From: Rhodopseudomonas infernalis
GTDB taxonomy: Bacteria > Pseudomonadota > Alphaproteobacteria > Rhizobiales > Xanthobacteraceae
DNA length: 64,000 nucleotides
Direction of reading: 5' to 3'
Assembly (NCBI RefSeq): GCF_022271405.1
Contig: NZ_JAJNAL010000026.1
Span: 1-64,000 of the forward strand
Shown piece by piece: positions 1 through 64,000 of this stretch. The notes beneath the pieces were generated by a model. The model searched no databases, was not told the DNA's origin, and worked only from the letters and a program-made list of their open reading frames with translations. The position numbers were made by a program, and so were the translations under genes. Position 1 is the stretch's first letter; the number at the start of each line of letters is the position of its first letter.

Positions 1-4
1 CCGC

Positions 5-227
5 CGTCATGCGCGGGGCTTGACCCGCCTGCGGGGCCAGAGCCCCTTCGGCGCGGCGACGGCCCGCGCATCCATCGCGCGCGGAGCGCGCTGAACGAAG
101 CCTTTGCGAAGAGGATAAATTGCCGAAGCCCGGCAATGACGGGGGTTGTTCTGCAGACGCTCCGCCTCACGCGCAAACGTCATCGCGCCACTCACGCCGT
201 CATCGCCGGCATGCGCGGGAATGACGG
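5..227. repeat. Long palindromic intergenic repeat, upstream of first gene
   Basis: A degenerate copy of the family's long inverted repeat opens with CGTCATGCGCGGGGCTTGAC at position 5 and closes with CCCGGCAATGACGG near 142. A second short arm follows at 198-227 (CGTCATCGCC to GGGAATGACGG). The same type, in cleaner form, occurs at 34264-34353. I see no supported gene in bases 1-442; the open frames there follow the repeat composition. Confidence 0.6.
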
Positions 228-442
228 CGGCGGTTGCGGCACAGACTCGCCCTACTCTCGCACGTCATCGACAGCGCCGAGCAACCACGACCACACCCGT
301 CCGCAAGCGCACCAACTAAATCAATGCGCGAGTGGATTGCCGCTTTCCCGCCATGGTTCCTTCACCAGCAATTCATTCCTCGGCGACCAAGGTCGACAAG
401 GTCTTTCGACCATGATCAGCGACAGTTCGAGGAGAAACGCTT

Positions 443-694
443 GTGAAGAAGATTGCATTGGGAATGGCCGCCGCCGTGGTACTCGGTCTCGGCGCATTCA
501 GCGGCGCGGCGTCGGCGGCGCCCGCGGCATCGGCGACAACAAGCGTGGCTCAGCCGATGACCGACTTTTCGGCGCAGCGGCGCATGCATCGCCATCACGG
601 GATGCACCGCCGTCCGCACTGCACCGTGCGCAAGGTCGTGACCCGCGGTCCGTACGGCAAGCGGATTGTCCGCACCTCGCGCGTCTGCCGCTAA
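443..694 (+). CDS. Small exported basic protein, unknown function
   Basis: An 83-residue protein with a clear Sec signal peptide: MKKIAL, a hydrophobic Ala/Gly stretch, then a likely cleavage after SAASA/AP around residue 26. The mature part is short and strongly basic, with an Arg/His-rich segment (RRMHRHHGMHRRPHC), a second Cys near the C-terminus, and no recognised domain. The GTG start at 443 is supported by AGGAGAA at 430-436, seven bases upstream. Similar short His/Arg-rich exported proteins are common in Bradyrhizobiaceae but have no assigned role. The two Cys could form one disulfide in the periplasm (inference). Confidence 0.75.
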   Translation: MKKIALGMAAAVVLGLGAFSGAASAAPAASATTSVAQPMTDFSAQRRMHRHHGMHRRPHCTVRKVVTRGPYGKRIVRTSRVCR

Positions 695-711
695 CTATCT
701 AACCTGACATC

Positions 712-746
712 GGAGCGGGTCCATCGCGGGTCCGCTCCGCCTTTCT
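712..746 (+). terminator. Hairpin between convergent genes
   Basis: GGAGCGG at 712-718 pairs with CCGCTCC at 732-738, followed by GCCTTTCT. It lies between the stop of the small exported protein and the convergent gene ending at 791, so it probably ends the plus-strand transcript. Confidence 0.5.
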
Positions 747-790
747 GATCGCGGCTCCGCTCCGCATTCCTGATGGCCGCAGCGAACTGA

Positions 791-1132
791 TCACCAACGT
801 TCGAAGCTGCGGCGGCCCCAGCCATCGTCGTCGTCCCCGGCCCGCGCGGCCGGCTGCTGCTGCTGTGGCGCCCCCTGGCGCCGCACCGTCCGCAGCGACC
901 GCTCCTGCGGCGGATTGAAGACGACGTAGCACGCCGGGCTCAGCCGCGGTCCCGCATCGCGCAGACAGCTTTCGATCCGCTCCGAATCCGGGATGAACTG
1001 CCCGCACAGCCGCAGCGCGTCGGGCGTACAAGCTTCGCGCTGCGCTTCGGTGCCGCGCTGCTGAGCCAACGCAGCGCCGCTGCCGAGCAGCGTGGTGCAG
1101 GCGATGATGCCGACGAGAGTGCGTGAGGCCAT
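791..1132 (-). CDS. Small exported Cys-containing protein, unknown function
   Basis: A 113-residue protein with an N-terminal signal peptide (MASRTLVGIIACTTLLGSGAALAQ, cleavage probably after ALA). The mature part carries four cysteines in a helical segment (EACTPDALRLCGQFIP ... ESCLRDAG ... ACYVVF), a spacing that suggests two disulfides. A low-complexity Gln/Ala/Asp tail follows. The pattern resembles cysteine-rich-repeat-like small periplasmic proteins frequent in Bradyrhizobium and Rhodopseudomonas, which lack a known function. It stands alone between a convergent gene and a 140-base gap. Confidence 0.75.
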   Translation of the reverse strand: MASRTLVGIIACTTLLGSGAALAQQRGTEAQREACTPDALRLCGQFIPDSERIESCLRDAGPRLSPACYVVFNPPQERSLRTVRRQGAPQQQQPAARAGDDDDGWGRRSFERW

Positions 1133-1273
1133 GGCCGATCCTCCAAATGAGAATCACCAATCGCCGGGGTCCGGAAATGGTTCCGGACCGGCCTGTCTGA
1201 AGTCGTAAAGAGGGTTAGCTCGCGCGCACCGCAGCGTCGGTCCACGCAACTCGCGACGCATCCGATGGCCGCG

Positions 1274-2446
1274 TCAGGTCATGCTGGCGACGACCACGAG
1301 GCGCTTGACCTCGCCGCGTTTGAACGCCTGCAGGAACGCGTTGTAGTCCTTGAACGACACGCAGCCATTGGAGTCGCCGCGCGGCCCAAGCATGTAGCTA
1401 TGGGCAAGCAGGCCGGTGCGGCCGTGGATCATATCCTCGCCGCCGACCGGGGTCAGACGGATCGCAGCGACACCGTGGAACAGCGCCTCGCGCATCTTCA
1501 TATCGTAGATGTGCGGCGGGGTCGCACCGTGCATCCGGACGTTGACGTGACGCGGATCGTCCATCTTCGGGCCGAGCCCCGAATGCGCCTCGAGCTTGGT
1601 GCCGTCCGGCATGTACACGGTCTTGGCGGTGATATCGTAGACCGCGGTGTAGCGATCATCATCGGACGGCGTGAAGGCGGGATCGCGCGGCTCACCGCTG
1701 GAGGTGACGCCGGCTTCGGCGGAGGCGTAGGCCAGCGCCGGGGCGTCGGGCTTGCCGAACAGCTTGTCGAAGAAGCTCGACTTGCTCTCCGACCGCTGCG
1801 CCATCAACACCGCCTTGGCGCGGGCGACCAGGGCTTCCTGGCTGAACGGATTGCGGGTCGGTCCGGGGGACGCGCGCCCCGCGGAGGCACGCTCCGATGG
1901 CGTCGCCGCCGCCATCGCCAGCTTGACCGGCGGCGGCGCCGGGACCAGCCCGACAGCGCGTTTGCCGGCTTCGGGCTTGATGGCTTCGGCAATCGCCGCT
2001 TCGGCATTCGCGGGGGCCGCGGAATTATTCTGCGTCGGCTTGAACCTGTCCGGCTCGAAGCCGAACGAATAATTGGCATCGAGCAGCGCATAATAGCGAT
2101 GACCCGATTTGCTCTGCGGCGGCGCAGCGTTGGCGGCCTGCACGCTGGAAGTGACCGAGATGTCGCCCGGATCGGCAGACGCGACCTGAACGCCGGCGCC
2201 CTGCTTGGCTAACGCGTTCTTGTACGCCAGATGGGCCATCAGGCTCGGTGCGGCGGCCGCCGCGGCGGCCAGAGGCTCGAACCGTGACGCGAAATCCGAC
2301 CGCGCGGCGCGGACGACGGGTTCGTCGCCCCATGCGCCCACGGAGGGATAGATGCTCGCGCCCACCGTGTTGGTGTACACGGCCCAGGCACAACCGATGA
2401 CCGGCAGCGCGACGGCGATCGCGCCGAGCGATTTACGAAAACCCAT
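1274..2446 (-). CDS. DUF2778 protein, L,D-transpeptidase-like (Tlde1 family fold)
   Basis: A 390-residue protein with an N-terminal membrane anchor (MGFRKSLGAIAVALPVIGCAWA), a long Ala/Pro-rich linker, and a C-terminal DUF2778 domain at about 265-390. The domain shows His349 and a SNGC motif with Cys362, the His/Cys pair expected of an L,D-transpeptidase-type active site. DUF2778 includes the Tlde1 type VI effectors that attack peptidoglycan, but such genes are numerous on rhizobial chromosomes away from secretion loci, as here, so a housekeeping wall role is equally possible. The frame is open to 2500. I chose the ATG at 2446 because the signal/anchor begins there. Confidence 0.8.
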   Translation of the reverse strand: MGFRKSLGAIAVALPVIGCAWAVYTNTVGASIYPSVGAWGDEPVVRAARSDFASRFEPLAAAAAAAPSLMAHLAYKNALAKQGAGVQVASADPGDISVTSSVQAANAAPPQSKSGHRYYALLDANYSFGFEPDRFKPTQNNSAAPANAEAAIAEAIKPEAGKRAVGLVPAPPPVKLAMAAATPSERASAGRASPGPTRNPFSQEALVARAKAVLMAQRSESKSSFFDKLFGKPDAPALAYASAEAGVTSSGEPRDPAFTPSDDDRYTAVYDITAKTVYMPDGTKLEAHSGLGPKMDDPRHVNVRMHGATPPHIYDMKMREALFHGVAAIRLTPVGGEDMIHGRTGLLAHSYMLGPRGDSNGCVSFKDYNAFLQAFKRGEVKRLVVVASMT

Positions 2447-3063
2447 AGAGCGGGCCCCACGATGGTTGGGCAGAGAACGCGCCCTCGAACCGACAGTCAT
2501 ACGCCAAGCACCCAGACATCCCCACAGACTCTGCGGCGCTTCGGAAAGATCTTACCGCACGCAGATGTGGCAGAACAGAGGAACGCGATTAAGGCGTGTT
2601 TTAGTTAAATGCAGCTTAAGCGCTGATGGAGCGAACCATGCGCCGCGGTGGTTAACGGCTCGTAAAAGCTTCGAACGCTGCAAGTCCTGTCGTAAAATCA
2701 AACGCTTAACCAGTGCCGATGGCCAATTGAGACCAGTCGAACAGCATCAGAACACCGTCCAACGCCTGTGAGAGCTCGTGCGGCCGGCAATCGGGCTGCC
2801 GACCCGAAGATGAAAATATTTTCAGCTTCGCCGCCGGTTCCACCCTCCCCCACCCGTAGCCAAGCTTGCGATACCAATCGATGCCGCGGCCCTCGGGCGT
2901 GCCTTCGAGCATCGGCCATGGCGACATCCGGCGCGCCGCCGATCCGGCCCGCGGTCGGCCGTTACGATCAGCGCGCCCCTCCGGCGCTTGTGAACATCGT
3001 CACCATCACGACGGAGATCGGATCGATCCGACAGCCATCCGCAGCAACGCTCCACCGTGGCGA
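2447..3063. other. Gene-poor stretch upstream of cowN
   Basis: About 620 bases with no gene I can support. A minus-strand frame at 2706-2927 (73 codons, containing [15 protein letters not shown]) could be the relic of a coding gene but matches nothing I recognise. The right end carries the cowN control region. Confidence 0.4.
2989..3004 (+). promoter_or_regulatory. Candidate NifA upstream activator site (imperfect)
   Basis: The sequence TGT-N10-ACC lies about 75 bases upstream of the sigma-54 promoter. The NifA consensus is TGT-N10-ACA, so one position differs. Spacing and position suit a NifA site, but the match is short and could be chance; a different sigma-54 activator is possible. Confidence 0.3.
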
Positions 3064-3079
3064 TGGCATGTCGCTTGCT
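3064..3079 (+). promoter_or_regulatory. Sigma-54 (-24/-12) promoter of cowN
   Basis: TGGCATGTCGCTTGCT matches the RpoN consensus TGGCAYG-N4-TTGCW. The invariant GG (3065-3066) and GC (3077-3078) are exactly ten bases apart. Transcription should begin near 3090, about 20 bases before the cowN start. RpoN control fits a gene needed only during N2 fixation. Confidence 0.75.
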
Positions 3080-3112
3080 TCGATGTCGCACTGTCGCCTT
3101 TTGGAGTTCGGA

Positions 3113-3391
3113 ATGTCGGATTCGTTCGATCGTTATGTCAGCTTCAAGAACTGCAATTGGGAGGTTCGATCCGAACGCGTGATGGCGCGATTGCAGATCC
3201 ATATCGACGCCGCGGAAAATCCGTTCTGGGCTTACTTCGCGCAGAAGCGCACCGAACTGCGCGACAAGCAGGGCCTCGACGATCTGCGCGTGCTGCACAA
3301 CTATCTGCCGACCCTGCGCGAGCTGCTCGAAGACAACGGCGACCACGAAACGCTGGCGATGCTGGAAGAACTCGAAGCCACGCTGATGTAG
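3113..3391 (+). CDS. cowN: N2-fixation sustaining protein CowN
   Basis: A 92-residue cytoplasmic protein starting [17 protein letters not shown], matching the CowN family in length and in its hallmarks: the N-terminal DRYVSF, a central [13 protein letters not shown], and an acidic C-terminal helix. CowN lets nitrogenase keep working when CO, an inhibitor of the enzyme, is present. The ATG at 3113 follows GGAG (3103-3106) at good spacing; the longer frame from 2768 has no support. It sits alone behind a sigma-54 promoter and ends 9 bases before the convergent dehydratase gene. No nif genes lie in this window. Confidence 0.9.
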
Positions 3392-3400
3392 CTGGCGCGC

Positions 3401-5110
3401 TCAGCGCTCGCGGCGCCCGGCCGCGGTGAGAAAGTCGAAGTCACAGCCCTCGTCCGCCTGCAGGATGGTGTCGTGGAAGAGCTGCGCGTAGCCGCGCGCC
3501 GGCCGCGGTGCGGTTGAGCCCGGCAACGCCGCGCGGCGCCGGGCGAGTTCGCCCTCCTCCACCAGCAGATCGATCCGGCGCGCCGCGACATCGAGCGTGA
3601 TGCGGTCGCCGGTTTCGACCAGCGCCAGCGGCCCGCCATCGGCGCTCTCCGGGGTGATATGCAGCACGATGGTGCCGAACGCGGTGCCGCTCATCCGCGC
3701 GTCGGAGATCCGCACCATGTCCTTGACGCCGGCGCGCGCCAGCTTCAGCGGGATCGGCAGATAGCCCGCCTCCGGCATCCCCGGCGCACCCTTGGGTCCG
3801 GCATTGCGCAACACCAGCACGTCGTCGGCGGCAACGTCGAGATCGGGCGCGTCGATCCGCAGCGTCATATCCTCGACCGAGTCGAACACCACGGCACGGC
3901 CGGTGTGCTGCATCAACTGCGGCGACGCGGCGGAATGTTTGATCACCGCGCCGCGCGGCGCGAGATTGCCGGTGAGATACGCGATGCCGCCTTCGCGGCG
4001 GATCGGATTATCGCGCGAGCGGATCACGTCCTGCCCCGGCACGTGCTCGGCCTTCGCGACCACGTCGCGCAGCGTCGCGCCGGTGATCGTCGCTGCATCG
4101 AGATCGATCAGCTCGCCGAGCTGCGCCATCAGCTTCGGCACACCGCCGGCGTGGTGAAAGTGTTCCATGTAGTGCGCGCCGGACGGCTTGAGATCGACCA
4201 GCACCGGCACCTCGCGGCCGATACTGTCGAACACATCGGGATCGATGGCGTGCGGGACGCGGCCGGCGATCGCGGTGAGATGGATCAGCCCGTTGGTGGA
4301 GCCGCCGATCGCCTGCAGCACCACCTGCGCGTTGCGAAACGCCGCGGGCGTGAGTAGTTCGCTCGGCTTCGGCCCCTTAGCCTTGGCCATCGCGGCAGCG
4401 ACGCGGCCGCTCTCCTCGGCCGAGCGGAACCGTTCGGCGTGCGGCGCCGGGATCGTCGCGCTCATCGGCAGCGACAGGCCCATCGCTTCGGTGATACACG
4501 CCATCGTCGAGGCGGTGCCCATCACCATGCAGGTGCCCACCGACGGCGCGAGGCGGCCGTTGACCGCCTCGATCTCCGCATCGTCGATCTCGCCGGCGCG
4601 ATACTTCGCCCACAGCCGCCGACAGTCGGTGCAGGCCCCTAAGACTTCGCCCTTGTGATGGCCGACCACCATCGGCCCGACCGGGATCACCACGGTCGGC
4701 AGATCGGCCGACACCGCCGCCATGATCTGCGCCGGCAGCGTCTTGTCGCAACCGCCGATCACCACCACCGCATCCATCGGCTGCGCCCGGATCATCTCCT
4801 CGGTGTCCATCGCCATCAGGTTGCGCAAGTACATCGAGGTCGGATGCGCAAAGCTCTCGGCGATCGAGATGGTCGGAAACACCATCGGCATCGCGCCGGC
4901 CAGCATCACGCCGCGCTTCACCGCGTCGATGATCTGCGGCACGTTGCCGTGGCACGGATTGTAGTCGCTGTGGGTGTTGGTGATGCCGACGATCGGACGC
5001 TCCAACGCGTCGTCCGAATAGCCCATCGCCTTGATGAAGGCCTTGCGCAGGAACAGCGAGAAGCCTGCGTCACCGTAAGACGTCAGTCCCTTGCGCAGGC
5101 CGTCGGCCAT
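3401..5110 (-). CDS. IlvD/Edd-family dehydratase, probably acting on a sugar acid
   Basis: A 569-residue member of the dihydroxyacid/phosphogluconate dehydratase family. It carries three conserved cysteines, Cys53 (SDYNPCHGN), Cys121 (GGCDKTLPAQ) and Cys194 (SVGTCMVMGTAS), spaced as in the [2Fe-2S] pentonate dehydratases such as L-arabinonate dehydratase. The C-terminal half has the family's PKGAPGMPE and RISDARMSGTAFG motifs, the latter with the catalytic Ser/Arg region. The true ilvD of branched-chain amino acid synthesis is usually longer, so a role in aldonate catabolism is more likely (inference). The ATG at 5110 has GGAGGA upstream. The next gene upstream is an aldehyde dehydrogenase, as in non-phosphorylative pentose pathways. 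Confidence 0.85.
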   Translation of the reverse strand: MADGLRKGLTSYGDAGFSLFLRKAFIKAMGYSDDALERPIVGITNTHSDYNPCHGNVPQIIDAVKRGVMLAGAMPMVFPTISIAESFAHPTSMYLRNLMAMDTEEMIRAQPMDAVVVIGGCDKTLPAQIMAAVSADLPTVVIPVGPMVVGHHKGEVLGACTDCRRLWAKYRAGEIDDAEIEAVNGRLAPSVGTCMVMGTASTMACITEAMGLSLPMSATIPAPHAERFRSAEESGRVAAAMAKAKGPKPSELLTPAAFRNAQVVLQAIGGSTNGLIHLTAIAGRVPHAIDPDVFDSIGREVPVLVDLKPSGAHYMEHFHHAGGVPKLMAQLGELIDLDAATITGATLRDVVAKAEHVPGQDVIRSRDNPIRREGGIAYLTGNLAPRGAVIKHSAASPQLMQHTGRAVVFDSVEDMTLRIDAPDLDVAADDVLVLRNAGPKGAPGMPEAGYLPIPLKLARAGVKDMVRISDARMSGTAFGTIVLHITPESADGGPLALVETGDRITLDVAARRIDLLVEEGELARRRAALPGSTAPRPARGYAQLFHDTILQADEGCDFDFLTAAGRRER

Positions 5111-5250
5111 TGTTCGTTCCTCCCCGGCTCGCAGCAATTGTATCGTCGCAACTCTAGCGGACCTTTCGCCTGCGAACGCAAGCTTCGGCAAACAAAACGC
5201 CGGGACGGCGAACCATCCCGGCGTGGATTACATCGCGATTGGCGTCGCGA

Positions 5251-6681
5251 TCAGGCGGCGTTGAAGCCGGCGATCGCCTTGACCTCGAGATACTCCTCGA
5301 GGCCGAACTTGCCCCACTCGCGGCCATTGCCGGACTGCTTGTAGCCGCCGAACGGCGCGGTGCGTTCGTTCGGCACGCCCTGCAGATTGACGTTGCCGGC
5401 GCGGATCTGCCGGCCGACCTTGCGGGCACGCTCGACCGAACCGGCCGAGACGTAGCCGGCCAGACCATACGGCGTGTCGTTGGCGAGCTTGACCGCCTCG
5501 TCCTCGTCCTTGGCCCCCATGATCACCAGCACCGGCCCGAAGATTTCTTCACGCGCGATGGTCATGTTCTCGGTGACGTCGGCGAACACGGTCGGACGGA
5601 CATAGAAGCCCTTGTTGACGCCTTCCGGCAGGCCGGGGCCGCCGGCGACCAGGGTCGCGCCTTCCTCAATGCCCTTGTTGATCAGCGCCTGGATCTTGTC
5701 CCACTGGCCGCGATTGACCACCGGACCGATCGTGGTGCCATCGCCACGCGGATCGCCGGCCTTGGTCTTCTCGGCGACGCCCTTGGCGATCGCCGCGACC
5801 TCCTGCATCTTCGACAGCGGCACGATCATCCGGCTCGGCGCGTTGCACGACTGGCCGGAGTTGTTGAACATGTGCATTACGCCGCCGGTCACCGCCTTGG
5901 TCATATCGGCGTCTTCCAGGATGACGTTCGGCGACTTGCCGCCGAGCTCCTGGCTGACGCGCTTCACCGTCGGCGCCGCGCGCTTGGCGACATCGACGCC
6001 GGCGCGGGTCGAGCCGGTGAACGAGATCATGTCGATGTCCGGATGCTCGCTCATCGCGGCGCCGACCTCCGGGCCGAGGCCGTTGACGAGGTTGAACACG
6101 CCCTTCGGAACGCCGGCTTCATGCAGGATCTCGGCAAAAATCAAAGCCGAGGTCGGGGTGAACTCCGACGGCTTGAGGATCATGGTGCAGCCGGCGGCGA
6201 GCGCGGGGGCGACCTTGCAGGCGATCTGGTTGAGCGGCCAGTTCCACGGCGTGATCATGCCGACGACACCGATCGGCTCGCGCACGATCACCGCCGAGCC
6301 CATCGGCTCCTCGAAGTGATAGTTCTTCAACACGTCGAGCGTCGACATGATGTGGCCGAGGCCGGCACCGGCCTGCATCTTCTCCGCCATCGGCAGCGGC
6401 GCGCCCATCTCGTCGGAGACCGCGGCGCCGATGTCCTTCATGCGGCCCTTGTAGATCGTGATGATCTTTTCGAGCAGCGCGATGCGCTCTTCGCGGCTGG
6501 TCTGGGAGAAGGTCTCGAACGCCCGCTTGGCGGCGGCAACGGCCTTGTCGACGTCGGCCTTGGAGCCGAGTGCAACTTCGTACATCGCCTCTTCGGTGGC
6601 CGGGTTGACCACCGGCGTCGATTTGGGGGCGACGGGATCGACCCAGGCGCCGTCGATGTAGAATTGCATGCGGTTGACCAT
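5251..6681 (-). CDS. NAD(P)-dependent aldehyde dehydrogenase
   Basis: A 476-residue aldehyde dehydrogenase superfamily enzyme oxidising an aldehyde to the acid. It shows the cofactor-binding TPWNWPLNQ and KPSEFTP segments, FTGSTRAG, the general-base Glu in SQELGGKSPN, the catalytic Cys in NNSGQSCNAPSRM, and EEIFGPVL and PFGGYKQSGNGRE near the end. The ATG at 6681 (MVNRMQFYIDGAWV) matches the usual ALDH N-terminus and has AGAAGAGG upstream; the open frame to 6852 does not resemble ALDH. It lies 140 bases upstream of the dehydratase on the same strand. Substrate is not predictable from sequence; a sugar-acid semialdehyde would fit the neighbour. Confidence 0.88.
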   Translation of the reverse strand: MVNRMQFYIDGAWVDPVAPKSTPVVNPATEEAMYEVALGSKADVDKAVAAAKRAFETFSQTSREERIALLEKIITIYKGRMKDIGAAVSDEMGAPLPMAEKMQAGAGLGHIMSTLDVLKNYHFEEPMGSAVIVREPIGVVGMITPWNWPLNQIACKVAPALAAGCTMILKPSEFTPTSALIFAEILHEAGVPKGVFNLVNGLGPEVGAAMSEHPDIDMISFTGSTRAGVDVAKRAAPTVKRVSQELGGKSPNVILEDADMTKAVTGGVMHMFNNSGQSCNAPSRMIVPLSKMQEVAAIAKGVAEKTKAGDPRGDGTTIGPVVNRGQWDKIQALINKGIEEGATLVAGGPGLPEGVNKGFYVRPTVFADVTENMTIAREEIFGPVLVIMGAKDEDEAVKLANDTPYGLAGYVSAGSVERARKVGRQIRAGNVNLQGVPNERTAPFGGYKQSGNGREWGKFGLEEYLEVKAIAGFNAA

Positions 6682-6927
6682 CGTGAACCTCTTCTTCTGA
6701 TTTTGATTGCGGTGGTGGGCAGGAGTGGGTGCGGACGGCGATGCCGCCGGCGAGCACCCTCCCCCGGGACAACGCGATGAGTTCGGAGCCCGCCATGTGC
6801 GGGGACCGGCATATAAAAACACTGGCGCCGGTCGAGCAAGGCCGCACGGCACAATTGCGCGTGTGCGATCTCGCAGCTGACGAAATTCAAGAGGCGGCCT
6901 CGAGAAACATTGCAGTGCAGCAAAACC

Positions 6928-8949
6928 TCAGCCGACCTTAGCCAGCAGTTGCGGAGCGCACGAGGCCCCGGTGATCTGCCGATACAGCCCAATCGGGCAC
7001 GGCTTGCCAATCAGGTAGCCCTGCACTTCCTCGCACCCTGCCCCAGCCAGAAACGCGAGCTGGCTTTCCGTCTCGACGCCCTCGGCGATGACCGGCAGGT
7101 TCAGCCGATGCGCAAGATCGATGATCGCCTCGATAATTGCGGCGGAATCCGGATTGTTCTCGAGCTTGCGGGTGAACACCTGGTCGATCTTGATCTTGTC
7201 GAACGGAAACGACTGCAAGTAGGACAATGACGAATAGCCCGCGCCGAAATCATCCATCGCCACGCGGACGCCAAGCTTCTTGATCCGCCGCAGGATGGCG
7301 ATCGCGCCGGCGAAGTCGTCGATCAGCACGCCCTCGGTGATCTCAACCTCGAGCCGCTTTGCATCGAGCCCCGTTTCCATCAGCACCTGCAGGATCAGCG
7401 CCGGCACATCGAGCCGCCGGAAATCGAGCGGCGACAGATTGACGGCGATCGCCAGGGGATTGGACCAGGACGCGGCCTCGACGCAGGCGGTGCGCAGCAC
7501 CCACTCGTCAATCGCGCCGATCAGTCCGGTCTCCTCCGCCAATGGAATAAAAGTCGCAGGCGGTACCATCCCACGAACTGGATGCCGCCAGCGGAGCAAG
7601 GCTTCGAAACCGACGATCACACCGTCTGCTGTGGCCTGCGGCTGGTAGTGCAGTTCGAACTCGCCGTTCGGCAGCGCCTCCGCAAGCTCACGCTGCAACG
7701 CTCGCCTCTCGCGGATCTGCAGATCCATCGCCGGCTCGAACAGGCAGACAGTGCCGCGCCGCTCGGTCTTGGCGCGATACAGCGCGACGTCGGCATGGGC
7801 GATCAGCGTATCGGCATTATCGCCGTCGTGCGGATAGATGCTGACGCCGGCAGTCGAGCCGACGCGGATCGCGTGCCCGTCGACCTCGAGCTCGAGATCG
7901 CAGAGCTGAGCGACCTTTGCGCAGATCTCCTCGACGACATCGGCGACCGGAACCGGCGTCGTCACGATCGAAAATTCGTCACCACCCGGCCGCGCGAGAA
8001 AACCCCAATGGCACGTCTCGTTGAGCCGCTCCGCCATTCTGGCGAGGACCGCGTCGCCGACCGATTGGCCGAATACGTCGTTGATCTCCTTGAACCGATC
8101 GATCCCCAGCCGAATCACCGCGAAGCTCGCGTGCTGATCGCGCGCGATGGCCAGAGTGTGAACGATGCGTTGATTGAAAGCGGCCCGGTTCGGCAGTCCG
8201 GTGGCGATATCGTGCAGCGTGAGATAGGCGAAACGCTGCTCGGCCATCTTGTAGTCGGTGACGTCGGCATGCTTGGCGATCCAGCCGCCGTTCGGCAGTG
8301 GCCGAAACTCGATCCGGATGTGACGTCCGTCGCGGAGTTCGAGAGTCACCTCCGATGGTTCCCCGCTCGCACTCGCGGCTTTGATTTCGGAGAGTTGCCC
8401 GAAGTCGGCCAGCAGATTGCCGCCGCGCCGCAGAACTTTGATCAGTCCGGCCAGGCTCCTGCCCGCCAGCGGCTGGCTTGGCGCCACCGCATAGATGTTG
8501 AGAAAAGCCTCGTTCCATGAGTCCAGCCGTCCCTCCGGGCTGAACAAGCAGAAGCCGGCCTTATCCTCCTGGACGACGGCATCGAGCACCATGACGCGTT
8601 CGGCCAAGGCGCTGCGGAAGTTCTGCGTTCCTTGCGCACCGGACCAGACCGCCATCGCGACCGACACGGTCATGCCGAGGATCGTCACGGTGATGATCGC
8701 CAGCGCAATGTCGCGCATGAGAATTTCAGCAGGCGATGCCAAGAGTAGCGCAACCGCCAGCGTGTTGACGACGACGCAGACCGCCGCGACACAGCTGGCG
8801 ATTATCCAACCCCGCCGCACCCGGCCCGAACTGATGTAAGTGAAGCGCCACGCGCCCACCGCCGCCATGCCTCCGAGCAGGCACAATGCGAGCCCCAGAG
8901 TGACGAACCCTGTGTGCTGGTTATCCCATTCAGAGAAGACTTGAAACAT
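6928..8949 (-). CDS. Membrane-bound GGDEF-EAL protein (cyclic-di-GMP turnover)
   Basis: A 673-residue inner-membrane protein with three predicted membrane helices in the first ~120 residues, a PAS-like region at about 130-240, a GGDEF domain (RPGGDEFSI intact) and a C-terminal EAL domain. The EAL domain keeps FEALLRWRHP, NLSP, EITEG, DDFGAGYSSL, a KIDQ lysine and EGVET, so phosphodiesterase activity is expected. The GGDEF motif is also intact, but I see no RxxD inhibitory site before it. I prefer the ATG at 8949 (MFQVFSEW) over the GTG at 8979 because it resembles the start of MHYT-type sensor proteins of this family. Neither has a strong ribosome site. It is monocistronic. Confidence 0.85.
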   Translation of the reverse strand: MFQVFSEWDNQHTGFVTLGLALCLLGGMAAVGAWRFTYISSGRVRRGWIIASCVAAVCVVVNTLAVALLLASPAEILMRDIALAIITVTILGMTVSVAMAVWSGAQGTQNFRSALAERVMVLDAVVQEDKAGFCLFSPEGRLDSWNEAFLNIYAVAPSQPLAGRSLAGLIKVLRRGGNLLADFGQLSEIKAASASGEPSEVTLELRDGRHIRIEFRPLPNGGWIAKHADVTDYKMAEQRFAYLTLHDIATGLPNRAAFNQRIVHTLAIARDQHASFAVIRLGIDRFKEINDVFGQSVGDAVLARMAERLNETCHWGFLARPGGDEFSIVTTPVPVADVVEEICAKVAQLCDLELEVDGHAIRVGSTAGVSIYPHDGDNADTLIAHADVALYRAKTERRGTVCLFEPAMDLQIRERRALQRELAEALPNGEFELHYQPQATADGVIVGFEALLRWRHPVRGMVPPATFIPLAEETGLIGAIDEWVLRTACVEAASWSNPLAIAVNLSPLDFRRLDVPALILQVLMETGLDAKRLEVEITEGVLIDDFAGAIAILRRIKKLGVRVAMDDFGAGYSSLSYLQSFPFDKIKIDQVFTRKLENNPDSAAIIEAIIDLAHRLNLPVIAEGVETESQLAFLAGAGCEEVQGYLIGKPCPIGLYRQITGASCAPQLLAKVG

Positions 8950-9211
8950 GTACGGCCCAGACAGGGAGAGACGCCGCACTATTTCATCGCGGTTTTGCCT
9001 AATGCTTAAAGTTCAGATCGAAACGCATCTGCACTATTACGAGTAGTCAGGCTCGGGTTCGCAGGTTCATCGATAATGCAATCAACCAACGATTCACCAT
9101 GCGGTTGCGGTGAAGATCAAATAGCCATTTTCCGACGCCGCACCGGAGCGCCGCCAGCCAGGCTCTCCGCCGCATCGATGATCGCGTTGGTATCGAAGCC
9201 GGTGTGAGTTC

Positions 9212-9296
9212 CGTCATTGCGAGGAGGCGAAGCCGACGCAGCAATCCAGCGTAGCGCACGGCTCCCCTGGAATGCTTCGCTGCGCTTGCAATGACG
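9212..9296. repeat. Palindromic intergenic repeat (CGTCATTGCGAG family)
   Basis: The element opens CGTCATTGCGAGGAGGCGAA and closes with its inverted counterpart GCTTCGCTGCGCTTGCAATGACG. A sister copy is at 16408-16487. It fills the gap between the GGDEF-EAL gene (start 8949) and the exporter gene ending at 9302. The rest of 8950-9211 shows nothing recognisable. Confidence 0.8.
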
Positions 9297-9301
9297 TGCG
9301 C

Positions 9302-10252
9302 TCAGGGACTCGGATACGGCTCCGCCGGCACCGGCGGCTGCTTGCGTCGGAGCCGCTCGCGGTGGGCGGTGTAGAGGCCGCTGGCGATGATCACCGCGGC
9401 GCCGACGAAGGTCCAGACATCCGGAATCTCGCCGAACATGCCGAAGCCGAGGAACGTCACCCAGATGAGCTGGCTGTAGGTGAACGGCGCCAGCACCGAG
9501 GCGTCGGCATAGCGATAGGCCAGCACCACGATCCACTGCCCCATGGTCGAGGCCAAGCCGACCAGGACGCCGACCATGATGCCGTCCCAGCTCGGCGTGA
9601 CCCACACGAACGGCACCATGGCGCTCAGCGCGATGAAGCCGACCAGCGCCGAGAACGTCATGGTGACGACGGCGCGGTCGGCGCCACTGATCATCCGCGT
9701 CAGCGTCAGCGTCACAGCCCAGCTCAGCGCCGACAGGATTGGAAAGATCACCGCCGGATTGAATGTCGCCGATCCGGGGCGGATCACGATCAGCACGCCG
9801 ATCAGACCGACCACGCTGGCGGCCCAGCGGCGGATTCCGATGCTCTCGCCGAGCAGCACGATCGACAGCCCGGTGACGAACAGCGGCGCGATGAACGAGG
9901 TCGCCGATGCTTCCGCGATCGGCAGGAACTGCAGGCCGCTGATGAACAGCACCGACGAGGCGACCAGCGCTAGCGCGCGCAACACCTGCAGCTTCGGCCG
10001 CGCCGAGCGCAGCGGCGAGCCCGACGACAACATCGCCACCGGCGTCATGATCATCAGGAACACCAGAAACCGGATCCAGCCGATCTCGATCGGCGGCAGA
10101 GTGCGGCCGAGATACTTCGCCAGCGTGTCCGAGCAGGCAAGAAACACGGTCGAGAGCACGATCAGCGCGATGCCGCGGAGCGGCTGATCGGCATGGCGAT
10201 GCGTCAGGCGGCGGCCCCCATCGGGCGCGTTGGGCGAGGTGGTGGTGGTCAC
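9302..10252 (-). CDS. DMT-superfamily (EamA) membrane transporter
   Basis: A 316-residue integral membrane protein with ten hydrophobic segments arranged as two EamA repeats (about 30-155 and 175-300). The first helix reads GIALIVLSTVFLACSDTLAKYL, with the S-D-T-x-x-K pattern usual at the start of these transporters; repeat two ends in GEIPDVWTFVGAAVIIASGLY. Members export or import metabolites such as amino acids or purines; the substrate cannot be told here. The GTG start at 10252 (encoding MTTTTSPN) puts a short hydrophilic tail before helix one. It is a single gene with a repeat downstream. Confidence 0.85.
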   Translation of the reverse strand: MTTTTSPNAPDGGRRLTHRHADQPLRGIALIVLSTVFLACSDTLAKYLGRTLPPIEIGWIRFLVFLMIMTPVAMLSSGSPLRSARPKLQVLRALALVASSVLFISGLQFLPIAEASATSFIAPLFVTGLSIVLLGESIGIRRWAASVVGLIGVLIVIRPGSATFNPAVIFPILSALSWAVTLTLTRMISGADRAVVTMTFSALVGFIALSAMVPFVWVTPSWDGIMVGVLVGLASTMGQWIVVLAYRYADASVLAPFTYSQLIWVTFLGFGMFGEIPDVWTFVGAAVIIASGLYTAHRERLRRKQPPVPAEPYPSP

Positions 10253-10405
10253 GTATCCGGCAATGCAATGAAACGAGATCGGAATGGGTGAGCCGCAAGC
10301 GGGCTGGCTTTCAACTCACAAACCGACAAAACGATGTCCGCAGCCGCTGCACAAGGCCGGAAAGCGGGATTGCGCTATGCGCCCGCTCCCCCGCCGGTGC
10401 GGCCG

Positions 10406-11266
10406 TCACAGCATCGGCAGGCTGGCCGGTTCCGGCCCGAGCGGGAAAGCCTGGTCGATCGCCGCGAGATCATCGGCGCTGAGGCGGAGCGCGCCAGCCA
10501 CGGCATTTTCCGCCGCATGGGCGGGATCGGCCGCCTTTGGGATCGCGAACACCGAAGGCCGGCGCGTCAGAAACGCCAACGCGACCTGCCGCGGCGTCGC
10601 GTCGTGGCGGTCGGCGATGGCTTGCAGCACCCGCCCCTCCGCGCTGCGCGGCGCGGGAAATTCGTCGTGACCGAAGGGCGAGTAAGCGGTGACGGCGACG
10701 CCGTGCGCCTCACACCACGGGATCACCGCATGCTCGATCGCGCGTTCGCGCAGATGATACAGCACCTGATTGCAGACGATCTTGCCGGGCCCCGCGACCT
10801 TGAGCAGTTCCCGCAGATCGCCCGCGTCGAAATTGCTGACGCCCCACGACAGGATCTTGCCGGCAGCAACCAGTTGCTCGAACGCCGCTACCGTATCGGC
10901 CAGCCGATATTGCCCGCGCCAGTGCAGTAGGTAGCAATCCAGCCGGTCGGTCTTGAGCCGCTGCAGCGAGCGGTCGCAGGCCGCGATCGTGCCGCTGCGC
11001 GAGGCATTGCTCGGCAGCACTTTGGACACCAGGTACACGTCATCACGCCGCCCGGCGATCGCCTCGCCGACCAGCGGCTCGGCGTCGCCGTACATCTCGG
11101 CGGTGTCGATATGGGTCATGCCGAGATCGAGGCCACGGCGCAGCGCTGCGATCGCGCCGGCGCGGTCGCCGCGGTCGATGTACCAGGTGCCCTGGCCGAT
11201 CGGCCCGATCTGCGCTCCAGCCGGGCCGAATGCCCGCATGTCCCCGCTCACGCTGAACTCCGTCAT
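10406..11266 (-). CDS. Aldo/keto reductase
   Basis: A 286-residue (alpha/beta)8 reductase with the complete AKR tetrad: Asp54 and Tyr59 (HIDTAEMYG), Lys82 (VSKVLP) and His115 (LLHWRG). The C-terminal IPKAADPAHAAEN is the usual NADPH-binding stretch. It resembles the YeaE/MPR-like bacterial AKRs that reduce 2-oxoaldehydes and other small carbonyls. Its ATG overlaps the TAA of the upstream dioxygenase gene (TAATG), so the two are translationally coupled. This suggests a shared task, perhaps reducing an aldehyde or keto product of aromatic breakdown (inference). Confidence 0.87.
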   Translation of the reverse strand: MTEFSVSGDMRAFGPAGAQIGPIGQGTWYIDRGDRAGAIAALRRGLDLGMTHIDTAEMYGDAEPLVGEAIAGRRDDVYLVSKVLPSNASRSGTIAACDRSLQRLKTDRLDCYLLHWRGQYRLADTVAAFEQLVAAGKILSWGVSNFDAGDLRELLKVAGPGKIVCNQVLYHLRERAIEHAVIPWCEAHGVAVTAYSPFGHDEFPAPRSAEGRVLQAIADRHDATPRQVALAFLTRRPSVFAIPKAADPAHAAENAVAGALRLSADDLAAIDQAFPLGPEPASLPML

Positions 11267-12174
11267 TATCCCGCCGCCGCAGCCATCATCGGCCGCGGCG
11301 CGGCACCCCTGCCCGGCTTCAGCCGGAATTCGTAAGTCATCAGATGCCACGGCCCTGGGGCATCGCGGCCGTCGGGCATCACCGCGTCGTTGCGCAGCTC
11401 GACGCTCGAGATCAAATCGTCCTTGACGCCGAACACGACGTCGCTCTCGAGATACTTGTCGCCCTCGATGAACACGTGGGTGATAAGCGGCTCGAAGCCC
11501 GGCGCGTTCACCAGGAAATGCACATGCGCCGGTCGCATCGGATGGCGATGCGCGGCCAGAACCAGTTCGCCGACCGGGCCGTCGATCGGGATCGGATAGC
11601 TGCACGGCAAGATGGTTCGGAACGCGAATCGGCCCTCGGCGTCGGTGACGAACTGCGCGCGCAACGATGGGCCCGCTTCGGCATAGGACGGCTTCTGCGA
11701 ATCATAGAAACCGTCATCATCGGCGTGCCAGACATCCACCGGCACGCCGGCGAGCGGCTGGCCGCCGAGATCGACCACGTGGCACTGGACGTACATCCGC
11801 TCGCCTTCGACGCCTTCGGAGATATCCGTGCCGTTCGGCATCGGCTTGTGCTCGCCGACGTAAAACGGTCCGAGCACCGTGGTCTGGGTGGCGCCGTCCC
11901 GTTCGCGGTGATTCACCGCATCGACCAACATCGAGACGCCGAGCACGTCCGACAGCAGGATGAACTCCTGCCGGCTCGGCGAACATTTCTGGCCGGTTCG
12001 GGTCAGGAAATCGATCGCCTTCTGCCACTCCTCGAAGGTCAGCCCGGTGCGGCGAACGTAGTCGTGAAGCGAGCGGACCAGTTCACGCATCAAGTGCTTC
12101 AAGCGCGGATCAGGCGTCTCGTCGAAGCTTGCGACGACCGCCTCGGTCAGCTCGGTCTCATCGAATTGCGGCAT
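11266..12174 (-). CDS. Intradiol ring-cleavage dioxygenase (hydroxyquinol/catechol 1,2-dioxygenase type)
   Basis: A 302-residue Fe(III) dioxygenase. The N-terminal helical dimerisation region (ETELTEAVVASF ... FEEWQKAIDFLTRTGQKC) is the type found in catechol and hydroxyquinol 1,2-dioxygenases. The catalytic beta-sandwich carries the four metal ligands as Tyr in DDGFYDSQ, Tyr in PCSYPIP, and two His in HPMRPAHVHFLV. It opens the aromatic ring between two hydroxylated carbons. Hydroxyquinol 1,2-dioxygenase is my first choice because of overall length and the start of the protein, but catechol cannot be excluded. No maleylacetate reductase is nearby; the coupled downstream gene encodes an aldo/keto reductase. 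Confidence 0.85.
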   Translation of the reverse strand: MPQFDETELTEAVVASFDETPDPRLKHLMRELVRSLHDYVRRTGLTFEEWQKAIDFLTRTGQKCSPSRQEFILLSDVLGVSMLVDAVNHRERDGATQTTVLGPFYVGEHKPMPNGTDISEGVEGERMYVQCHVVDLGGQPLAGVPVDVWHADDDGFYDSQKPSYAEAGPSLRAQFVTDAEGRFAFRTILPCSYPIPIDGPVGELVLAAHRHPMRPAHVHFLVNAPGFEPLITHVFIEGDKYLESDVVFGVKDDLISSVELRNDAVMPDGRDAPGPWHLMTYEFRLKPGRGAAPRPMMAAAAG

Positions 12175-12433
12175 CTTCCATTCCCGGTTGGCAACGGCCG
12201 GACGCTACACCAAGCGTTCCTGTGTGATAAGCGCGTCACTTGCAGATCGGCCTGCGCGGAGGCTCATTGCCGCCAATGCCGCTCGTGTGCTCAAAATCGC
12301 ACAGATTCCCGGTGCGGCCATCGCCCAAGATAGAACGTTCGCGGGATTTCCTTTATCCAGAGTTGTGGAACCGGTGGACGACACCAACCGCCGATCCGCG
12401 CCAGCCCACGCCTGTGTCCACGGAGTGCCTCTT

Positions 12434-13699
12434 ATGCCGGTCCAAGCCTCGCCCTCACGCACAGCCTCCTTGGGTTCGGCGGCCAGCGCCGCCGGCTTCT
12501 CGGAAACCGCGCTGCTCCGGATCGACGATCATCTGCAGCGGGTCTATCTCGACCCCGGAAAACTGGCCGGCACGCAGACGCTGATCTATCGCCGCGGCCA
12601 GATCGCGTATCGCTCCTCGCTCGGCCATGCCGATCGCGAGCGCAGCGTCCCGATCAAAGACGACACCATCTTCCGCATCTACTCGATGACCAAGCCGATC
12701 ACCTCGGTGGCGCTGATGATGCTGTTCGAGGAAGGGCGCGTCCAGCTCGACGATCCGGTGGCGAAGTACATTCCGGAGTGGGCCGGGCTCGGGGTGTTTC
12801 AGGCCGGCCTCGCGCCGCTGTTCCTGACCAAGCCGCCGGCGCGCCTGATGCAGGTCGTCGACCTGCTGCGGCATACGTCGGGCCTGACCTACGGCTTCCA
12901 GAATCGCACCAATGTCGACGCCGCCTATCGCGACAAGGGCATCGGCGCCTTCGAAAAGGCCGGCACGCTCGAATCCTGGATCGCCGACCTTGCGCGGATC
13001 CCGCTCGAGTTCTCGCCCGGCGACGCCTGGAACTACTCGGTGTCGACCGACGTGGTCGGCTACATCGTCCAGAAGATCAGCGGCATGCCGTTCGAGCAAT
13101 TCGTCAAGCAGCGCATCCTCGATCCACTCGGCATGGTCGACACCGACTTCCACGTCCCGCCGGCCAAAGCGCATCGCCTCGCCGCCTGCTACTCGGCCGA
13201 CGGCAAGGGCGGCATGCAGCTGTCGGACGATCCGGCGAATTCGAGCTTCCTGGCTCCGCCCGATCTGATCTCCGGCGGCGGCGGCCTGGTCTCGACCACC
13301 GACGACTACCTCACCTTCTGCCGCGCGCTGCTGAACGGCGGCGAACTCAACGGCGTCCGTCTGCTCGGGCCGAAGACGCTGAAGCTGATGACCACCAATC
13401 ACCTGCCCGGCAATCGCGATCTCACCGAGATGTCGCGCTCGATGTTCAGCGAAGCCACCAACGCCGGCATCGGCTTCGGCCTCGGCTTCGCGGTGAACAT
13501 GAACCCGGCGCAGACCCTGCTGCCGGGCAGCGTCGGCGAATATTACTGGGGCGGCGCGGCCTCGACCGCATTCTGGATCGACCCGGCCGAAGACCTGATC
13601 ACCATCTTCATGACCCAGCTGCTCCCCTCCAGCGCCTACCCGATCCGACGCGAACTCCGCACGCTGGTGTACAGCGCGATCACGGAGAGCAATGTGTAG
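12434..13699 (+). CDS. Serine hydrolase, class C beta-lactamase-like
   Basis: A 421-residue protein of the penicillin-binding/esterase group (COG1680). The catalytic SxxK motif is Ser84-Met-Thr-Lys87 (YSMTKPITS); the Tyr motif is in AWNYSVSTDVVG, and WGGAAST near the end takes the place of the third KTG/HTG-type box. There is no clear signal peptide, so it probably acts in the cytoplasm as an esterase or lactone/amide hydrolase rather than as an antibiotic-resistance enzyme (inference). The ATG at 12434 has GGAG at 12422-12425; the frame upstream to 12188 is unsupported. It diverges from the dioxygenase gene across 259 bases that hold no other gene. Confidence 0.85.
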   Translation: MPVQASPSRTASLGSAASAAGFSETALLRIDDHLQRVYLDPGKLAGTQTLIYRRGQIAYRSSLGHADRERSVPIKDDTIFRIYSMTKPITSVALMMLFEEGRVQLDDPVAKYIPEWAGLGVFQAGLAPLFLTKPPARLMQVVDLLRHTSGLTYGFQNRTNVDAAYRDKGIGAFEKAGTLESWIADLARIPLEFSPGDAWNYSVSTDVVGYIVQKISGMPFEQFVKQRILDPLGMVDTDFHVPPAKAHRLAACYSADGKGGMQLSDDPANSSFLAPPDLISGGGGLVSTTDDYLTFCRALLNGGELNGVRLLGPKTLKLMTTNHLPGNRDLTEMSRSMFSEATNAGIGFGLGFAVNMNPAQTLLPGSVGEYYWGGAASTAFWIDPAEDLITIFMTQLLPSSAYPIRRELRTLVYSAITESNV

Positions 13700-13721
13700 C
13701 AGCAAGCTCAGTCCTCTCGTT

Positions 13722-13840
13722 CGTCATTCCGGGGCGCTCGCGCAGCGAGCGAACCCGGAATCCCGAAGAGCTCTGCGACTCTGTCATTTCCACAACATCG
13801 GGATTCCGGGTTCGCGCCAAGAGGCGCGCCCCGGAATAAC
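13722..13840. repeat. Palindromic intergenic repeat (CGTCATTCCGGGGCGC family)
   Basis: The element runs from CGTCATTCCGGGGCGCTCGC through two inner arms (GAACCCGGAATCCCGA / GGGATTCCGGGTTCGCG) to GCGCCCCGGAATAAC. It lies between convergent genes. Confidence 0.85.
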
Positions 13841-13872
13841 AAAGGAAAGGCACAGCAAGGTCTGATACCTTC

Positions 13873-15414
13873 TCAGATCTTCCGGTCCCGTCCCTGCCAG
13901 AACGGATCGCGCACCGCGCGGCGGAGCAGCTTGCCGACCGGGCTCTTCGGCACATCGTCGATGAAACGCACCTGTTTCGGCACCTTGTAGCTCGCCACCC
14001 GCTCGCGCGCGAAGGCGATCAGTTCGGCCTCCTCGGCGCTGGAGTGCTTGCGCAGGGCCACGAAGGCCGCAACGCTCTCGCCCCATTTGTCGTCCGGCAG
14101 ACCGACCACCACAACCTCGCGCACAGCCGGATGCGCGGCGAGCGCGTCCTCGACCTCGCGCGGATAGACATTGTAGCCGCCTGTGACGATCATGTCCGAG
14201 GTGCGGTCGACCAGGTACAGATAGCCGTCCTCATCAAACCGCCCGACGTCGCGGGTCCGGAGCCAGCCGCCCGGCAGAAACATCTGGGCGTTGAGCTCGG
14301 GCGCGTTGTAGTAGCCCTTCATGGCGAACGGCGTGCGCAGCGCGATCTCGCCCGCTTCGCCCGGCGCAACTTCGTCGCCTTCCTCGTTGACGAGCTTGAT
14401 CTCGCAGTCGATCGATGGCCGGCCGCAGGACGCGAGCCGCTGCTCGGCCTTGGGCCCGACGTGATCCTGCTGCGTCAAATTAGTGATGAAGATCGGCGCT
14501 TCGGACTGGCCGTAATATTGCGCGAAGCGCGGCCCCCACAGCTTCAACGCGCGCAGCATCACCGGCCGCGGCATCGGCGAAGCGCCGTAGATGATGCTCT
14601 TCACCGACGAGAAATCCGCCTGCTCGATTCCAGGATGATCGAGCAGCATCCCGATCATCGTCGGCACCAGATTGAGCGCGGCCGGCTTCCAGCGCTCGAC
14701 CGCGTCGAGATAGCTCGCCGGCGTGAAGCCGGGCAGCACCGCGGCAACGCCGCCGCGAAGCCAATACGGCACGATGAAGCAGCCGGAGGCGTGGATCATC
14801 GAGGCGGCGTGCAGCATCACGTCGCCCTCGCCGACCTCCATGTTGATCAGCACGTTGGTGGCCACCGCGCCCCAGCTCGCCTGGGTGTGCTCGACCGCCT
14901 TGAGCTTGCCGGTGGTACCGGAGGTGAAGATGGTGATGACGACGTCATCGGGCTCCGGCTTGCGCGACGGCAATGCGTCGGACCCTGCCTGCGCGAGTTG
15001 CAGCAGATCATTCGGATCGGCAACGTTGCCGATGCTGATCAGCTTCAGGCCCTGCATCGTCTTGGCGAGTTCGTGGGCCCGATCCGTCAGATCCGTACCG
15101 TGGATCAGCGTATCGACGCCCGCGCCCTCCAGCATCTGCTGCTGCTCGACGAGTGACAGCCGCGAATTCAGCGGCACGCGGGATAGTCGCGATTTCACGA
15201 AGCCGAAATCGAGCGGCAGCGTATAGATCGAATTGTTCAGCAGCAGACCGACCCGCCGCCCGACGTCGAGCTTCAGCGTGTCGATCAGCACGTTGGCGAT
15301 GCGATTGGACAGAAGGTCGACCTCGGTGAAGGTCATCGTCTGGTCGCCGAACATCACCGCCGTCTTCGGCCCGTGATAGATCGCCCCACGCCGGATCATC
15401 TCGGATGCCAACAT
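13873..15414 (-). CDS. AMP-forming acyl-CoA ligase
   Basis: A 513-residue member of the ANL superfamily activating a carboxylic acid to its CoA thioester with ATP. Signatures in order are IFTSGTTGKLKAVEHT (phosphate loop), YGASPMPRP, QYYGQSEAP, the LRTRDVGRFDEDGYLYLVDRTSDMI hinge region (Asp of TRD, Arg) and the C-terminal catalytic Lys in KSPVGKLLRR. The substrate may be a medium or branched acid; sequence alone does not say. GGGAGA precedes the ATG at 15414. It is the last gene of the minus-strand catabolic series and is one of two such ligases in it, implying different chain lengths or pathway steps. Confidence 0.87.
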   Translation of the reverse strand: MLASEMIRRGAIYHGPKTAVMFGDQTMTFTEVDLLSNRIANVLIDTLKLDVGRRVGLLLNNSIYTLPLDFGFVKSRLSRVPLNSRLSLVEQQQMLEGAGVDTLIHGTDLTDRAHELAKTMQGLKLISIGNVADPNDLLQLAQAGSDALPSRKPEPDDVVITIFTSGTTGKLKAVEHTQASWGAVATNVLINMEVGEGDVMLHAASMIHASGCFIVPYWLRGGVAAVLPGFTPASYLDAVERWKPAALNLVPTMIGMLLDHPGIEQADFSSVKSIIYGASPMPRPVMLRALKLWGPRFAQYYGQSEAPIFITNLTQQDHVGPKAEQRLASCGRPSIDCEIKLVNEEGDEVAPGEAGEIALRTPFAMKGYYNAPELNAQMFLPGGWLRTRDVGRFDEDGYLYLVDRTSDMIVTGGYNVYPREVEDALAAHPAVREVVVVGLPDDKWGESVAAFVALRKHSSAEEAELIAFARERVASYKVPKQVRFIDDVPKSPVGKLLRRAVRDPFWQGRDRKI

Positions 15415-15486
15415 CGCCGTTCTCCCTTTCGTCTTCCGACCGCCACTTGAACGACGTGGCCGTTATGCGACAATCTCTCCACGAGC

Positions 15487-15594
15487 CATTCCGGGGCGCG
15501 CGCAGCGCGAACCCGGAATCCCGATGTTCAGGGCACGGCCGAGATTCCGGGTTCGTCCGCCTGCGGCGGACGCCCCGGAATGACTCATGGAGAG
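15487..15594. repeat. Palindromic intergenic repeat (CATTCCGGGGCGC family)
   Basis: The arms CATTCCGGGGCGCGCGCAGC and CCTGCGGCGGACGCCCCGGA enclose the inner pair GAACCCGGAATCCCGA / GAGATTCCGGGTTC. It fills the gap between the enoyl-CoA hydratase and ligase genes. Confidence 0.85.
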
Positions 15595-15608
15595 CGTGTG
15601 CCCCTAAG

Positions 15609-16388
15609 TCACTTCCCCGGCCACACCGGCTTGCGTTTTTCGGCGAAGGCCTTGAGGCCTTCTTTGGCGTCTTCGGTCATCGCCAGCAGCGCGATCTGAC
15701 TTTCGGTGTAGGCGATGCTCTCGTCGAACGACATCGACGCGATAGCACGCATTGCGTATTTGCCGCGGCGGATCGCGGTCGGCGACTTGTCGGTGAGACG
15801 CTTCACCAGCCATTCGACCTTGGCGTCGAGTTCGGCGCCCGGCACCACGTAGTTGAGCAAGCCGGCGTCACGTGCCGCCGCCGCATCGAACGGCTCGCCG
15901 GTCAGCGCCCATTCGGCAATCAGCCGGCGCGGCGCGATGTCCTGCAGCAGGCTCATCACCTGCATCGGGAATACGCCGACCTTCACTTCCGGCAGGCCGA
16001 ACTGCACACTGTCGGCCGCGACCGCCATGTCGGTCATGCACAACAGGCCCATGCCGCCGGCCATGCAGGTGCCGTTGACGCGCGCGATCGACGGCTTGGT
16101 GGCATTCTGCGCGAGCCGCAGCAGGTCGGCGTAGTCGACGTTCGGCTTGGAGAAATCGAACGCGAATGCCGCGCCGGTCGATTGCAGGTCGGCGCCGGCG
16201 CAGAACGCCTTGTCGCCGGCCCCGGTCAGCACGATCACGCGCACAGATGGATCGTCGTGCGCCTGCTTCCAGCCGCTTGTGATGCCCTCGACCACGCCGG
16301 CGTTGATGGCATTGCGCTTGTCGGGGCGGTTGATGGTGATCCACAGCGCCTGATCGCGCTGTTCGATGATCACGGCGTCGTTGGTCAT
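15609..16388 (-). CDS. Enoyl-CoA hydratase/isomerase family protein
   Basis: A 259-residue crotonase-fold protein. The oxyanion-hole segments are AFCAGADLQS and NGTCMAGGMGLLCMTDMAVAA, with FGLPEVKVGVFP after them. The second region has Met/Leu where classical hydratases often have a catalytic Glu, so hydratase, isomerase or methylglutaconyl-CoA hydratase-type activity must be kept open. Next to a biotin-dependent acyl-CoA carboxylase it most resembles the LiuC/AtuE position in leucine or terpene degradation operons (inference from order). The ATG at 16388 starts the usual MTNDAVIIEQRDQALWITINRP. Confidence 0.85.
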   Translation of the reverse strand: MTNDAVIIEQRDQALWITINRPDKRNAINAGVVEGITSGWKQAHDDPSVRVIVLTGAGDKAFCAGADLQSTGAAFAFDFSKPNVDYADLLRLAQNATKPSIARVNGTCMAGGMGLLCMTDMAVAADSVQFGLPEVKVGVFPMQVMSLLQDIAPRRLIAEWALTGEPFDAAAARDAGLLNYVVPGAELDAKVEWLVKRLTDKSPTAIRRGKYAMRAIASMSFDESIAYTESQIALLAMTEDAKEGLKAFAEKRKPVWPGK

Positions 16389-16407
16389 TTCAATCGTCCT
16401 CCCTCTC

Positions 16408-16487
16408 CGTTATTGCGAGCGCAGCGAAGCAATCCAGTTCCGCGCACTCAGCTGGATTGCTTCGTCGCTTCGCTCCTCGCAATGACG
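16408..16487. repeat. Palindromic intergenic repeat (CGTTATTGCGAG family)
   Basis: The element runs from CGTTATTGCGAGCGCAGCGA to TCGCTCCTCGCAATGACG, with the inner pair AAGCAATCCAG / CTGGATTGCTT. It is sister to the copy at 9212-9296 and lies between the carboxylase alpha and hydratase genes. Confidence 0.85.
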
Positions 16488-16509
16488 GGATAGTCAGTGC
16501 TTCTCACCT

Positions 16510-18492
16510 CTACGCCACCGCTTCGATCTGCGCGACGATGCGGCCGGTGGTGACTTGTTCGCCTTCGGCGACGTCGATCGTCACGATGCCCGAGGTCGGT
16601 GCGAGATGCACGTGTTCCATCTTCATCGCCTCCAGCGTCAGAACCGGCTGGCCGGCCTCGACGCGGTCCCCGGCTTTCGCCAGCAGAGCGACGACGCGGC
16701 CGTTGAGCGCCGCGCGCAGCTTGCCGTCGCCGCCCCCCGCCGCGGCGCGCTGCGGCGCCGCCCGGGTCAGATCGACAATGGTGTTGGCAACGCCGAGTCG
16801 TTGCACGAACAACCGGTCGCTGGAGCGGTGATAGACCGCCGACTCGCTGAAATCCTCAGCCTGGAAGCGGATGCTCTCTTTGCTCAGCGCCTCGATCGTG
16901 AAGCTGACGCGACGGCCGTCGTGGACCGTAAGGTAGCGCCCGTCCCGCTCGCGCATCACCTCGCAGCTCTGCGCTGCGCCATCGAGTTCGAGCCGCAGCA
17001 AGGTCGGAAACGCAGCGGCCAGCGAGCGACCCGCGCGGTGCTGATAGGCGTGCGGATCCGTGACGTAGAGCAGCAGCGCGGCGACAGCGGCGGCGGGCAC
17101 CGCGTCCTCCGGCAACGCACGCGTCAGCGCCTCGCGGTTCTGCGCGATGAACGCCGTGGTCGCCTCACCGCGTGCGAACACGTCGTGGCGCAGACACGCT
17201 GCCAGGAAGCCGCGGTTGGTAGCGACGCCGAACGCCACCGTATTGTCGAGGCCGTGCACCAGCTTGCGCCGCGCCTCCTCACGGCTGGCGCCGACCGCGA
17301 TAATCTTAGCGATCATCGAATCGTAGTAGGGCGAGATCTCAGACCCGGATTGCAGCGCGTGCTCGACGCGTAGTTCGCCCGGCATCCGCCACACCGCCAT
17401 CCGGCCGGATTGCGGCATGAAGTCCTTGTCGGCGTCTTCCGAGCACAGCCGCACTTCGATGGCGTGGCCCTTGAAGGTCACGTCGTCCTGGCGCAGCGGC
17501 AGCGGCTCGCCGGCGGCGATGCGCAGCTGCAGTTCGACCAGATCGAGCCCGGTGATCGCTTCTGTCACCGGATGCTCGACCTGCAGCCGGGTGTTCATTT
17601 CCATGAAGTAGAACTGGCCCTGCGCGTCGAGCAGGAACTCCAGCGTCCCGGCGCCCTCGTAGCCGATCGCCTTGACGGCGTTGACCGCGACCACGCCCAT
17701 CTGCTCGCGCAGCGCTTCGGAAACAGCCGGCGACGGCGCCTCCTCGATCAGCTTCTGGTGCCGGCGCTGCACCGAGCAGTCGCGCTCGCCGAGATGGATC
17801 GCGTGACCATAGCGATCGCCGAACACCTGGATCTCGATGTGGCGCGGATCGACGATCGCGCGCTCGAGGATCACGGTCGGATCGCCGAACGCGCTCTGCG
17901 CTTCGGACCGCGCGCTGCGCAGCGCATCCGGAAGTGCGGCAGCGTCCTTCACCAGCCGCATGCCGCGACCGCCGCCGCCGGCGACCGCCTTGATCATCAC
18001 CGGGAAGCCGATCTTGCCGGCTTCCGCGATCATCGCGGGATCGGTTTGATCCGCGCCCTGATAACCGGGCACGCAAGGCACGCCGGCCTTCAGCATGATC
18101 TCCTTGGCCCCGGCCTTGTTGCCCATCGAGGCAATCGACTCCGCCGACGGCCCGATGAAGACCAGCCTGGCATCTCGGCACGCCGCAGCGAAATCCTCAT
18201 TCTCGGCCAGGAAGCCGTAGCCGGGATGCACCGCATCGGCGCCGGCAATCTTCGCGGCTTCGATCAGCGCCGGAATGTTGAGATAGGACTCGGACGGCTG
18301 CGCGCCGCCGATCGCCACCGCCTCGTCGGCTTCGCGCACATGCGCCGAATCCGCGTCTGCGGTCGAATACACGGCGACGACGCCGTAGCCCATGCGGCGC
18401 GCGGTGCGCATCACGCGCAGCGCGATCTCGCCACGGTTGGCGATCAGGATCTTGGTGAACGGCGTTGCTTTCGACATCTGCGTCATCATCAT
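16510..18492 (-). CDS. Biotin-dependent acyl-CoA carboxylase, alpha subunit (biotin carboxylase + BCCP)
   Basis: A 660-residue fusion of biotin carboxylase (about 10-455: KILIANRGEIALRV, AGGGGRGMRLV for ATP binding, EMNTRLQVEHPVTE in the active site) and a C-terminal biotin carrier domain with the biotinyl Lys624 in EAMKMEH. It carboxylates biotin with ATP and bicarbonate for the beta subunit next to it. Its size and layout fit the 3-methylcrotonyl-, geranyl- or propionyl-CoA carboxylases, not acetyl-CoA carboxylase, whose parts are separate genes. The ATG at 18492 overlaps the beta-subunit stop (ATGA); an in-frame ATG at 18477 is an alternative start. Production should be coupled to the beta subunit. 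Confidence 0.88.
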   Translation of the reverse strand: MMMTQMSKATPFTKILIANRGEIALRVMRTARRMGYGVVAVYSTADADSAHVREADEAVAIGGAQPSESYLNIPALIEAAKIAGADAVHPGYGFLAENEDFAAACRDARLVFIGPSAESIASMGNKAGAKEIMLKAGVPCVPGYQGADQTDPAMIAEAGKIGFPVMIKAVAGGGGRGMRLVKDAAALPDALRSARSEAQSAFGDPTVILERAIVDPRHIEIQVFGDRYGHAIHLGERDCSVQRRHQKLIEEAPSPAVSEALREQMGVVAVNAVKAIGYEGAGTLEFLLDAQGQFYFMEMNTRLQVEHPVTEAITGLDLVELQLRIAAGEPLPLRQDDVTFKGHAIEVRLCSEDADKDFMPQSGRMAVWRMPGELRVEHALQSGSEISPYYDSMIAKIIAVGASREEARRKLVHGLDNTVAFGVATNRGFLAACLRHDVFARGEATTAFIAQNREALTRALPEDAVPAAAVAALLLYVTDPHAYQHRAGRSLAAAFPTLLRLELDGAAQSCEVMRERDGRYLTVHDGRRVSFTIEALSKESIRFQAEDFSESAVYHRSSDRLFVQRLGVANTIVDLTRAAPQRAAAGGGDGKLRAALNGRVVALLAKAGDRVEAGQPVLTLEAMKMEHVHLAPTSGIVTIDVAEGEQVTTGRIVAQIEAVA

Positions 18493-20111
18493 GCCCGCGA
18501 CACCGCGAACTGCATCTGCTGCGGGGTGCGCGCCTCGCTCTCACGGCAGACCGCCAGCACTTCGGCGAGCACCGCGCGGGTGTCGCGCGGATCGATCACG
18601 CCGTCGTCGAGCATCCGCGCCGAGGTCGCGAACACGTCCATCTGCCCATTGAACACCGCGGTGATACCCGCCTTCATCTGGTCGAGCTTCTCGCGATCGA
18701 CCGGCACGCCCTTTCGAGCCGCACCCGCCTCGGCGACGATCGCCATGGTCTCCGCCGCCTGCTCGCCGCCCATCACCGCGGTCTTGGCGTTCGGCCAGGA
18801 GAAGCAGAATCGCGGATGGAAACCGCGGCCGCACATGCCGTAGTTGCCGGCGCCGAACGATGCGCCGCAGTAGATCGTAATCTGCGGCACCGACGCCGAC
18901 GTCACCGCCTGGATCATCTTCGAGCCGTGCTTGATCATGCCGGCTTCCTCGTAGGCCTTGCCGACGATGTAGCCGGTGGTGTTGTTGAGATACAGGATCG
19001 GCGTGCGCGACTGGCAGCACGCCTGAATGAAGTGGGTCGCCTTGTTGGCGCCCGCCGGATCGAGCGGACCGTTGTTGGTGATGATGCCGATCGGCTGTCC
19101 GACGATCTTGGCGTGGCCGACCACCGTGGCCGGCCCATAATTCGGCGACATCTCGGTGAAATCGGAATCGTCGACGATCCGCGCGATCACCTGCCGCATG
19201 TCGACCGGGCGCTTGTGGTCGGTCGGCATGATGCCGAGCAGTTCTTCGGCGGCGTAGAGCGGCGGATGATAGTCCGCGGGGTCAGGCCCTGGCCCGGAAC
19301 GGTCCCAGGGCAGATCGGCCATGATGTCGCGCGCGATCCGCAGCGCGTCACGGTCGTCCTCGGCAAGATAATCGCCGAGCCCCGAAACCGAGGTGTGCAT
19401 CTCGGCGCCGCCGAGTTCTTCCTCGGTGGCGATCTCGCCGGTCGCGGCCTTCAGCAGCGGCGGGCCGGCCAGGAACGCGCGCGTCCGGCCGCGCACCATC
19501 ACGATGTAATCCGACAAACCGGTCTGATACGCGCCGCCCGCCGTCGATGAACCGTGCGTAACTGTGACGACCGGCAGCCCGGCCGCGGACAGCAGCGCGA
19601 GATTGCGAAAGATGTTTCCGCCGCGGACGAAATCCTCGACGCGGTAGCGCAGCAGATTGGCGCCGGCGCTCTCGACCAGTTGCACGAACGGCAGCTTGTT
19701 CTCCAGCGCCAGTTCCTGAATGCGCAGCGTCTTGTCGAGACCATAGGGCTGCAGCGCGCCGGCGTCGATGCCGGAATCGTTGGCGCTGATCATGCAGCGG
19801 ATGCCGGCGACGTAGCCGATGCCGCCGATCACGCCGCCGCCCGGCGTGCTCTTGTCGGCATTGGTCGTGTCGAACATGTAGCCGGCCAGCGTCGACAGTT
19901 CGAGGAACGGCGCTCCCGGATCGAGCACCAGCGCCACCCGCTCGCGCGGCAGTAACTGCCCGCGCTTGTGGAAGCGCTCGGCGGACGCCGCCGACGCCGT
20001 GCGCGCCCGCGCCTCCAGCATCCGCATCCGCTCGATCAGCGCCAGCATGCCGTCGCGATTGGCCCTGAAGCCTTCGCTCCCCGGCGCGACGGTGGATTCG
20101 ATCACTGCCAT
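18489..20111 (-). CDS. Biotin-dependent acyl-CoA carboxylase, beta subunit (carboxyltransferase)
   Basis: A 540-residue carboxyltransferase with both crotonase-like halves. The N-terminal half has GGVIGGIGYVAG and THGSSTAGGAYQTGLSDY, the C-terminal half NTTGYIVGKAYEEAGMIKHG and the acyl/biotin pocket stretch YCGASFGAGNYGMCGRGFHPRFCFSW(P). The Gly-rich GASFGAGNYGMCGR run is typical of methylcrotonyl- and geranyl-CoA carboxylase beta chains; propionyl-CoA carboxylase beta chains differ here. I therefore lean to a branched 3-methyl-enoyl-CoA substrate (inference). The ATG at 20111 is preceded by AAGGA; the longer frame to 20174 is not needed. It overlaps the alpha gene by four bases. Confidence 0.87.
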   Translation of the reverse strand: MAVIESTVAPGSEGFRANRDGMLALIERMRMLEARARTASAASAERFHKRGQLLPRERVALVLDPGAPFLELSTLAGYMFDTTNADKSTPGGGVIGGIGYVAGIRCMISANDSGIDAGALQPYGLDKTLRIQELALENKLPFVQLVESAGANLLRYRVEDFVRGGNIFRNLALLSAAGLPVVTVTHGSSTAGGAYQTGLSDYIVMVRGRTRAFLAGPPLLKAATGEIATEEELGGAEMHTSVSGLGDYLAEDDRDALRIARDIMADLPWDRSGPGPDPADYHPPLYAAEELLGIMPTDHKRPVDMRQVIARIVDDSDFTEMSPNYGPATVVGHAKIVGQPIGIITNNGPLDPAGANKATHFIQACCQSRTPILYLNNTTGYIVGKAYEEAGMIKHGSKMIQAVTSASVPQITIYCGASFGAGNYGMCGRGFHPRFCFSWPNAKTAVMGGEQAAETMAIVAEAGAARKGVPVDREKLDQMKAGITAVFNGQMDVFATSARMLDDGVIDPRDTRAVLAEVLAVCRESEARTPQQMQFAVSRA

Positions 20112-20168
20112 TCGGTGTTCCTTGTGGTTCCGGGACACATTAGAGCGCCCGAAATCTCGCCTCTGGTT

Positions 20169-20272
20169 CGTCATTCCGGGGCGCGACCGCAGGTCGCGAA
20201 CCCGGAATCTCGAAGTGCTCTGAACGTCGGGATTCCGGGTTCACGCCGCGGTGCGGCGTGACCCGGAATGAC
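20169..20272. repeat. Palindromic intergenic repeat (CGTCATTCCGGGGCGC family)
   Basis: CGTCATTCCGGGGCGCGACC and its inverted arm GCGGCGTGACCCGGAATGAC enclose GAACCCGGAATCTCGA / CGGGATTCCGGGTTCAC. It lies between the second acyl-CoA ligase and the carboxylase genes. Confidence 0.85.
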
Positions 20273-20278
20273 AGTGCC

Positions 20279-21883
20279 TCACCCCGTCTGCGCCATCGTG
20301 AAATAGTCCGCATGCTGGTTGCGTAGTTCGACCTTGCGCAGTTTGCCGGTGGCGGTCATCGGCATCTCATCGACGATCTGCACCAGCTTCGGCACCTGGA
20401 ATCCGCCGAGCGTCTTACGACAATGCTCGATGATCTCCGCCTCGGTCGCGGCCGCGCCCGGCTTGAGCTTGACGAAGCCGGACACCGCCTCGCCCCATTG
20501 CGGATGCGGCAGGCCGACCACCGCGGCGTTCATCACCGCAGGATGCGCCAGCAGCGTCTCCTCGATCTTCACGGAGGCGACGTTCTCGCCGCCGGACTTG
20601 ATCACGTCCTTCTTGCGGTCGAGAAACAGCACCTCGCCGTGTTCGTCGATCAGCGCCAGATCGCCGGTGTGATGCCAGCCGAATTTTCGCGCGGCCTCGG
20701 TGGCGTCCGGATCCTTGTAGTAGCCGAGCATCACGTTGGGGCCGCGGTGCACGATCTCGCCCACCTCGCCGACCGGCAGCAGATTGCCGGCGTCGTCCAT
20801 GATCGCGGTCTCGTTGACCATGGTGGACTCGCCCCAATAATTGCCGAAGCGCGCCAGTTGGCGGTCCGGCTGTGACATCGTCGTCGCCGGATACATCTCG
20901 GTCTGGCCCGACGGCTGCACGAAGGTCGGGCATAGTTCGGCGATCGCGCGCTCCAGCAGCGGCCGCGGCATCGGCGCCATGGTGGTGATGCAGCAGCGCA
21001 GCGTCGACAGGTCGAACTCGCCGCGCCGCGGATGGTCGAGGATCACCTGATACATCAGCGGCAGGCCGATGAACACGGTGAGCCGGTCGCGCTGGATCGC
21101 CTCCATGCAAGCCACGGGGTCGAAGCCGCGCATCAGCGCCATCTTGCCGCCGACCGCGAGATAGGACAGCAGCACCACATGGGCGGCGCAATGGAACAGC
21201 GGAAACTGCCCGCTGATGCCGTCATTTCGCGTGAGCTGCATCTCGATCGCGTTGCTCATCACCGCCATCACCACCGCGAGATGACAGTGCATCGCGCCCT
21301 TCGGCCGCGACGTGGTGCCGGAGGTGTAGATGATCATCGCGAGGTCGCGATCGTCGAATGCGATTTCCGGCTCGATCTCGGACTGTCCCTCGACCAGCTG
21401 GCCGAAGCTCTGCAGCCCCGCTTCCGCCGCCTTGCCGGTGAGATCGACCGCGATCAGCGCGATGCCGCGCTGCTCGAGCGCGGCGCGGCGCTCGGGCTGG
21501 CCGTGCAGATTGTCGTCGATCAGCGCGAACTTCACCTCGGCATGATCGAGGATGTAGCTCATGTCGGCCGGGCCGAGCATGGTGTTGATCGGCACCCAGA
21601 CAAGGCCGGCGCGGTGAATGCCGAACAGCGCTTTGACGAACTCGACCGAGTTGTTGCAGATCGTCGAGATCTTGTCGCCGGGCTTCAGGCCGCGGGCGAC
21701 CAGATAGTTGGCGAAGCGGTTGGCGTCGCGTTCGAGCTCCTTGTAGCTGACCTGACGCGCCCCGTCGGTCAATGCGACGCGGTCGGCAAAACGGATCGCC
21801 GATTTGCGCAGGATGTCGCCGATCGCCACCCGGCCGATCCGGCCCGGTCCCGGCACGCCGCCGGTCGCTTCGAGATTGGTCAT
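20279..21883 (-). CDS. AMP-forming acyl-CoA ligase
   Basis: A 534-residue ANL-superfamily ligase, distinct in sequence from the one at 13873. Motifs are IIYTSGTTSRPKGAMHCH (P-loop), QPSGQTEMYPAT, HHTGDLALIDEHGEVLFLDRKKDVIKSGGENV and the catalytic Lys in MTATGKLRKVELR. The GWHHTGDLA hinge and the overall layout resemble the crotonobetaine/cyclohexanecarboxylate-type ligases. It probably activates the acid that feeds the pathway. It lies between the beta-keto acid cleavage enzyme and the carboxylase genes, all on the same strand, so a common substrate is likely. The ATG at 21883 starts MTNLEATGGV. Confidence 0.86.
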   Translation of the reverse strand: MTNLEATGGVPGPGRIGRVAIGDILRKSAIRFADRVALTDGARQVSYKELERDANRFANYLVARGLKPGDKISTICNNSVEFVKALFGIHRAGLVWVPINTMLGPADMSYILDHAEVKFALIDDNLHGQPERRAALEQRGIALIAVDLTGKAAEAGLQSFGQLVEGQSEIEPEIAFDDRDLAMIIYTSGTTSRPKGAMHCHLAVVMAVMSNAIEMQLTRNDGISGQFPLFHCAAHVVLLSYLAVGGKMALMRGFDPVACMEAIQRDRLTVFIGLPLMYQVILDHPRRGEFDLSTLRCCITTMAPMPRPLLERAIAELCPTFVQPSGQTEMYPATTMSQPDRQLARFGNYWGESTMVNETAIMDDAGNLLPVGEVGEIVHRGPNVMLGYYKDPDATEAARKFGWHHTGDLALIDEHGEVLFLDRKKDVIKSGGENVASVKIEETLLAHPAVMNAAVVGLPHPQWGEAVSGFVKLKPGAAATEAEIIEHCRKTLGGFQVPKLVQIVDEMPMTATGKLRKVELRNQHADYFTMAQTG

Positions 21884-21943
21884 GACACTCCCTCGGATGT
21901 GAGGCAGCTCTTGCGGCTGCTTGGTTGGTGATGCTTTCGTTTT

Positions 21944-22044
21944 GTCGTTCCGGGGCGCGCGTAGCGCGAACCCGGAACCTCAGACGAGCAGAACATCTCG
22001 GGATTCCGGGTTCACGCCGCTCCGCGGCGCGCCCCGGAATGACG
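21944..22044. repeat. Palindromic intergenic repeat (GTCGTTCCGGGGCGC family)
   Basis: The arms GTCGTTCCGGGGCGCGCGTA and GCGGCGCGCCCCGGAATGACG enclose GAACCCGGAACCTCAG / CTCGGGATTCCGGGTTCAC. It lies between the cleavage enzyme and ligase genes. Confidence 0.85.
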
Positions 22045-22049
22045 CGGCC

Positions 22050-22916
22050 TCAGTGCAGGATGCCGTAAATCGCCCGCGCCTCGTCCGGGCTCGCGATCTC
22101 ACGTCCGGCACGCCGCGCGCAGCCGGCGATCTCCTCGATCAGCTGGCCGTTCGAGGTCACCTTCTCGCCATTGGCGAGATAGAACGTGTCCTCGAGCCCG
22201 GTGCGCAGATGGCCGCCGAGATCGGCGCAGGCCTGATGCAGCGGCCAGATCTCGGCGCGGCCGATCGCGGTCACCTGCCAATGCGCCTCGGGGCGCTTCA
22301 GCTTCAAGATGATCGGCAGCAGGTCTGGATCGGCCGGCATGCCGGAAGCGACACCCATCACGAGGTTGTACTCGAGCGGGCCGGAATACATGCCGTTCTG
22401 CACATACATGCCGACGCAGCGGACGATGCCGACGTCGAAGCACTCGAACTCCGGAATGGTCCCGGCGTCCTTCATGGCGCCGAGGAAGTCCTGAATCTTC
22501 TCGACGGAGTTGTCGAACATCATCGGCGGCCAGGCCCAGCTGTTGTCGGACTTGACCTTGAGATAGTTCAGCGAGCCGGCGTTACAGGCGGCGATCTCCG
22601 GCTTGGTCTCGCGGATGCAGGCGAGCGGCCCTTCGTAGTGCGGCCCCGAGGTGCCGGAGGTGTGATTGATGATGACACCGGGACACGCTTCGCGGATCGC
22701 CTGCTGGATCTCGCGCGACACCGCGACGTCCCAGCTCGGCAGATGGCCTTTGTCCGGCCGCTGGTCACGCAGATGGATGTGCATGATCGAGGCGCCGGCA
22801 TTGAATGCCGCCTTGGCCTCGCGCGCCATCTCTTCCGGCGTCACCGGAACGTGGTGCTGCTTGGGATCCGTCAGCACGCCGTTCAGCGAGCAGGTGATTA
22901 CGGCCTTGTCGCTCAT
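22050..22916 (-). CDS. Beta-keto acid cleavage enzyme (BKACE, DUF849)
   Basis: A 288-residue TIM-barrel enzyme of the family founded by 3-keto-5-aminohexanoate cleavage enzyme (Kce). The start MSDKAVITCSLNGVLTD and the Zn ligands His46 and His48 in MHIHLRDQ match the family exactly in position. BKACEs transfer the acetyl part of a beta-keto acid to acetyl-CoA or use acyl-CoA, giving acetoacetate and a new acyl-CoA. The natural keto acid here is unknown. Its place between an AraC regulator and CoA ligase/carboxylase genes suggests it cleaves the product of the carboxylase branch, where leucine and terpene pathways would use HMG-CoA lyase (inference). Confidence 0.87.
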   Translation of the reverse strand: MSDKAVITCSLNGVLTDPKQHHVPVTPEEMAREAKAAFNAGASIMHIHLRDQRPDKGHLPSWDVAVSREIQQAIREACPGVIINHTSGTSGPHYEGPLACIRETKPEIAACNAGSLNYLKVKSDNSWAWPPMMFDNSVEKIQDFLGAMKDAGTIPEFECFDVGIVRCVGMYVQNGMYSGPLEYNLVMGVASGMPADPDLLPIILKLKRPEAHWQVTAIGRAEIWPLHQACADLGGHLRTGLEDTFYLANGEKVTSNGQLIEEIAGCARRAGREIASPDEARAIYGILH

Positions 22917-23045
22917 TCCTCATCGACCCTTTCGGTGATGTTGCGCGCGCGAACAACACGCGGCGCAAACCAGTCGAACGGGATGATGCGGAAGCCGTGC
23001 ATATGCATCTTGCGTGCACGCGCTGCTACACGCCGGACGCACGCG

Positions 23046-23870
23046 TTAGGGGCGTCCCTGGCGAAACTCCGCAACGCTGGCGGCATGCGGATCGCTGCGC
23101 CAGATCGCCAGATCGCGCGAGCCAGAGAAGATCGCGCGCGGCTGCAAGCCGTAGAAACGCCGGATCGAATGGCTGAAGTGAGTCGAGTCCGGATAGCCGA
23201 TGTCCTGTGCCAGATGCGCGAGATTGATATCCGCGTTGACGAAGTGCAGCAGATGCCGCGCCCGCTTCCAGGCACGCAGCGCGCGGAACGAGACGCCGGT
23301 CTCGTCCTTGAACAGATGCAGGAAGCGCGACTGCGACAGGTTGGCCCCCACCGCGCAATCCTCCGCGGTCACCGCCGCGCCGGAAATATCGTTGAGCCGC
23401 GCGAGCGCTCCCGCAATGCGGCGATCGATCCGCCGCGCAGGCAGAACCTCGCCGAAGAACAGATTGTCGAATTCCGAGGTGGTGAAGCCCTCGCGGCGTC
23501 CGGTCGCCACCAGCGAGCCATGCGCCTGGCGGACCCGGTCGGCGAGCGCGCCGTCACCGGCGCCAACGATCCGGGCGCCGAGCGCGGCCATCGGCGCGGG
23601 CAGCACCGTCTCCGGCTCGATCACCAAGCAGACGACGCTGCGGCTGTCGGATTCGACGTTGTGCGGCACATAAGGCGGGACGAACGCGGTGGCCCCGGTC
23701 TGGGCCTGGCCATCCTCGATCGTCACCCTCAGCTGCCCGTGGAGGGAGACATAGATCGAATACGCGCCGCTGGTGCGGCGGCGCGGTCGGCCCAGCAGAC
23801 CGGCATAGAACACGCGCTCAGGGCTGATCAGCATCAGATGTCCGGACGCCGGACACGTCTCGTCACTCAT
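23046..23870 (-). CDS. AraC-family transcriptional regulator with cupin sensor domain
   Basis: A 274-residue regulator. The N-terminal half (about 15-95) is a cupin-like ligand pocket: SGAYSIYVSLHGQLRVTIEDG and ATAFVPPYVPHNVES. The C-terminal ~100 residues hold the two AraC helix-turn-helix units, with AVTAEDCAVGANLSQSRFLHLFKDETGVSF and INLAHLAQDIGYPDSTHFSHSIRRFYGLQP. It probably senses the pathway substrate or its CoA ester and controls the surrounding genes, as it is embedded within them on the same strand. The ATG at 23870 has GGAGGA just upstream; the open frame extends to 24164 without similarity. Confidence 0.87.
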   Translation of the reverse strand: MSDETCPASGHLMLISPERVFYAGLLGRPRRRTSGAYSIYVSLHGQLRVTIEDGQAQTGATAFVPPYVPHNVESDSRSVVCLVIEPETVLPAPMAALGARIVGAGDGALADRVRQAHGSLVATGRREGFTTSEFDNLFFGEVLPARRIDRRIAGALARLNDISGAAVTAEDCAVGANLSQSRFLHLFKDETGVSFRALRAWKRARHLLHFVNADINLAHLAQDIGYPDSTHFSHSIRRFYGLQPRAIFSGSRDLAIWRSDPHAASVAEFRQGRP

Positions 23871-24006
23871 GGGTCCTCCCGGGGTCTTCGCCCGTTCCCG
23901 CACCGAGATGCGGCGCCCTCTTCGGAGCGGGCGGAGAATACAGCATCGCCGGGCGTTGTCACCGGGCGTGATTGCCGCGGAAACGGATCGCCCGGCCCCC
24001 GAGCGA

Positions 24007-24657
24007 TCAGGCGCGGCGCGCCACCTTCTGCTCGTCGCCGGCGCGGGTCTCTGCCTCGACGGCCCGCCGATACCCCTCGCGCTGCTGCACGCGCTGCCAA
24101 TAGGCCGCGACGTTCGGCCCGAATTGATTGGAGAGGCCGAGATTGTCGGCCAGCCGCAGCGCATAGCCGATCGTCACATCGGCGGCGGTGAACCGGCCCT
24201 GGGCCAACCATTCGGTCTGCCCCGTCGCCGCCTCGACGGCGCGGAGCCGGCCGAGAAACCACTTGGCGTAATCCTCGACCACTTGCGGCTGCCGCCGTTC
24301 GGCGGGCTCCAGCGTGCCGTAGCGCAGCACGAGCGTCTGCGGGAACGTCAGCGTCGCGTCGCTGAAGAACATCCAGTTGAGATAGGTCCCATAGTCGGCC
24401 TCGCCGACATCGACCACCAGCGGAGTCGGGCCGTGCCGCGTGCCGAGATAATGGCAGATGCCCGAAGACTCGGTCATCTTGGTGTCGCCATCGATCATGA
24501 ACGGAATGGTGCCGAGCGGATTGATCGCGAGATATTCCTTGGCGAGCGCCCGCGGCGGAAAAGGCAGCATCTTGAGCTCGTAGTCGAGCCCCATCTCCTC
24601 CAGCATCCACAACGGCCGAAACGACCGCGCGCCATGGCAGTGATACAAGGTGATCAT
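24007..24657 (-). CDS. Glutathione S-transferase family protein
   Basis: A 216-residue cytosolic GST. The thioredoxin-like N-terminal domain begins MITLYHCHGARSFRPLWMLEEMGLDYE and has the cis-Pro in GTIPFMIDGD and the glutathione gamma-Glu contact TESSGICHYL. The helical C-terminal domain (about 90-205) holds the N-capping Asp motif FTAADVTIGYAL. Ser12 (or a nearby residue of GARSFR) is the probable thiol-activating residue. Its role beside acyl-CoA dehydrogenase and ligase genes could be detoxification of electrophilic enoyl intermediates (inference). It sits 136 bases upstream of the AraC gene on the same strand. Confidence 0.85.
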   Translation of the reverse strand: MITLYHCHGARSFRPLWMLEEMGLDYELKMLPFPPRALAKEYLAINPLGTIPFMIDGDTKMTESSGICHYLGTRHGPTPLVVDVGEADYGTYLNWMFFSDATLTFPQTLVLRYGTLEPAERRQPQVVEDYAKWFLGRLRAVEAATGQTEWLAQGRFTAADVTIGYALRLADNLGLSNQFGPNVAAYWQRVQQREGYRRAVEAETRAGDEQKVARRA

Positions 24658-24723
24658 CGATTTCGCTCCCTCTCAGCGTCGTTGTTTATGGCCGCCGCCG
24701 CTCGCCAAGAACGCGGTGCGCTC

Positions 24724-24854
24724 CCTCGCCCCGCTCTTGCGGGGAGAGGGTTGGGGTGAGGGGCGACGCAGGCACTGACTCTCAGCCTCGCGGAGACGCC
24801 CCCTCACCCGGATTGCTTCGCAATCCGACCTCTCCCCGCTCGCGGGAAGAGGTG
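24724..24854. repeat. Palindromic intergenic repeat (CCCTCGCCCCGCTC family)
   Basis: A different repeat type from its neighbours: CCTCGCCCCGCTCTTGCGGG-GAGAGGG, GGGTGAGGGGC, then CCCCCTCACCC and GACCTCTCCCCGCTCGCGGG. The arms pair as a long imperfect hairpin. It fills the 217-base gap between the dehydrogenase gene ending at 24875 and the GST gene. Confidence 0.8.
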
Positions 24855-24874
24855 AACGGCGCCGAACGGTGACG

Positions 24875-26029
<1,155 letters not shown>

Positions 26030-26042
26030 CGGTCTCTTCCCT

Positions 26043-26155
26043 CGTCATTCCGGGGCACGCGCCGCAGGCGTGCGAACCCGGAATCTCCCTTGTTGTTGTT
26101 CTTGTCTCACCACCTCGAGATTCCGGGTTCGCGCTGCGCGCGCCCCGGAATGACG
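26043..26155. repeat. Palindromic intergenic repeat (CGTCATTCCGGGGCAC family)
   Basis: CGTCATTCCGGGGCACGCGC and GCGCGCCCCGGAATGACG enclose GAACCCGGAATCTCCC / CTCGAGATTCCGGGTTCGCG. It lies between the two acyl-CoA dehydrogenase genes. Confidence 0.85.
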
Positions 26156-26165
26156 GTGCGTATCG

Positions 26166-27305
26166 CTAAAGCCCCATCTGACGGCTGGCGAGGTCCTTCA
26201 TGATTTCCTCGGTGCCGCCGCCGATCGCGTTGACCTTGACGTCGCGATAGATGCGCTCGACCTTGACGCCGCGCATGTAGCCGGCTCCGCCGAAGATCTG
26301 CACCGCTTCCGAGGCGCAGAACGCCATCGTCTGCGTCGCCTGGTTCTTCAGCATGCAGATCTCGGCGATCGGGCTTTCGCCCTGCTCAACCCGCCAGGCC
26401 AGCAGCTCCAGCATCGCCTGTGACGCGGTGATCTTCTGCGCCATGTCGACCAGCTTGTGACGGATCACCTGATGCTTCGTCAGCGGCTTGCCGAAGGTGA
26501 CACGCTCCTTGGCGTAGGCAATCGCGTCGTCCAGGCAGACCCGCGACGCGGCGATGCAGCCGGCCGCCATCGTCAGCCGCTCGCTGTTGAAGTTCTGCAT
26601 GATGATCTTGAAGCCGGCACCTTCCTGCCCGAGCAGGTTGCCGGCCGGCACGCGGCAATTGTCGAAATGCAGCGTCGCGGTGTCGGACGCCCACCACCCC
26701 ATCTTCTTCAGCGGCGTCCGCGTCAGGCCCGGCGTGTCGCCCGGGATCAGCAGCAGGCTGACGCCGCCCGGCCCGTCCCCGCCGGTGCGCACCGCGGTGG
26801 TGATGTAGTCGGCCCGCATGCCGGACGTGATGAAGGTCTTCTCGCCATTCACCACGTAGTGATCACCGTCGCGGACCGCGCGGGTGCGCAGATTGGCGAC
26901 GTCCGAGCCGCCGGATGGCTCGGTGATCGCCAGCGCCGAGATCTTTTTGCCGGACAGAATCTCCGGCAGGACCCGGGCCTTCAGCTCAGGCGAGCCGGCG
27001 CGCGCGATCGGCGGCGCGCCGATCGAATGGCTGTTGAGGCTGGCGCTGACGCCGCCGGCACCGGCCCGCGCCAGTTCCTGCGTCGCCACGATCCACATGA
27101 ACTGATCGGTCGGCGTGCCGCCATACTCTTCCGGGAAGCCGAGGCCCAGCAGGCCGATCGCCGCCGCCTTCTCGTAAAGTTCGCGGGGAAAGCCGCCCGC
27201 CTCGTCCCATTCGGTGGCGAACGGTTCGATTTCCTTCTGGACGAAGCGACGCACCACGTCGCGAAAGGCCATGTGGTCGGCGGTGTAGAACAGAGAATTG
27301 GTCAA
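26166..27305 (-). CDS. Acyl-CoA dehydrogenase
   Basis: A 379-residue FAD enzyme: ALAITEPSGGSDVANLRTRA and TFITSGMRADY for flavin contact, KKMGWWASDTATLHFDNCRVP, RVTFGKPLTKHQVIRHKLVDMA, and IFGGAGYMRGVKVERIYRDVKVNAIGGGTEEIM, with the catalytic-base candidate Glu in GTEEIM. The sequence differs clearly from the paralogue at 24875, so the pair is not a recent duplication. It is the first gene of the ten-gene minus-strand series; the promoter should lie in the 98 bases after the cytochrome gene or farther upstream. Confidence 0.87.
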   Translation of the reverse strand: MTNSLFYTADHMAFRDVVRRFVQKEIEPFATEWDEAGGFPRELYEKAAAIGLLGLGFPEEYGGTPTDQFMWIVATQELARAGAGGVSASLNSHSIGAPPIARAGSPELKARVLPEILSGKKISALAITEPSGGSDVANLRTRAVRDGDHYVVNGEKTFITSGMRADYITTAVRTGGDGPGGVSLLLIPGDTPGLTRTPLKKMGWWASDTATLHFDNCRVPAGNLLGQEGAGFKIIMQNFNSERLTMAAGCIAASRVCLDDAIAYAKERVTFGKPLTKHQVIRHKLVDMAQKITASQAMLELLAWRVEQGESPIAEICMLKNQATQTMAFCASEAVQIFGGAGYMRGVKVERIYRDVKVNAIGGGTEEIMKDLASRQMGL

Positions 27306-27403
27306 AACGGCACCCGGCAGCTCGCGTTTGGCGAGGATGCCGGGAAAGCGTCGGCCTCACTTGCGTCGAGACGCTGACGGCGTCGCGGCTAAGCCGCGAT
27401 AAA

Positions 27404-27712
27404 TTACCGCCGCTTCTGCTCGGCGATGTAAGCCGCGATGTTGCGGGCTTCAATTCGGCTGAGCGACATGGTTTCCATCTTGGGATGCGGATTGAGCAGG
27501 AATGTCGCGACCCTATCCTCGTCGAAGTCGGGGCGCGCCGCGATCGAGGCGAACGACGGCACAAGGTCGGAGCCCTTGCGCTGGTCCTCCGACACCAGAT
27601 GGCAGCTCGCGCACCATCGCTTCGCGAGCGTCTCCCCGTTGACCGCATCAGCCGCCAAAGATGGATGATGAACGCCGACCAGCAGCGTCAGGCTCAGAAA
27701 CAGTGCGCGCAT
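27404..27712 (-). CDS. Small periplasmic c-type cytochrome
   Basis: A 102-residue protein with a signal peptide (MRALFLSLTLLVGVHHPSLAAD) and one haem-binding CASCH motif near residue 35. Met in KMETMSL near residue 80 is the likely axial ligand, as in class I cytochromes c. It probably carries electrons in the periplasm. The ATG at 27712 follows AGAGGA; the frame to 27760 lacks a signal peptide start. It precedes the acyl-CoA dehydrogenase series on the same strand by 98 bases, but a functional link is not evident because such dehydrogenases pass electrons to ETF. Confidence 0.85.
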   Translation of the reverse strand: MRALFLSLTLLVGVHHPSLAADAVNGETLAKRWCASCHLVSEDQRKGSDLVPSFASIAARPDFDEDRVATFLLNPHPKMETMSLSRIEARNIAAYIAEQKRR

Positions 27713-27870
27713 CGCAATCCTCTTCTGCCGTGAGCTGGCCCTTGGTGGAAACCAGCGCAATGCTGTTTATCGCAGCGGTTCCATCAACGATAGCTAGACG
27801 CTTGTCCGGGAATACCGCCACTCCGCCAGCGACTCGCAAAGTGTTTCCTGCACAAAGAAAAAATGCTTAA

Positions 27871-30027
27871 TTGCCAGGTGATGGTGACGACCTCCGACCT
27901 TTCACTCAGATGCTGACTGCACAGCGCGATTCGCTCAGATTGTTGCGCGCAATTCTGGTTGCCTCGGTGATTTTACCGGCTGCCTTGTTCAGCTATGCGG
28001 GCTGGCTCGCCTACCGATCCAACGAGGACAGCGCCGAGCGGCAGATCGACAAGACCCGCGACATCGTCACCGAACACGCGCTGAAGATTTTTGAATCGGT
28101 CGAGCGATCGATCGCGGAGACCGCCGAAATCGTCCGCGACATGTCGGACGACGAGATCCGCGCGAACGAAGCCGGGCTGCACGAGCGGTTGAAGCGCTTG
28201 GCCGATGGGTCGGAACAGATCAAGTCGATGTGGATCTTCGACAAGAATGGACGGGTGCTGGTCAACAGCATGCTCTACCCGGCACCGCCCGGTGACTTCT
28301 CCGATCGGGACTACTTCAAGGGGCCGTTGGAGCGCACCGGCGTGTTCGTCGGACGCACGCTTCAGCCGCGTCCGCCGTTCGGCGGCGCGCCGTTCTTCAG
28401 CGTCAGCATGCGGCGCCCGTCTCCCGATGGCCATTTCACGGGCGTGATTCAGACGTCGGTGCTGCCGGAGTACTTCGAGGGCTTTTATGCCAAGGTCGGC
28501 CGCGACAGCGGCAGCTATGCGGCGCTGGTTCGCGAGGACGGCGCCATCCTGGCCCGCTACCCGGCGACCGATACCATTGCCCTCACCGTAAAGACCGACG
28601 GCCTGATCGGCCGGGCGATGAGCGCGGGGAGCATCGAAGGCGCCGTCACCGTCGTCTCCGCGCTGGATGGCATCGAACGGCGCGTCGCCTACCGTAAGCT
28701 GCCGAAGCTTCCAGTTTACGTCTATGCCGGCCTGGAGACACGCGCAATCCGCAACATGTGGTTGTCGCAGCTCGGCGCTTATATGCTGGTCGGCCTGCCG
28801 GCCACCGCTGCGCTGATCGCGATCGTGATGCTGGCGCTCGCACGGACCCGCCGGCTCTACGAGGAAGCCGAGCGCCGCGCGGTTGCTGAAAACGCGTTGA
28901 AGCAATCGCAGCGGCTGGAGTCGCTCGGCCGCCTGACAGGTGGCGTCGCGCACGACTTCAACAATCTGCTGATGGTGGTCGGCGGCTCGGTGCAGAAGCT
29001 GCGCCGGCGCCACACCGATCTGCAGGATCGCCGCACGCTCGACATGATTGATTCTGCGGTGGCCAAAGGCGCCGGGCTCACCCGGCAATTGCTGTCATTT
29101 TCGCGTCGCCACAACGTCGCGGCCAAGCTCGTCGATCTCGGCGACGCCGTGACCAGGTTTGCGGACGTGCTGCGCCAGTCGGTGCGTAGCCATATCAGTA
29201 TCGATATCGAGGCGCCGACCGAATCGATCGTCGTCCAGATCGACCCGAACGAATTCGAGATCGCGCTGCTCAATCTCGCGCTCAATGCACGCGACGCCAT
29301 GCCGGATGGTGGCCGCATTACCGTGTCGATCCGCACGGAGGCGTTAAAGAACTTTGGCCCGAAGCGGCTAACCGGCGACTACGCGATCCTCGGCTTTGCC
29401 GACACTGGCGTCGGCATTCCGATGGAAATCCGCGATCGGATCTTCGAGCCCTTCTTTACGACGAAGCCGGTCGACCGGGGCACCGGGCTGGGGCTCAGCC
29501 AGATCTACGGCTTTGCCCAGCAATCCAATGGCGCGATCACCGTCGAAAGCGAGATCGGTCGCGGCACCCGGTTCGATCTGTTCCTGCCCCGTTCGAACGA
29601 GCGCGCGGCAGAAGAGCCCGAAGACGACGACCCGCTGCCGGCGATGGTCGGCAAGCATACGCTGCTGTTGGTGGAAGACCACCCCAACGTCGCCGCGGTC
29701 GCGACCGACTACGCCGAGCAATGCGGTTTCACAGTGGTGAAGGCCACATCCGCCGAAGAGGCGGTAGACCTGCTCAATCGGCGCAAGGACATAGATTTGG
29801 TGTTCAGCGACATCGTGATGCCGGGTATGAGCGGCATCGAACTGGCACGGCTGATCCGCGATCATCATCCGGAAACGCCGGTTGTGCTCGCATCAGGCTA
29901 CAGCGACCGCAGCGCCTCGGCACTCGCCGAAGGCTTCACCCTGCTGCAGAAGCCGTACACCCTGAAAATACTCCGCAAGGCTCTGATTCAGGCACTTCAC
30001 ACTGCGCGGCCGTCAGCGGCGGAATAA
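27871..30027 (+). CDS. Membrane hybrid histidine kinase with dCache-like sensor and receiver
   Basis: A 718-residue sensor: membrane helix at about 25-47, a periplasmic dCache-like domain ([17 protein letters not shown], a fold typical of small-molecule sensing), second helix at about 296-320, HisKA with His361 in [11 protein letters not shown], HATPase with [17 protein letters not shown] and [12 protein letters not shown], and a C-terminal receiver with phosphoacceptor Asp647 (FSDIVMPG) and Lys in LLQKPYT. The GVAHDFNN type passes phosphate from its own receiver onwards or uses it as a brake. The start is uncertain: TTG at 27871 or ATG at 27910 are both possible and lack a strong ribosome site. 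Confidence 0.85.
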
Positions 30028-30039
30028 ACACTGGTCGGC

Positions 30040-30077
30040 AAAAAAGCAAAGGGCGGCAACGCCGCGCGCTGCCGCCC
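30040..30077 (-). terminator. Rho-independent terminator of the Gly/Tyr-rich protein gene
   Basis: Read on the minus strand, GGGCGGCA (complement of 30070-30077) pairs with TGCCGCCC (complement of 30051-30058), followed by a T-rich run from AAAAAAGCAAA at 30040-30050. It sits between convergent genes. Confidence 0.7.
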
Positions 30078-30115
30078 CCTGCTCCGGCCATTGGACTGAC
30101 CGGATAGTCTACGTC

Positions 30116-30556
30116 TTACCAGTGGCGATGGTGTCGATAGCCATAGCGCGGGCCACCGATGTAGCCGGCGCGAATGACCGGCCCGCGGCCGTAGTACCCG
30201 TAAGCGGACCGATACCCGCCGTACGGCCTGTAACCGCCGCCGTAATACACGGCACGCGGGCGAGCGTAGTATCGCGGGCCACCATAGCCCCAACCGCCGC
30301 CGTAATAACCGGGGCCACCATAGTAACCGGCGTAGCTCGGACCGTAGCCGTAGTACGGGCCTCCGCCGTAGTAGCCGCCGTAACCGTAACCCGGGCCCCA
30401 ACCGTAGCCGCCGGAAGCTGCGCCTGCGATCAACGCGCCTGCTGCGATGCCGCCGATCAAAGCAGGAGCGAAGCCGCGCTGGGCCTGCGCCGGAGCTGCG
30501 GCGGTGACCACCGCAAGGGTCGCGGCTGCCCCGAAAACCAAAGCTGTCTTCTTCAT
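30116..30556 (-). CDS. Exported Gly/Tyr-rich protein
   Basis: A 146-residue exported protein: signal peptide MKKTALVFGAAATLAVVTAAAPAQAQ, a Gly/Ala segment that may form a short membrane-inserting hairpin (ALIGGIAAGALIAGAASGG), then a low-complexity Gly/Tyr/Pro tail of YGGYYGGG-like units ending in RHHRHW. Proteins like this are frequent in Bradyrhizobiaceae and are thought to sit in the periplasm or cell surface; no enzymatic domain is present. The ATG at 30556 is preceded by AAGGA. Coding bias towards Gly and Tyr makes opposite-strand frames look open; those are artefacts. Confidence 0.8.
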   Translation of the reverse strand: MKKTALVFGAAATLAVVTAAAPAQAQRGFAPALIGGIAAGALIAGAASGGYGWGPGYGYGGYYGGGPYYGYGPSYAGYYGGPGYYGGGWGYGGPRYYARPRAVYYGGGYRPYGGYRSAYGYYGRGPVIRAGYIGGPRYGYRHHRHW

Positions 30557-30721
30557 ATCGAAATCCTTCGCAACGTTGCAGTTTGTCCATAACAACGGAT
30601 AATTTAAAAAGTTGCCGGAACCCGCACTTCCTGACCGAGAAAGCCTCAAGATTTCCCGTACGGCGCCGCGCGCAGCACGGGCCAAGGGTAGCGATCAACA
30701 GAAAGCGAGCTCGAGTTGTCG

Positions 30722-31540
30722 TCAGGTTTTCGGAGTGGCCGACGGCTGACCCGTCACGATGTTGAATTTGGTCAACTCGTCCGGCTTGAAGATGAACAGC
30801 CGGTCCTTCGGCGTCTCCATCGCATGGATCCAGACCTGCAGGTTGATGCCCATGTCGGCCAGATAACGCTGGCAGCGCGCCGAAATGCGCTGCGCATCGC
30901 TCATCTGGTCGCGCGGCACGGGAGCCGTCTCCGCCGACTTGGCCGCGAAGACCTGATGAACGCCGATCGCCGCCTTGTCGCCGGCGCGGCGTGTAGTGCC
31001 CCCGAAAAACACCAGCGGGCATGAGGACGCGCAGTACTTGCCGGCTTCCACCAGGGTGTCGAGTTTACGGTCGCGGATCAGCCGCCCCATCGTCAGCGCA
31101 TCGCTGACCGATCCACCCGGCGAATTCAGCACTACGGTCTTGATGTACTCGCCGTGGCGCTCGATCGCGGCGGCAAAGGCCTGTGCGCTGCCGGGCGTGA
31201 TGGTCCCGACCGCCATCAGCCGGTTACCGCTCACCAGTTCAAAAGTCATCGGCTTGCCGAGCGCGCCGTCCGGTTGCGGCACGGGCGAGAGACGATCGCG
31301 GCCGGGCAACCACGGCGACAGGATATCCGGCAGAGACGGTAAGCCTCCCGGAGCCGCCTCGCGCTGCACAGCGGGCGGAGCGGCGCTGTCGTCCGCCTGG
31401 ATCCATCCATTGGCGCTGGCGAGATCGAAGCCGAGCGCGCCGATCGACGCCGCGACCAGCCCGCGGAACACCAGACGCAGCACGGCATCGTCGGGGTTGC
31501 CCGCCATCCAGCGATGGAAGCGCTGCGTCAGGCTGCTCAT
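30722..31540 (-). CDS. ClpP/crotonase-fold membrane-anchored serine protease-like protein (COG3904 type)
   Basis: A 272-residue protein with one N-terminal membrane helix (about 22-44, RLVFRGLVAASIGALGFDLA) and a periplasmic ClpP-like domain. TVVLNSPGGSVSDALTMGRLIRD forms the oxyanion part, and Ser in YCASSCPLVFFGGTTR is the nucleophile candidate, followed by AAIGVHQVF with a conserved His. The substrate is unknown. It lies 9 bases downstream of a four-helix membrane protein gene (31550-32929), so the two are almost certainly cotranscribed and probably work as a pair at the inner membrane. Confidence 0.8.
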   Translation of the reverse strand: MSSLTQRFHRWMAGNPDDAVLRLVFRGLVAASIGALGFDLASANGWIQADDSAAPPAVQREAAPGGLPSLPDILSPWLPGRDRLSPVPQPDGALGKPMTFELVSGNRLMAVGTITPGSAQAFAAAIERHGEYIKTVVLNSPGGSVSDALTMGRLIRDRKLDTLVEAGKYCASSCPLVFFGGTTRRAGDKAAIGVHQVFAAKSAETAPVPRDQMSDAQRISARCQRYLADMGINLQVWIHAMETPKDRLFIFKPDELTKFNIVTGQPSATPKT

Positions 31541-31549
31541 GCTCGGCGC

Positions 31550-32929
31550 TTACTTGACGTGCCGCGCCGACGACAGCGCGGTGACGTTCTCGTCGGTCGC
31601 CGCCGTGGGTTCGGCGGCAGGTTCGACCGCCTCACGCTGCACCGGCTCGGCGGGCTCATGCACGGCGCGGCTGGCCTGCTCGACTTCGCGCGCCATCTTC
31701 AGCGCCGCCATCATCTCGGCCGCCGTCATCGACGAGGCGCTCGCCACCGGCAGACCTTCGCGGCGGATCGCGGCGTGCACCACGCACAGGATCAGCACCA
31801 GCACAGCCGGCATCAGGTCGATCGAGATCGCGCCGGCCCAGCTCGGGATGAAGTCACCGGCATAACGCAGCACGGCCTCGGCCGGCGACATCGCCTGGAA
31901 GCGTGCCGGCTCGATCCTCGGCATATCCAGGATCTTGTCGGCGGCGCCGGCGAGCGAGGCAGCCTGCGCGGCGATCGCACTTTCGACCTTGCCGACCACC
32001 GCGGTCTGGCGCTCGGCGAGATCGACGCTGCGGCCGCCGGCCGATGGCGCGATGAAGGTCGAGGACAGCGAGGTCGCGGCCCGCTTCACCGCAGGGGCGA
32101 CGGAAGTCTGCTGCAGATTGGCGATCACGCCCATCAGGGCCAGCGACTCTGTGGCGAAGCCGTCGCTGCGCTCGCTGATCGGGCCGCGATCGGACACCAA
32201 TTCACGCATCTTGGCGAGGTGCTTGCCGCCCTCCTCGAACAACGTGGCGACGCGCTTACCGGAGGCTTCGACTTCCTTGCCGAGGCTGTCGAGCTGACCC
32301 GACATTTGCGTGAGCAACTGCACCACCGTGCCGGAGCCCGACGTGCCGGTCAGCGATCCCGCGCGCTCTGCGTCGGCAAGTTTAGCGAAGCGCGACGCGG
32401 CGATCTGGATGTCCGGCAGCAAACCCTGCGCGGCGATCGCATTGCTGTTCGCCGCATCGAGATCGCGCGTATAGTCCTGCACCGTGATGGCGAGATGTTG
32501 CCGGATCGCGGCGGCGCCGGCGAGCGCCGAAGCGTTCAGCCAGGACGACATCGCGACGATCATCAGCGAACCGAAAATCATGCAGCCGAACATCAGCGCG
32601 CGGCCCTTGCGGTCGACCACATGCGGCATGAACTGCATCAGGAAGACCCAGAACGCGTAGATGCCGACCGACACGGCGACGGAGTAAATCAGCGCCGCGA
32701 AAAACACCGTAGTCGGGCTGCCGTTGAGCAGTTCGCGCACACCGAGATAGGTGTAGACGCCGGCGCCCAGCGCGAGGATCGCGGTGGTGAGCTTGAGCAT
32801 CGTCTCGAGCTTGTCGACCCCGCGCGACAGCAGCAATGCGGCTGGAACCGCAGAGGTTGGGGCCGAGGCCGTGGTGTGGGCAGAGCGAGAAGCAGCAGCG
32901 GCCGGTTCGGCGGCAAGGGGCATGGGCAT
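31550..32929 (-). CDS. Inner-membrane protein with long periplasmic helical region, unknown function
   Basis: A 459-residue protein with no domain I recognise. After a ~45-residue Ala/Pro head come three closely spaced hydrophobic helices (TMLKLTTAILALGAGVYTYL, VFFAALIYSVAVSVGIYAF, MFGCMIFGSLMIVAMSSWL), then about 220 residues of Ala-rich helix with heptad-like stretches (LTQMSGQLDSLGKEVEASGKRV), then a fourth helix (AISIDLMPAVLVLILCVVHAA) and a 70-residue cytoplasmic Glu/Ala tail. The topology suggests an inner membrane scaffold or signalling protein. I take the ATG at 32929 because the frame to 33028 adds a non-hydrophobic head without a ribosome site. It is the first gene of a two-gene unit with the ClpP-like protein. 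Confidence 0.75.
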   Translation of the reverse strand: MPMPLAAEPAAAASRSAHTTASAPTSAVPAALLLSRGVDKLETMLKLTTAILALGAGVYTYLGVRELLNGSPTTVFFAALIYSVAVSVGIYAFWVFLMQFMPHVVDRKGRALMFGCMIFGSLMIVAMSSWLNASALAGAAAIRQHLAITVQDYTRDLDAANSNAIAAQGLLPDIQIAASRFAKLADAERAGSLTGTSGSGTVVQLLTQMSGQLDSLGKEVEASGKRVATLFEEGGKHLAKMRELVSDRGPISERSDGFATESLALMGVIANLQQTSVAPAVKRAATSLSSTFIAPSAGGRSVDLAERQTAVVGKVESAIAAQAASLAGAADKILDMPRIEPARFQAMSPAEAVLRYAGDFIPSWAGAISIDLMPAVLVLILCVVHAAIRREGLPVASASSMTAAEMMAALKMAREVEQASRAVHEPAEPVQREAVEPAAEPTAATDENVTALSSARHVK

Positions 32930-33049
32930 ATCCGGATGATGCGACACTAGCGCACGACCAACGCCCCCCACAGGCTCGTACTTCGCAACGATTAGTTGAG
33001 AATTCGGACCAGAATGTGTCGGCGCCACATCAGCGGCAGTGGCCCGCCG

Positions 33050-34075
33050 CTAGAAGTGCGCGTTGATCCGCAGCATCGCCTGCTGGCGCTCGTGATTGTC
33101 GAGATCGAGCCGCCTTCCGTCACCGACAGCGTGGCCCGCGACCTGGAACTGCCAGGTGCCGGAGATGCCGAGCGTACTGGTGAGACTGTAGGAGAACGTC
33201 GGCCCGACATACACCGCCTCGCCGACCAGGCGATCGAGGCCGCCGCCATCGTAGCTCCGCAGATAGCGTGTCCCGACGCCGATCAACAGTCCCGACTTCA
33301 CCTGATAGGTGAGCGCGCCGTGCAGCGCCAATTCCGAATCGTGCGCGGTCAGCCCGGTCGCATGCGCGCGCGTCATTCCGGTGCCATACCAGATGTTGAA
33401 GGCGGCGAACCATCGGTCCCGGACCAGCTCACGATCGAACAGCGCCGCGAACTCGGCGCCGTATTGCTCGACGCGTAAGCCGCTGCCGTCGTCGACACGG
33501 TTCCATCCCGGCTGTGCGTGCAGCGTCAGTCCGAACGGCGCCGTCGCGCGGTCGATCAGCTTAGCGCGGAACTCCAGTGTCGCGCCGTTGAAGCTGGCGT
33601 GATGACGATCGTCGAACCCGGCGACGCCGTCGATCCGCTGCGCGCCAAGCGCGACGCCGGGCGCAATCCTGAAGCGATCGGACAGCGTGTATTTGACCTG
33701 GTTCAGGGTCGCCAAGGTGCCGTATCGGCCGTCGCGTTTGCCAAACGCAGCGACATTTTCCATCTCGAGCTCGATCTCGCCGGGCTGCCCGATGTCCGAC
33801 CCCATGGTGAAGCCGAAGATGTGCTCGGTGTCGGCGCTCTCGGCATGATGAGTCGCGCCCGTCCCACGTCCGCTCTCGGCGGAGGAGCTTTGGGACGGTT
33901 TCGCACCCGCGCGCCGCTCATCGTCGGCGAAAGCCGGTGCCGGTTCGCCGAGCAGGCCGAACGACAGCAGCGCCGCCGACAGCACTGGCGCGAGCCCCCT
34001 GTCACGACCGTTGGCCGCCACGGCCTCGGCAGGCGCCCCAACACAATCAGCAGTCAAAGCTGAAGCTTCCCGCAC
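33050..34075 (-). CDS. Putative outer-membrane beta-barrel protein
   Basis: A 341-residue exported protein: VREASAL start, signal-like hydrophobic run (RGLAPVLSAALLSFGLLGEPAPAFAD), a Ser/Glu-rich linker, then about 240 residues of alternating hydrophobic/polar beta strands (VKYTLSDRFRIAPGVALG, ALTYQVKSGLLIGVGTRYL, FSYSLTSTLGISGTWQFQVAG) ending in ...LRINAHF, a terminal aromatic residue typical of outer membrane barrels. Function unknown; this type is sometimes named a transporter-like protein. The GTG at 34075 with GGGGAGA six bases upstream is preferred over the long frame to 34348, whose first third reads through an intergenic repeat. Confidence 0.7.
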   Translation of the reverse strand: MREASALTADCVGAPAEAVAANGRDRGLAPVLSAALLSFGLLGEPAPAFADDERRAGAKPSQSSSAESGRGTGATHHAESADTEHIFGFTMGSDIGQPGEIELEMENVAAFGKRDGRYGTLATLNQVKYTLSDRFRIAPGVALGAQRIDGVAGFDDRHHASFNGATLEFRAKLIDRATAPFGLTLHAQPGWNRVDDGSGLRVEQYGAEFAALFDRELVRDRWFAAFNIWYGTGMTRAHATGLTAHDSELALHGALTYQVKSGLLIGVGTRYLRSYDGGGLDRLVGEAVYVGPTFSYSLTSTLGISGTWQFQVAGHAVGDGRRLDLDNHERQQAMLRINAHF

Positions 34076-34263
34076 GCTCGTCTCCCCACCTCGTCTCACC
34101 TGAGCAACGAACCAGATCCCTACTAGATGCACATGCGAATTATTAGCATTAAAGGAGTTCGGAACGCAATCGCGCTCTGCGAGGGTCCGGTGCGAGCTAA
34201 GCTGGCGCTCTTCATCGATCGATCGAAGCGACGTGCTAGGTCGTTGAGCGCGCTCGCAAATTC

Positions 34264-34353
34264 CGTCATGGCCGGGCTTGTCCCGGCCATCACGTCTTTG
34301 ATGCGTTTCGCCCAGCAAGACGTGGATGCCCGGCACAAGGCCGGGCATGACGG
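34264..34353. repeat. Palindromic intergenic repeat (CGTCATGGCCGGGC family)
   Basis: The arms CGTCATGGCCGGGCTTGTCCCGGCCATCACG and CGTGGATGCCCGGC...GCCGGGCATGACGG form nested inverted repeats. Confidence 0.85.
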
Positions 34354-34894
34354 GTGGAAGCGAAGCGGCCCGATTTCAAAGGGCGCATTTCCGGCCAGGC
34401 CCTGAGGTGCGCGCGTAGCGGGCCTCAAAGAATGACGGCAGTGTTTCGACCAGAAGCAGAAGCGCTCCAAGCAAGAAGAAGCCCCGGGGCTGGCGGCGGG
34501 CCCCGGGGCTGGGTCCGCGCCACCGGGGGAGGTTTCGGCGCAGGCCCAATCAGGTGACGAATGGCCTCATCGGCCTAAGCGATTGCAGGACGTCGCGTGC
34601 CGAGCTGCCAGCCCTCCGCCGCCGACTTGGTCTGGAAGGGAACCTGTCTTGTGGGTCCATTGATGCCTTGGGTTCAGGTCGCCGAAAAGCTGAAGTTCCA
34701 AGGGTGGTTGGTCGGTCCCTAATCCGCCTGGGACAATCGGCGGCCGCGCATTATTCTGAAATCAACAACTGCCCTGGCCGAAGCCGACCGCTCTTTGGCA
34801 CGTCCAATCGCCGGATTTCGGCTATGGCATCTGCCGGGCACGCGCTGATTCACCCGGCGACGTCCGCACCGCCCTCTCCCACCAGGCGTCCGAC
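34354..34894. other. Gene-poor stretch with GC-rich hairpin
   Basis: The 34076-34894 gap holds the repeat above and then no gene I can support. At about 34479-34515 two copies of GCCCCGGGGC-type palindrome (AGCCCCGGGGCTGGC, GGCCCCGGGGCTGGG) could form a strong hairpin. The open frame at 34554-34898 has no recognisable content. Confidence 0.4.
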
Positions 34895-36028
34895 ATGAGC
34901 CGAACCACCTCTTTCATCCCGCGGCTCGAATCCATGCGCGGGATTGCGGCCTTGCTCGTGGCCGCGTCCCATGTGGTGCAATCACCGACCGGGCCCGACA
35001 CCGGACTACTGACGCATCCGGGCGCCAACGCCGGTGAGGTCATCCGGCTGTTCTCCGCCGCGATCGTGCACGCCGTCGACGGCCTGCAGGCGGTGATCTT
35101 CTTCTTCGTGCTCAGCGGCTTCGTGCTGCTCCGCTCGCTGCTCGCCGAACCGCGCCCGTCGGCGTCCCAGGCGACCGACTTCGTCATCGCCCGGCTATTT
35201 CGGCTGTACCCGGCCGTCATCTTTGCGGTCGCCGTGTACGCGCTCGCGAGGACGGTTTTCGGCGCACCGCCGGCGCCCTGGACCGTGCTCGAAAACATGG
35301 CGCTGATCGACACCTCGCTCAACGGCGTGATGTGGTCGTTGCAGCTCGAGCTGCTGGCGATCCCGCTTATCTACGGCATGTATCTGCTGCTGCTTCGCCG
35401 AACCACGGCGACCACCGCGGCGGCGATCGCGATCTGCCTGGCGCTGGTGGGGATGTCGTTCGATCCGGCCATTCACAAAATTCTCGGCCACCCACCGCTG
35501 CAGCTCTACTACGCGTTCACCTTCGGCTGTTTCTGCGCCGCCGCCTCGGGCCGCTGGGCGGCCCGGCTCACTCCGACCCAGGCCAACATCGCGACCGCGA
35601 TCGCGATCGTCCTGTTCTTCACCGCGCGTCCGCTGCTCGGCCCGGCATCAGCCTGGCGCTTCGTGGTCAACGGATTGAGCGCGTGGATGTTGATCTATCT
35701 CGTCACCTACGGGCCGCGCGCCACGCTGCTCAACGTCCTCGATCATCCGGCCGCGCATTGGCTCGGCAGGCTGTCGTTCAGCTACTACCTGTTTCACTTC
35801 CTGACGATCCTTCCAGTGTGGAGTCACCCGGAAACTGTGGTCTGGCTCGTCGACACGGTCGGCATGCCGCGGCTGCTGATCGCCGGGCTGATCTTTCTCG
35901 CCAGCACGGCCGCGGCGCTGTTGCTCGCCTATATAGCCTACACCCTGGTCGAAATCCCCGGGATCCGGCTCGGTCGGCAGGTCCGCGCCATCTTCACGCC
36001 ACGAATCCGCAACGCACAGACGGGCTGA
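34895..36028 (+). CDS. Acyltransferase family 3 membrane protein
   Basis: A 377-residue integral membrane acyltransferase with about ten hydrophobic segments. The N-terminus carries the family's RLESMRGIAALLVAASHV, with the catalytic His in the first helix, and a conserved Arg-rich FVIARLFRLYPAV after helix two. Members transfer acetyl or other acyl groups to surface sugars or lipids (Nod factor, O-antigen, exopolysaccharide); the acceptor here is unknown. No polysaccharide genes flank it. The ATG at 34895 places the RLESMRG motif at the usual distance from the start. Confidence 0.85.
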   Translation: MSRTTSFIPRLESMRGIAALLVAASHVVQSPTGPDTGLLTHPGANAGEVIRLFSAAIVHAVDGLQAVIFFFVLSGFVLLRSLLAEPRPSASQATDFVIARLFRLYPAVIFAVAVYALARTVFGAPPAPWTVLENMALIDTSLNGVMWSLQLELLAIPLIYGMYLLLLRRTTATTAAAIAICLALVGMSFDPAIHKILGHPPLQLYYAFTFGCFCAAASGRWAARLTPTQANIATAIAIVLFFTARPLLGPASAWRFVVNGLSAWMLIYLVTYGPRATLLNVLDHPAAHWLGRLSFSYYLFHFLTILPVWSHPETVVWLVDTVGMPRLLIAGLIFLASTAAALLLAYIAYTLVEIPGIRLGRQVRAIFTPRIRNAQTG

Positions 36029-36187
36029 GGCAACGGGCCGTCAAGCGGCGGTGCGAAAGTCCGAACAGGCTGTGGGCCGCCGCTCACGAGGCGTCCACCT
36101 GCCCGGCGAGATGTCGTAGGTTGCCCTCGATTCGCCTCGCCCTTGGGCGAAGCATCGACGCCCTTGCCATCGCTACGAGAGACCCCA

Positions 36188-38530
36188 GTGCCGAAAATCG
36201 CGTCCGTCATTGCCACCGAACTCGCCGTCCGTGAGGAACAGGTCCAGGCTGCCATCGATCTGCTCGACGGTGGGTCGACTGTCCCGTTCATCGCGCGCTA
36301 CCGCAAGGAAGCGACGGGCATGCTCGACGACACGCAGCTCCGCACGCTGGAGGAGCGGCTGACCTATCTGCGCGAAATGGACGCGCGCCGCATCGCCATC
36401 ATCGACAGCATCAAGGAACAGGGCAAGCTCACGCCCGAGATCGAGAAGGCGCTGCTCGCCGCCGACACCAAGGCGCGGCTCGAAGACATCTATCTGCCGT
36501 TCAAGGAAAAGCGTCGCACCAAGGCGCAGATCGCGCGCGAGTCGGGCCTGGAGCCCCTCGCCGATCTGTTGTTGCAGAACCCCGACAAGGACCCGCAGGC
36601 CGAGGCTGCGGCCTATGTGAAGACCGACGGCGAGCATCCGGTCGCCGACGTCAAGGCGGCATTGGAAGGCGCGCGCGCCATCCTGGTCGAGCGGTTCTCC
36701 GAACACGCCGACCTCACCGGCAGCCTGCGCGAGGCGATGTGGAGCCGCGGCCAGATCAAGGCGAGCGTGCGCGACGGCAAGAAAACCGAGGGCGCGAAAT
36801 TCGCCGACTATTTCGACTTCTCGGAGCCGTACGAGAAGCTGCCGTCGCATCGCATTCTGGCGCTGCTGCGCGGTGAGAAGGAAGAGATACTGTCGCTCGA
36901 TTTCGGCGACGGCGAAGATCCGGAGTCGAAGGAGCCGACCCAGTACGAGAATCGCATCGCCGCGACCTTCGGCATTTCGCGCAAGGGCCGGCCGGCAGAC
37001 GGCTATTTGTCGGACTGCGTCCGCTGGGCGTGGCGCACCCGGATCAAGACCGGGCTGGCGCTCGACGTCCGGATGCGGCTGTGGCAGCAGGCCGAAAAGG
37101 AAGCGGTGCGGGTGTTCGCGGCCAATCTGCGCGACCTGTTGCTCGCCGCCCCGGCCGGCGGCCGCGCCACGCTCGGGCTCGATCCCGGCTTCCGCACCGG
37201 CGTCAAGGTCGCGGTGATCGACCAGACCGGCAAATTCGTCGACCACACCACGATCTATCCGCACGAGCCGGCGCGGAAGTGGAACGAGAGCATGCTCGAA
37301 TTGGCGCAGCTCTGCGTCAAGCATCGCATCGAGCTGGTGGCGATCGGCAACGGCACCGCGTCGCGCGAGACCGAGAAGCTGGTCACCGACCTGATGAAGG
37401 CCAAGCCCGATCTCAAGCTCACCAAGGCGATCGTCTCCGAAGCCGGCGCGTCGGTGTACTCGGCGTCCGAGTTCGCCTCGAAGGAATTTCCCGATCTCGA
37501 TGTGTCGATCCGCGGCGCGGTGTCGATCGCGCGCCGGCTGCAGGATCCGCTTGGCGAACTCGTGAAGGTGCCGCCGCAGTCGATCGGCGTCGGGCAGTAT
37601 CAGCACGATCTCAATCAGTACACGCTGTCGCGTGCGCTCGATGCCACCGTGGAAGACTGCGTGAACGCCGTCGGCGTCGATCTCAACACCGCCTCGGCGC
37701 CGCTGCTGGCGCGGGTGTCCGGCATCGGCGAGACGCTGGCGCAGAACATCGTTGCGCATCGCGACGCCAACGGCCCCTTCCCGAGCCGCGCCAAGCTCAA
37801 GGAGGTGCCGCGGCTCGGCCCGAAGGCGTTCGAACAATGCGCCGGCTTCCTGCGCATCCGCGACGGCGAGAACCCGCTCGACGCCTCCGGCGTGCATCCG
37901 GAAGCCTACCCGATCGTCAAGAAGATCCTCGCCGCCACCAAGAGCGACATCAAGGCGCTGATCGGCCAGACCAAGGCGCTGCAAACGCTGCAGCCGGCCG
38001 CCTTCGCCGACGACAAATTCGGCATCCCGACCGTCACCGACATTATCAAAGAGCTCGACAAGCCCGGCCGCGATCCGCGTCCCGAGTTCAAAACCGCGAC
38101 CTTCCAGGAGGGCGTCGAAAAGATCACCGATCTCAAGCCCGGCATGATCCTGGAAGCGACCATCACCAACGTCGCCGCGTTCGGCGCCTTCGCCGATATC
38201 GGCGTGCATCAGGACGGCCTGATCCACATCTCGGCAATGTCGGAGCGGCGGATCAATGATCCGCGGGAGGTCGTCAAGCCGGGCCAGGTCGTCAAGGTCA
38301 AGGTGCTGGAAGTCGACGTGCCCCGCAAACGGATCGGCCTCACCTTGCGGATGTCCGACCCGATCCCGAAGCCGGGCGAGCGGAGGCAGTCGGGCGGCGG
38401 CGGCGGAGCCAGCGCCAAGCTGATCGACCGCCACCGGCCGCAAGCCGAACCCAGCAGCGGCGGCGGCGCCTTCGCCGCGGCGCTGGCGAAGGCGGCCGAG
38501 AGCAGCAAGAACCGCCAGAAGTCCAAATAG
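36188..38530 (+). CDS. tex: Tex-family RNA-binding transcriptional accessory protein
   Basis: A 780-residue protein, the normal length for Tex. Domains in order: N-terminal helical Tex domain (IASVIATELAVREEQVQAAIDLLDGGSTVPFIARYRKEATG), YqgF/RNase H-like fold (TLGLDPGFRTGVKVAVID, about 320-450), helix-hairpin-helix units (VNAVGVDLNTASAPLLARVSGIGETLAQNIV), and a C-terminal S1 RNA-binding domain (GMILEATITNVAAFGAFADIGVHQDGLIHIS), followed by a Gly-rich basic tail. It binds nucleic acids and influences transcription and stress tolerance. GTG at 36188 gives the standard MPKIAS start; the frame to 36143 adds an unrelated head. It stands alone. Confidence 0.92.
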   Translation: MPKIASVIATELAVREEQVQAAIDLLDGGSTVPFIARYRKEATGMLDDTQLRTLEERLTYLREMDARRIAIIDSIKEQGKLTPEIEKALLAADTKARLEDIYLPFKEKRRTKAQIARESGLEPLADLLLQNPDKDPQAEAAAYVKTDGEHPVADVKAALEGARAILVERFSEHADLTGSLREAMWSRGQIKASVRDGKKTEGAKFADYFDFSEPYEKLPSHRILALLRGEKEEILSLDFGDGEDPESKEPTQYENRIAATFGISRKGRPADGYLSDCVRWAWRTRIKTGLALDVRMRLWQQAEKEAVRVFAANLRDLLLAAPAGGRATLGLDPGFRTGVKVAVIDQTGKFVDHTTIYPHEPARKWNESMLELAQLCVKHRIELVAIGNGTASRETEKLVTDLMKAKPDLKLTKAIVSEAGASVYSASEFASKEFPDLDVSIRGAVSIARRLQDPLGELVKVPPQSIGVGQYQHDLNQYTLSRALDATVEDCVNAVGVDLNTASAPLLARVSGIGETLAQNIVAHRDANGPFPSRAKLKEVPRLGPKAFEQCAGFLRIRDGENPLDASGVHPEAYPIVKKILAATKSDIKALIGQTKALQTLQPAAFADDKFGIPTVTDIIKELDKPGRDPRPEFKTATFQEGVEKITDLKPGMILEATITNVAAFGAFADIGVHQDGLIHISAMSERRINDPREVVKPGQVVKVKVLEVDVPRKRIGLTLRMSDPIPKPGERRQSGGGGGASAKLIDRHRPQAEPSSGGGAFAAALAKAAESSKNRQKSK

Positions 38531-38549
38531 TCGAAAACTGCAAAGGAGC

Positions 38550-38571
38550 CGGTCTCGGACACCCGAGACCG
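38550..38571 (+). terminator. Hairpin downstream of tex
   Basis: CGGTCTCGG (38550-38558) pairs with CCGAGACCG (38563-38571) around an ACAC loop, 20 bases after the tex stop. There is no T run, so termination is likely but may need Rho. Confidence 0.5.
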
Positions 38572-38767
38572 ACTGCAGGCGCCGCAGCGTCATGCGGCGA
38601 CAGGATGTTTCGTCGCCGCGTGTGAGCGCTGGGACAATCTTGCGCTGCGGTGTGTTGAGTGATGCACACGCTGGATGGACGGCGCTGCAGGCGGCCCACG
38701 ACGCCAACTGGCGTCGCGCCGCGAGTTTCGCTAAGGTCGCGGCGGAATTCGATTAGCAGCGGGATTC

Positions 38768-39415
38768 ATGTCATCAGCGCCCGGCCCCCTCGTCGTCATT
38801 GTCGATGACGATGCCGACATCCGAGAAGCTCTGGCCGGCTTATTCCTGTCGCTGGGGATCAGGGTTGCGTTGTTTTCGTCCGCACAGCAGCTTTTGACCA
38901 CCGGCGTGCCGGCCGATGCTAACTGCATGGTGCTCGACGTGCGCCTGCCCGGCACCAGCGGGCTCGACCTCCAGGACATTCTGGTCCGACTCAACGTCCG
39001 CATCCCGATCATCTTCATGACCGGCTATGGGGATGTGCCGATGACGGTCCGCGGCATGAAGGCCGGAGCCGTCGATTTCCTCACCAAACCGTTCCGCGAT
39101 CAGGAGATGCTCGACGCCGTCGCAGCGGCGATCGAACTCGATCACAAACGCCGGGAAGCCGATGGCCGGCGCGACGAGATCCTTCAGCGCCACCGCGCCT
39201 TGACGCCGCGTGAAAAGCAGATCTTCGAGATGGTCGCGGCGGGCTCGATGAACAAGAACGTCGCCGCGGATCTCGGCCTGAGTGAGATCACGGTCAAGAT
39301 TCACCGCGGCCGCGTGATGAAGAAGATGGGAGCGCGTTCGCTCGCCGATCTGGTCCGCATGGCTGAGCTGATCGGCCCGAGGTCGGATGGACCGGACGTA
39401 ATGGACCGAACGTAA
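38768..39415 (+). CDS. FixJ/NarL-type response regulator
   Basis: A 215-residue two-domain regulator: receiver at about 8-120 with DDD acidic pocket (VIVDDDADIRE), phosphoacceptor Asp57 (MVLDVRLPG), Thr in FMTGYGD and Lys in FLTKPF, then a LuxR-type DNA-binding domain (LTPREKQIFEMVAAGSMNKNVAADLGLSEITVKIHRGRVMKKMGARSLADLVRM). This FixJ-like layout is common in Bradyrhizobiaceae. Its neighbour 70 bases downstream is a receiver remnant followed by a very large histidine kinase, which is its probable partner (inference from position). Target genes are not evident. Confidence 0.88.
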   Translation: MSSAPGPLVVIVDDDADIREALAGLFLSLGIRVALFSSAQQLLTTGVPADANCMVLDVRLPGTSGLDLQDILVRLNVRIPIIFMTGYGDVPMTVRGMKAGAVDFLTKPFRDQEMLDAVAAAIELDHKRREADGRRDEILQRHRALTPREKQIFEMVAAGSMNKNVAADLGLSEITVKIHRGRVMKKMGARSLADLVRMAELIGPRSDGPDVMDRT

Positions 39416-39485
39416 AACCATCGTATGACTTATAAGCGCGTCCGTACTATCCCAGGGTTAAGGGCTGTCGGATCGCTCCTTGAGG

Positions 39486-39671
39486 ATGGCAGACTTGACC
39501 ATCGGCAAGATCATAGCGGTGATCGATGACGACGCGAACGTCCCGATCGCAATCGGGGCACGCGGCGAAGATTGTGGTGCACTGCGATCCCCAGCCAAGC
39601 CGTTCCATGCGCAAACGCCGATCGGCCGAATTGATCGGCTGATGACGACGTCCCGCGGTGGCGCAGGCTGA
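39486..39671 (+). pseudogene. Receiver domain remnant with internal deletion, coupled to the kinase gene
   Basis: A 61-codon frame that joins the first ~20 residues of a CheY-like receiver (KIIAVIDDDANVPIAIG, with the acidic pocket) to its last ~25 (SPAKPFHAQTPIGRIDRLM, with the switch Lys and final helix). The ~60 residues that should hold the phosphoacceptor Asp and the Thr switch are missing, so it cannot act as a receiver. Its TGA overlaps the ATG of the kinase gene (TGATG at 39669-39673), so it may still be translated to help the kinase start. Whether the short product does anything is unknown. Confidence 0.7.
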
Positions 39672-42600
39672 TGGACCTCCCCCGCCGCCACGACGGATTG
39701 CCGCTGCTCCGCGAGATCGACGCGCCACTCCACTTCGTCTTCCACAGCGGCGACTATTCGGTCTATCGGACGCAGGACGGCACGAGCCCAGCCGCGCTGC
39801 TGCTGATTGCGGACTCCGGTGATCCGTCCGTCGCGCAAAAGACCGCACATGAATTCGCTGCGACCCGCGACCTCGATCCCGGGCTGGTCATCCGACCGCG
39901 TGAACTCGTACTGGCGCAAGGCCGCGTCGCTCTCCTGATCGACGATATCGAGGCGCGCCCGCTGTCCGAATTGCTCGACGCGCCGCACGACATCGCCCGC
40001 TTTCTGCGCCGCGCGATCGGGCTTGCGCACGCGCTCAGCTACGTTCATGTCCACGGCCTGATCCATCGCAATCTGCGGCCGGATACAATCTGGATCAACG
40101 ACGCCGACCATGTCTGGCTGACCGGGCTTGCAGGAGCCTCGCGATTTCATCGCGAGCGCCCGGATCTGGCGATTCACGAGTCCCTGGTGGGATCGCCGAC
40201 CTACATGTCGCCGGAGCAAACCGGCCGCGTGAACCGCTCGATCGACGCGCGCAGCGATCTCTATGTTCTCGGCATCATCCTGTATCAGATGATCGCCTCG
40301 GGAGCTCTGCCGTTCCTTGCGACCAGTCCGACGCAATGGATCCATTACCACATCGCCCGTACGCCCAATCCGCTGCCCTGGGCGCGGCCCGAGACGGCGG
40401 TGATCGAGCAACTGATCTTCCGGCTGCTGTCGAAATCAGCGGACGACCGTTATTTCACGGCGGCCAGCGTCGAGCGCGATCTGCGCTCCTGTCTGGAGGC
40501 CTTTGAAACGCACGGCACCACAGCCGGCGTGCGCCTCACCGCGCAGGACGCCTGCGGCGTCATCCGCATGAGCGAAAAGCTCTACGGCCGTGATGCCGAG
40601 ATCAACCAGATCCTGTCCGCGTATCACCGTGTGGCGTCCACCGGCGCGACTGAATGGATTTTGATCTCTGGCTATTCCGGAGCAGGCAAATCCTCGGTCG
40701 TTAACGAACTACGCAAGACGCTGACGCCGACTAATGGCTGGTTCATCTCCGGCAAGTTCGATCAGTACAATCGCGACATCCCGTTCGCCACGCTGGCGCA
40801 GGCGTTCCAGTCCCTGGTGCGACAGATCCTCGGGCAGAGCGAAGCCGATCTGGCGCGCTGGCGGAAGAGGCTGTGCGACGCGCTCGGCCCCCACGGCGAA
40901 CTGGTCGTCAACCTCGTTCCCGAGCTCGAGTTGCTGATCGGATCTCAGCCGCCCGTTCCAGATCTGCCGCCGCAAGAAAGCCGCGGCCGGTTTCAGGCTG
41001 TGCTCGGCCGCTTCCTTGGCGCCCTCGCGCAACCGGATCACCCGCTCGTTCTGTTTCTCGACGACCTGCAATGGTTCGACACCGCCACATCCGAATTCCT
41101 GATCCGACTCGCGCGCGAAGCCGAGATCACCTACCTGCTGACGATCTGCGCCTATCGCAGCAACGAAGTCGACAACTCGCATCCGCTAGCCGAGGCGCTC
41201 GCCGACATCCGTCGGACAGCCCCGCATCTCGACGAGATCCGGCTTCAGCCGCTCTCTCTGGAAAATATCACGAGTCTGATCGCCGACGTGCTGCGCAGCC
41301 TCGCGGAACGCGTTGCACCGCTGGCCGCCATGATCCATCACAAGACCGGCGGGAATCCGTTCTTTGCCATTCATTTCTTTTCATCTCTGGTGCACGAGCA
41401 GTTGCTCACCTTCGACGAGGTCCGGCACGAATGGACTTGGGACGTCGAACTGATCGAGGCCAAGGGCTACACCGATAACGTTGTCGACCTGATGGCGCGG
41501 CGCCTGGACAAGCTGCCGCCGATCTCGCTGAAGATCGCGAAGATGTTCTCGTGCCTCGGCATGTACGCCAGCGCGGAGACGCTCAGTGAGCTCTGCGAAT
41601 TGTCGGAGACGGAGGTCCACAGCGGCCTGCGGGATCTGGTGGCATTTGAACTGGTGCTGCGCACCGGCTCCGACTATCGGTTCGTGCACGACCGTGTCCG
41701 CGAGGCCGCGTACCGGCTGATCCCGGCCGCCGAACTGGCGTCACAGCATCTGTTTATCGCCCGCCACCTGGCAGCGACCGCCGGCCCCGCCCCGCCGTCC
41801 GATCTGCTGTTTCAAATCGTCAATCACTACAACTCCGGAGCGTCGTTGGTCTCCTCGCTGGCCGAGCGATTGACAATGGCGACCTATAATTTCGAAGCCG
41901 GCTGCGCCGCGCGGAAGGCCATCGCTCACCAGTCCGCCTTGATCTATCTGAAGGCGGCACGATCGCGGCTGACTACGCAGGAATGGCACGGCCAACGCGA
42001 CCTCGCGTTCCAGATCGAATACCAACTCGCGGAATGCGAGTTCCTGACCGGCCGCCTGCCCGCTGCCGAGGCGCGGCTACTGAACCTGCGAGCCGACATC
42101 CCGAACGAGACCGACAAGGCCGCAGTGGTGGCGCTGCAGATCACGCTCTACACCGCGATGGACCGGAGCTGCGATGCGGTGCAGAGCTGTCTCGCCTATC
42201 TGGCAGAGGTCGGCATCGCCTGGCGGATCAAACCGACGGCCGACGACGCGCGCACCGAGTATCAACGATTGGCGCGGCGGCTCGACGGCATTTCGCTCGG
42301 AGCCATCCTGAATCTTCCGCGCGCCGACGATCCCAAACACTGCGCCATGCTCGGCGTGATGACGGCATCGCTGGCGCCGACTTTCTTCACCGATCTCAAT
42401 CTGGTCTGTCTGATCCTGTGTCGGATGGCCAATCTCAGCCTGCAACACGGCAATAGCGACGCCTCCGCGCTGGCCTACGCATATCTCGGGATGGTGGCGG
42501 GACCGACGTTCGGAGATTATCGCGCCTCTCTCAGCTTCGGCGATCTGGGACTTCGCCTGGTCGAAGCGCATGGTCTCGACAAGTACAAGGCCCGCGTGCA

Positions 42601-44806
42601 CCTGACCTATGGCGCGCACGTCCTGCCCTGGGCGAGGCCGCTGGCCGACGCGCAAACCTATCTCCGCCGGGCGTTCGACGAAGCCAACGAGACCGGCGAC
42701 GTCACCTACCAGGGCTTCTCGTCTTGCACGCTGATCACCAACCGGCTCGACGCGGGCGACCTGCTCGAGGAGATCGAGCCGGAAGCGGATGCACGTCTGC
42801 AACTGATGCAACGCGCGCAGTTCGGTCTGATCGTTCACATCATGACCACCCAGCGTCAGCTCGCGCGCATGCTCCAGGGCCGGACCGAGGGGATCGGCTC
42901 GCTGAACGACGGCGGCTTCGATGAAACCGCTTTCGAGCAACAGCTCGCGGCCAATCGCAGCCTCGACATCGCGTCGTGCTGGTTTCAGATCAGGAAGATG
43001 CAGGCCCGCTATTTCGCCGGAAGTTACGCCGAGGCCTATCAGGCGCTGCAGGTCGCGACGCCGATGTTGTGGACGACATTCGGCCATTTCGAGCTGGTCG
43101 TCTTTCATTTTTACGGCGGTCTCGTTCAGGCCGCCTATTACGACTCCGCGCCGGCGGATTTGCGCGAAACTCTGTTGACCGGCCTGATCGCCTCGCATCG
43201 CCAGATGTCGACCTGGGAGTCGTACTGCCACGAGAACTACCAGAGCCGAACGGCGCTGCTCGCCGCCGAGATCGCGCGGATTCAGAACCGGCCGTTCGAG
43301 GCGCTGCGTCTGCACGAACAGGCGATCAAATCGTCACGCCGGCATCGTTTCGTCCATATCGAAGCGATCGCGCACGAAACCGCCGCCCGCCTCTATCGGC
43401 AGCAGGGCCTGCAGACCGGATACGAAACACATCTGGCGCGAGCCCGGGATTGCTATCACCGCTGGGGAGCAGCCGGAAAGGTGAACCAGATCGAACGGCT
43501 GCACCCGGGTCTCGGACTCGACATGCTCACGGCCCCGCACATGCCGCCGGAGCTCGCCGACAGTTTCGACCTCTCGACCGTGGTCAGGACCTACGAAGCG
43601 GTCGTCAACGAACCCGGCGTGTCCCGGCTGATGGAAACGCTGATGTCGCTGGTGATCGAGCACGCCGGCGCTCAGCGTGGCTTGATGATCATCCCGCGTG
43701 GTGACGAACTGACGGTGCGGGCGGAAGCGCGCACCGGCCAGGACGGCATCCACGTTGTGCTGCGGGACGACTTGGTCTCGCCGCTGGAGCTGCCGATCGC
43801 CATCGTCAACCTCGTCGCGCGTACGGGAGACCCCATCACGCTGAATGACGCGCGAACCGACGGTCCGTTCGTCGACGATCCCTATATCTCTGCCACGCAG
43901 TGCCGATCGATCCTGTGCCTGCCGCTGGTAAAGCGCACCAAGCTGGTCGGCATCATCTTCCTCGAGAACGATCTGGCCGCCGGAGTGTTCACCCCGGCGA
44001 AGCTCTCCATCCTCAAGCTGCTCGCCTCCCAGGCGGCGATGTCGTTGCGCAACGCGCTGCTCGAGGAGAAGGACGAGTTGGTGGAGGCACTGCAGAAGTC
44101 GCAATCCGAACTGATGCGAATGTCGCGGCTGACCGCGATCGGCGAGCTGGTGGTGTCGATCGCGCATGAAATCAATCAGCCACTTACCGCGATCATCACC
44201 AACGCCGAAGTTTGCGTGCGCTGGCTGAACAATGAGAAGCCTTCCACCGAGGAGGCCAAGAGCGCGGCCCGCCGGGTGATCGAGAACGGCCGGCGCGCCG
44301 CCGACGTGGTCCAGACCATCCGCGGTCTTGCAATCAAATCACCGCCCAAGATGTCGCCGGTCGACGTCAGCGACGTCGCGGTGGAGATGCTGTCGATCAT
44401 TCAGAGCGAGCTTCGCCAACACGCCGTGCACCTCGACACCGATTTCACCGAGGAAGCCAGCGTCGTTCAGGGCAACAAGGTGCAGTTGCAGCAGGTGCTG
44501 CTCAATCTCACCATGAACGCGATCGAGTCGACGGCTGCGATCGAAGGACGCCGAACGTTGCACGTCGCGACCCGCGTCGACAACGGCACCTTTGTGGTCA
44601 GTGTCACCGACAACGGCCTCGGCTTCGACGAGAACCGCATCGACCAGCTGTTCGATGCCCTGGTAACGACCAAGCCGCACGGCATGGGCATGGGCCTGTC
44701 GATCAGCAAGTCGATCGTCGAGGCGCATGGCGGACGACTGTGGGCGACCTCGGTCAAGCCACGGGGCGCGGCATTTCATTTCTCACTGCCGCGTCTGACG
44801 TCCTGA
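39671..44806 (+). CDS. Giant kinase-like/ATPase/GAF/histidine kinase signalling protein
   Basis: A 1711-residue cytoplasmic protein. Order: serine/threonine kinase-like domain (about 20-280), AAA-type ATPase (Walker A GYSGAGKSS near 335, Walker B LVLFLDDLQWFD), a ~700-residue helical TPR-like region, GAF domain (about 1315-1460, from LMETLMSLVIEHAGAQRGLMII), coiled coil, HisKA with His1499 (SIAHEINQPLTAI) and HATPase (NLTMNAIES, DNGLGF, GMGMGLSISKSIVEAHGG). The kinase-like domain has lost its key residues: HRN (132-134) instead of HRD, LTGLAGA instead of DFG, and no VAIK lysine, so it is a pseudokinase that may bind a ligand or partner. The ATPase and histidine kinase look intact. Probable partner: the FixJ-like regulator upstream. 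Confidence 0.9.
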   Translation: MDLPRRHDGLPLLREIDAPLHFVFHSGDYSVYRTQDGTSPAALLLIADSGDPSVAQKTAHEFAATRDLDPGLVIRPRELVLAQGRVALLIDDIEARPLSELLDAPHDIARFLRRAIGLAHALSYVHVHGLIHRNLRPDTIWINDADHVWLTGLAGASRFHRERPDLAIHESLVGSPTYMSPEQTGRVNRSIDARSDLYVLGIILYQMIASGALPFLATSPTQWIHYHIARTPNPLPWARPETAVIEQLIFRLLSKSADDRYFTAASVERDLRSCLEAFETHGTTAGVRLTAQDACGVIRMSEKLYGRDAEINQILSAYHRVASTGATEWILISGYSGAGKSSVVNELRKTLTPTNGWFISGKFDQYNRDIPFATLAQAFQSLVRQILGQSEADLARWRKRLCDALGPHGELVVNLVPELELLIGSQPPVPDLPPQESRGRFQAVLGRFLGALAQPDHPLVLFLDDLQWFDTATSEFLIRLAREAEITYLLTICAYRSNEVDNSHPLAEALADIRRTAPHLDEIRLQPLSLENITSLIADVLRSLAERVAPLAAMIHHKTGGNPFFAIHFFSSLVHEQLLTFDEVRHEWTWDVELIEAKGYTDNVVDLMARRLDKLPPISLKIAKMFSCLGMYASAETLSELCELSETEVHSGLRDLVAFELVLRTGSDYRFVHDRVREAAYRLIPAAELASQHLFIARHLAATAGPAPPSDLLFQIVNHYNSGASLVSSLAERLTMATYNFEAGCAARKAIAHQSALIYLKAARSRLTTQEWHGQRDLAFQIEYQLAECEFLTGRLPAAEARLLNLRADIPNETDKAAVVALQITLYTAMDRSCDAVQSCLAYLAEVGIAWRIKPTADDARTEYQRLARRLDGISLGAILNLPRADDPKHCAMLGVMTASLAPTFFTDLNLVCLILCRMANLSLQHGNSDASALAYAYLGMVAGPTFGDYRASLSFGDLGLRLVEAHGLDKYKARVHLTYGAHVLPWARPLADAQTYLRRAFDEANETGDVTYQGFSSCTLITNRLDAGDLLEEIEPEADARLQLMQRAQFGLIVHIMTTQRQLARMLQGRTEGIGSLNDGGFDETAFEQQLAANRSLDIASCWFQIRKMQARYFAGSYAEAYQALQVATPMLWTTFGHFELVVFHFYGGLVQAAYYDSAPADLRETLLTGLIASHRQMSTWESYCHENYQSRTALLAAEIARIQNRPFEALRLHEQAIKSSRRHRFVHIEAIAHETAARLYRQQGLQTGYETHLARARDCYHRWGAAGKVNQIERLHPGLGLDMLTAPHMPPELADSFDLSTVVRTYEAVVNEPGVSRLMETLMSLVIEHAGAQRGLMIIPRGDELTVRAEARTGQDGIHVVLRDDLVSPLELPIAIVNLVARTGDPITLNDARTDGPFVDDPYISATQCRSILCLPLVKRTKLVGIIFLENDLAAGVFTPAKLSILKLLASQAAMSLRNALLEEKDELVEALQKSQSELMRMSRLTAIGELVVSIAHEINQPLTAIITNAEVCVRWLNNEKPSTEEAKSAARRVIENGRRAADVVQTIRGLAIKSPPKMSPVDVSDVAVEMLSIIQSELRQHAVHLDTDFTEEASVVQGNKVQLQQVLLNLTMNAIESTAAIEGRRTLHVATRVDNGTFVVSVTDNGLGFDENRIDQLFDALVTTKPHGMGMGLSISKSIVEAHGGRLWATSVKPRGAAFHFSLPRLTS

Positions 44807-44916
44807 CGGCCCGAACGCGCGAAATCTTCAAGGCACCATGCGAACTGACAAGAGGCAGCGACCTGTTCGGCCTAAATCTTGCGGGAGATACGAAACCCGA
44901 ACAGGAGGCATCCCGC

Positions 44917-45624
44917 ATGGCCACACCCACACCGTCGTTACCCACGGTCGTGCTCGTTCACGGCGCCTGGGCCGATGGCTCGAGCTGGCGGCTCGTCATT
45001 CCTTATCTGCTCCAGAGCGGCATCGCGGTGGTCGCCGTGCAGAACCCGACGACATCGCTTGCCGCAGACGTCGAAGCGACGAAACTCGTGCTCGACGCGA
45101 TCGTTGGTCCGGTGGTGCTGGTCGGCCACAGCTGGGGCGGCGCGGTGATTACCCAGGCCGGCAACGATGCCAAGGTCAAAGCTTTGGTATTCGTGGCGGC
45201 GCTGCCGCCCAAGGCCGGCGAGTCGGTCGGCGATCTGGTCGGCTCACATCCGTCGCCGCCCGGCCTGAGCCAGATCGTCAAGGCGGGCCCCGGCCTGCTG
45301 AAGCTCAGCCCCGAAGGCTGGGTCAACGACGTGGCGCAGGACCTTCCCGAAGCCGACGCGCGCGTGCTCGCTGTGGTCCAGCCGCCGCTGCCGGAATCGA
45401 CGTTCGGCGACAAGATCACCGAGGCGGCCTGGGAGACGCGGCCGAACTGGTACATCGTCTCCGCAAACGATCGCGTCGTCAGCATCGAGCTGCAACGCGA
45501 GCTGGCGGCGCGCCTGAAGGCGACCACCAGCGAACTGGAAGCCAGCCATCTTTCAATCCTGTCACAGCCCCGAGCAGTCGCCGAGGTTATCATCTCGGCC
45601 GTCACCGCAGTATCAACCTCGTGA
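44917..45624 (+). CDS. Alpha/beta hydrolase
   Basis: A 235-residue alpha/beta hydrolase of the EstA/salicylate-esterase-like short type: oxyanion [13 protein letters not shown], nucleophile Ser72 in GHSWGGA, acid near SANDRVVS, and His in [10 protein letters not shown]. The substrate is unknown. AGGAGG at 44903-44908 supports the ATG at 44917, and the frame before it reads through the kinase's end. It is followed 58 bases later by a second, unrelated alpha/beta hydrolase on the same strand. The pair converges on the porin/amidohydrolase operon. Confidence 0.87.
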
Positions 45625-45682
45625 CCCGGCCTCGCTCGCACGGCCGACCACCCCTACCCGTATTCAACAAGGAGACCACCCG

Positions 45683-46525
45683 ATGACCAGCGGATATGTG
45701 AAGACCAAGGACGGCGTCGACATCTACTACAAGGATTGGGGTCCGAAGTCGGCGCAGCCGATCATGTTTCATCACGGCTGGCCGCTGTCGTCCGACGATT
45801 GGGATGCGCAGATGCTGTTCTTCCGCGCGCACGGCTATCGCGTCGTCGCTCATGACCGCCGCGGCCACGGCCGCTCCTCGCAGGTCGACACCGGCCACGA
45901 TATGGATCACTACGCGGCCGACGCTTCAGCCGTCGCCGAGCACCTCGACCTGAAGAACGCCGTACATATCGGCCACTCGACCGGCGGCGGCGAAGTCGCG
46001 CGCTATGTCGCCAAGTTCGGCGAGCCGCAGGGCCGCGTCGCCAAGGCCGTGCTGGTCTCGGCGGTGCCGCCGCTGATGCTCAAGACCGAGACCAACCCCG
46101 GCGGCCTGCCGATCGAAGTGTTCGATGGCTTCCGCAAGGCGCTGGCCGACAACCGAGCCCAGTTCTTCCTCGACGTGCCCGCCGGCCCGTTCTACGGCTT
46201 CAACCGGCCGGACGCGACCACGATGCCGGGCGTCGTCAACAATTGGTGGCGCCAGGGCATGATGGGCGCCGCCAACGCCCACTACGACGGCATCAAGGCA
46301 TTCTCCGAGACCGACCAGACCGACGACCTGAAAGCGATCAGCGTGCCGACGCTGGTGCTGCACGGCGAGGACGACCAGATCGTGCCGATCGACGATTCGG
46401 CGAAGCTCTCGGTCAAGCTGCTGAAGAACGGCAAGCTGAAGACCTATCCGGGCTACCCGCACGGCATGCTGACCACCCACGCCGACGTGCTGAACGCGGA
46501 TCTGCTCGCTTTCGTGAAATCGTAA
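45683..46525 (+). CDS. Alpha/beta hydrolase, non-haem chloroperoxidase/arylesterase type
   Basis: A 280-residue protein of the cofactor-free haloperoxidase group: [12 protein letters not shown] oxyanion loop, nucleophile Ser99 in [10 protein letters not shown], Asp in GEDDQIVP and His in YPHGM. Family members are esterases or perhydrolases in vivo; peroxidase activity is usually a side reaction. The ATG at 45683 begins [20 protein letters not shown], the standard start, with AAGGAGA upstream. A terminator hairpin follows. It may form a two-gene unit with the hydrolase before it. Confidence 0.9.
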
Positions 46526-46547
46526 GCGCCACAACACCGAAACAAGC

Positions 46548-46583
46548 GGCCCGGCCCGACATCACGTCGCGCCGGGCCGTTTG
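46548..46583 (+). terminator. Terminator after the chloroperoxidase-type gene
   Basis: CGGCCCGGC (46548-46556) pairs with GCCGGGCCG (46571-46579), followed by TTTG. It lies between convergent genes and may serve both. Confidence 0.65.
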
Positions 46584-46597
46584 CTGTCAACGTCGGC

Positions 46598-48040
46598 CTA
46601 CCATCCGTATAGCAACTGCGCCCCGAGATAATCGCTGCTGCGGCCGCCGGCGTTGCGGATGGTGTCGCCGACTTCGAAATGCACCGCCTCGATCGCGCCG
46701 GTGAGATGCGCGTCGAAGGCGTAGTCGATGCGGAGCTGACCGTAAGCGCCGGTCCACGGAGTGCCGGTGCCGGCCGTTCCGGCGATCGGATTGCTCGGTT
46801 GAACATAAATCGCGTCCGCCGTGGTCGCCCGCCACTGGAAACCGGCTGCCGCCATCACTTTCAGCCGCGGCGCGGGGCTGATCGTCAGCGACGGCTTGAG
46901 GTGAACGAGGTTGGCGTAGCCGGTGTAGCCGGCGAGCGTGAAGTAATAGCCGTTCGGGAACAGCGGATTGAACGTGCCGAGCACGCCATCTCCGGGCCGG
47001 TTGTCGCCGGACGCCGCATCGAATTGCAGCCCGAGCCGCGGCTGCCACGCCGCGTTCAGCGTGTAGCCCGCGCGGGCGCCGACCGCCCATGCCCGCGCCG
47101 TGCTGGCGCCGACCTGCCCGAGTTGTCCCATTGCCTCTAGGTCCCAGTCGATCTGCTCGGCCTTGCCGGCGAAGCGGATGTCGAACACGTGGCGCCGCTC
47201 GTCACCAAACGCGGAGAGATATTTTGCATCCGCCCGCTCATACAGCGAATAATAACCCGATAGCTCGTTGTCGCCGAGCACCTTGCGCTCGATACGGACC
47301 GTACTGAAACGAAACCGATCGTCGGAGCGATCGTCGAACGGCCGAACGTCGAAATACTGCACCGGCCTGCTGACGAATCCGATGAAGCGCCACGCGCCCG
47401 TCTCCCAGTCGGCCCAGATCGCATCGAACGACTGCCGCACGTTGGGGCCATCGCGCGACGAGACGAAGCGCTGCAGATCGAACAGAAAGTCCTGGCGCCC
47501 CACCCGCGCCTTCAGGGTCCCGTCCGCAAACGTCCGCGTGTATTCCAGAAATGCTAGCCGCAGATCGGCGCGGTCCTGATCGGCCGAGGTGACGACGATC
47601 TTGTCGAACGCCCGATCGTCCTCGAGCTGGACGAAGGCGCGCCAGTTCTCATCGAAATGCACGTCGGCGTGGACCTCCAGACGCTGGATGAAATAGCTGT
47701 CGGACCGCGCCCCTGCGGTGCCGAAGCCGGCCGCATCGTTGGATTCGAAGCGCTGTCGGAACGTCGCGCCGAGCGACACGTAGCTCTTCGGATCGCTCGC
47801 CCACAGCGGAATGTATTTCAGCGAGTCGAACGGCTCGGTGCGCAGCCGCGGATCGGCTAGCACCGACCAGTCCTCGGCCCAGCGGTTCGACTGGATCGCG
47901 GGCCGCGTCGGGGCCGCCGCCGTGCCCGATGTCGCTTCGTCAGCGGCCTGTGCCGGCAGCGACAAGGCCAGCGCAAAGGCCAGCGCCGCCCCGAACGGCA
48001 GCACGGTCCTCGCAGCACCAGCCTCGATCCTTCCTCTCAC
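46598..48040 (-). CDS. Alginate-export-type outer membrane porin
   Basis: A 480-residue outer membrane protein: signal peptide (LPFGAALAFALALSLPAQAADE), then an alginate_exp-type barrel with strands such as YVSLGATFRQRFESND, LEVHADVHFDENWRAFVQLE, ARVGRQDFLFDLQRFVSSRDGPNVRQSFDA and a terminal ...YLGAQLLYGW ending in an aromatic residue. The R-Q-D/GPN(V)R motif is the family's signature. Despite the name, many members in non-alginate makers act as porins for small organic compounds. The GTG at 48040 has GAGGGGGC before it. It is the last gene of the minus-strand operon and would let the operon's substrate in (inference). Confidence 0.85.
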   Translation of the reverse strand: MRGRIEAGAARTVLPFGAALAFALALSLPAQAADEATSGTAAAPTRPAIQSNRWAEDWSVLADPRLRTEPFDSLKYIPLWASDPKSYVSLGATFRQRFESNDAAGFGTAGARSDSYFIQRLEVHADVHFDENWRAFVQLEDDRAFDKIVVTSADQDRADLRLAFLEYTRTFADGTLKARVGRQDFLFDLQRFVSSRDGPNVRQSFDAIWADWETGAWRFIGFVSRPVQYFDVRPFDDRSDDRFRFSTVRIERKVLGDNELSGYYSLYERADAKYLSAFGDERRHVFDIRFAGKAEQIDWDLEAMGQLGQVGASTARAWAVGARAGYTLNAAWQPRLGLQFDAASGDNRPGDGVLGTFNPLFPNGYYFTLAGYTGYANLVHLKPSLTISPAPRLKVMAAAGFQWRATTADAIYVQPSNPIAGTAGTGTPWTGAYGQLRIDYAFDAHLTGAIEAVHFEVGDTIRNAGGRSSDYLGAQLLYGW

Positions 48041-48070
48041 CGCGCCCCCTCGCTCAACTCCGGCGCGCCG

Positions 48071-48979
48071 TCACTTCGTCACGGCGTGCTTGGCCACCAC
48101 GGCGTGGATCTCGGCCACATAGCCGCCGGGAAACCGCAGCATCGCAGCCGTCCGATCCTCGAACGTAGCGGGTTCGGTCAGCACCGTCACGCCCGCTGCT
48201 TTCGCTTTGCTCAGCGTCGCCGCGAGATCGGTGACTTCGTAGCCGGTGGTCTCGTGACCGTACGGATACGGCAGATGGCCATCGGTCACGAGCACCACCA
48301 TCTTGCCGAAAGCGGATTCGATCCGCACCCGCCTGATCGTGGCGTCGGGCCTGCCGATCTCGGCGCCGGATGCCTTCGCGGTCTCGGAGACGATCTTGCC
48401 GTGCGAGAACGCGACGAAGCTGCGCACAAACGCATCGGCGCGGTCGGCCGGCGCATAGACGCGGTTTTCCGGGATCGTCTCGAACGCCGTGTAGTTTGGC
48501 TTGGTCGTGTGCCAATACAGCTGCATGTTGACACCGCCCGGCCACTGCACGACGGCATCACGTCCGATCGGATCCGGGAACGTCGATACGATCACCGAGG
48601 CGCCGGCGGCGCGAGCCTGCTTGATCGCGACGTCGATGTCGCTGACCAGATAACCATTGCGCTCGGCACCGAACGGATACGGAATCGGCGTCTTGAAGCC
48701 GAACAGCGAGACGGTGCCGAACGGCGTCTGCAGCAGTTGCGACGTCGTACTGCTCGGCGTCGGCGTCACCGTCGCCACCACCTGCTTGGTGCTGTGGCCC
48801 CCAAACGTCGCCAGAAAGCTCGCGGCGAATTTGTCGACATCCTCGGGCGCCACATAGACGTGCGTCGTATCGTATTGCGGCGCGACGGCCACCGGCTGCT
48901 TCACCTGCTTTGCCGCCACGGGCGAACTCAGCAGCGCGGCGACTACCAGCAGCAGAATGGGTTTCGAGAATTGTTTCAT
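48071..48979 (-). CDS. Exported glyoxalase-fold (VOC) protein
   Basis: A 302-residue protein with a signal peptide (MKQFSKPILLLVVAALLSSPVAAK) and two similar vicinal-oxygen-chelate-type halves (about 35-160 and 175-295). Each has a YDTTHVYVAPEDVDKFAASFLATFGG-like opening or an equivalent, and each ends with a domain-closing PGG motif (VVQWPGGVNMQLYW, MLRFPGGYVAEIHAV). The periplasmic location is unusual for VOC proteins, which are mostly cytoplasmic enzymes. It may bind a metal and a small hydrophobic compound. It has AAGGA before the ATG and lies 30 bases upstream of the porin gene, in the same operon. Confidence 0.8.
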   Translation of the reverse strand: MKQFSKPILLLVVAALLSSPVAAKQVKQPVAVAPQYDTTHVYVAPEDVDKFAASFLATFGGHSTKQVVATVTPTPSSTTSQLLQTPFGTVSLFGFKTPIPYPFGAERNGYLVSDIDVAIKQARAAGASVIVSTFPDPIGRDAVVQWPGGVNMQLYWHTTKPNYTAFETIPENRVYAPADRADAFVRSFVAFSHGKIVSETAKASGAEIGRPDATIRRVRIESAFGKMVVLVTDGHLPYPYGHETTGYEVTDLAATLSKAKAAGVTVLTEPATFEDRTAAMLRFPGGYVAEIHAVVAKHAVTK

Positions 48980-48998
48980 GGAGGTGTCCTTGCGGGTG

Positions 48999-49415
48999 TC
49001 AGGAAGTCGATCGCTTACGGCCGGACAGGATCGCCACCAGCACCAAGCCCGCGATCAGCCCGAGATGTTCGAAGAACGCGTTGGTCAGCATCCAGCGCTC
49101 GGCGACAGGTGCGGCCCAGAAGGCATTCGCGGTCAGCATCGCCACCAAGGTGAGGACACCGAGGGCACCGGCGCCGAGCCAGACCAGCCGATCCGCGAGC
49201 ACCAGCACCGAGCCGCCGAGTTCGACGACGATCGCGAGCGCCGCCCACAGCGCGCCGGGATGCAGACCGAACCTCTCCTGCTCGGCGATGGCGCCCGGGA
49301 AGTCGATCAGCTTGGCGACCCCGCCGAGCAGATAGGCCGACACCAGCGCCAGCCGCGCGGCGTGCCACAGCAGCGGCGACGACAGCATCGTCGCCACCCA
49401 GCGCGGCTCGCCCAT
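48999..49415 (-). CDS. DoxX-family inner membrane protein
   Basis: A 138-residue protein with four predicted membrane helices (LWHAARLALVSAYLLGGVAKL, ALWAALAIVVELGGSVLVLADRL, LGVLTLVAMLTANAFWA, FFEHLGLIAGLVLVAIL) and the typical DoxX pattern of Gly in helix one followed by KLIDFPGA. DoxX proteins are linked to quinone or redox systems, but most have no known role. The ATG at 49415 sits 10 bases after the amidohydrolase stop and 19 bases before the VOC gene starts; the longer frame to 49715 overlaps the amidohydrolase and is rejected. Confidence 0.83.
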   Translation of the reverse strand: MGEPRWVATMLSSPLLWHAARLALVSAYLLGGVAKLIDFPGAIAEQERFGLHPGALWAALAIVVELGGSVLVLADRLVWLGAGALGVLTLVAMLTANAFWAAPVAERWMLTNAFFEHLGLIAGLVLVAILSGRKRSTS

Positions 49416-49425
49416 CCGCCTCACC

Positions 49426-51306
49426 TCACACCGCCCAGCACGCGCAGCCGAGCGCGCCCCAGAAGCTCTTGAGGTCGGCAATCGGCAGCTTGCTCGACCA
49501 TGCGGTGGCGTGGTCGTGGCCGTGAACGTTGCAGGAATTGGCGCAGCCGCACGACGCCATCGCATGAGCCGACACCGCGGCCTTCGCCTGCGGCTCGTCG
49601 GCCCAGGCGGCGTAGCCGCCGAACCGTCGCACCGGCGACCAGTCCGGCATCGCCGGCGGCGGCGCGCTGTCATCGAGCTTGGCGAAGTCGCCGGCGGCGT
49701 ACACCACCTTGCCACCGACCATCGTCAGCAACGACGTCGTGTCGGCGATCTCTGCCTCGCTGCAGGCGAAGTAATCGCGGTCCGGCACCACGACATCGGC
49801 GAGCTGGCCGGTCGCGATAAGGCCCTTATTGCCTTCCTCGTTGGAGAACCAGGTGACGTTTTCGGTCCACATCCGCAGCGCTGTCTCGCGATCGAGGCAA
49901 TTGCGCTGTGGCGTGATCCGCATCCCGCCGACGGTGCGACCAGTCACCAGCCACGACAGCGACACCCACGGGTTGTACGACGCCACCCGCGTCGCGTCGG
50001 TGCCGGCCGAGACCTTGACGCCCTTGTCGATGATCTTCTTCACCGGCGGCGTCGCTTCGGCGGCGCCGATGCCGTAGCGCTCGACGAAGTACTCGCCCTG
50101 ATAGGCCATCCGATGCTGCACGGCGATGCCGCCGCCGAGCGCGGCGATACGGTCGATCGACTGGTCGGAGATCGTCTCGGCGTGATCGAAGAACCAGTGC
50201 AGCCCGTCCAGCGGTGTGTCCTGGTTGACGGTCTCGAACACGTCGAGCGCGCGCGAGATCGTCTCGTCGTAGGTCGCGTGCAGGCGCCACGGCCATTTGT
50301 TCTGCACCAGGATGCGAACCACTTCTTCGAGCTCGCCTTCCATCTCCGGCGGCATGTCGGGCCGCGGCACCCGGAAGTCTTCGAAGTCCGCCGCCGAGAA
50401 CACCAGCATCTCGCCGGCGCCGTTGTGGCGGAAGTAGTCGTTGCCCTGCTTGTATTTAGAAGTCTTGGTCCAGTTGAGGAAGTCTTCCTTTTCGCCCTTC
50501 GGCTTCTGCGTGAACAGGTTGTAGGCGAGCCGGATCGTCAGCAGGCCCTCGTCGTCGAGCTTCTGGATCACCGCGTAATCATCGGGATAGTTTTGGAACC
50601 CGCCGCCGGCGTCGATCGCACCGGTGACGCCGAGCCGGTTCAGCTCGCGCATGAAGTGCCGGGTCGAGTTCACCTGATAGTCGAATGGCAGCTTCGGGCC
50701 CTTGGCGAGCGTCGCATACAGGATGTTGGCGTTCGGCTTGGCGAGGAGAAGCCCGGTCGGATTGCCGTTGGCGTCGCGGGTGATCTCGCCGCCGGGCGGC
50801 TCCGGCGTGTCCCTGGTGTAGCCGACGGCGCGCAGCGCGGCGCCGTTGAGCAGTGCGCGGTCATAGAGATGGAGCAGAAACACCGGCGTGTTGGGCGCCA
50901 CGGCGTTGAGTTCGTCGATCGTCGGCAATCGCTTCTCGGCGAACTGATGCTCGGTGAAGCCGCCGACCACGCGCACCCATTGCGGCGGCGGCGTGATCGC
51001 CACCTGGCGCTTCAGCATGTTCATCGCGTCGGCCAGCGAGCGCACGCCGTCCCAGCGCAGCTCCATGTTGAAGTTCAGGCCGCCACGGATGATATGGAGA
51101 TGATTGTCGATCAGCCCAGGCAGCACGCGCTTGCCCTTCAGGTCGATCACTTTGGTCGACGCCCCAGCCAGCGCCAGGATTTCGCGGTCATGCCCCACCG
51201 CTGTGAAGCGACCGCCGCTGATGGCGACCGCACTGGCGGTCGGGTTCGAGCGGTCGAGCGTCGTGAACAGGCCGCGATGCAGAATGATGTCCGGGGCGTC
51301 GGTCAT
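49426..51306 (-). CDS. YtcJ-type amidohydrolase with Cys/His-rich C-terminal tail
   Basis: A 626-residue metal-dependent hydrolase. The metal site is His69/His71 in LIDNHLHIIRGG, with later ligands in RLHATYDE, FFDHAETIS and the Asp of SAGTDATRV. It is the YtcJ group of amidohydrolases, whose members cleave amide or imidic bonds in small compounds. After the normal end of the fold it has an extra tail: Cys586, Cys588, Cys592, His595, His597, His599 and a terminal pair Cys621/Cys623 (ASCGCANSCNVHGHDH ... GCACWAV), which looks able to bind metal. ATG at 51306 overlaps the XapX stop (ATGA) and follows CGGAGAAG. Confidence 0.87.
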   Translation of the reverse strand: MTDAPDIILHRGLFTTLDRSNPTASAVAISGGRFTAVGHDREILALAGASTKVIDLKGKRVLPGLIDNHLHIIRGGLNFNMELRWDGVRSLADAMNMLKRQVAITPPPQWVRVVGGFTEHQFAEKRLPTIDELNAVAPNTPVFLLHLYDRALLNGAALRAVGYTRDTPEPPGGEITRDANGNPTGLLLAKPNANILYATLAKGPKLPFDYQVNSTRHFMRELNRLGVTGAIDAGGGFQNYPDDYAVIQKLDDEGLLTIRLAYNLFTQKPKGEKEDFLNWTKTSKYKQGNDYFRHNGAGEMLVFSAADFEDFRVPRPDMPPEMEGELEEVVRILVQNKWPWRLHATYDETISRALDVFETVNQDTPLDGLHWFFDHAETISDQSIDRIAALGGGIAVQHRMAYQGEYFVERYGIGAAEATPPVKKIIDKGVKVSAGTDATRVASYNPWVSLSWLVTGRTVGGMRITPQRNCLDRETALRMWTENVTWFSNEEGNKGLIATGQLADVVVPDRDYFACSEAEIADTTSLLTMVGGKVVYAAGDFAKLDDSAPPPAMPDWSPVRRFGGYAAWADEPQAKAAVSAHAMASCGCANSCNVHGHDHATAWSSKLPIADLKSFWGALGCACWAV

Positions 51307-51584
51307 GAGGTCTTCTCCGGTGGATGGGGTTGCTCGGGCGTCTGGTCGCGCTGACCAGGCAACATTCCGAACAGGTGCGGCGTGCATTTCGCCTGTCGCC
51401 ACGCGGCCGCGAGGCCATGGCCGGCGCTCATCTGCCGCGCCAGCGGCACGATCTGCTCGCCGGCCAAAATCCCGAGCAGCCCGACCAGCGCCACCAGAGG
51501 CGGCGCCGGCGAGCGGACGTTGATCAGGCTGTAGATGACGCCGACCAGCAGGCCGGCGCCGAGGGACAGCAGATAGACTTTCAT
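51303..51584 (-). CDS. XapX/DUF1427 small membrane protein
   Basis: A 93-residue protein with two membrane helices (MKVYLLSLGAGLLVGVIYSLINV and PPLVALVGLLGILAGEQIVPLA) and the XapX hallmark SPAPPLVALVGLLGILAGE between them, then a ~40-residue hydrophilic tail. XapX proteins recur beside isochorismatase-like and amidohydrolase genes across proteobacteria; the family's biochemical role is unknown, although the E. coli name comes from the xanthosine operon. GGGAGAG precedes the ATG at 51584. The gene overlaps the amidohydrolase start by four bases and lies 25 bases after the isochorismatase gene. Confidence 0.85.
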   Translation of the reverse strand: MKVYLLSLGAGLLVGVIYSLINVRSPAPPLVALVGLLGILAGEQIVPLARQMSAGHGLAAAWRQAKCTPHLFGMLPGQRDQTPEQPHPPEKTS

Positions 51585-51609
51585 CGCGCTCTCCCGCGGG
51601 AAGCCGGAG

Positions 51610-52260
51610 TTACGCGGCTTTGGTGCCGCCCTCGGAGGCGTGCTCGCCCAGAGCCCACTTGGAGAAGCGGATTTGGATCCCGTAGGGCGAGTGCGCGCGC
51701 AGGATGTCCATCATGCCGTCGTAGGTTTCGGAGCGCGCCCAATCCTGCTGCAGCTCGAACGCGTACTGGCAAGAGGTGATCGGCACCGCACCGGCCTGGA
51801 TCGCCCGCTCCATCGAGCGGTTGTGCGCTTCCAACGAGAGATCGCCGCAGGCATCGGCCGGGATGTAGACCTCGTAGCCTTCCTTGAGCATATCGAGCGT
51901 CGGGAACATCACGCAGGCCTCGGTCCACAAGCCGGCAACGACGAACTTCTTGCGCCCGGTCGCAGCGACGGCCTTGCGGAAGTTCGGGTCGAGCCACGAG
52001 TTCATCGAGGTGCGGTCGATGATGTCGTGGTTCGGAAACAGGTCGGTGACTTCCGGCATGAACGGACCCGAGAACGAATCCTTCGCCACCGTGCTGATCA
52101 CGGTCGGAATCTTGAACAGCTTCGCCGCCTTGGCGAGAATCTGAATGTTGTTGAACACGACGAGCCGGTCATGGGACTGCACGCCCTGATACATCGCCGG
52201 CTGATAGTCGATCAGCGCGATCGCGCTGTTCTCGGGGGTCAGCATATCCAGTTTCGACAT
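51610..52260 (-). CDS. Isochorismatase-like cysteine hydrolase (YcaC type)
   Basis: A 216-residue member of the isochorismatase-like family: Asp18 (ALIDYQPAM) and nucleophile Cys116 (AGLWTEACVMFP), with a cis-peptide motif around VVAGLWTE and the family's Lys/Arg region about 60-84. YcaC-type enzymes hydrolyse amides or related bonds, so this protein may act in series with the amidohydrolase two genes downstream. TTGGAGA precedes the ATG at 52260. It is the first gene of the minus-strand operon running to 46598; the promoter should lie in the 247-base divergent gap towards the MFS gene. Confidence 0.88.
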   Translation of the reverse strand: MSKLDMLTPENSAIALIDYQPAMYQGVQSHDRLVVFNNIQILAKAAKLFKIPTVISTVAKDSFSGPFMPEVTDLFPNHDIIDRTSMNSWLDPNFRKAVAATGRKKFVVAGLWTEACVMFPTLDMLKEGYEVYIPADACGDLSLEAHNRSMERAIQAGAVPITSCQYAFELQQDWARSETYDGMMDILRAHSPYGIQIRFSKWALGEHASEGGTKAA

Positions 52261-52507
52261 TGCATATCTCCAAGGGAGGTGGGCGACGCGGAGCTGCGTC
52301 AGCTTCGTGCACCACCTTGCGCAAGATCGCCGCGCAGGGCTTGGACGAACCCGTCGCCGATTGCACGAACGCGTGGTCGGGCGTAGATCACCGAATCGTT
52401 CAAACCACCGCAGAAGCCTGCAAGTCCGCCGGCCGCGCCGGAGCTACTCTGCCGAACAGCGCAATCAGTTCCGCCGCAAAACGCGGCTTGGGCGCATCGA
52501 GGACCTC

Positions 52508-54142
52508 ATGCAGCCAGCCGGCGACCGCCCCGCGCACGTCGAAGCCAACAGCTCCGCGTGGGTGGCATTCCGCCACACCGCGTTCACGGTGGTGTGGACC
52601 GCGACCGTGGTCGCGAATGTCGGCACCTGGATGTACAACGCCGCCTCCGGCTGGCTGATGACCAGTCTGGAAGCCGATCCCCTCACCGTCTCGCTCGTGC
52701 AGGTCTCCTCCAGCCTGCCGATGTTTCTGTTCGCCATCCCGGCCGGCGCGCTGTCGGACATTATCGACAAGCGGCGCTTTCTCATCCTGATCGAAATCGT
52801 CCTCACCGTGTTCGCCGTCGCCAGCGCGCTGCTGGTGTGGTTCGGCCTGATGAACCCGACTCTGCTGCTGTTGTTCACCTTCCTGCTCGGCGCCGGCGCC
52901 GCATTCGCCGCGCCGGCCTGGCAAGCGATCGTGCCAGATCTGGTGCCGAAGCAGCATCTCGCCTCGGCAGTCGCCAGCAATGGCGTCGGCATCAATATCA
53001 GCCGTGCAATCGGCCCGGCGCTTGGCGGCGTAGTGATCGGCGTGATGGGCATGGCGGCGCCGTTCTGGATCAATGCGCTCAGCAACTTCGCGGTGATCGG
53101 CGCGCTGATGTGGTGGCGCCCGGTGTCGACCCGCAGCACGACGCTGCCGGCCGAGCGGCTGATGAGCGCGATCGTGATCGGCTTCCGCCACGCGCGCTAC
53201 AATCCGGACCTGCGCGCGACGCTGGTGCGCGCGGTGGCGTTCTTCTTCTTCGCCAGTGCCTATTGGGCGCTGCTGCCGCTGGTGGCGCGCACGCAGATCG
53301 CCGGTGGCCCCGAGCTCTACGGCATCCTGCTTGGCGCGATCGGCCTCGGCGCCATCGTCGGCGCCTTCCTGCTGCCCTGGCTGAAGAAGCGTCTCGGCCC
53401 GGATGGTCTCGTCGCCGCCGGCACGATCGGCACCGCGATCAGCCTGGCGATGCTCGGCAGCGTCACCCGCGTCGAGCTCGGCTTTGTCGCCTGCATGCTG
53501 GCCGGCGTCTCGTGGATCGCGGTGCTGGCCAATCTCAACGTCTCGGTCCAGGTATCGCTGCCGGATTGGGTCCGCGGCCGCGGCCTGGCGATGTTCGTCA
53601 CCGTGTTCTTCGGCGCGATGACCGCCGGCAGCGCGCTGTGGGGTCAGATCGCTTCATCGTACGGCCTGCCGATCGCGCATTTCGTGGCGGCTGCCGGCGC
53701 GATCATCGGCGTCGCGCTGACGTGGCGCTGGAAGTTACGCGGCGGCGCCACCCGAGATCTTGCGCCGTCGATGCACTGGCCGGCCCCGGTGCTGGCAATC
53801 GAGGCCGAGCCCGATCAGGGCCCGGTGCTGATCACCGTCGAGTATCGGATCGCGGCGGAGGAGCGCGACGACTTCCTGCGCGCGCTGCAGAAGCTCAGCC
53901 ACCAGCGCCGCCGCGACGGCGCCTACGCGTGGGATGTCTTCGAAGACGCCGCCGACAAGGGCCGCTTTCTCGAAGTGTTTCAGGTCGCGTCCTGGCTCGA
54001 ACATCTGCGCCAGCATCAGCGCGTCACCAATGCGGATCGCATCGTGCAGGATTCCGTTCGGCGCTACCACGCCGCCGCCGAGCCGAAGGTCACGCATCTG
54101 CTCGCGGCGTCGTTTCCAACGGCCCCGAAGACGCATCCCTGA
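52508..54142 (+). CDS. MFS exporter (MFS_3/EntS-like) with C-terminal monooxygenase-like domain
   Basis: A 544-residue protein: residues ~15-410 form a twelve-helix MFS_3 transporter (LEADPLTVSLVQVSSSLPMFLFAIPAGALSDIIDKRRF, with the DxxDRR-like loop between helices two and three). Residues ~430-530 form a separate soluble domain of the dimeric alpha/beta-barrel (ABM/Dabb) type: VLITVEYRIAAEERDDFLRALQKLSHQRRRDGAYAWDVFEDAADKGRFLEVFQV. This fusion is known among EntS-like exporters. It probably exports a small organic or siderophore-like compound; the operon diverging from it may produce or degrade the substrate (inference). ATG 52508 has GAGGA just before it. Confidence 0.85.
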   Translation: MQPAGDRPAHVEANSSAWVAFRHTAFTVVWTATVVANVGTWMYNAASGWLMTSLEADPLTVSLVQVSSSLPMFLFAIPAGALSDIIDKRRFLILIEIVLTVFAVASALLVWFGLMNPTLLLLFTFLLGAGAAFAAPAWQAIVPDLVPKQHLASAVASNGVGINISRAIGPALGGVVIGVMGMAAPFWINALSNFAVIGALMWWRPVSTRSTTLPAERLMSAIVIGFRHARYNPDLRATLVRAVAFFFFASAYWALLPLVARTQIAGGPELYGILLGAIGLGAIVGAFLLPWLKKRLGPDGLVAAGTIGTAISLAMLGSVTRVELGFVACMLAGVSWIAVLANLNVSVQVSLPDWVRGRGLAMFVTVFFGAMTAGSALWGQIASSYGLPIAHFVAAAGAIIGVALTWRWKLRGGATRDLAPSMHWPAPVLAIEAEPDQGPVLITVEYRIAAEERDDFLRALQKLSHQRRRDGAYAWDVFEDAADKGRFLEVFQVASWLEHLRQHQRVTNADRIVQDSVRRYHAAAEPKVTHLLAASFPTAPKTHP

Positions 54143-54154
54143 CCGGCGGCGCTG

Positions 54155-54625
54155 TCAGAACAACCCGTGGGCCCCGCCCACGGCGCCGGCGACAGTAATC
54201 AGCGCCAGCGTGCTCAGCACGCGGTGGCCGCGCAGCGCGCCCCGAAATGCGCCGTCGGGATCACGCCGCGCGCGGGCCTCGAACCAGGCGTGCAAAAACA
54301 GCGGCTCGGCGACGAACAGCATCACCATGAACAGCGCCCACAGCGCGATCATTGCGTGCAGCCACCAGAAGCTCGGATCGGCGATGCGGTCCCAATGGCC
54401 GAACGCATCGAAGAGATAGAAGCCGGAAATCCCGGCCAGCAGCACGGAAATCCGCGCCTGCCAGGCGAAGCGCCGCTCCAGCGCATCGAACACAGCAAGC
54501 CGCCGCTCGGCCTCGAACTCGCGCAGGCTCGGCAGGATCACGAAGGTCACGAATGCGAGCCCGCCAATCCAATGCACGATGGACAGCACGTGAACGGCGC
54601 GGGCGATGGCGGGCCAATCGATCAT
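54155..54625 (-). CDS. Four-helix inner membrane protein, unknown function
   Basis: A 156-residue hydrophobic protein with four predicted helices (AIARAVHVLSIVHWIGGLAFVTFVIL, ARISVLLAGISGFYLF, WWLHAMIALWALFMVMLFVAEPL, VLSTLALITVAGAVGGAHG). The conserved His residues in helices one and three (RAVHVLSIVHWIGG, WWLHAMIAL) resemble haem-b or CopD/DUF2214-like membrane proteins, but I do not place it in a named family. The ATG at 54625 fits helix one better than 54661. It converges on the MFS gene across 12 bases. Confidence 0.75.
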   Translation of the reverse strand: MIDWPAIARAVHVLSIVHWIGGLAFVTFVILPSLREFEAERRLAVFDALERRFAWQARISVLLAGISGFYLFDAFGHWDRIADPSFWWLHAMIALWALFMVMLFVAEPLFLHAWFEARARRDPDGAFRGALRGHRVLSTLALITVAGAVGGAHGLF

Positions 54626-54850
54626 TCGGCTATCCGCAACAGCCCCGTGCTTAGTCTGCACGTCGGTTGTTGCTTATCCTTTTTCAGAGGCGAGCTGGCG
54701 CTGCGTTGCTGCGGCTGAGATCACTTTCGAACACCGCGCCGTGCGTATGTCCACGTTCAGACATTACGCGCGCGAGCAACGCCGAGTTTGCGCGGGCGCA
54801 AACTCGCGACACGACGAACCTTGACGGCCGTGCTGCCCCACTCACCAATT

Positions 54851-54928
54851 CCGTCACGGCCGGGCTTGGTGAAAACGAACCTGCCTGATGTCAAACGGCG
54901 CGTTCGGTCAGGCTCTCAGGATGACGGC
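54851..54928. repeat. Degenerate palindromic repeat (CCGTCACGGCCGGGC family)
   Basis: The arms CCGTCACGGCCGGGCTTG and CAGGATGACGGCC are a decayed form of the repeat at 34264. The remaining bases of the 54626-54949 gap show no gene. Confidence 0.55.
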
Positions 54929-54949
54929 CGTATCAGAAGCACAACCGCT

Positions 54950-55810
54950 CTAGATGAACGGCCGGCCTCCGGTCACCGCCACCGTCGTCCCAGAGGTGTA
55001 GCTCGACAGCGGATCTGCCAGCATCACATAGGCTGTCGCCAACTCGGCAGGCTGGCCGGCTCGCTTCAACGGCGTGTTCTTGCCGAAATTCGCCACCGTG
55101 TCCTCTTTCATCGTGGAGGGAATGAGCGGCGTCCAGATCGGGCCCGGCGCAACGGCGTTGGCACGGATGCCCTTCTCGGCCAGCATCTGCGCAAGGCCGG
55201 CCGTGAAGTTCTGAATCGCCCCCTTGGTGGTCGCATAGGCCAGCAGCGACGGGTTGGGCATGTCCGAATTCACCGATGCGGTGTTGACGATGGCGCCGCC
55301 CGGCTTCATGTGCGGCACCGCTGCCTTGGTCAGGTAGAACATCGCGTGAATATTGACGCGGAAGGTCAGCTCCCATTCCTCGTCGCTGATATCACCGATA
55401 TCGTCGAAGGTCGCCTGGTGGGCGGCGTTATTAACCAGGATGTCGATGCCGCCGAATTCGTCCACGGCCTTCTGCACCACCGCCCGGCAATGGTCGGCGC
55501 TTTGCAGATCGCCGGATACCAGCACAGCCTTACGGCCCTCCTGCTCGATCAGCGCTTTGACCTCGGCCGCATCATCGTGCTCGTCCAGATAGGAGATCAG
55601 TACGTCAGCTCCCTCGCGCGCATACGCGATCGCGACGGCGCGGCCGATGCCGCTGTCGCCACCGGTGATCAGCGCCTTGAGGCCCTGCAAGCGGCCGGAC
55701 CCCTTGTAGCTGGCTTCGCCGTGGTCGGGCCGCGGCTGCATCGCGGCGGTCGCGCCCGGCATGGGCTGTTGCTGTTTCGGAAAGGGCGGCTTGGGATATG
55801 AGGGCGGCAT
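54950..55810 (-). CDS. SDR-family oxidoreductase (YghA-like)
   Basis: A 286-residue short-chain dehydrogenase with a ~40-residue Pro/Gln-rich head (MPPSYPKPPFPKQQQPMPG) typical of the YghA/GsiB-related stress SDRs. The NAD(P) site is LITGGDSGIGRAVAIAYAREGADV; NNAAHQ follows, then IVNTASVNS and catalytic Tyr/Lys in LLAYATTKGAI. Substrate unknown. Family members of this shape are often induced by general stress. GGAGAAC precedes the ATG at 55810. The remnant of an alcohol dehydrogenase lies just upstream on the same strand. Confidence 0.88.
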   Translation of the reverse strand: MPPSYPKPPFPKQQQPMPGATAAMQPRPDHGEASYKGSGRLQGLKALITGGDSGIGRAVAIAYAREGADVLISYLDEHDDAAEVKALIEQEGRKAVLVSGDLQSADHCRAVVQKAVDEFGGIDILVNNAAHQATFDDIGDISDEEWELTFRVNIHAMFYLTKAAVPHMKPGGAIVNTASVNSDMPNPSLLAYATTKGAIQNFTAGLAQMLAEKGIRANAVAPGPIWTPLIPSTMKEDTVANFGKNTPLKRAGQPAELATAYVMLADPLSSYTSGTTVAVTGGRPFI

Positions 55811-55931
55811 GTCGTTCTCCGATGATTGGCCATCAATCGACCAATCGGGCCGTCGTTCCGTTATCGAAACGCCGGGACGGATAGCGCCATACCGACGTTG
55901 CGATCCGGACGCCCGCCATTGACGAGCTGCG

Positions 55932-56129
55932 TCAGGGCGTCATGACGACTTTGATGCAGCCGTCCTTCTTGTCGCGGAACGTCTTGTAGAGCTCCGGGCC
56001 CTCTTCCAGCGTCGCGCGATGCGTGATCACGAAGCTCGGATCGATCTCGCCTCTCTCGATCCGTGCCGGCAGCTGCGGCAGATAGCGCTGCACGGGCGTC
56101 TGCGCCATGCCGAAGGTGAGACCGCGGTT
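55932..56129 (-). pseudogene. C-terminal stump of a zinc alcohol/formaldehyde dehydrogenase
   Basis: Read on the minus strand, 65 codons encode [20 protein letters not shown], then [20 protein letters not shown], then [13 protein letters not shown] and a stop at 55932. This is the last ~65 residues of a medium-chain zinc dehydrogenase of the glutathione-dependent formaldehyde dehydrogenase group (full length ~390). Upstream of Asn the reading frame runs into TLQE and a stop with no similarity, so the first five sixths of the gene, with the Zn ligands and NAD fold, are gone. The junction near 56130 marks a deletion or rearrangement. Confidence 0.8.
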
Positions 56130-56272
56130 GGTTAGTTGTTCCTAAGCTGCGGCGGCGTGGCTGTTCCGCCGCTGCTCGACGCGAAAGCTCGCGATGACGG
56201 TTCATCGTCAAGCTGCGTAGACATCTTTTTGCGATCGCGGCGTTTGGCCCGATGCAGAAATGCACGAGCTTT

Positions 56273-56297
56273 GGAACCCGGCCATTTGATCCCGGTT
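56273..56297 (+). promoter_or_regulatory. Possible EcfG-type (general stress) promoter
   Basis: GGAAC (56273-56277), 16 bases, then GGTT (56294-56297), about 80 bases before the DUF4142 start. The EcfG consensus is GGAAC-N16/17-CGTT, so one base differs. It suits the stress-type genes around, but the match is not decisive. Confidence 0.3.
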
Positions 56298-56379
56298 GAG
56301 CAACAAAGCCGCGCCGAGCAAGCTGATTCAGCTTCGAGCAACCAGCACCTCGTGGTCGACATTCACGCAAGGATCATCA

Positions 56380-56937
56380 ATGAAAACAACCACAGCCCTC
56401 GTTCTCAGCTGCCTTCTGGTCGCAGCCCCGCCGATGGTGCAAACCGCCGCCGCCCAATCGAGCAGCGCACAGGCGCCGGCGATCAGCACCGCGACACAGC
56501 AATTCATCACACAGGTGGGCATTTCCGACCTGTTCGAGATCGCATCGTCGCGCCTGGCCTTGGCGCGCGGCACCGACGCCCAGAAGGGCTACGCCAATCA
56601 AATGATCGAAGACCATGGCAAGACCTCGTCCGAGCTGCGGCAATTGATCGTCGTCCGCGGGCTCAAGATCGATATTCCGAGCCAACTCGACAGCGCGCAT
56701 CAAGGCAAATACGACCAGCTGAACAATGCGCGCGGCGAGGATTTCCATGCGCTCTACGCCAGTCAGCAGGTCGCGGCGCACAAAGACGCGATCGCGCTGT
56801 TCCAGCGCTATGCGCAGGACGGCGACCTTCCGGAGTTGAAAGACTGGGCCGCGAAGACCCTCCCAGCGCTCAACCACCACCTGGAAATGGCGCAGAAGCT
56901 GACTGGCCCGACAATCGGAGCGCGAACTGCTAAATAA
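56380..56937 (+). CDS. DUF4142 periplasmic protein
   Basis: A 185-residue exported protein: signal peptide MKTTTALVLSCLLVAAPPMVQTAAAQ, then a ferritin-like all-helical DUF4142 domain at about 40-180 (FITQVGISDLFEIASSRLALARG, YANQMIEDHGKTSSELRQL, FHALYASQQVAAHKDAIALFQRYAQDGD). The conserved His residues (DHGKTSSE, AAHKDAI, LNHHLEMA) are as in the family. Its function is unknown; such genes are often under general-stress control in alphaproteobacteria. AAGGA at 56369-56373 supports the ATG at 56380. Confidence 0.87.
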   Translation: MKTTTALVLSCLLVAAPPMVQTAAAQSSSAQAPAISTATQQFITQVGISDLFEIASSRLALARGTDAQKGYANQMIEDHGKTSSELRQLIVVRGLKIDIPSQLDSAHQGKYDQLNNARGEDFHALYASQQVAAHKDAIALFQRYAQDGDLPELKDWAAKTLPALNHHLEMAQKLTGPTIGARTAK

Positions 56938-56941
56938 CGAC

Positions 56942-56974
56942 CCGGCCACCCGTCTACCAGCATCGGGTGGCCGG
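56942..56974 (+). terminator. Strong hairpin after the DUF4142 gene
   Basis: CCGGCCACCCG (56942-56952) pairs perfectly with CGGGTGGCCGG (56964-56974) around an 11-base loop, 5 bases after the stop. No T run follows; it could end transcription or protect the mRNA 3' end. Confidence 0.5.
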
Positions 56975-57010
56975 CGCACGGCCGGGCATCCGATGCTCGA
57001 GGAATACGCC

Positions 57011-57175
57011 ATGTCATATAACACCACAAAATCGGTCGATCTCGTCCACCACCTGCGCGAGGCGCTGCAGCTCGCCCATGAACTCAAATTCGCCCATCTC
57101 GAATATCTGCTGGCGATGGCCGTGCTCGAGAGCCGAGACAGACTGGGAGAAACGGTCAGCGACGCCAGCGCCTGA
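57011..57175 (+). CDS. Small protein, unknown function
   Basis: A 54-residue acidic, mainly helical protein (MSYNTTKSVDLVHHLREALQ, then LEYLLAMAVLESRDRLGE). It has no signal peptide and no recognised domain; the amphipathic helices suggest a small partner or regulator. GAGGAA (56998-57003) supports the ATG at 57011. It follows the DUF4142 gene and its hairpin on the same strand. The 140 bases after it hold nothing recognisable. Confidence 0.6.
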   Translation: MSYNTTKSVDLVHHLREALQLAHELKFAHLEYLLAMAVLESRDRLGETVSDASA

Positions 57176-57316
57176 GATCGGCCGCAACGCCAGGACGATC
57201 ATCTGCAACTTGCAGCGTCGGGGTTACGTTGTCGATGTTCTGGTCGGACGCCAAGGCCGAATAGCGATCGAATACATGGAACGAGACGAACGGGCGCTCG
57301 GTGCTCGTTCGCGCTG

Positions 57317-57544
57317 TCACTGGCGAAGACGCGTCTCGCTACGCAATCCATTGCGCGTCGCCGCAGCCTGCCCCGCGGCTTCGAGTTCTTGCACAGTGCG
57401 ACCGCCCGCGCGAGCACACTCGGAAATCTGCGCAGCTATGCGCGCGCGAACCGAATGTTGCTCCCCGTTCTGTAGAGTTCCGCAAACCCGCTCCAGGGCA
57501 GCATCCATGCTGGCCCGCGTTCGCGGATCGAAATCATCCGTCAT
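57317..57544 (-). CDS. Small conserved-type cytoplasmic protein, unknown function
   Basis: A 75-residue protein beginning MTDDFDPRTRASMDAALERVCG, with ISECARAGGRTVQELEAAGQAA further on. The layout (acidic start, helical MDAALERVC, helical IAAQISECA, then a GRTTL-like turn and helix) resembles a short hypothetical protein recurrent in Bradyrhizobium. GGAGGA sits at good spacing before the ATG at 57544. Role unknown. Confidence 0.65.
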   Translation of the reverse strand: MTDDFDPRTRASMDAALERVCGTLQNGEQHSVRARIAAQISECARAGGRTVQELEAAGQAAATRNGLRSETRLRQ

Positions 57545-58008
57545 CTGGGTTCCTCCGACGAAATCGCTTTCTTCAAAACAAGAAGGCCCAGCAGACAATA
57601 GATTGGTGCCGACTTCCGGTCTCTAACCTATGGCAAAATCGTGTCGACGCCGCCTCTTGTTTGCCTCTGCTTTGTCAGGCGGTCTTCCAGTCCAAAAGGA
57701 ACACGGCCAACCACTCCGGGTTGTCACCGCAAACGTCGCGGATCGGGCATCGGGGCGCGCGCTTGCCACCAGACGAACGACAAGTTCCGACGTCGGCAGG
57801 AGCACCGGTGATACCTCGCCCATGCCGACTTCCGCGCCCTCGCCGACGAACACCACATCGCACTCCACTCGCGCACCGCGTGGCATAGCGCCTGAGCTGC
57901 AGAACACCACTTTTGAGGTGAATGCAGCATTGCGAGAGGACGTGCATCATGCGCAGCAGATTGAACGTCTATTACCGTTTCGCGAAAGAAGTTTGGAGCA
58001 CCATCGAT
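57545..58008. other. Intergenic stretch, possible decayed coding DNA
   Basis: A 464-base gap upstream of the Crp/Fnr gene. Minus-strand frames in it show protein-like pieces in different frames (for example RDVCGDNPEWLAVFLLDWKTA at about 57677-57740), which might be a frameshifted gene, but I cannot identify it. GGAAC at 57699 followed by GGTT 15 bases later resembles, weakly, an EcfG promoter. Confidence 0.35.
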
Positions 58009-58728
58009 ATGACTCATCCGCTTTTGCGTAAGTTGCGTTTCGGCGCTCGCCTCACGACCGAGGATGAATCGGTGCTGATGAGTATCCTAGACCCCGCGCG
58101 AACCGTCAGCCCGCGCGAGGACGTCGCCGAAGAAGGCATTCGACCGCATGCTTTGCCACTCATTGTGGAGGGTTGGGCCTGTCGCTATTCGACGCTCGCA
58201 AACGGTCAGCGTCAGATCATCTCGTTGTTTATCCCGGGCGATTTGTGCGAGCCGTTCGGCATGCTTCCGCGATTCATGGATCATTCGGTCGCTACGCTCA
58301 CGCCCGTGATCATGTCGCCGGTCCGGGTCGAGCGGCTCAAGTCCGCGGTGACGAGCAGTCCACGCATCGAGGAGGCATTGTGGTGGGACCTGCTGGTCTC
58401 CACGGCAATTGATCGCGAGCACCTCGTCAGCCTTGGGCGACGCACCGCGACCGAGCGACTCGGCCACTTGTTCTGCGAGTTGCATCTTCGGCTCGACATG
58501 GTCGGTCTCGTCGACGGAATGGGTTACGAAATGCCCGTGACTCAAGCAGATCTCGGCGACCTGCTCGGCCTCTCGATGGTCCACGTCAACAGATCCCTGC
58601 AGGAGTTGCGCCGCACAGGTCTGATGTCGCTCCGCGGCCGACGTCTGACGATCAACGACCTCCATGGGTTGCGGGAGCTGTCGTTCTTCGACGAGGGCTA
58701 CCTTCATCCGGAAGGGGCCAACGCGTGA
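58009..58728 (+). CDS. Crp/Fnr-family transcriptional regulator
   Basis: A 239-residue regulator: cyclic nucleotide-binding-type sensor barrel at about 25-140 (SPREDVAEEGIRPHALPLIVEGWACRYSTLANGQRQIISLFIPGDLCEPFG), long dimer helix, and C-terminal HTH_Crp (MPVTQADLGDLLGLSMVHVNRSLQELRRTGLMSLRGRRLTI). It lacks the N-terminal cysteine cluster of FNR and the four-Cys pattern of FnrN, so it does not sense oxygen through Fe-S. The ligand is unknown; this subtype often sits near HWE kinases in Bradyrhizobium-like genomes. I chose the ATG at 58009 with GGAG at 57995; the frame to 57922 is possible. Confidence 0.87.
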   Translation: MTHPLLRKLRFGARLTTEDESVLMSILDPARTVSPREDVAEEGIRPHALPLIVEGWACRYSTLANGQRQIISLFIPGDLCEPFGMLPRFMDHSVATLTPVIMSPVRVERLKSAVTSSPRIEEALWWDLLVSTAIDREHLVSLGRRTATERLGHLFCELHLRLDMVGLVDGMGYEMPVTQADLGDLLGLSMVHVNRSLQELRRTGLMSLRGRRLTINDLHGLRELSFFDEGYLHPEGANA

Positions 58729-58772
58729 GTCGATCGATGATCGTGATCAGCAACCAACTACGGAGGCCGTGA

Positions 58773-59426
58773 ATGGTAGACGGAGCTTCGGCGACCCGGA
58801 TCGCGCAATTAGTGGCGGACAACTACCGGCTGCGTCAGTTGCTCGATCAGCACGACGCACCGAACAAACTCCGCCACCGGCTGCGCAGCACGGTAGCCCT
58901 GCTCCGCATGGTCATCCGCAAATCCGCCGAAAGCCGGACCGATATCGACGCCTATATGGGGCTGCTCGAAGATCGTCTTGACGCGATCGTGCGGGTGCAG
59001 TCGATCGCCGACGAACAGGGCATCATCGAGCTGCAGAAGCTCCTCACGGACGAATTGCTGCACTATCGTCCACTCGATGGCGTACGCGTTCTGCTATCCG
59101 GCCCCGAACTCGCCTTGCAGCCGCGGATGGGTCAGCTGTTGGCGTTGGCGCTTCACGAACTGACCGTCAATGCGGTGGAGCACGGCAGTCTCGGCGGCAG
59201 CACCGGCCGGGTCGAAATCAACTGGCGGGTGGACGAGACGGGTCGGACGCCGACGCTGACGTTTCTGTGGAAAGAGTACGACGAGGTGGCGGTCGGAAAA
59301 TCCGGGGCGGACGGCTTCGGCACCGAGGTTCTCACGCGCTTGCTGGCCTACGAACTTGGCGCCACGACGCAGCTCGACTTCGAATCGGACGGGCTTCGCT
59401 GCACGATCCAACTCCCTCTGGGGTGA
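58773..59426 (+). CDS. HWE/HisKA_2-type histidine kinase core without sensor
   Basis: A 217-residue kinase consisting only of catalytic parts: phosphoacceptor region NKLRHRLRSTVALLRMVI with His35, dimer helices, N-box LALALHELTVNAVEHGSL, the family's W-x-E as FLWKEYD, and GADGFGTEVLTRLLAYELG. HWE kinases in alphaproteobacteria typically feed single-domain receivers, including the PhyR general-stress pathway. The usual Asn after the phosphoacceptor box is Ser here (HRLRST for HRxKNT), a deviation that may alter activity. It follows the Crp/Fnr gene by 44 bases. A receiver gene downstream is broken. Confidence 0.83.
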   Translation: MVDGASATRIAQLVADNYRLRQLLDQHDAPNKLRHRLRSTVALLRMVIRKSAESRTDIDAYMGLLEDRLDAIVRVQSIADEQGIIELQKLLTDELLHYRPLDGVRVLLSGPELALQPRMGQLLALALHELTVNAVEHGSLGGSTGRVEINWRVDETGRTPTLTFLWKEYDEVAVGKSGADGFGTEVLTRLLAYELGATTQLDFESDGLRCTIQLPLG

Positions 59427-59597
59427 TCCGTCGCTCAGGTCACCGACAGGCTCGGTTTAAGCTGTTGTGCCACGCATCAACTTCCCGCAATCGGAGCCGC
59501 GCAGGGTGTCAGCAGCTTCCGGAACGTCCATTAGCATAGGTGAATGCCGACCGGGACGTCCGCCGCTAGCCTTTTCGAAGCAACGGGAAGGATCATC

Positions 59598-59795
59598 GTG
59601 AAGAAACGTCGCAACAGGACCAGACAGCAGCTGTCGCTCGAGGAGCGTTTGTCGTTGTGCTCCGAACGCTGGAAGCGCGAGGCGGATGAAAGCGGCAATG
59701 TAGAGATACGGGGTGTCTGGCAGGAGCGCGCCCGATCGGCGGAAGCGGCGCGGGGCATCATCGCTTGGCTGCAAGAACGCGAAAACTCCCGTTGA
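59598..59795 (+). CDS. Small basic/helical protein, unknown function
   Basis: A 65-residue protein (MKKRRNRTRQQLSLEERLSL ... WKREADESGNVEIRGVWQER) with a basic head and long charged helices, no signal peptide and no known domain. The GTG at 59598 is preceded by AAGGA at good spacing, better than the upstream ATG at 59544. It lies between the HWE kinase and the broken receiver gene on the same strand. Confidence 0.6.
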   Translation: MKKRRNRTRQQLSLEERLSLCSERWKREADESGNVEIRGVWQERARSAEAARGIIAWLQERENSR

Positions 59796-59834
59796 CGCGC
59801 GTCAGTGGCGGCTATCTTGCGCGCGAGTTCTACT

Positions 59835-60187
59835 ATGGCGGCTGAGACCGCACTCTCCGGCCTCCGCCGTATTTGATCGCTGAGGACGAATACTTCATGG
59901 CTCAGGACCAGGCGAACTCCCTCGCACAGTATAGCGCACAGATCGCGGGACCTGTTGCCACGCTCGACGAGGCGCTGGAATAGCCGACGAGCTGCGATGC
60001 AGCGATCCTGGACATTAACCTCCGTGGCACGCTGGTGTATCCGCAGGCGCACGAGCCAGCCTCTCGGGGAGACAATCGGGCGTTTGCGACAAGTTGCGAT
60101 CCGTCGGTGCTCCACGCTCGGTTCCGCCACGTCCCGCTGCGAGAAATTCGGCGCCTCGGAGGAGATCGCTGCGGCATGGTCTCCTGA
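59835..60187 (+). pseudogene. Broken single-domain receiver (CheY-like) gene
   Basis: The ATG at 59835 starts MAAETALSGLR in one frame; about two extra bases near 59868-59874 shift the frame. The receiver then continues from 59873 as LIAEDEYFMAQDQANSL ... IAGPVATLDEALE, hits an in-frame TAG at 59981, and resumes as AAILDINLRGTLVYP (with the phosphoacceptor Asp) and FATSCDPSVLHARFRHVP before the stop at 60185-60187. The final KP-containing segment is also altered (REIRRLG). So at least two clear lesions remove the product. It is the common ~120-residue receiver found next to HWE kinases. Confidence 0.8.
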
Positions 60188-60313
60188 ATCCTGGACGTCC
60201 CCGGCCCAAGCCCACGCAAACAAGATTGTTTGCCCTACGGACCCCTTCACTCATTAGGGCGATCAAGGAACAAAAGCAGCCAGGAGTTGTTTTACAGCTT
60301 TCGGAGCGACCTA

Positions 60314-61819
60314 ATGACACGAGGGATGGGGCCGGAACGCGAGCTCTTTGAAAGCGAGCGGGCTTTCCGGATTCTCGTCCAGGGCGTTACGGACTACGCG
60401 CTCTATATGCTCGATGCGGCCGGCATCGTGTCGAGTTGGAACACCGGCGCGGCTCGGATCAAAGGCTATCAGTCCGCCGAGATCATCGGCGAGCATTTCA
60501 GCCGTTTCTATACACCGGCCGATCGAAAGGCCGGAAAGCCGGCGCTTGCGCTCCAGACCGCTCGCGAGATGGGGCGCTACGAGGAGGAAGGCTTTCGCGT
60601 CCGCAAGGACGGCAGCTTCTTCTGGGCAAGCGTCGTGATCGATCCAATCCGCGACGACACCGGCGCACTGATCGGCTTCGCCAAGATTACGCGTGATATT
60701 ACCGAACGCCGCGAAGCCCTGCAAAAGCTCGAGCGGGTGCAGGCCGAGTTGGCCGAGTCGCGCAAGATGGATGCGCTCGGTCAGCTGACCGGCGGGGTCG
60801 CGCACGACTTCAACAATCTGCTGATGGGCCTCACAGGCGGTCTGCGCCGCATCAAGCGATCGACCAGCGATGGCGACATTCTCAAGGTCATCGAGGCGAT
60901 GGAGACCAGCATTCGGCGCGGCGCCAACCTGACCCGCCAGTTGCTCACCTTCGCCCGCCGCCAGCAGGTCAACCCAGTCCAGCTCGACCTGATTCAAACG
61001 ATCGGATCAATGCAGGACGTTTTAGGCGCCGGGCTTGGCAGCCACGTGTCGCTGATCTTCGATATGCCGCCGGACGTCTGGCGTGTGTTCGTCGACCCGG
61101 CCGAACTCGAAACCGCACTCATCAATCTGAGCGTCAACGCGCGCGACGCCTTGATCGACGGCGGTGAGGTCCGGATTAGCGCCGCTAATCACCAGGCGCG
61201 GAGCACCACACGGGACTTCGTGCGCATCTCGGTCAAAGACAACGGCGTCGGCATTCCGCCGGATGTGCTGGCCAGGGTGTTCGACCCATTCTTCACAACC
61301 AAGCCGGTCGGTCAGGGCACGGGCCTCGGACTGTCGCAAGTCCACGGCTTCGCCAATCAGGCCGGCGGCCGAGTGGAAGTGGAGAGCCGAGTGGGCGAAG
61401 GCACAGAAGTGGCGATTTGGCTACCGCGCGCCGAAGCGCAGGACAGCGCCGAGCCGGTTGAGAAGGCAGCAAACACGGTTCTTCTCGTCGAGGACAATCC
61501 TGAGGTCGCCAGTGCCAGCGCAATGCTGCTCGAAGAGCTCGGCTATCGGGTGAAATGGGCTCCCAATGCCGAGCTGGCGCTGATCGAGATCGAGAAGGAT
61601 GGGATCGATGTTGTCTTCAGCGACATCGTGATGCCCGGCCGAATGGACGGGCTCGGCCTTGCCCGCCAACTGAAGCGCGACTACCCTTCGCTGCCCATCA
61701 TCCTCACCACCGGCTACAGCGACGCCGCGCTGAGATCGAATCTGGAATTTCCGATGGTGCGCAAGCCGTACGAACTGCACGAATTGAGCCGAGCCTTCGA
61801 CTCCATCACAGGGCGCTGA
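60314..61819 (+). CDS. PAS-containing hybrid histidine kinase with receiver
   Basis: A 501-residue cytoplasmic kinase: PAS domain at about 12-135 (AFRILVQGVTDYALYMLDAAGIVSSWNTGAARIKGY, then GFAKITRDITERREAL), HisKA with His164 ([11 protein letters not shown]), HATPase ([29 protein letters not shown]), and a C-terminal receiver with Asp437 (FSDIVMPG), Thr in LTTGYSD and Lys in VRKPYE. It shares the GVAHDFNN core with the membrane kinase at 27871. The PAS may bind a chromophore or haem, but no diagnostic residue is clear. ATG 60314 has GGAG at 60303; the frame to 60230 is unsupported. It lies next to the dead receiver gene. Confidence 0.87.
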   Translation: MTRGMGPERELFESERAFRILVQGVTDYALYMLDAAGIVSSWNTGAARIKGYQSAEIIGEHFSRFYTPADRKAGKPALALQTAREMGRYEEEGFRVRKDGSFFWASVVIDPIRDDTGALIGFAKITRDITERREALQKLERVQAELAESRKMDALGQLTGGVAHDFNNLLMGLTGGLRRIKRSTSDGDILKVIEAMETSIRRGANLTRQLLTFARRQQVNPVQLDLIQTIGSMQDVLGAGLGSHVSLIFDMPPDVWRVFVDPAELETALINLSVNARDALIDGGEVRISAANHQARSTTRDFVRISVKDNGVGIPPDVLARVFDPFFTTKPVGQGTGLGLSQVHGFANQAGGRVEVESRVGEGTEVAIWLPRAEAQDSAEPVEKAANTVLLVEDNPEVASASAMLLEELGYRVKWAPNAELALIEIEKDGIDVVFSDIVMPGRMDGLGLARQLKRDYPSLPIILTTGYSDAALRSNLEFPMVRKPYELHELSRAFDSITGR

Positions 61820-61932
61820 GCCGCAGCGCGGTTCGGCGCTTCAGGATGCGGCGAGGCTCGGCGCGTTCGCGTCGATTGCCCGAATGAAAGAAATCATTCG
61901 GACGTGCCATACCTGCGAAGTCTTTGAAGGGA

Positions 61933-62008
<76 letters not shown>

Positions 62009-62046
62009 GGACCAAGTCCGGATATCCCTTGCGGGGACGGCTGCGT

Positions 62047-62298
62047 TTAGCAAAGCGGATCGGAGATGTCCAGCACGGTGACGGCTGTATTTCGGCATTT
62101 TTCATGTGCAAAATTATCGTGGGCCTCGCTGGCCGCGACTCTCAGCAGCAAACCAATCGGCTGGGTCGCTGGCCTGGCGGCGACGGTGGCGCGAGTGGGC
62201 AGCAGCGCCAGGTCCGACGCCGCCTCGGCGGTCCCGAACAGCCCTCCGTGGGCGTGATGCTGTCGTTCGCCTTCGAAACAGCCTGGTTCATCGTTCAT
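62047..62298 (-). CDS. Possible small protein overlapping the hlyD end
   Basis: An 83-codon frame starting at the ATG at 62298, 11 bases inside the end of the HlyD gene (MNDEPGCFEGERQHHAHGGL). It contains no domain or signal peptide. The overlap is what a coupled downstream gene of the secretion operon would show, but its composition is not clearly protein-like, so it may be chance. Confidence 0.3.
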   Translation of the reverse strand: MNDEPGCFEGERQHHAHGGLFGTAEAASDLALLPTRATVAARPATQPIGLLLRVAASEAHDNFAHEKCRNTAVTVLDISDPLC

Positions 62299-63748
62299 GC
62301 GCGGCCTGTGCCGCGACCTCGCGCAGCGGCGACAACAGATAATCGATGACGCGGCGCGATCCGGTCTGAATTTCGACGGTGACGGTCATGCCGGGAACTA
62401 GGCTCACCCGCCGGCCATCGATCGCGATCGACTTGAGGGGCAGAGCGATGGTGACGGGAAACACCAACTCGGGCCGGTTGGTCGGCGAACTGGGCGATAG
62501 CCCCGAGGCTTTGGTCGGCGCCGCGGCGTCCGATAGATTCGGCGCATCCCGCAGGTCGACGGCGTCGCTCGACACTTTCGTAACGGTGCCGTCGAGGGTG
62601 CCGTGGCGGGTGAACGGAAAGCTCTCGACCTTGATCACCGCCGGCTGCCCCACGGTCACGAAGCCGATGTCCCGGTTCAGAATCATGGTCTCGATCTCCA
62701 ACGGCGCGTTGCGCGGAACGATCACCATCAGCGGCTGGCTGACCCCCACCACCTGCCCGACTGTGGTGACCGCGAGCTGCTGCACGGTGCCGGAGATCGG
62801 CGCGCGCAACTGCATCCGCGCGTGCCGAACCTGAGCCTTGCCCAGATCCTGCTGCAGTTGTTCGCGCTTGCGCTCTGCGTCGACCAGCTTCTGCATCTGC
62901 TCGGCGACGAATTTGGCGTTGACCTCCGCGATCTTGCTGGCGGTTTGCTGGAGCGTCGCGCCGATCTCGCGAAGCTGGCCTTCGTCATTGGCCTGCGTCA
63001 CCAGTTCGCTCTGATATTGCGTGAGCGCATCGATGATCAGAGCGCGCGACCCCGCGCCCTTGCTCTCCGCGGCCTTGCGGATATCGACCCGTTCCTTGCT
63101 GAGCGCGATCAGCCGGCCCCGCTCAGCAACGCTTCCGTCCAGCCGGGACTGCGCGGCCAGCTGTTGCGCCAGTTGACCTTCGAGCGTCCGCCGGCTGGTG
63201 TCGAGCTGTGCCAGATCGGCGTCCAAGGCGCGCTGCTCGCGGTCGCGGACCGCGGCGCTGATGCCGCCGCCGAACGATGGGATCGCCGCGAACGATACGC
63301 CGCGCGCGGTCTCGATCGCCCACCGGCGCCGGGTCGCCTCCGCCTCGGCGGATTCCAGATCGAGCCGGAGTTTCTCCTGATCGGCCGCGGTTTCGCTGCC
63401 GTCCAATTCGAGCAGTAGGTCCCCCTCGGCCACCTCGCTGCCGTCGCGCACAAACACCGCCAGAACCTTGCCGGGGCCAAGCGGCTGCACCACCTTGGAT
63501 CGACCGACCGGCTGAATCTTGCCCTGCCCCACCGCGTAGATCTCGAGCCGGCCAAGACAGGACCACAGCAGCGCCGCGGCGAACATCGCGCAGATCAGCC
63601 AGATCAGCGCCACCGACACGACGGACAATGGCGTCTCGATGATTTCGAGCGCCGCTGGCAGGAATTCACGGTCCTTCGGCGCGATGATCCGTGGCAACCG
63701 CGCGGCTGTGGCGGTGCCTTGGCTGCCTGCGGGTTTCTGCCCTGCCAT
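62288..63748 (-). CDS. HlyD-family membrane fusion protein of a type I secretion system
   Basis: A 486-residue periplasmic adaptor: N-terminal membrane anchor at about 40-65 (LSVVSVALIWLICAMFAAALLWS), lipoyl-like half motif (GQGKIQPVGRSKVVQPLGPGKVLAVFVRDGSEVAEGDLLLELDGS), a long alpha-helical hairpin at about 110-330 rich in Ala/Glu/Leu heptads, the second lipoyl half (MQLRAPISGTVQQLAVTTVGQVVGVSQPLMVIVP) and a beta-barrel end. It links the inner membrane ABC ATPase to a TolC-type outer membrane channel for secreting a protein, commonly an RTX-type substrate. It starts 9 bases after the ATPase gene on the same strand. Confidence 0.9.
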   Translation of the reverse strand: MAGQKPAGSQGTATAARLPRIIAPKDREFLPAALEIIETPLSVVSVALIWLICAMFAAALLWSCLGRLEIYAVGQGKIQPVGRSKVVQPLGPGKVLAVFVRDGSEVAEGDLLLELDGSETAADQEKLRLDLESAEAEATRRRWAIETARGVSFAAIPSFGGGISAAVRDREQRALDADLAQLDTSRRTLEGQLAQQLAAQSRLDGSVAERGRLIALSKERVDIRKAAESKGAGSRALIIDALTQYQSELVTQANDEGQLREIGATLQQTASKIAEVNAKFVAEQMQKLVDAERKREQLQQDLGKAQVRHARMQLRAPISGTVQQLAVTTVGQVVGVSQPLMVIVPRNAPLEIETMILNRDIGFVTVGQPAVIKVESFPFTRHGTLDGTVTKVSSDAVDLRDAPNLSDAAAPTKASGLSPSSPTNRPELVFPVTIALPLKSIAIDGRRVSLVPGMTVTVEIQTGSRRVIDYLLSPLREVAAQAAHER

Positions 63749-63757
63749 CGATCGCCC

Positions 63758-64000
63758 TCACTTCGCCCGGTGCTCGGCGCCAGCCCGATGCGGCGATCGG
63801 ACCGACTGCTCGTCCGGCGCTGCCGTTCCAGACTGCAGGCGCCACAGCCTGGCGTAAAAGCCTTCGGGCCGCCGGAGCAATTCCTCATGGGTCCCGTCTT
63901 CGACCACGCGGCCGTCCTTGATTGCCACGATCCGATTGCAGATCCGCACCGCGGCGAGCCGATGCGCGATGATGATCACCGTGCGGCCGCGGACGATCTC
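63758..64000 (-). CDS. Type I secretion ABC transporter ATPase, C-terminal part (runs off window)
   Basis: The last 80 codons of an ABC ATPase, entering the window at 64000. The end of the nucleotide-binding domain is visible: [20 protein letters not shown] with the H-loop His, then [15 protein letters not shown] and a ~40-residue tail. Walker A, signature and Walker B motifs lie outside. Its place directly before the HlyD gene fits an HlyB/PrtD-like exporter. The tail after residue RLWRLQ is hydrophilic. Confidence 0.88.

What the first reader, a model, noticed from the sequence alone, without database searches (positions are those of the whole stretch)
13873..27305. Ten-gene acid degradation cluster joining an MCC/GCC-type carboxylase with a BKACE instead of HMG-CoA lyase
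Seen: two CoA ligases, two acyl-CoA dehydrogenases, a crotonase, a biotin carboxylase alpha/beta pair with a methylcrotonyl/geranyl-type beta chain, a beta-keto acid cleavage enzyme, a GST and an AraC regulator, all on one strand. Leucine (liu) and terpene (atu) pathways use the same first steps but end in HMG-CoA lyase, which is absent here. Inferred: a route that carboxylates a branched enoyl-CoA, hydrates it, and ends in BKACE cleavage with acetyl-CoA, for a substrate not yet described.
Basis: partly seen in the sequence, partly recalled or inferred. Interest (0 to 1): 0.72.

Follow-up and report, generated by a model that had tools for sequence, protein, structure and literature searches.

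The report
Terpene-acid degradation operon, swapped cleavage enzyme
This gene cluster from a Rhodopseudomonas-type bacterium looks like a version of the known bacterial pathway for breaking down terpene-derived branched acids, in which the usual but poorly understood protein AtuA seems to have been replaced by an unrelated cleavage enzyme, and that swap gives a clue to what AtuA does.

Summary
The ten genes are real, all on the minus strand. The carboxylase is not leucine-type: its beta chain is closest to geranyl-CoA carboxylase (GCC; 615 vs 477 bits for MCC) and carries the GCC marker Gly. One dehydrogenase is 67% identical to AtuD of an atuABCDEFG operon. So this is an acyclic-terpene-utilisation (Atu) type pathway. 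Missing HMG-CoA lyase is normal for GCC clusters (0 of 30 contexts); this genome has one elsewhere. BKACE is the unusual part. In 398 genomes, 16 of 16 carriers of this BKACE subfamily carry GCC. Of 80 GCC genomes, all 9 without AtuA have it; of 92 GCC copies, 11 lie near BKACE, 39 near AtuA, none near both, 42 near neither. In one operon BKACE sits in AtuA's slot. Best reading: BKACE displaces AtuA at the C-C cleavage stage, giving acyl-CoA plus acetoacetate. Whether it follows HMG-CoA lyase or replaces it is open: two BKACE genomes lack that lyase. No paper found in my searches describes the swap.

The parts
26166..27305 (-). acyl-CoA dehydrogenase 1 (acad1; TTG start)
   Evidence: Pfam; present in 62 of 62 BKACE loci with flank; relatives near GCC in several other families
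24875..26029 (-). acyl-CoA dehydrogenase 2, AtuD-like (predicted citronellyl-CoA-type dehydrogenase)
   Evidence: Pfam; 66.8% identical to the AtuD of L149; 59 of 64 loci
24007..24657 (-). glutathione S-transferase family protein; suggested E/Z isomerase (inference)
   Evidence: Pfam; 68 of 68 loci; relatives in L134, L135, L160, L161; annotated GST in L207, L208
23046..23870 (-). AraC-type regulator (ORF can extend to 24164; likely start at 23870)
   Evidence: Pfam HTH_18; start judged; 69 of 69 loci
22050..22916 (-). BKACE (beta-keto acid cleavage enzyme), GCC-linked subfamily
   Evidence: Pfam; 16 of 16 carrier genomes have GCC; alignment
20279..21883 (-). AMP-binding CoA ligase A
   Evidence: Pfam; 27 of 70 loci
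18489..20111 (-). geranyl-CoA-carboxylase-type carboxyltransferase beta chain (ORF extends to 20174; likely start 20111)
16510..18492 (-). biotin carboxylase/BCCP alpha chain
   Evidence: 49.6% identical to the AtuF of L149
15609..16388 (-). crotonase-family hydratase (only 29% identical to AtuE of L149)
   Evidence: 8 of 63 loci
13873..15414 (-). AMP-binding CoA ligase B
   Evidence: Pfam; 7 of 63 loci

Best explanation
The cluster encodes an Atu-type (acyclic terpene utilisation) pathway for 3-methyl-branched, probably isoprenoid, acids, in which BKACE has displaced AtuA. Steps: CoA ligase activates the acid; an AtuD-like dehydrogenase makes the 2-enoyl-CoA; the GST may set the cis geometry that GCC needs (inference); the GCC-type carboxylase carboxylates the gamma-methyl group; a crotonase hydrates, giving 3-hydroxy-3-R-glutaryl-CoA. 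In the published Atu scheme this is split to acetate and a 3-oxoacyl-CoA. With BKACE the most likely route in this organism is: HMG-CoA lyase from the separate liu-type locus releases acetyl-CoA and a free 3-oxo acid, and BKACE converts that acid with acetyl-CoA into R-CO-CoA plus acetoacetate. Shown: gene content, GCC type by sequence, BKACE-GCC co-occurrence, exclusion of AtuA at cluster level. Inferred: substrates, order of steps, isomerase role, and whether HMG-CoA lyase takes part.
For: GCC type. AtuD/AtuF-like partners. BKACE subfamily only in GCC genomes, 16 of 16 among 398 (by genus 7 of 7 within 27 of 213), with no match listed between 1e-119 and the 1e-60 cut-off. In plasmids one of 644 matching records exceeds 60% identity (69%; next listed 35.8%), and that one carries it in a GCC cluster with a GST. 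AtuA absent from 9 of 80 GCC genomes, all 9 BKACE carriers; of 92 GCC copies 11 near BKACE, 39 near AtuA, 0 near both, 42 near neither. L156: BKACE-atuB-C-D-E-F-G; L155: atuB-C-D-E-F-BKACE; one genome has two GCC clusters, one with BKACE (L153) and one with AtuA (L154). The beta-chain tree forces at least 4 changes of the BKACE/AtuA label. AtuA's profile hits a chain deposited as citramalate lyase subunit A. HMG-CoA lyase in own genome, 420 bits vs cut-off 246.
Against: No expression, growth or enzyme data. 42 of 92 GCC copies have neither gene nearby (AtuA may be elsewhere or contigs end), and G139 has only weak AtuA pieces and no BKACE. The genome-level AtuA count takes any PF07287 match, and many are short frames (about 435-480 aa) that may not be the Atu-pathway protein. 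Three BKACE genomes also carry an AtuA-family gene: one in a second GCC cluster, two unlinked. In G122 BKACE is not linked to GCC. Two of 12 BKACE genomes lack HMG-CoA lyase, against the relay form. The hydratase is only 29% identical to AtuE. A single AtuA sequence found no PDB match at E <= 1; only the profile did, at 36 bits. Fisher values treat related genomes as independent. Neither AtuB nor AtuG is in the cluster.
Confidence: 0.68

Rival explanations
1. BKACE acts directly on 3-hydroxy-3-R-glutaryl-CoA: retro-aldol to bound acetyl-CoA and 3-oxo acid, followed by its usual acyl exchange, so one enzyme yields R-CO-CoA and acetoacetate and no HMG-CoA lyase is needed.
For: G004 and G059 carry GCC and BKACE, but no LiuE-type lyase at E <= 1e-40 and only two long PF00682 frames each (547 and 543; 547 and 585 aa). 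Their cluster is a compact set: hydratase, GCC alpha, GCC beta, ligase and BKACE on one strand, AtuD-like dehydrogenase and GST diverging from it (neighbours of L134). AtuA, which BKACE replaces, is named a lyase in PMC4847356 and its profile matches a chain deposited as citramalate lyase. HMG-CoA lyase is found about equally often with BKACE (10 of 12) and without (58 of 68; some of these best matches are only 35-43% identical).
Against: No BKACE is known to do this (recalled). G004 and G059 are one genus and may use another lyase family (for example CitE-type, not searched). 10 of 12 BKACE genomes do have HMG-CoA lyase.
Confidence: 0.28
2. The same chemistry, but the natural substrate is not a monoterpene acid: a longer isoprenoid acid (for example phytol-derived) or another 3-methyl-branched acid.
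For: The Gly in the beta chain opens a large pocket (PMC4673880), which I do not take to fix the chain length; the cluster holds two ligases and no alcohol dehydrogenase family.
Against: acad2 is 67% identical to AtuD of a full atuABCDEFG operon.
Confidence: 0.35
3. BKACE is a neighbour serving another substrate (for example carnitine, a lysine intermediate or an aromatic 3-oxo acid) and only happens to sit here.
For: The BKACE family is promiscuous (PMC4922564), and no NCBIfam equivalog cut-off is met.
Against: 16 of 16 carrier genomes have GCC; linkage in six families of the sampled genomes plus a Haematobacter plasmid; the residue aligned to Kce Glu14 is an invariant Leu.
Confidence: 0.05
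4. The cluster is a duplicate leucine/isovalerate (liu) operon.
For: Same enzyme classes.
Against: Beta chain GCC-type with Gly, not Phe; a separate locus with an MCC-type beta chain, alpha chain and HMG-CoA lyase exists.
Confidence: 0.03

Closest known systems
Acyclic terpene utilisation (Atu) pathway, atuABCDEFGH of Pseudomonas
   Same: GCC alpha/beta, AtuD-like dehydrogenase, hydratase and ligase classes; relatives L153, L155 and L156 keep atuB-C-D-E-F beside BKACE
   Different: AtuA replaced by BKACE; no AtuB/AtuG in the cluster; AraC regulator and GST added; hydratase only distantly AtuE-like
Leucine/isovalerate (liu) pathway
   Same: gamma-carboxylation of a 3-methyl-2-enoyl-CoA, hydration, C-C cleavage (recalled chemistry)
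   Different: MCC-type beta chain with Phe and HMG-CoA lyase; present separately in this genome
BKACE / Kce (3-keto-5-aminohexanoate cleavage enzyme)
   Same: nearly whole-length homology (E 1.3e-38 to 2y7d); residues aligned to the Zn His pair, Arg, Glu and Asp kept (residue roles recalled)
   Different: discrete subfamily; Leu in place of Kce Glu14; tied to GCC
Deoxyribonate pathway with BKACE (PMC6365646, passages)
   Same: BKACE used as the cleavage step of a catabolic cluster, acetoacetate released
   Different: sugar-acid substrate; no carboxylase in the passages seen

Membership tests
Geranyl-CoA carboxylase (beta) | Gly at the position of the MCC Phe, and no 3-residue insertion before it (PMC4673880) | tested here: met
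   Gly in the window; own LiuB has Phe and the 3-residue insertion; the window chain is one residue longer than GCC a few positions earlier
Geranyl-CoA carboxylase (beta) | activity on cis-geranyl-CoA | not testable with these tools
   no assay
Atu pathway | AtuC, AtuF and AtuD homologues together | tested here: met
   53%, 50% and 67% identity to those of L149
Atu pathway | AtuA (PF07287) | tested here: not met
   no match in the whole genome; the same search finds a match in 71 of 80 GCC genomes, though in none of the 14 control genomes
Atu pathway | AtuE hydratase | tested here: inconclusive
   crotonase present but 29% identical to AtuE of L149
Atu pathway | AtuB/AtuG alcohol/aldehyde dehydrogenases | tested here: not met
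   no SDR among the ten genes; not searched genome-wide
Liu/MCC pathway | Phe-type MCC beta chain with HMG-CoA lyase in the operon | tested here: not met
BKACE | PF05853 over cut-off, with the Kce catalytic residues | tested here: met
   293 vs 24.8 bits; H46, H48, R238, E242, D243 invariant in 10 of 10; roles recalled
BKACE | 3-oxo acid plus acetyl-CoA to acyl-CoA plus acetoacetate | not testable with these tools
   no assay
Kce and other named BKACE equivalogs in NCBIfam | score over the equivalog cut-off | tested here: not met
   197 vs 382, 164 vs 430, 158 vs 350 bits

The most novel reading that the evidence does not exclude
Probability: 0.28. Interest if true: 0.78.

Novelty: new variant of a known kind. 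Interest (0 to 1): 0.6.

Why it matters
Papers disagree on which enzyme cleaves the carboxylated and hydrated terpene-CoA: PMC4847356 names AtuA, PMC4097962 names LiuE (passages). The BKACE/AtuA exchange, and GCC genomes with AtuA or BKACE but no LiuE-type lyase (12 of 80), make this directly testable. It also predicts a substrate class for a BKACE subfamily found in many Bradyrhizobium and Rhodopseudomonas genomes, and a candidate (GST or MDMPI-type protein) for the trans-to-cis geranyl-CoA isomerisation, for which the passage seen in PMC8637051 names no gene.

Tried and rejected
Searches used ligase A by mistake in place of the beta chain; they were not used for the carboxylase argument. Viral contigs gave no relative of accB or of AtuA. 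hhalign found no homology between the BKACE and AtuA profiles (shallow alignments of 10 and 11 sequences), so the swap appears to be between unrelated proteins. A duplicate-liu reading was rejected. GST class could not be settled: best NCBIfam match GstA at 52 bits, under its cut-off, and weak PDB matches. NCBIfam equivalogs do not assign a substrate. Bellinzoni 2011 on Kce is not held, so residue roles are recalled. Literature: searches listed no paper that by its title or the shown start of its abstract links BKACE to GCC or terpene catabolism; the listings were capped (15 of 593, 10 of 13, 20 of 28). PMC12918008, the one hit, was seen in the listing only. Papers opened, by passages only: PMC4673880, PMC12133276 (not used), PMC4922564, PMC6365646, PMC4847356, PMC4097962, PMC8637051.
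Full report
Observation. In 5'-3' order: acad1 (26166-27305), acad2 (24875-26029), gst (24007-24657), araC (23046-23870, likely start), BKACE (22050-22916), ligase A (20279-21883), carboxylase beta (18489-20111, likely start), carboxylase alpha (16510-18492), crotonase (15609-16388), ligase B (13873-15414). Spacing is 121-217 bases except a 4-base overlap of beta and alpha. The closest named relatives are Rhodopseudomonas palustris-group genomes.

Conservation. A scan of genome contigs with the BKACE gave 80 loci (the best 80 of 228), 78 of them titled Rhodopseudomonas or Bradyrhizobium. Among those with enough flank (at least 60% identity, 40% for AraC), accB is present in 70 of 70, accA 63 of 63, gst 68 of 68, araC 69 of 69, acad1 62 of 62, acad2 59 of 64; ligase A 27 of 70, crotonase 8 of 63, ligase B 7 of 63. 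The conserved core is therefore acad1-acad2-gst-araC-BKACE-accB-accA. These loci were chosen by the BKACE, so they show linkage in one lineage only.

Carboxylase type. The beta chain scores 615 bits against geranyl-CoA carboxylase (5ikl_B) and 477 against methylcrotonyl-CoA carboxylase (3u9r_B). Jurado et al. (PMC4673880, passages seen) give a sequence test: Gly in GCC versus Phe in MCC, and a 3-residue insertion before it in MCC. The window has Gly and lacks the insertion; this genome's own MCC beta chain has both. In the 39 GCC-type rows that column is Gly in 37 and Ala in two (L154, L157), never Phe. The window chain has one extra residue a few positions earlier. The own-genome MCC beta chain lies on contig C12 beside an alpha chain and an HMG-CoA lyase (NF004283, 420 bits against a cut-off of 246). 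That lyase is the only LiuE-like hit in the genome at E <= 1e-40; of the five PF00682 hits the other four match it only weakly or not at all.

Atu-type pathway. The letters were given by me from this order and homology. Window acad2 is 66.8% identical to its AtuD, accB 53% to AtuC, accA 50% to AtuF, but the crotonase only 29% to AtuE. None of the 30 GCC-bearing contexts scanned by tblastn at 1e-8 (among L133-L166, mostly about 9 kb either side, some cut by contig ends) shows a LiuE-like gene, so its absence from the window cluster is not distinctive.

BKACE is tied to GCC. In the same 398 Pseudomonadota genomes, GCC-type beta chains (taken as E <= 1e-150; the marker residue was checked only in the rows) occur in 46 and this BKACE subfamily (E <= 1e-60) in 16; all 16 are among the 46 (Fisher 7e-17; by genus 7 of 7 within 27 of 213, 2.5e-7). 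Nine of the 16 are one genus. In 80 GCC genomes the subfamily is sharply bounded: identities are 61% or more, then 37% or less. In 72,556 plasmids 644 have some match, one above 60% (69%; the next listed is 35.8%; 25 of 644 rows shown). That one, Haematobacter massiliensis pOT1-4, has carboxyltransferase, biotin carboxylase, two enoyl-CoA hydratase-related genes, acyl-CoA dehydrogenase, GST and BKACE in a row. This is a single case, but it was looked at after the linkage had been proposed.

BKACE excludes AtuA. AtuA (PF07287) is absent from 9; all 9 carry the BKACE. Of 12 BKACE genomes 9 lack AtuA; of 68 without BKACE all have some PF07287 match, in one (G139) only weak pieces. Many PF07287 frames are short (about 435-480 aa) and may not be the Atu-pathway protein. 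By genus, the 5 genera without AtuA are all among the 8 with BKACE. Of 92 GCC copies, 11 have BKACE within 15 kb, 39 have AtuA, none both, 42 neither (copies under the score limits are not counted). The three genomes with both: G398 has two GCC clusters, one with BKACE (L153) and one with AtuA (L154); in G111 and G122 the AtuA-family gene is on another contig than the GCC genes and only 37-41% identical to AtuA of L149. In G122 BKACE too is on another contig than the GCC genes. In L156 BKACE stands where AtuA stands in atuABCDEFG; L155 is atuBCDEF-BKACE. Of seven plasmid records with GCC five were opened: Haematobacter has BKACE, Achromobacter xylosoxidans and Sphingobium have AtuA, Tistrella pTM1 shows neither within 12 kb, and Pseudoalteromonas shows only a carboxyltransferase with SDR genes. 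On a beta-chain tree of 40 rows (contexts with a near-complete beta chain, 8 named loci, the window and the own MCC chain) the BKACE and AtuA labels need five changes each, at least four forced by well-supported branches; the labels are still more clustered than shuffled ones (8 and 5 of 500 shuffles as low), and a change may be a gain or a loss. The profiles of BKACE and AtuA show no homology.

What the swapped step is. [quoted passage not shown] PMC4097962 (passages) gives that role to LiuE and cites enzyme work for it. Here the AtuA profile matches one PDB sequence, deposited under the names AtuA family protein and citramalate lyase subunit A (9erq, E 2.6e-8, 36 bits); a single AtuA sequence found nothing at E <= 1, and the related paper was not seen. 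Twelve of 80 GCC genomes lack a LiuE-type lyase at 1e-40 (10 with AtuA, 2 with BKACE); the best matches of some of the 68 positives are only 35-43% identical. In 9 of the 12, including both BKACE genomes, all PF00682 hits have frames of 523 aa or more. So C-C cleavage without HMG-CoA lyase may occur with either protein, and AtuA and BKACE both plausibly act at that stage.

Mechanism. HMG-CoA-lyase-type cleavage of 3-hydroxy-3-R-glutaryl-CoA gives acetyl-CoA and the free 3-oxo acid R-CO-CH2-COOH (established chemistry, recalled), which are exactly the two substrates of BKACE. BKACE would then give R-CO-CoA and acetoacetate. I judge this relay most likely where HMG-CoA lyase is present (10 of 12 BKACE genomes, including this one). 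Direct cleavage by BKACE is chemically conceivable, because the hydroxyglutaryl-CoA is the aldol adduct of its two substrates, and is favoured by G004 and G059. The residues aligned to the Kce Zn ligands and catalytic Arg, Glu and Asp are invariant in 10 of 10 members, while the position of Kce Glu14, recalled as binding the substrate amine, is an invariant Leu, which suits an uncharged hydrophobic R.

GST. GCC works on cis-geranyl-CoA, and trans-geranyl-CoA is said to be isomerised first (PMC4673880 and PMC8637051, passages). Of the 30 GCC contexts, 6 show a relative of the window GST (L134, L135, L160, L161, L163, L166), 4 an MDMPI-type protein (PF11716; L141, L143, L146, L147), none both and 20 neither; two plasmid clusters have an annotated GST. 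Both families include known thiol-dependent maleylpyruvate isomerases (recalled), so an E/Z isomerase role is a reasonable inference but untested, and clusters with neither must manage otherwise.

Limits. The evidence is comparative only. Related genomes inflate the Fisher values. The papers opened were read by passages only, and no paper linking BKACE with GCC was found in the searches listed under Tried and rejected.

Noticed in passing
window 24007-24657; L134, L135, L160, L161, L163, L166, L207, L208 (GST); L141, L143, L146, L147 (MDMPI): A GST or an MDMPI-type protein (PF11716), never both in the contexts seen, sits beside GCC genes in 10 of 30 contexts; candidate for the unassigned trans-to-cis geranyl-CoA isomerase.
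   Followed up: partly
G414, G620, G693, G078, G502, G597, G477, G504, G599, G114: Ten GCC genomes with a PF07287 match have no LiuE-type HMG-CoA lyase at E <= 1e-40, which suggests AtuA itself cleaves the hydroxyglutaryl-CoA.
   Followed up: partly
L208 (Tistrella mobilis pTM1) 22226-23149: A GCC/GST/AraC cluster with neither BKACE nor AtuA within 12 kb, but an annotated CoA ester lyase about 9 kb from the GCC beta gene; possibly a third solution for the cleavage step.
   Followed up: no
L147 (G067): GCC beta, MDMPI and BKACE in a row without an adjacent alpha chain, with hydantoinase/oxoprolinase A and B, LysR and PaaX genes upstream.
   Followed up: no
window 6928-8979 (-), 10406-11605 (-), 12188-13699 (+): Neighbours beyond ligase B: a GGDEF/EAL protein, an aldo/keto reductase and a beta-lactamase-family (PF00144) hydrolase; no transporter family among the ten flanking ORFs scanned.
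   Followed up: no
G139 (L150, L162): A GCC cluster with AtuB-F but no BKACE and only weak AtuA pieces in the genome; the one genome of the 80 that fits neither scheme.
   Followed up: no
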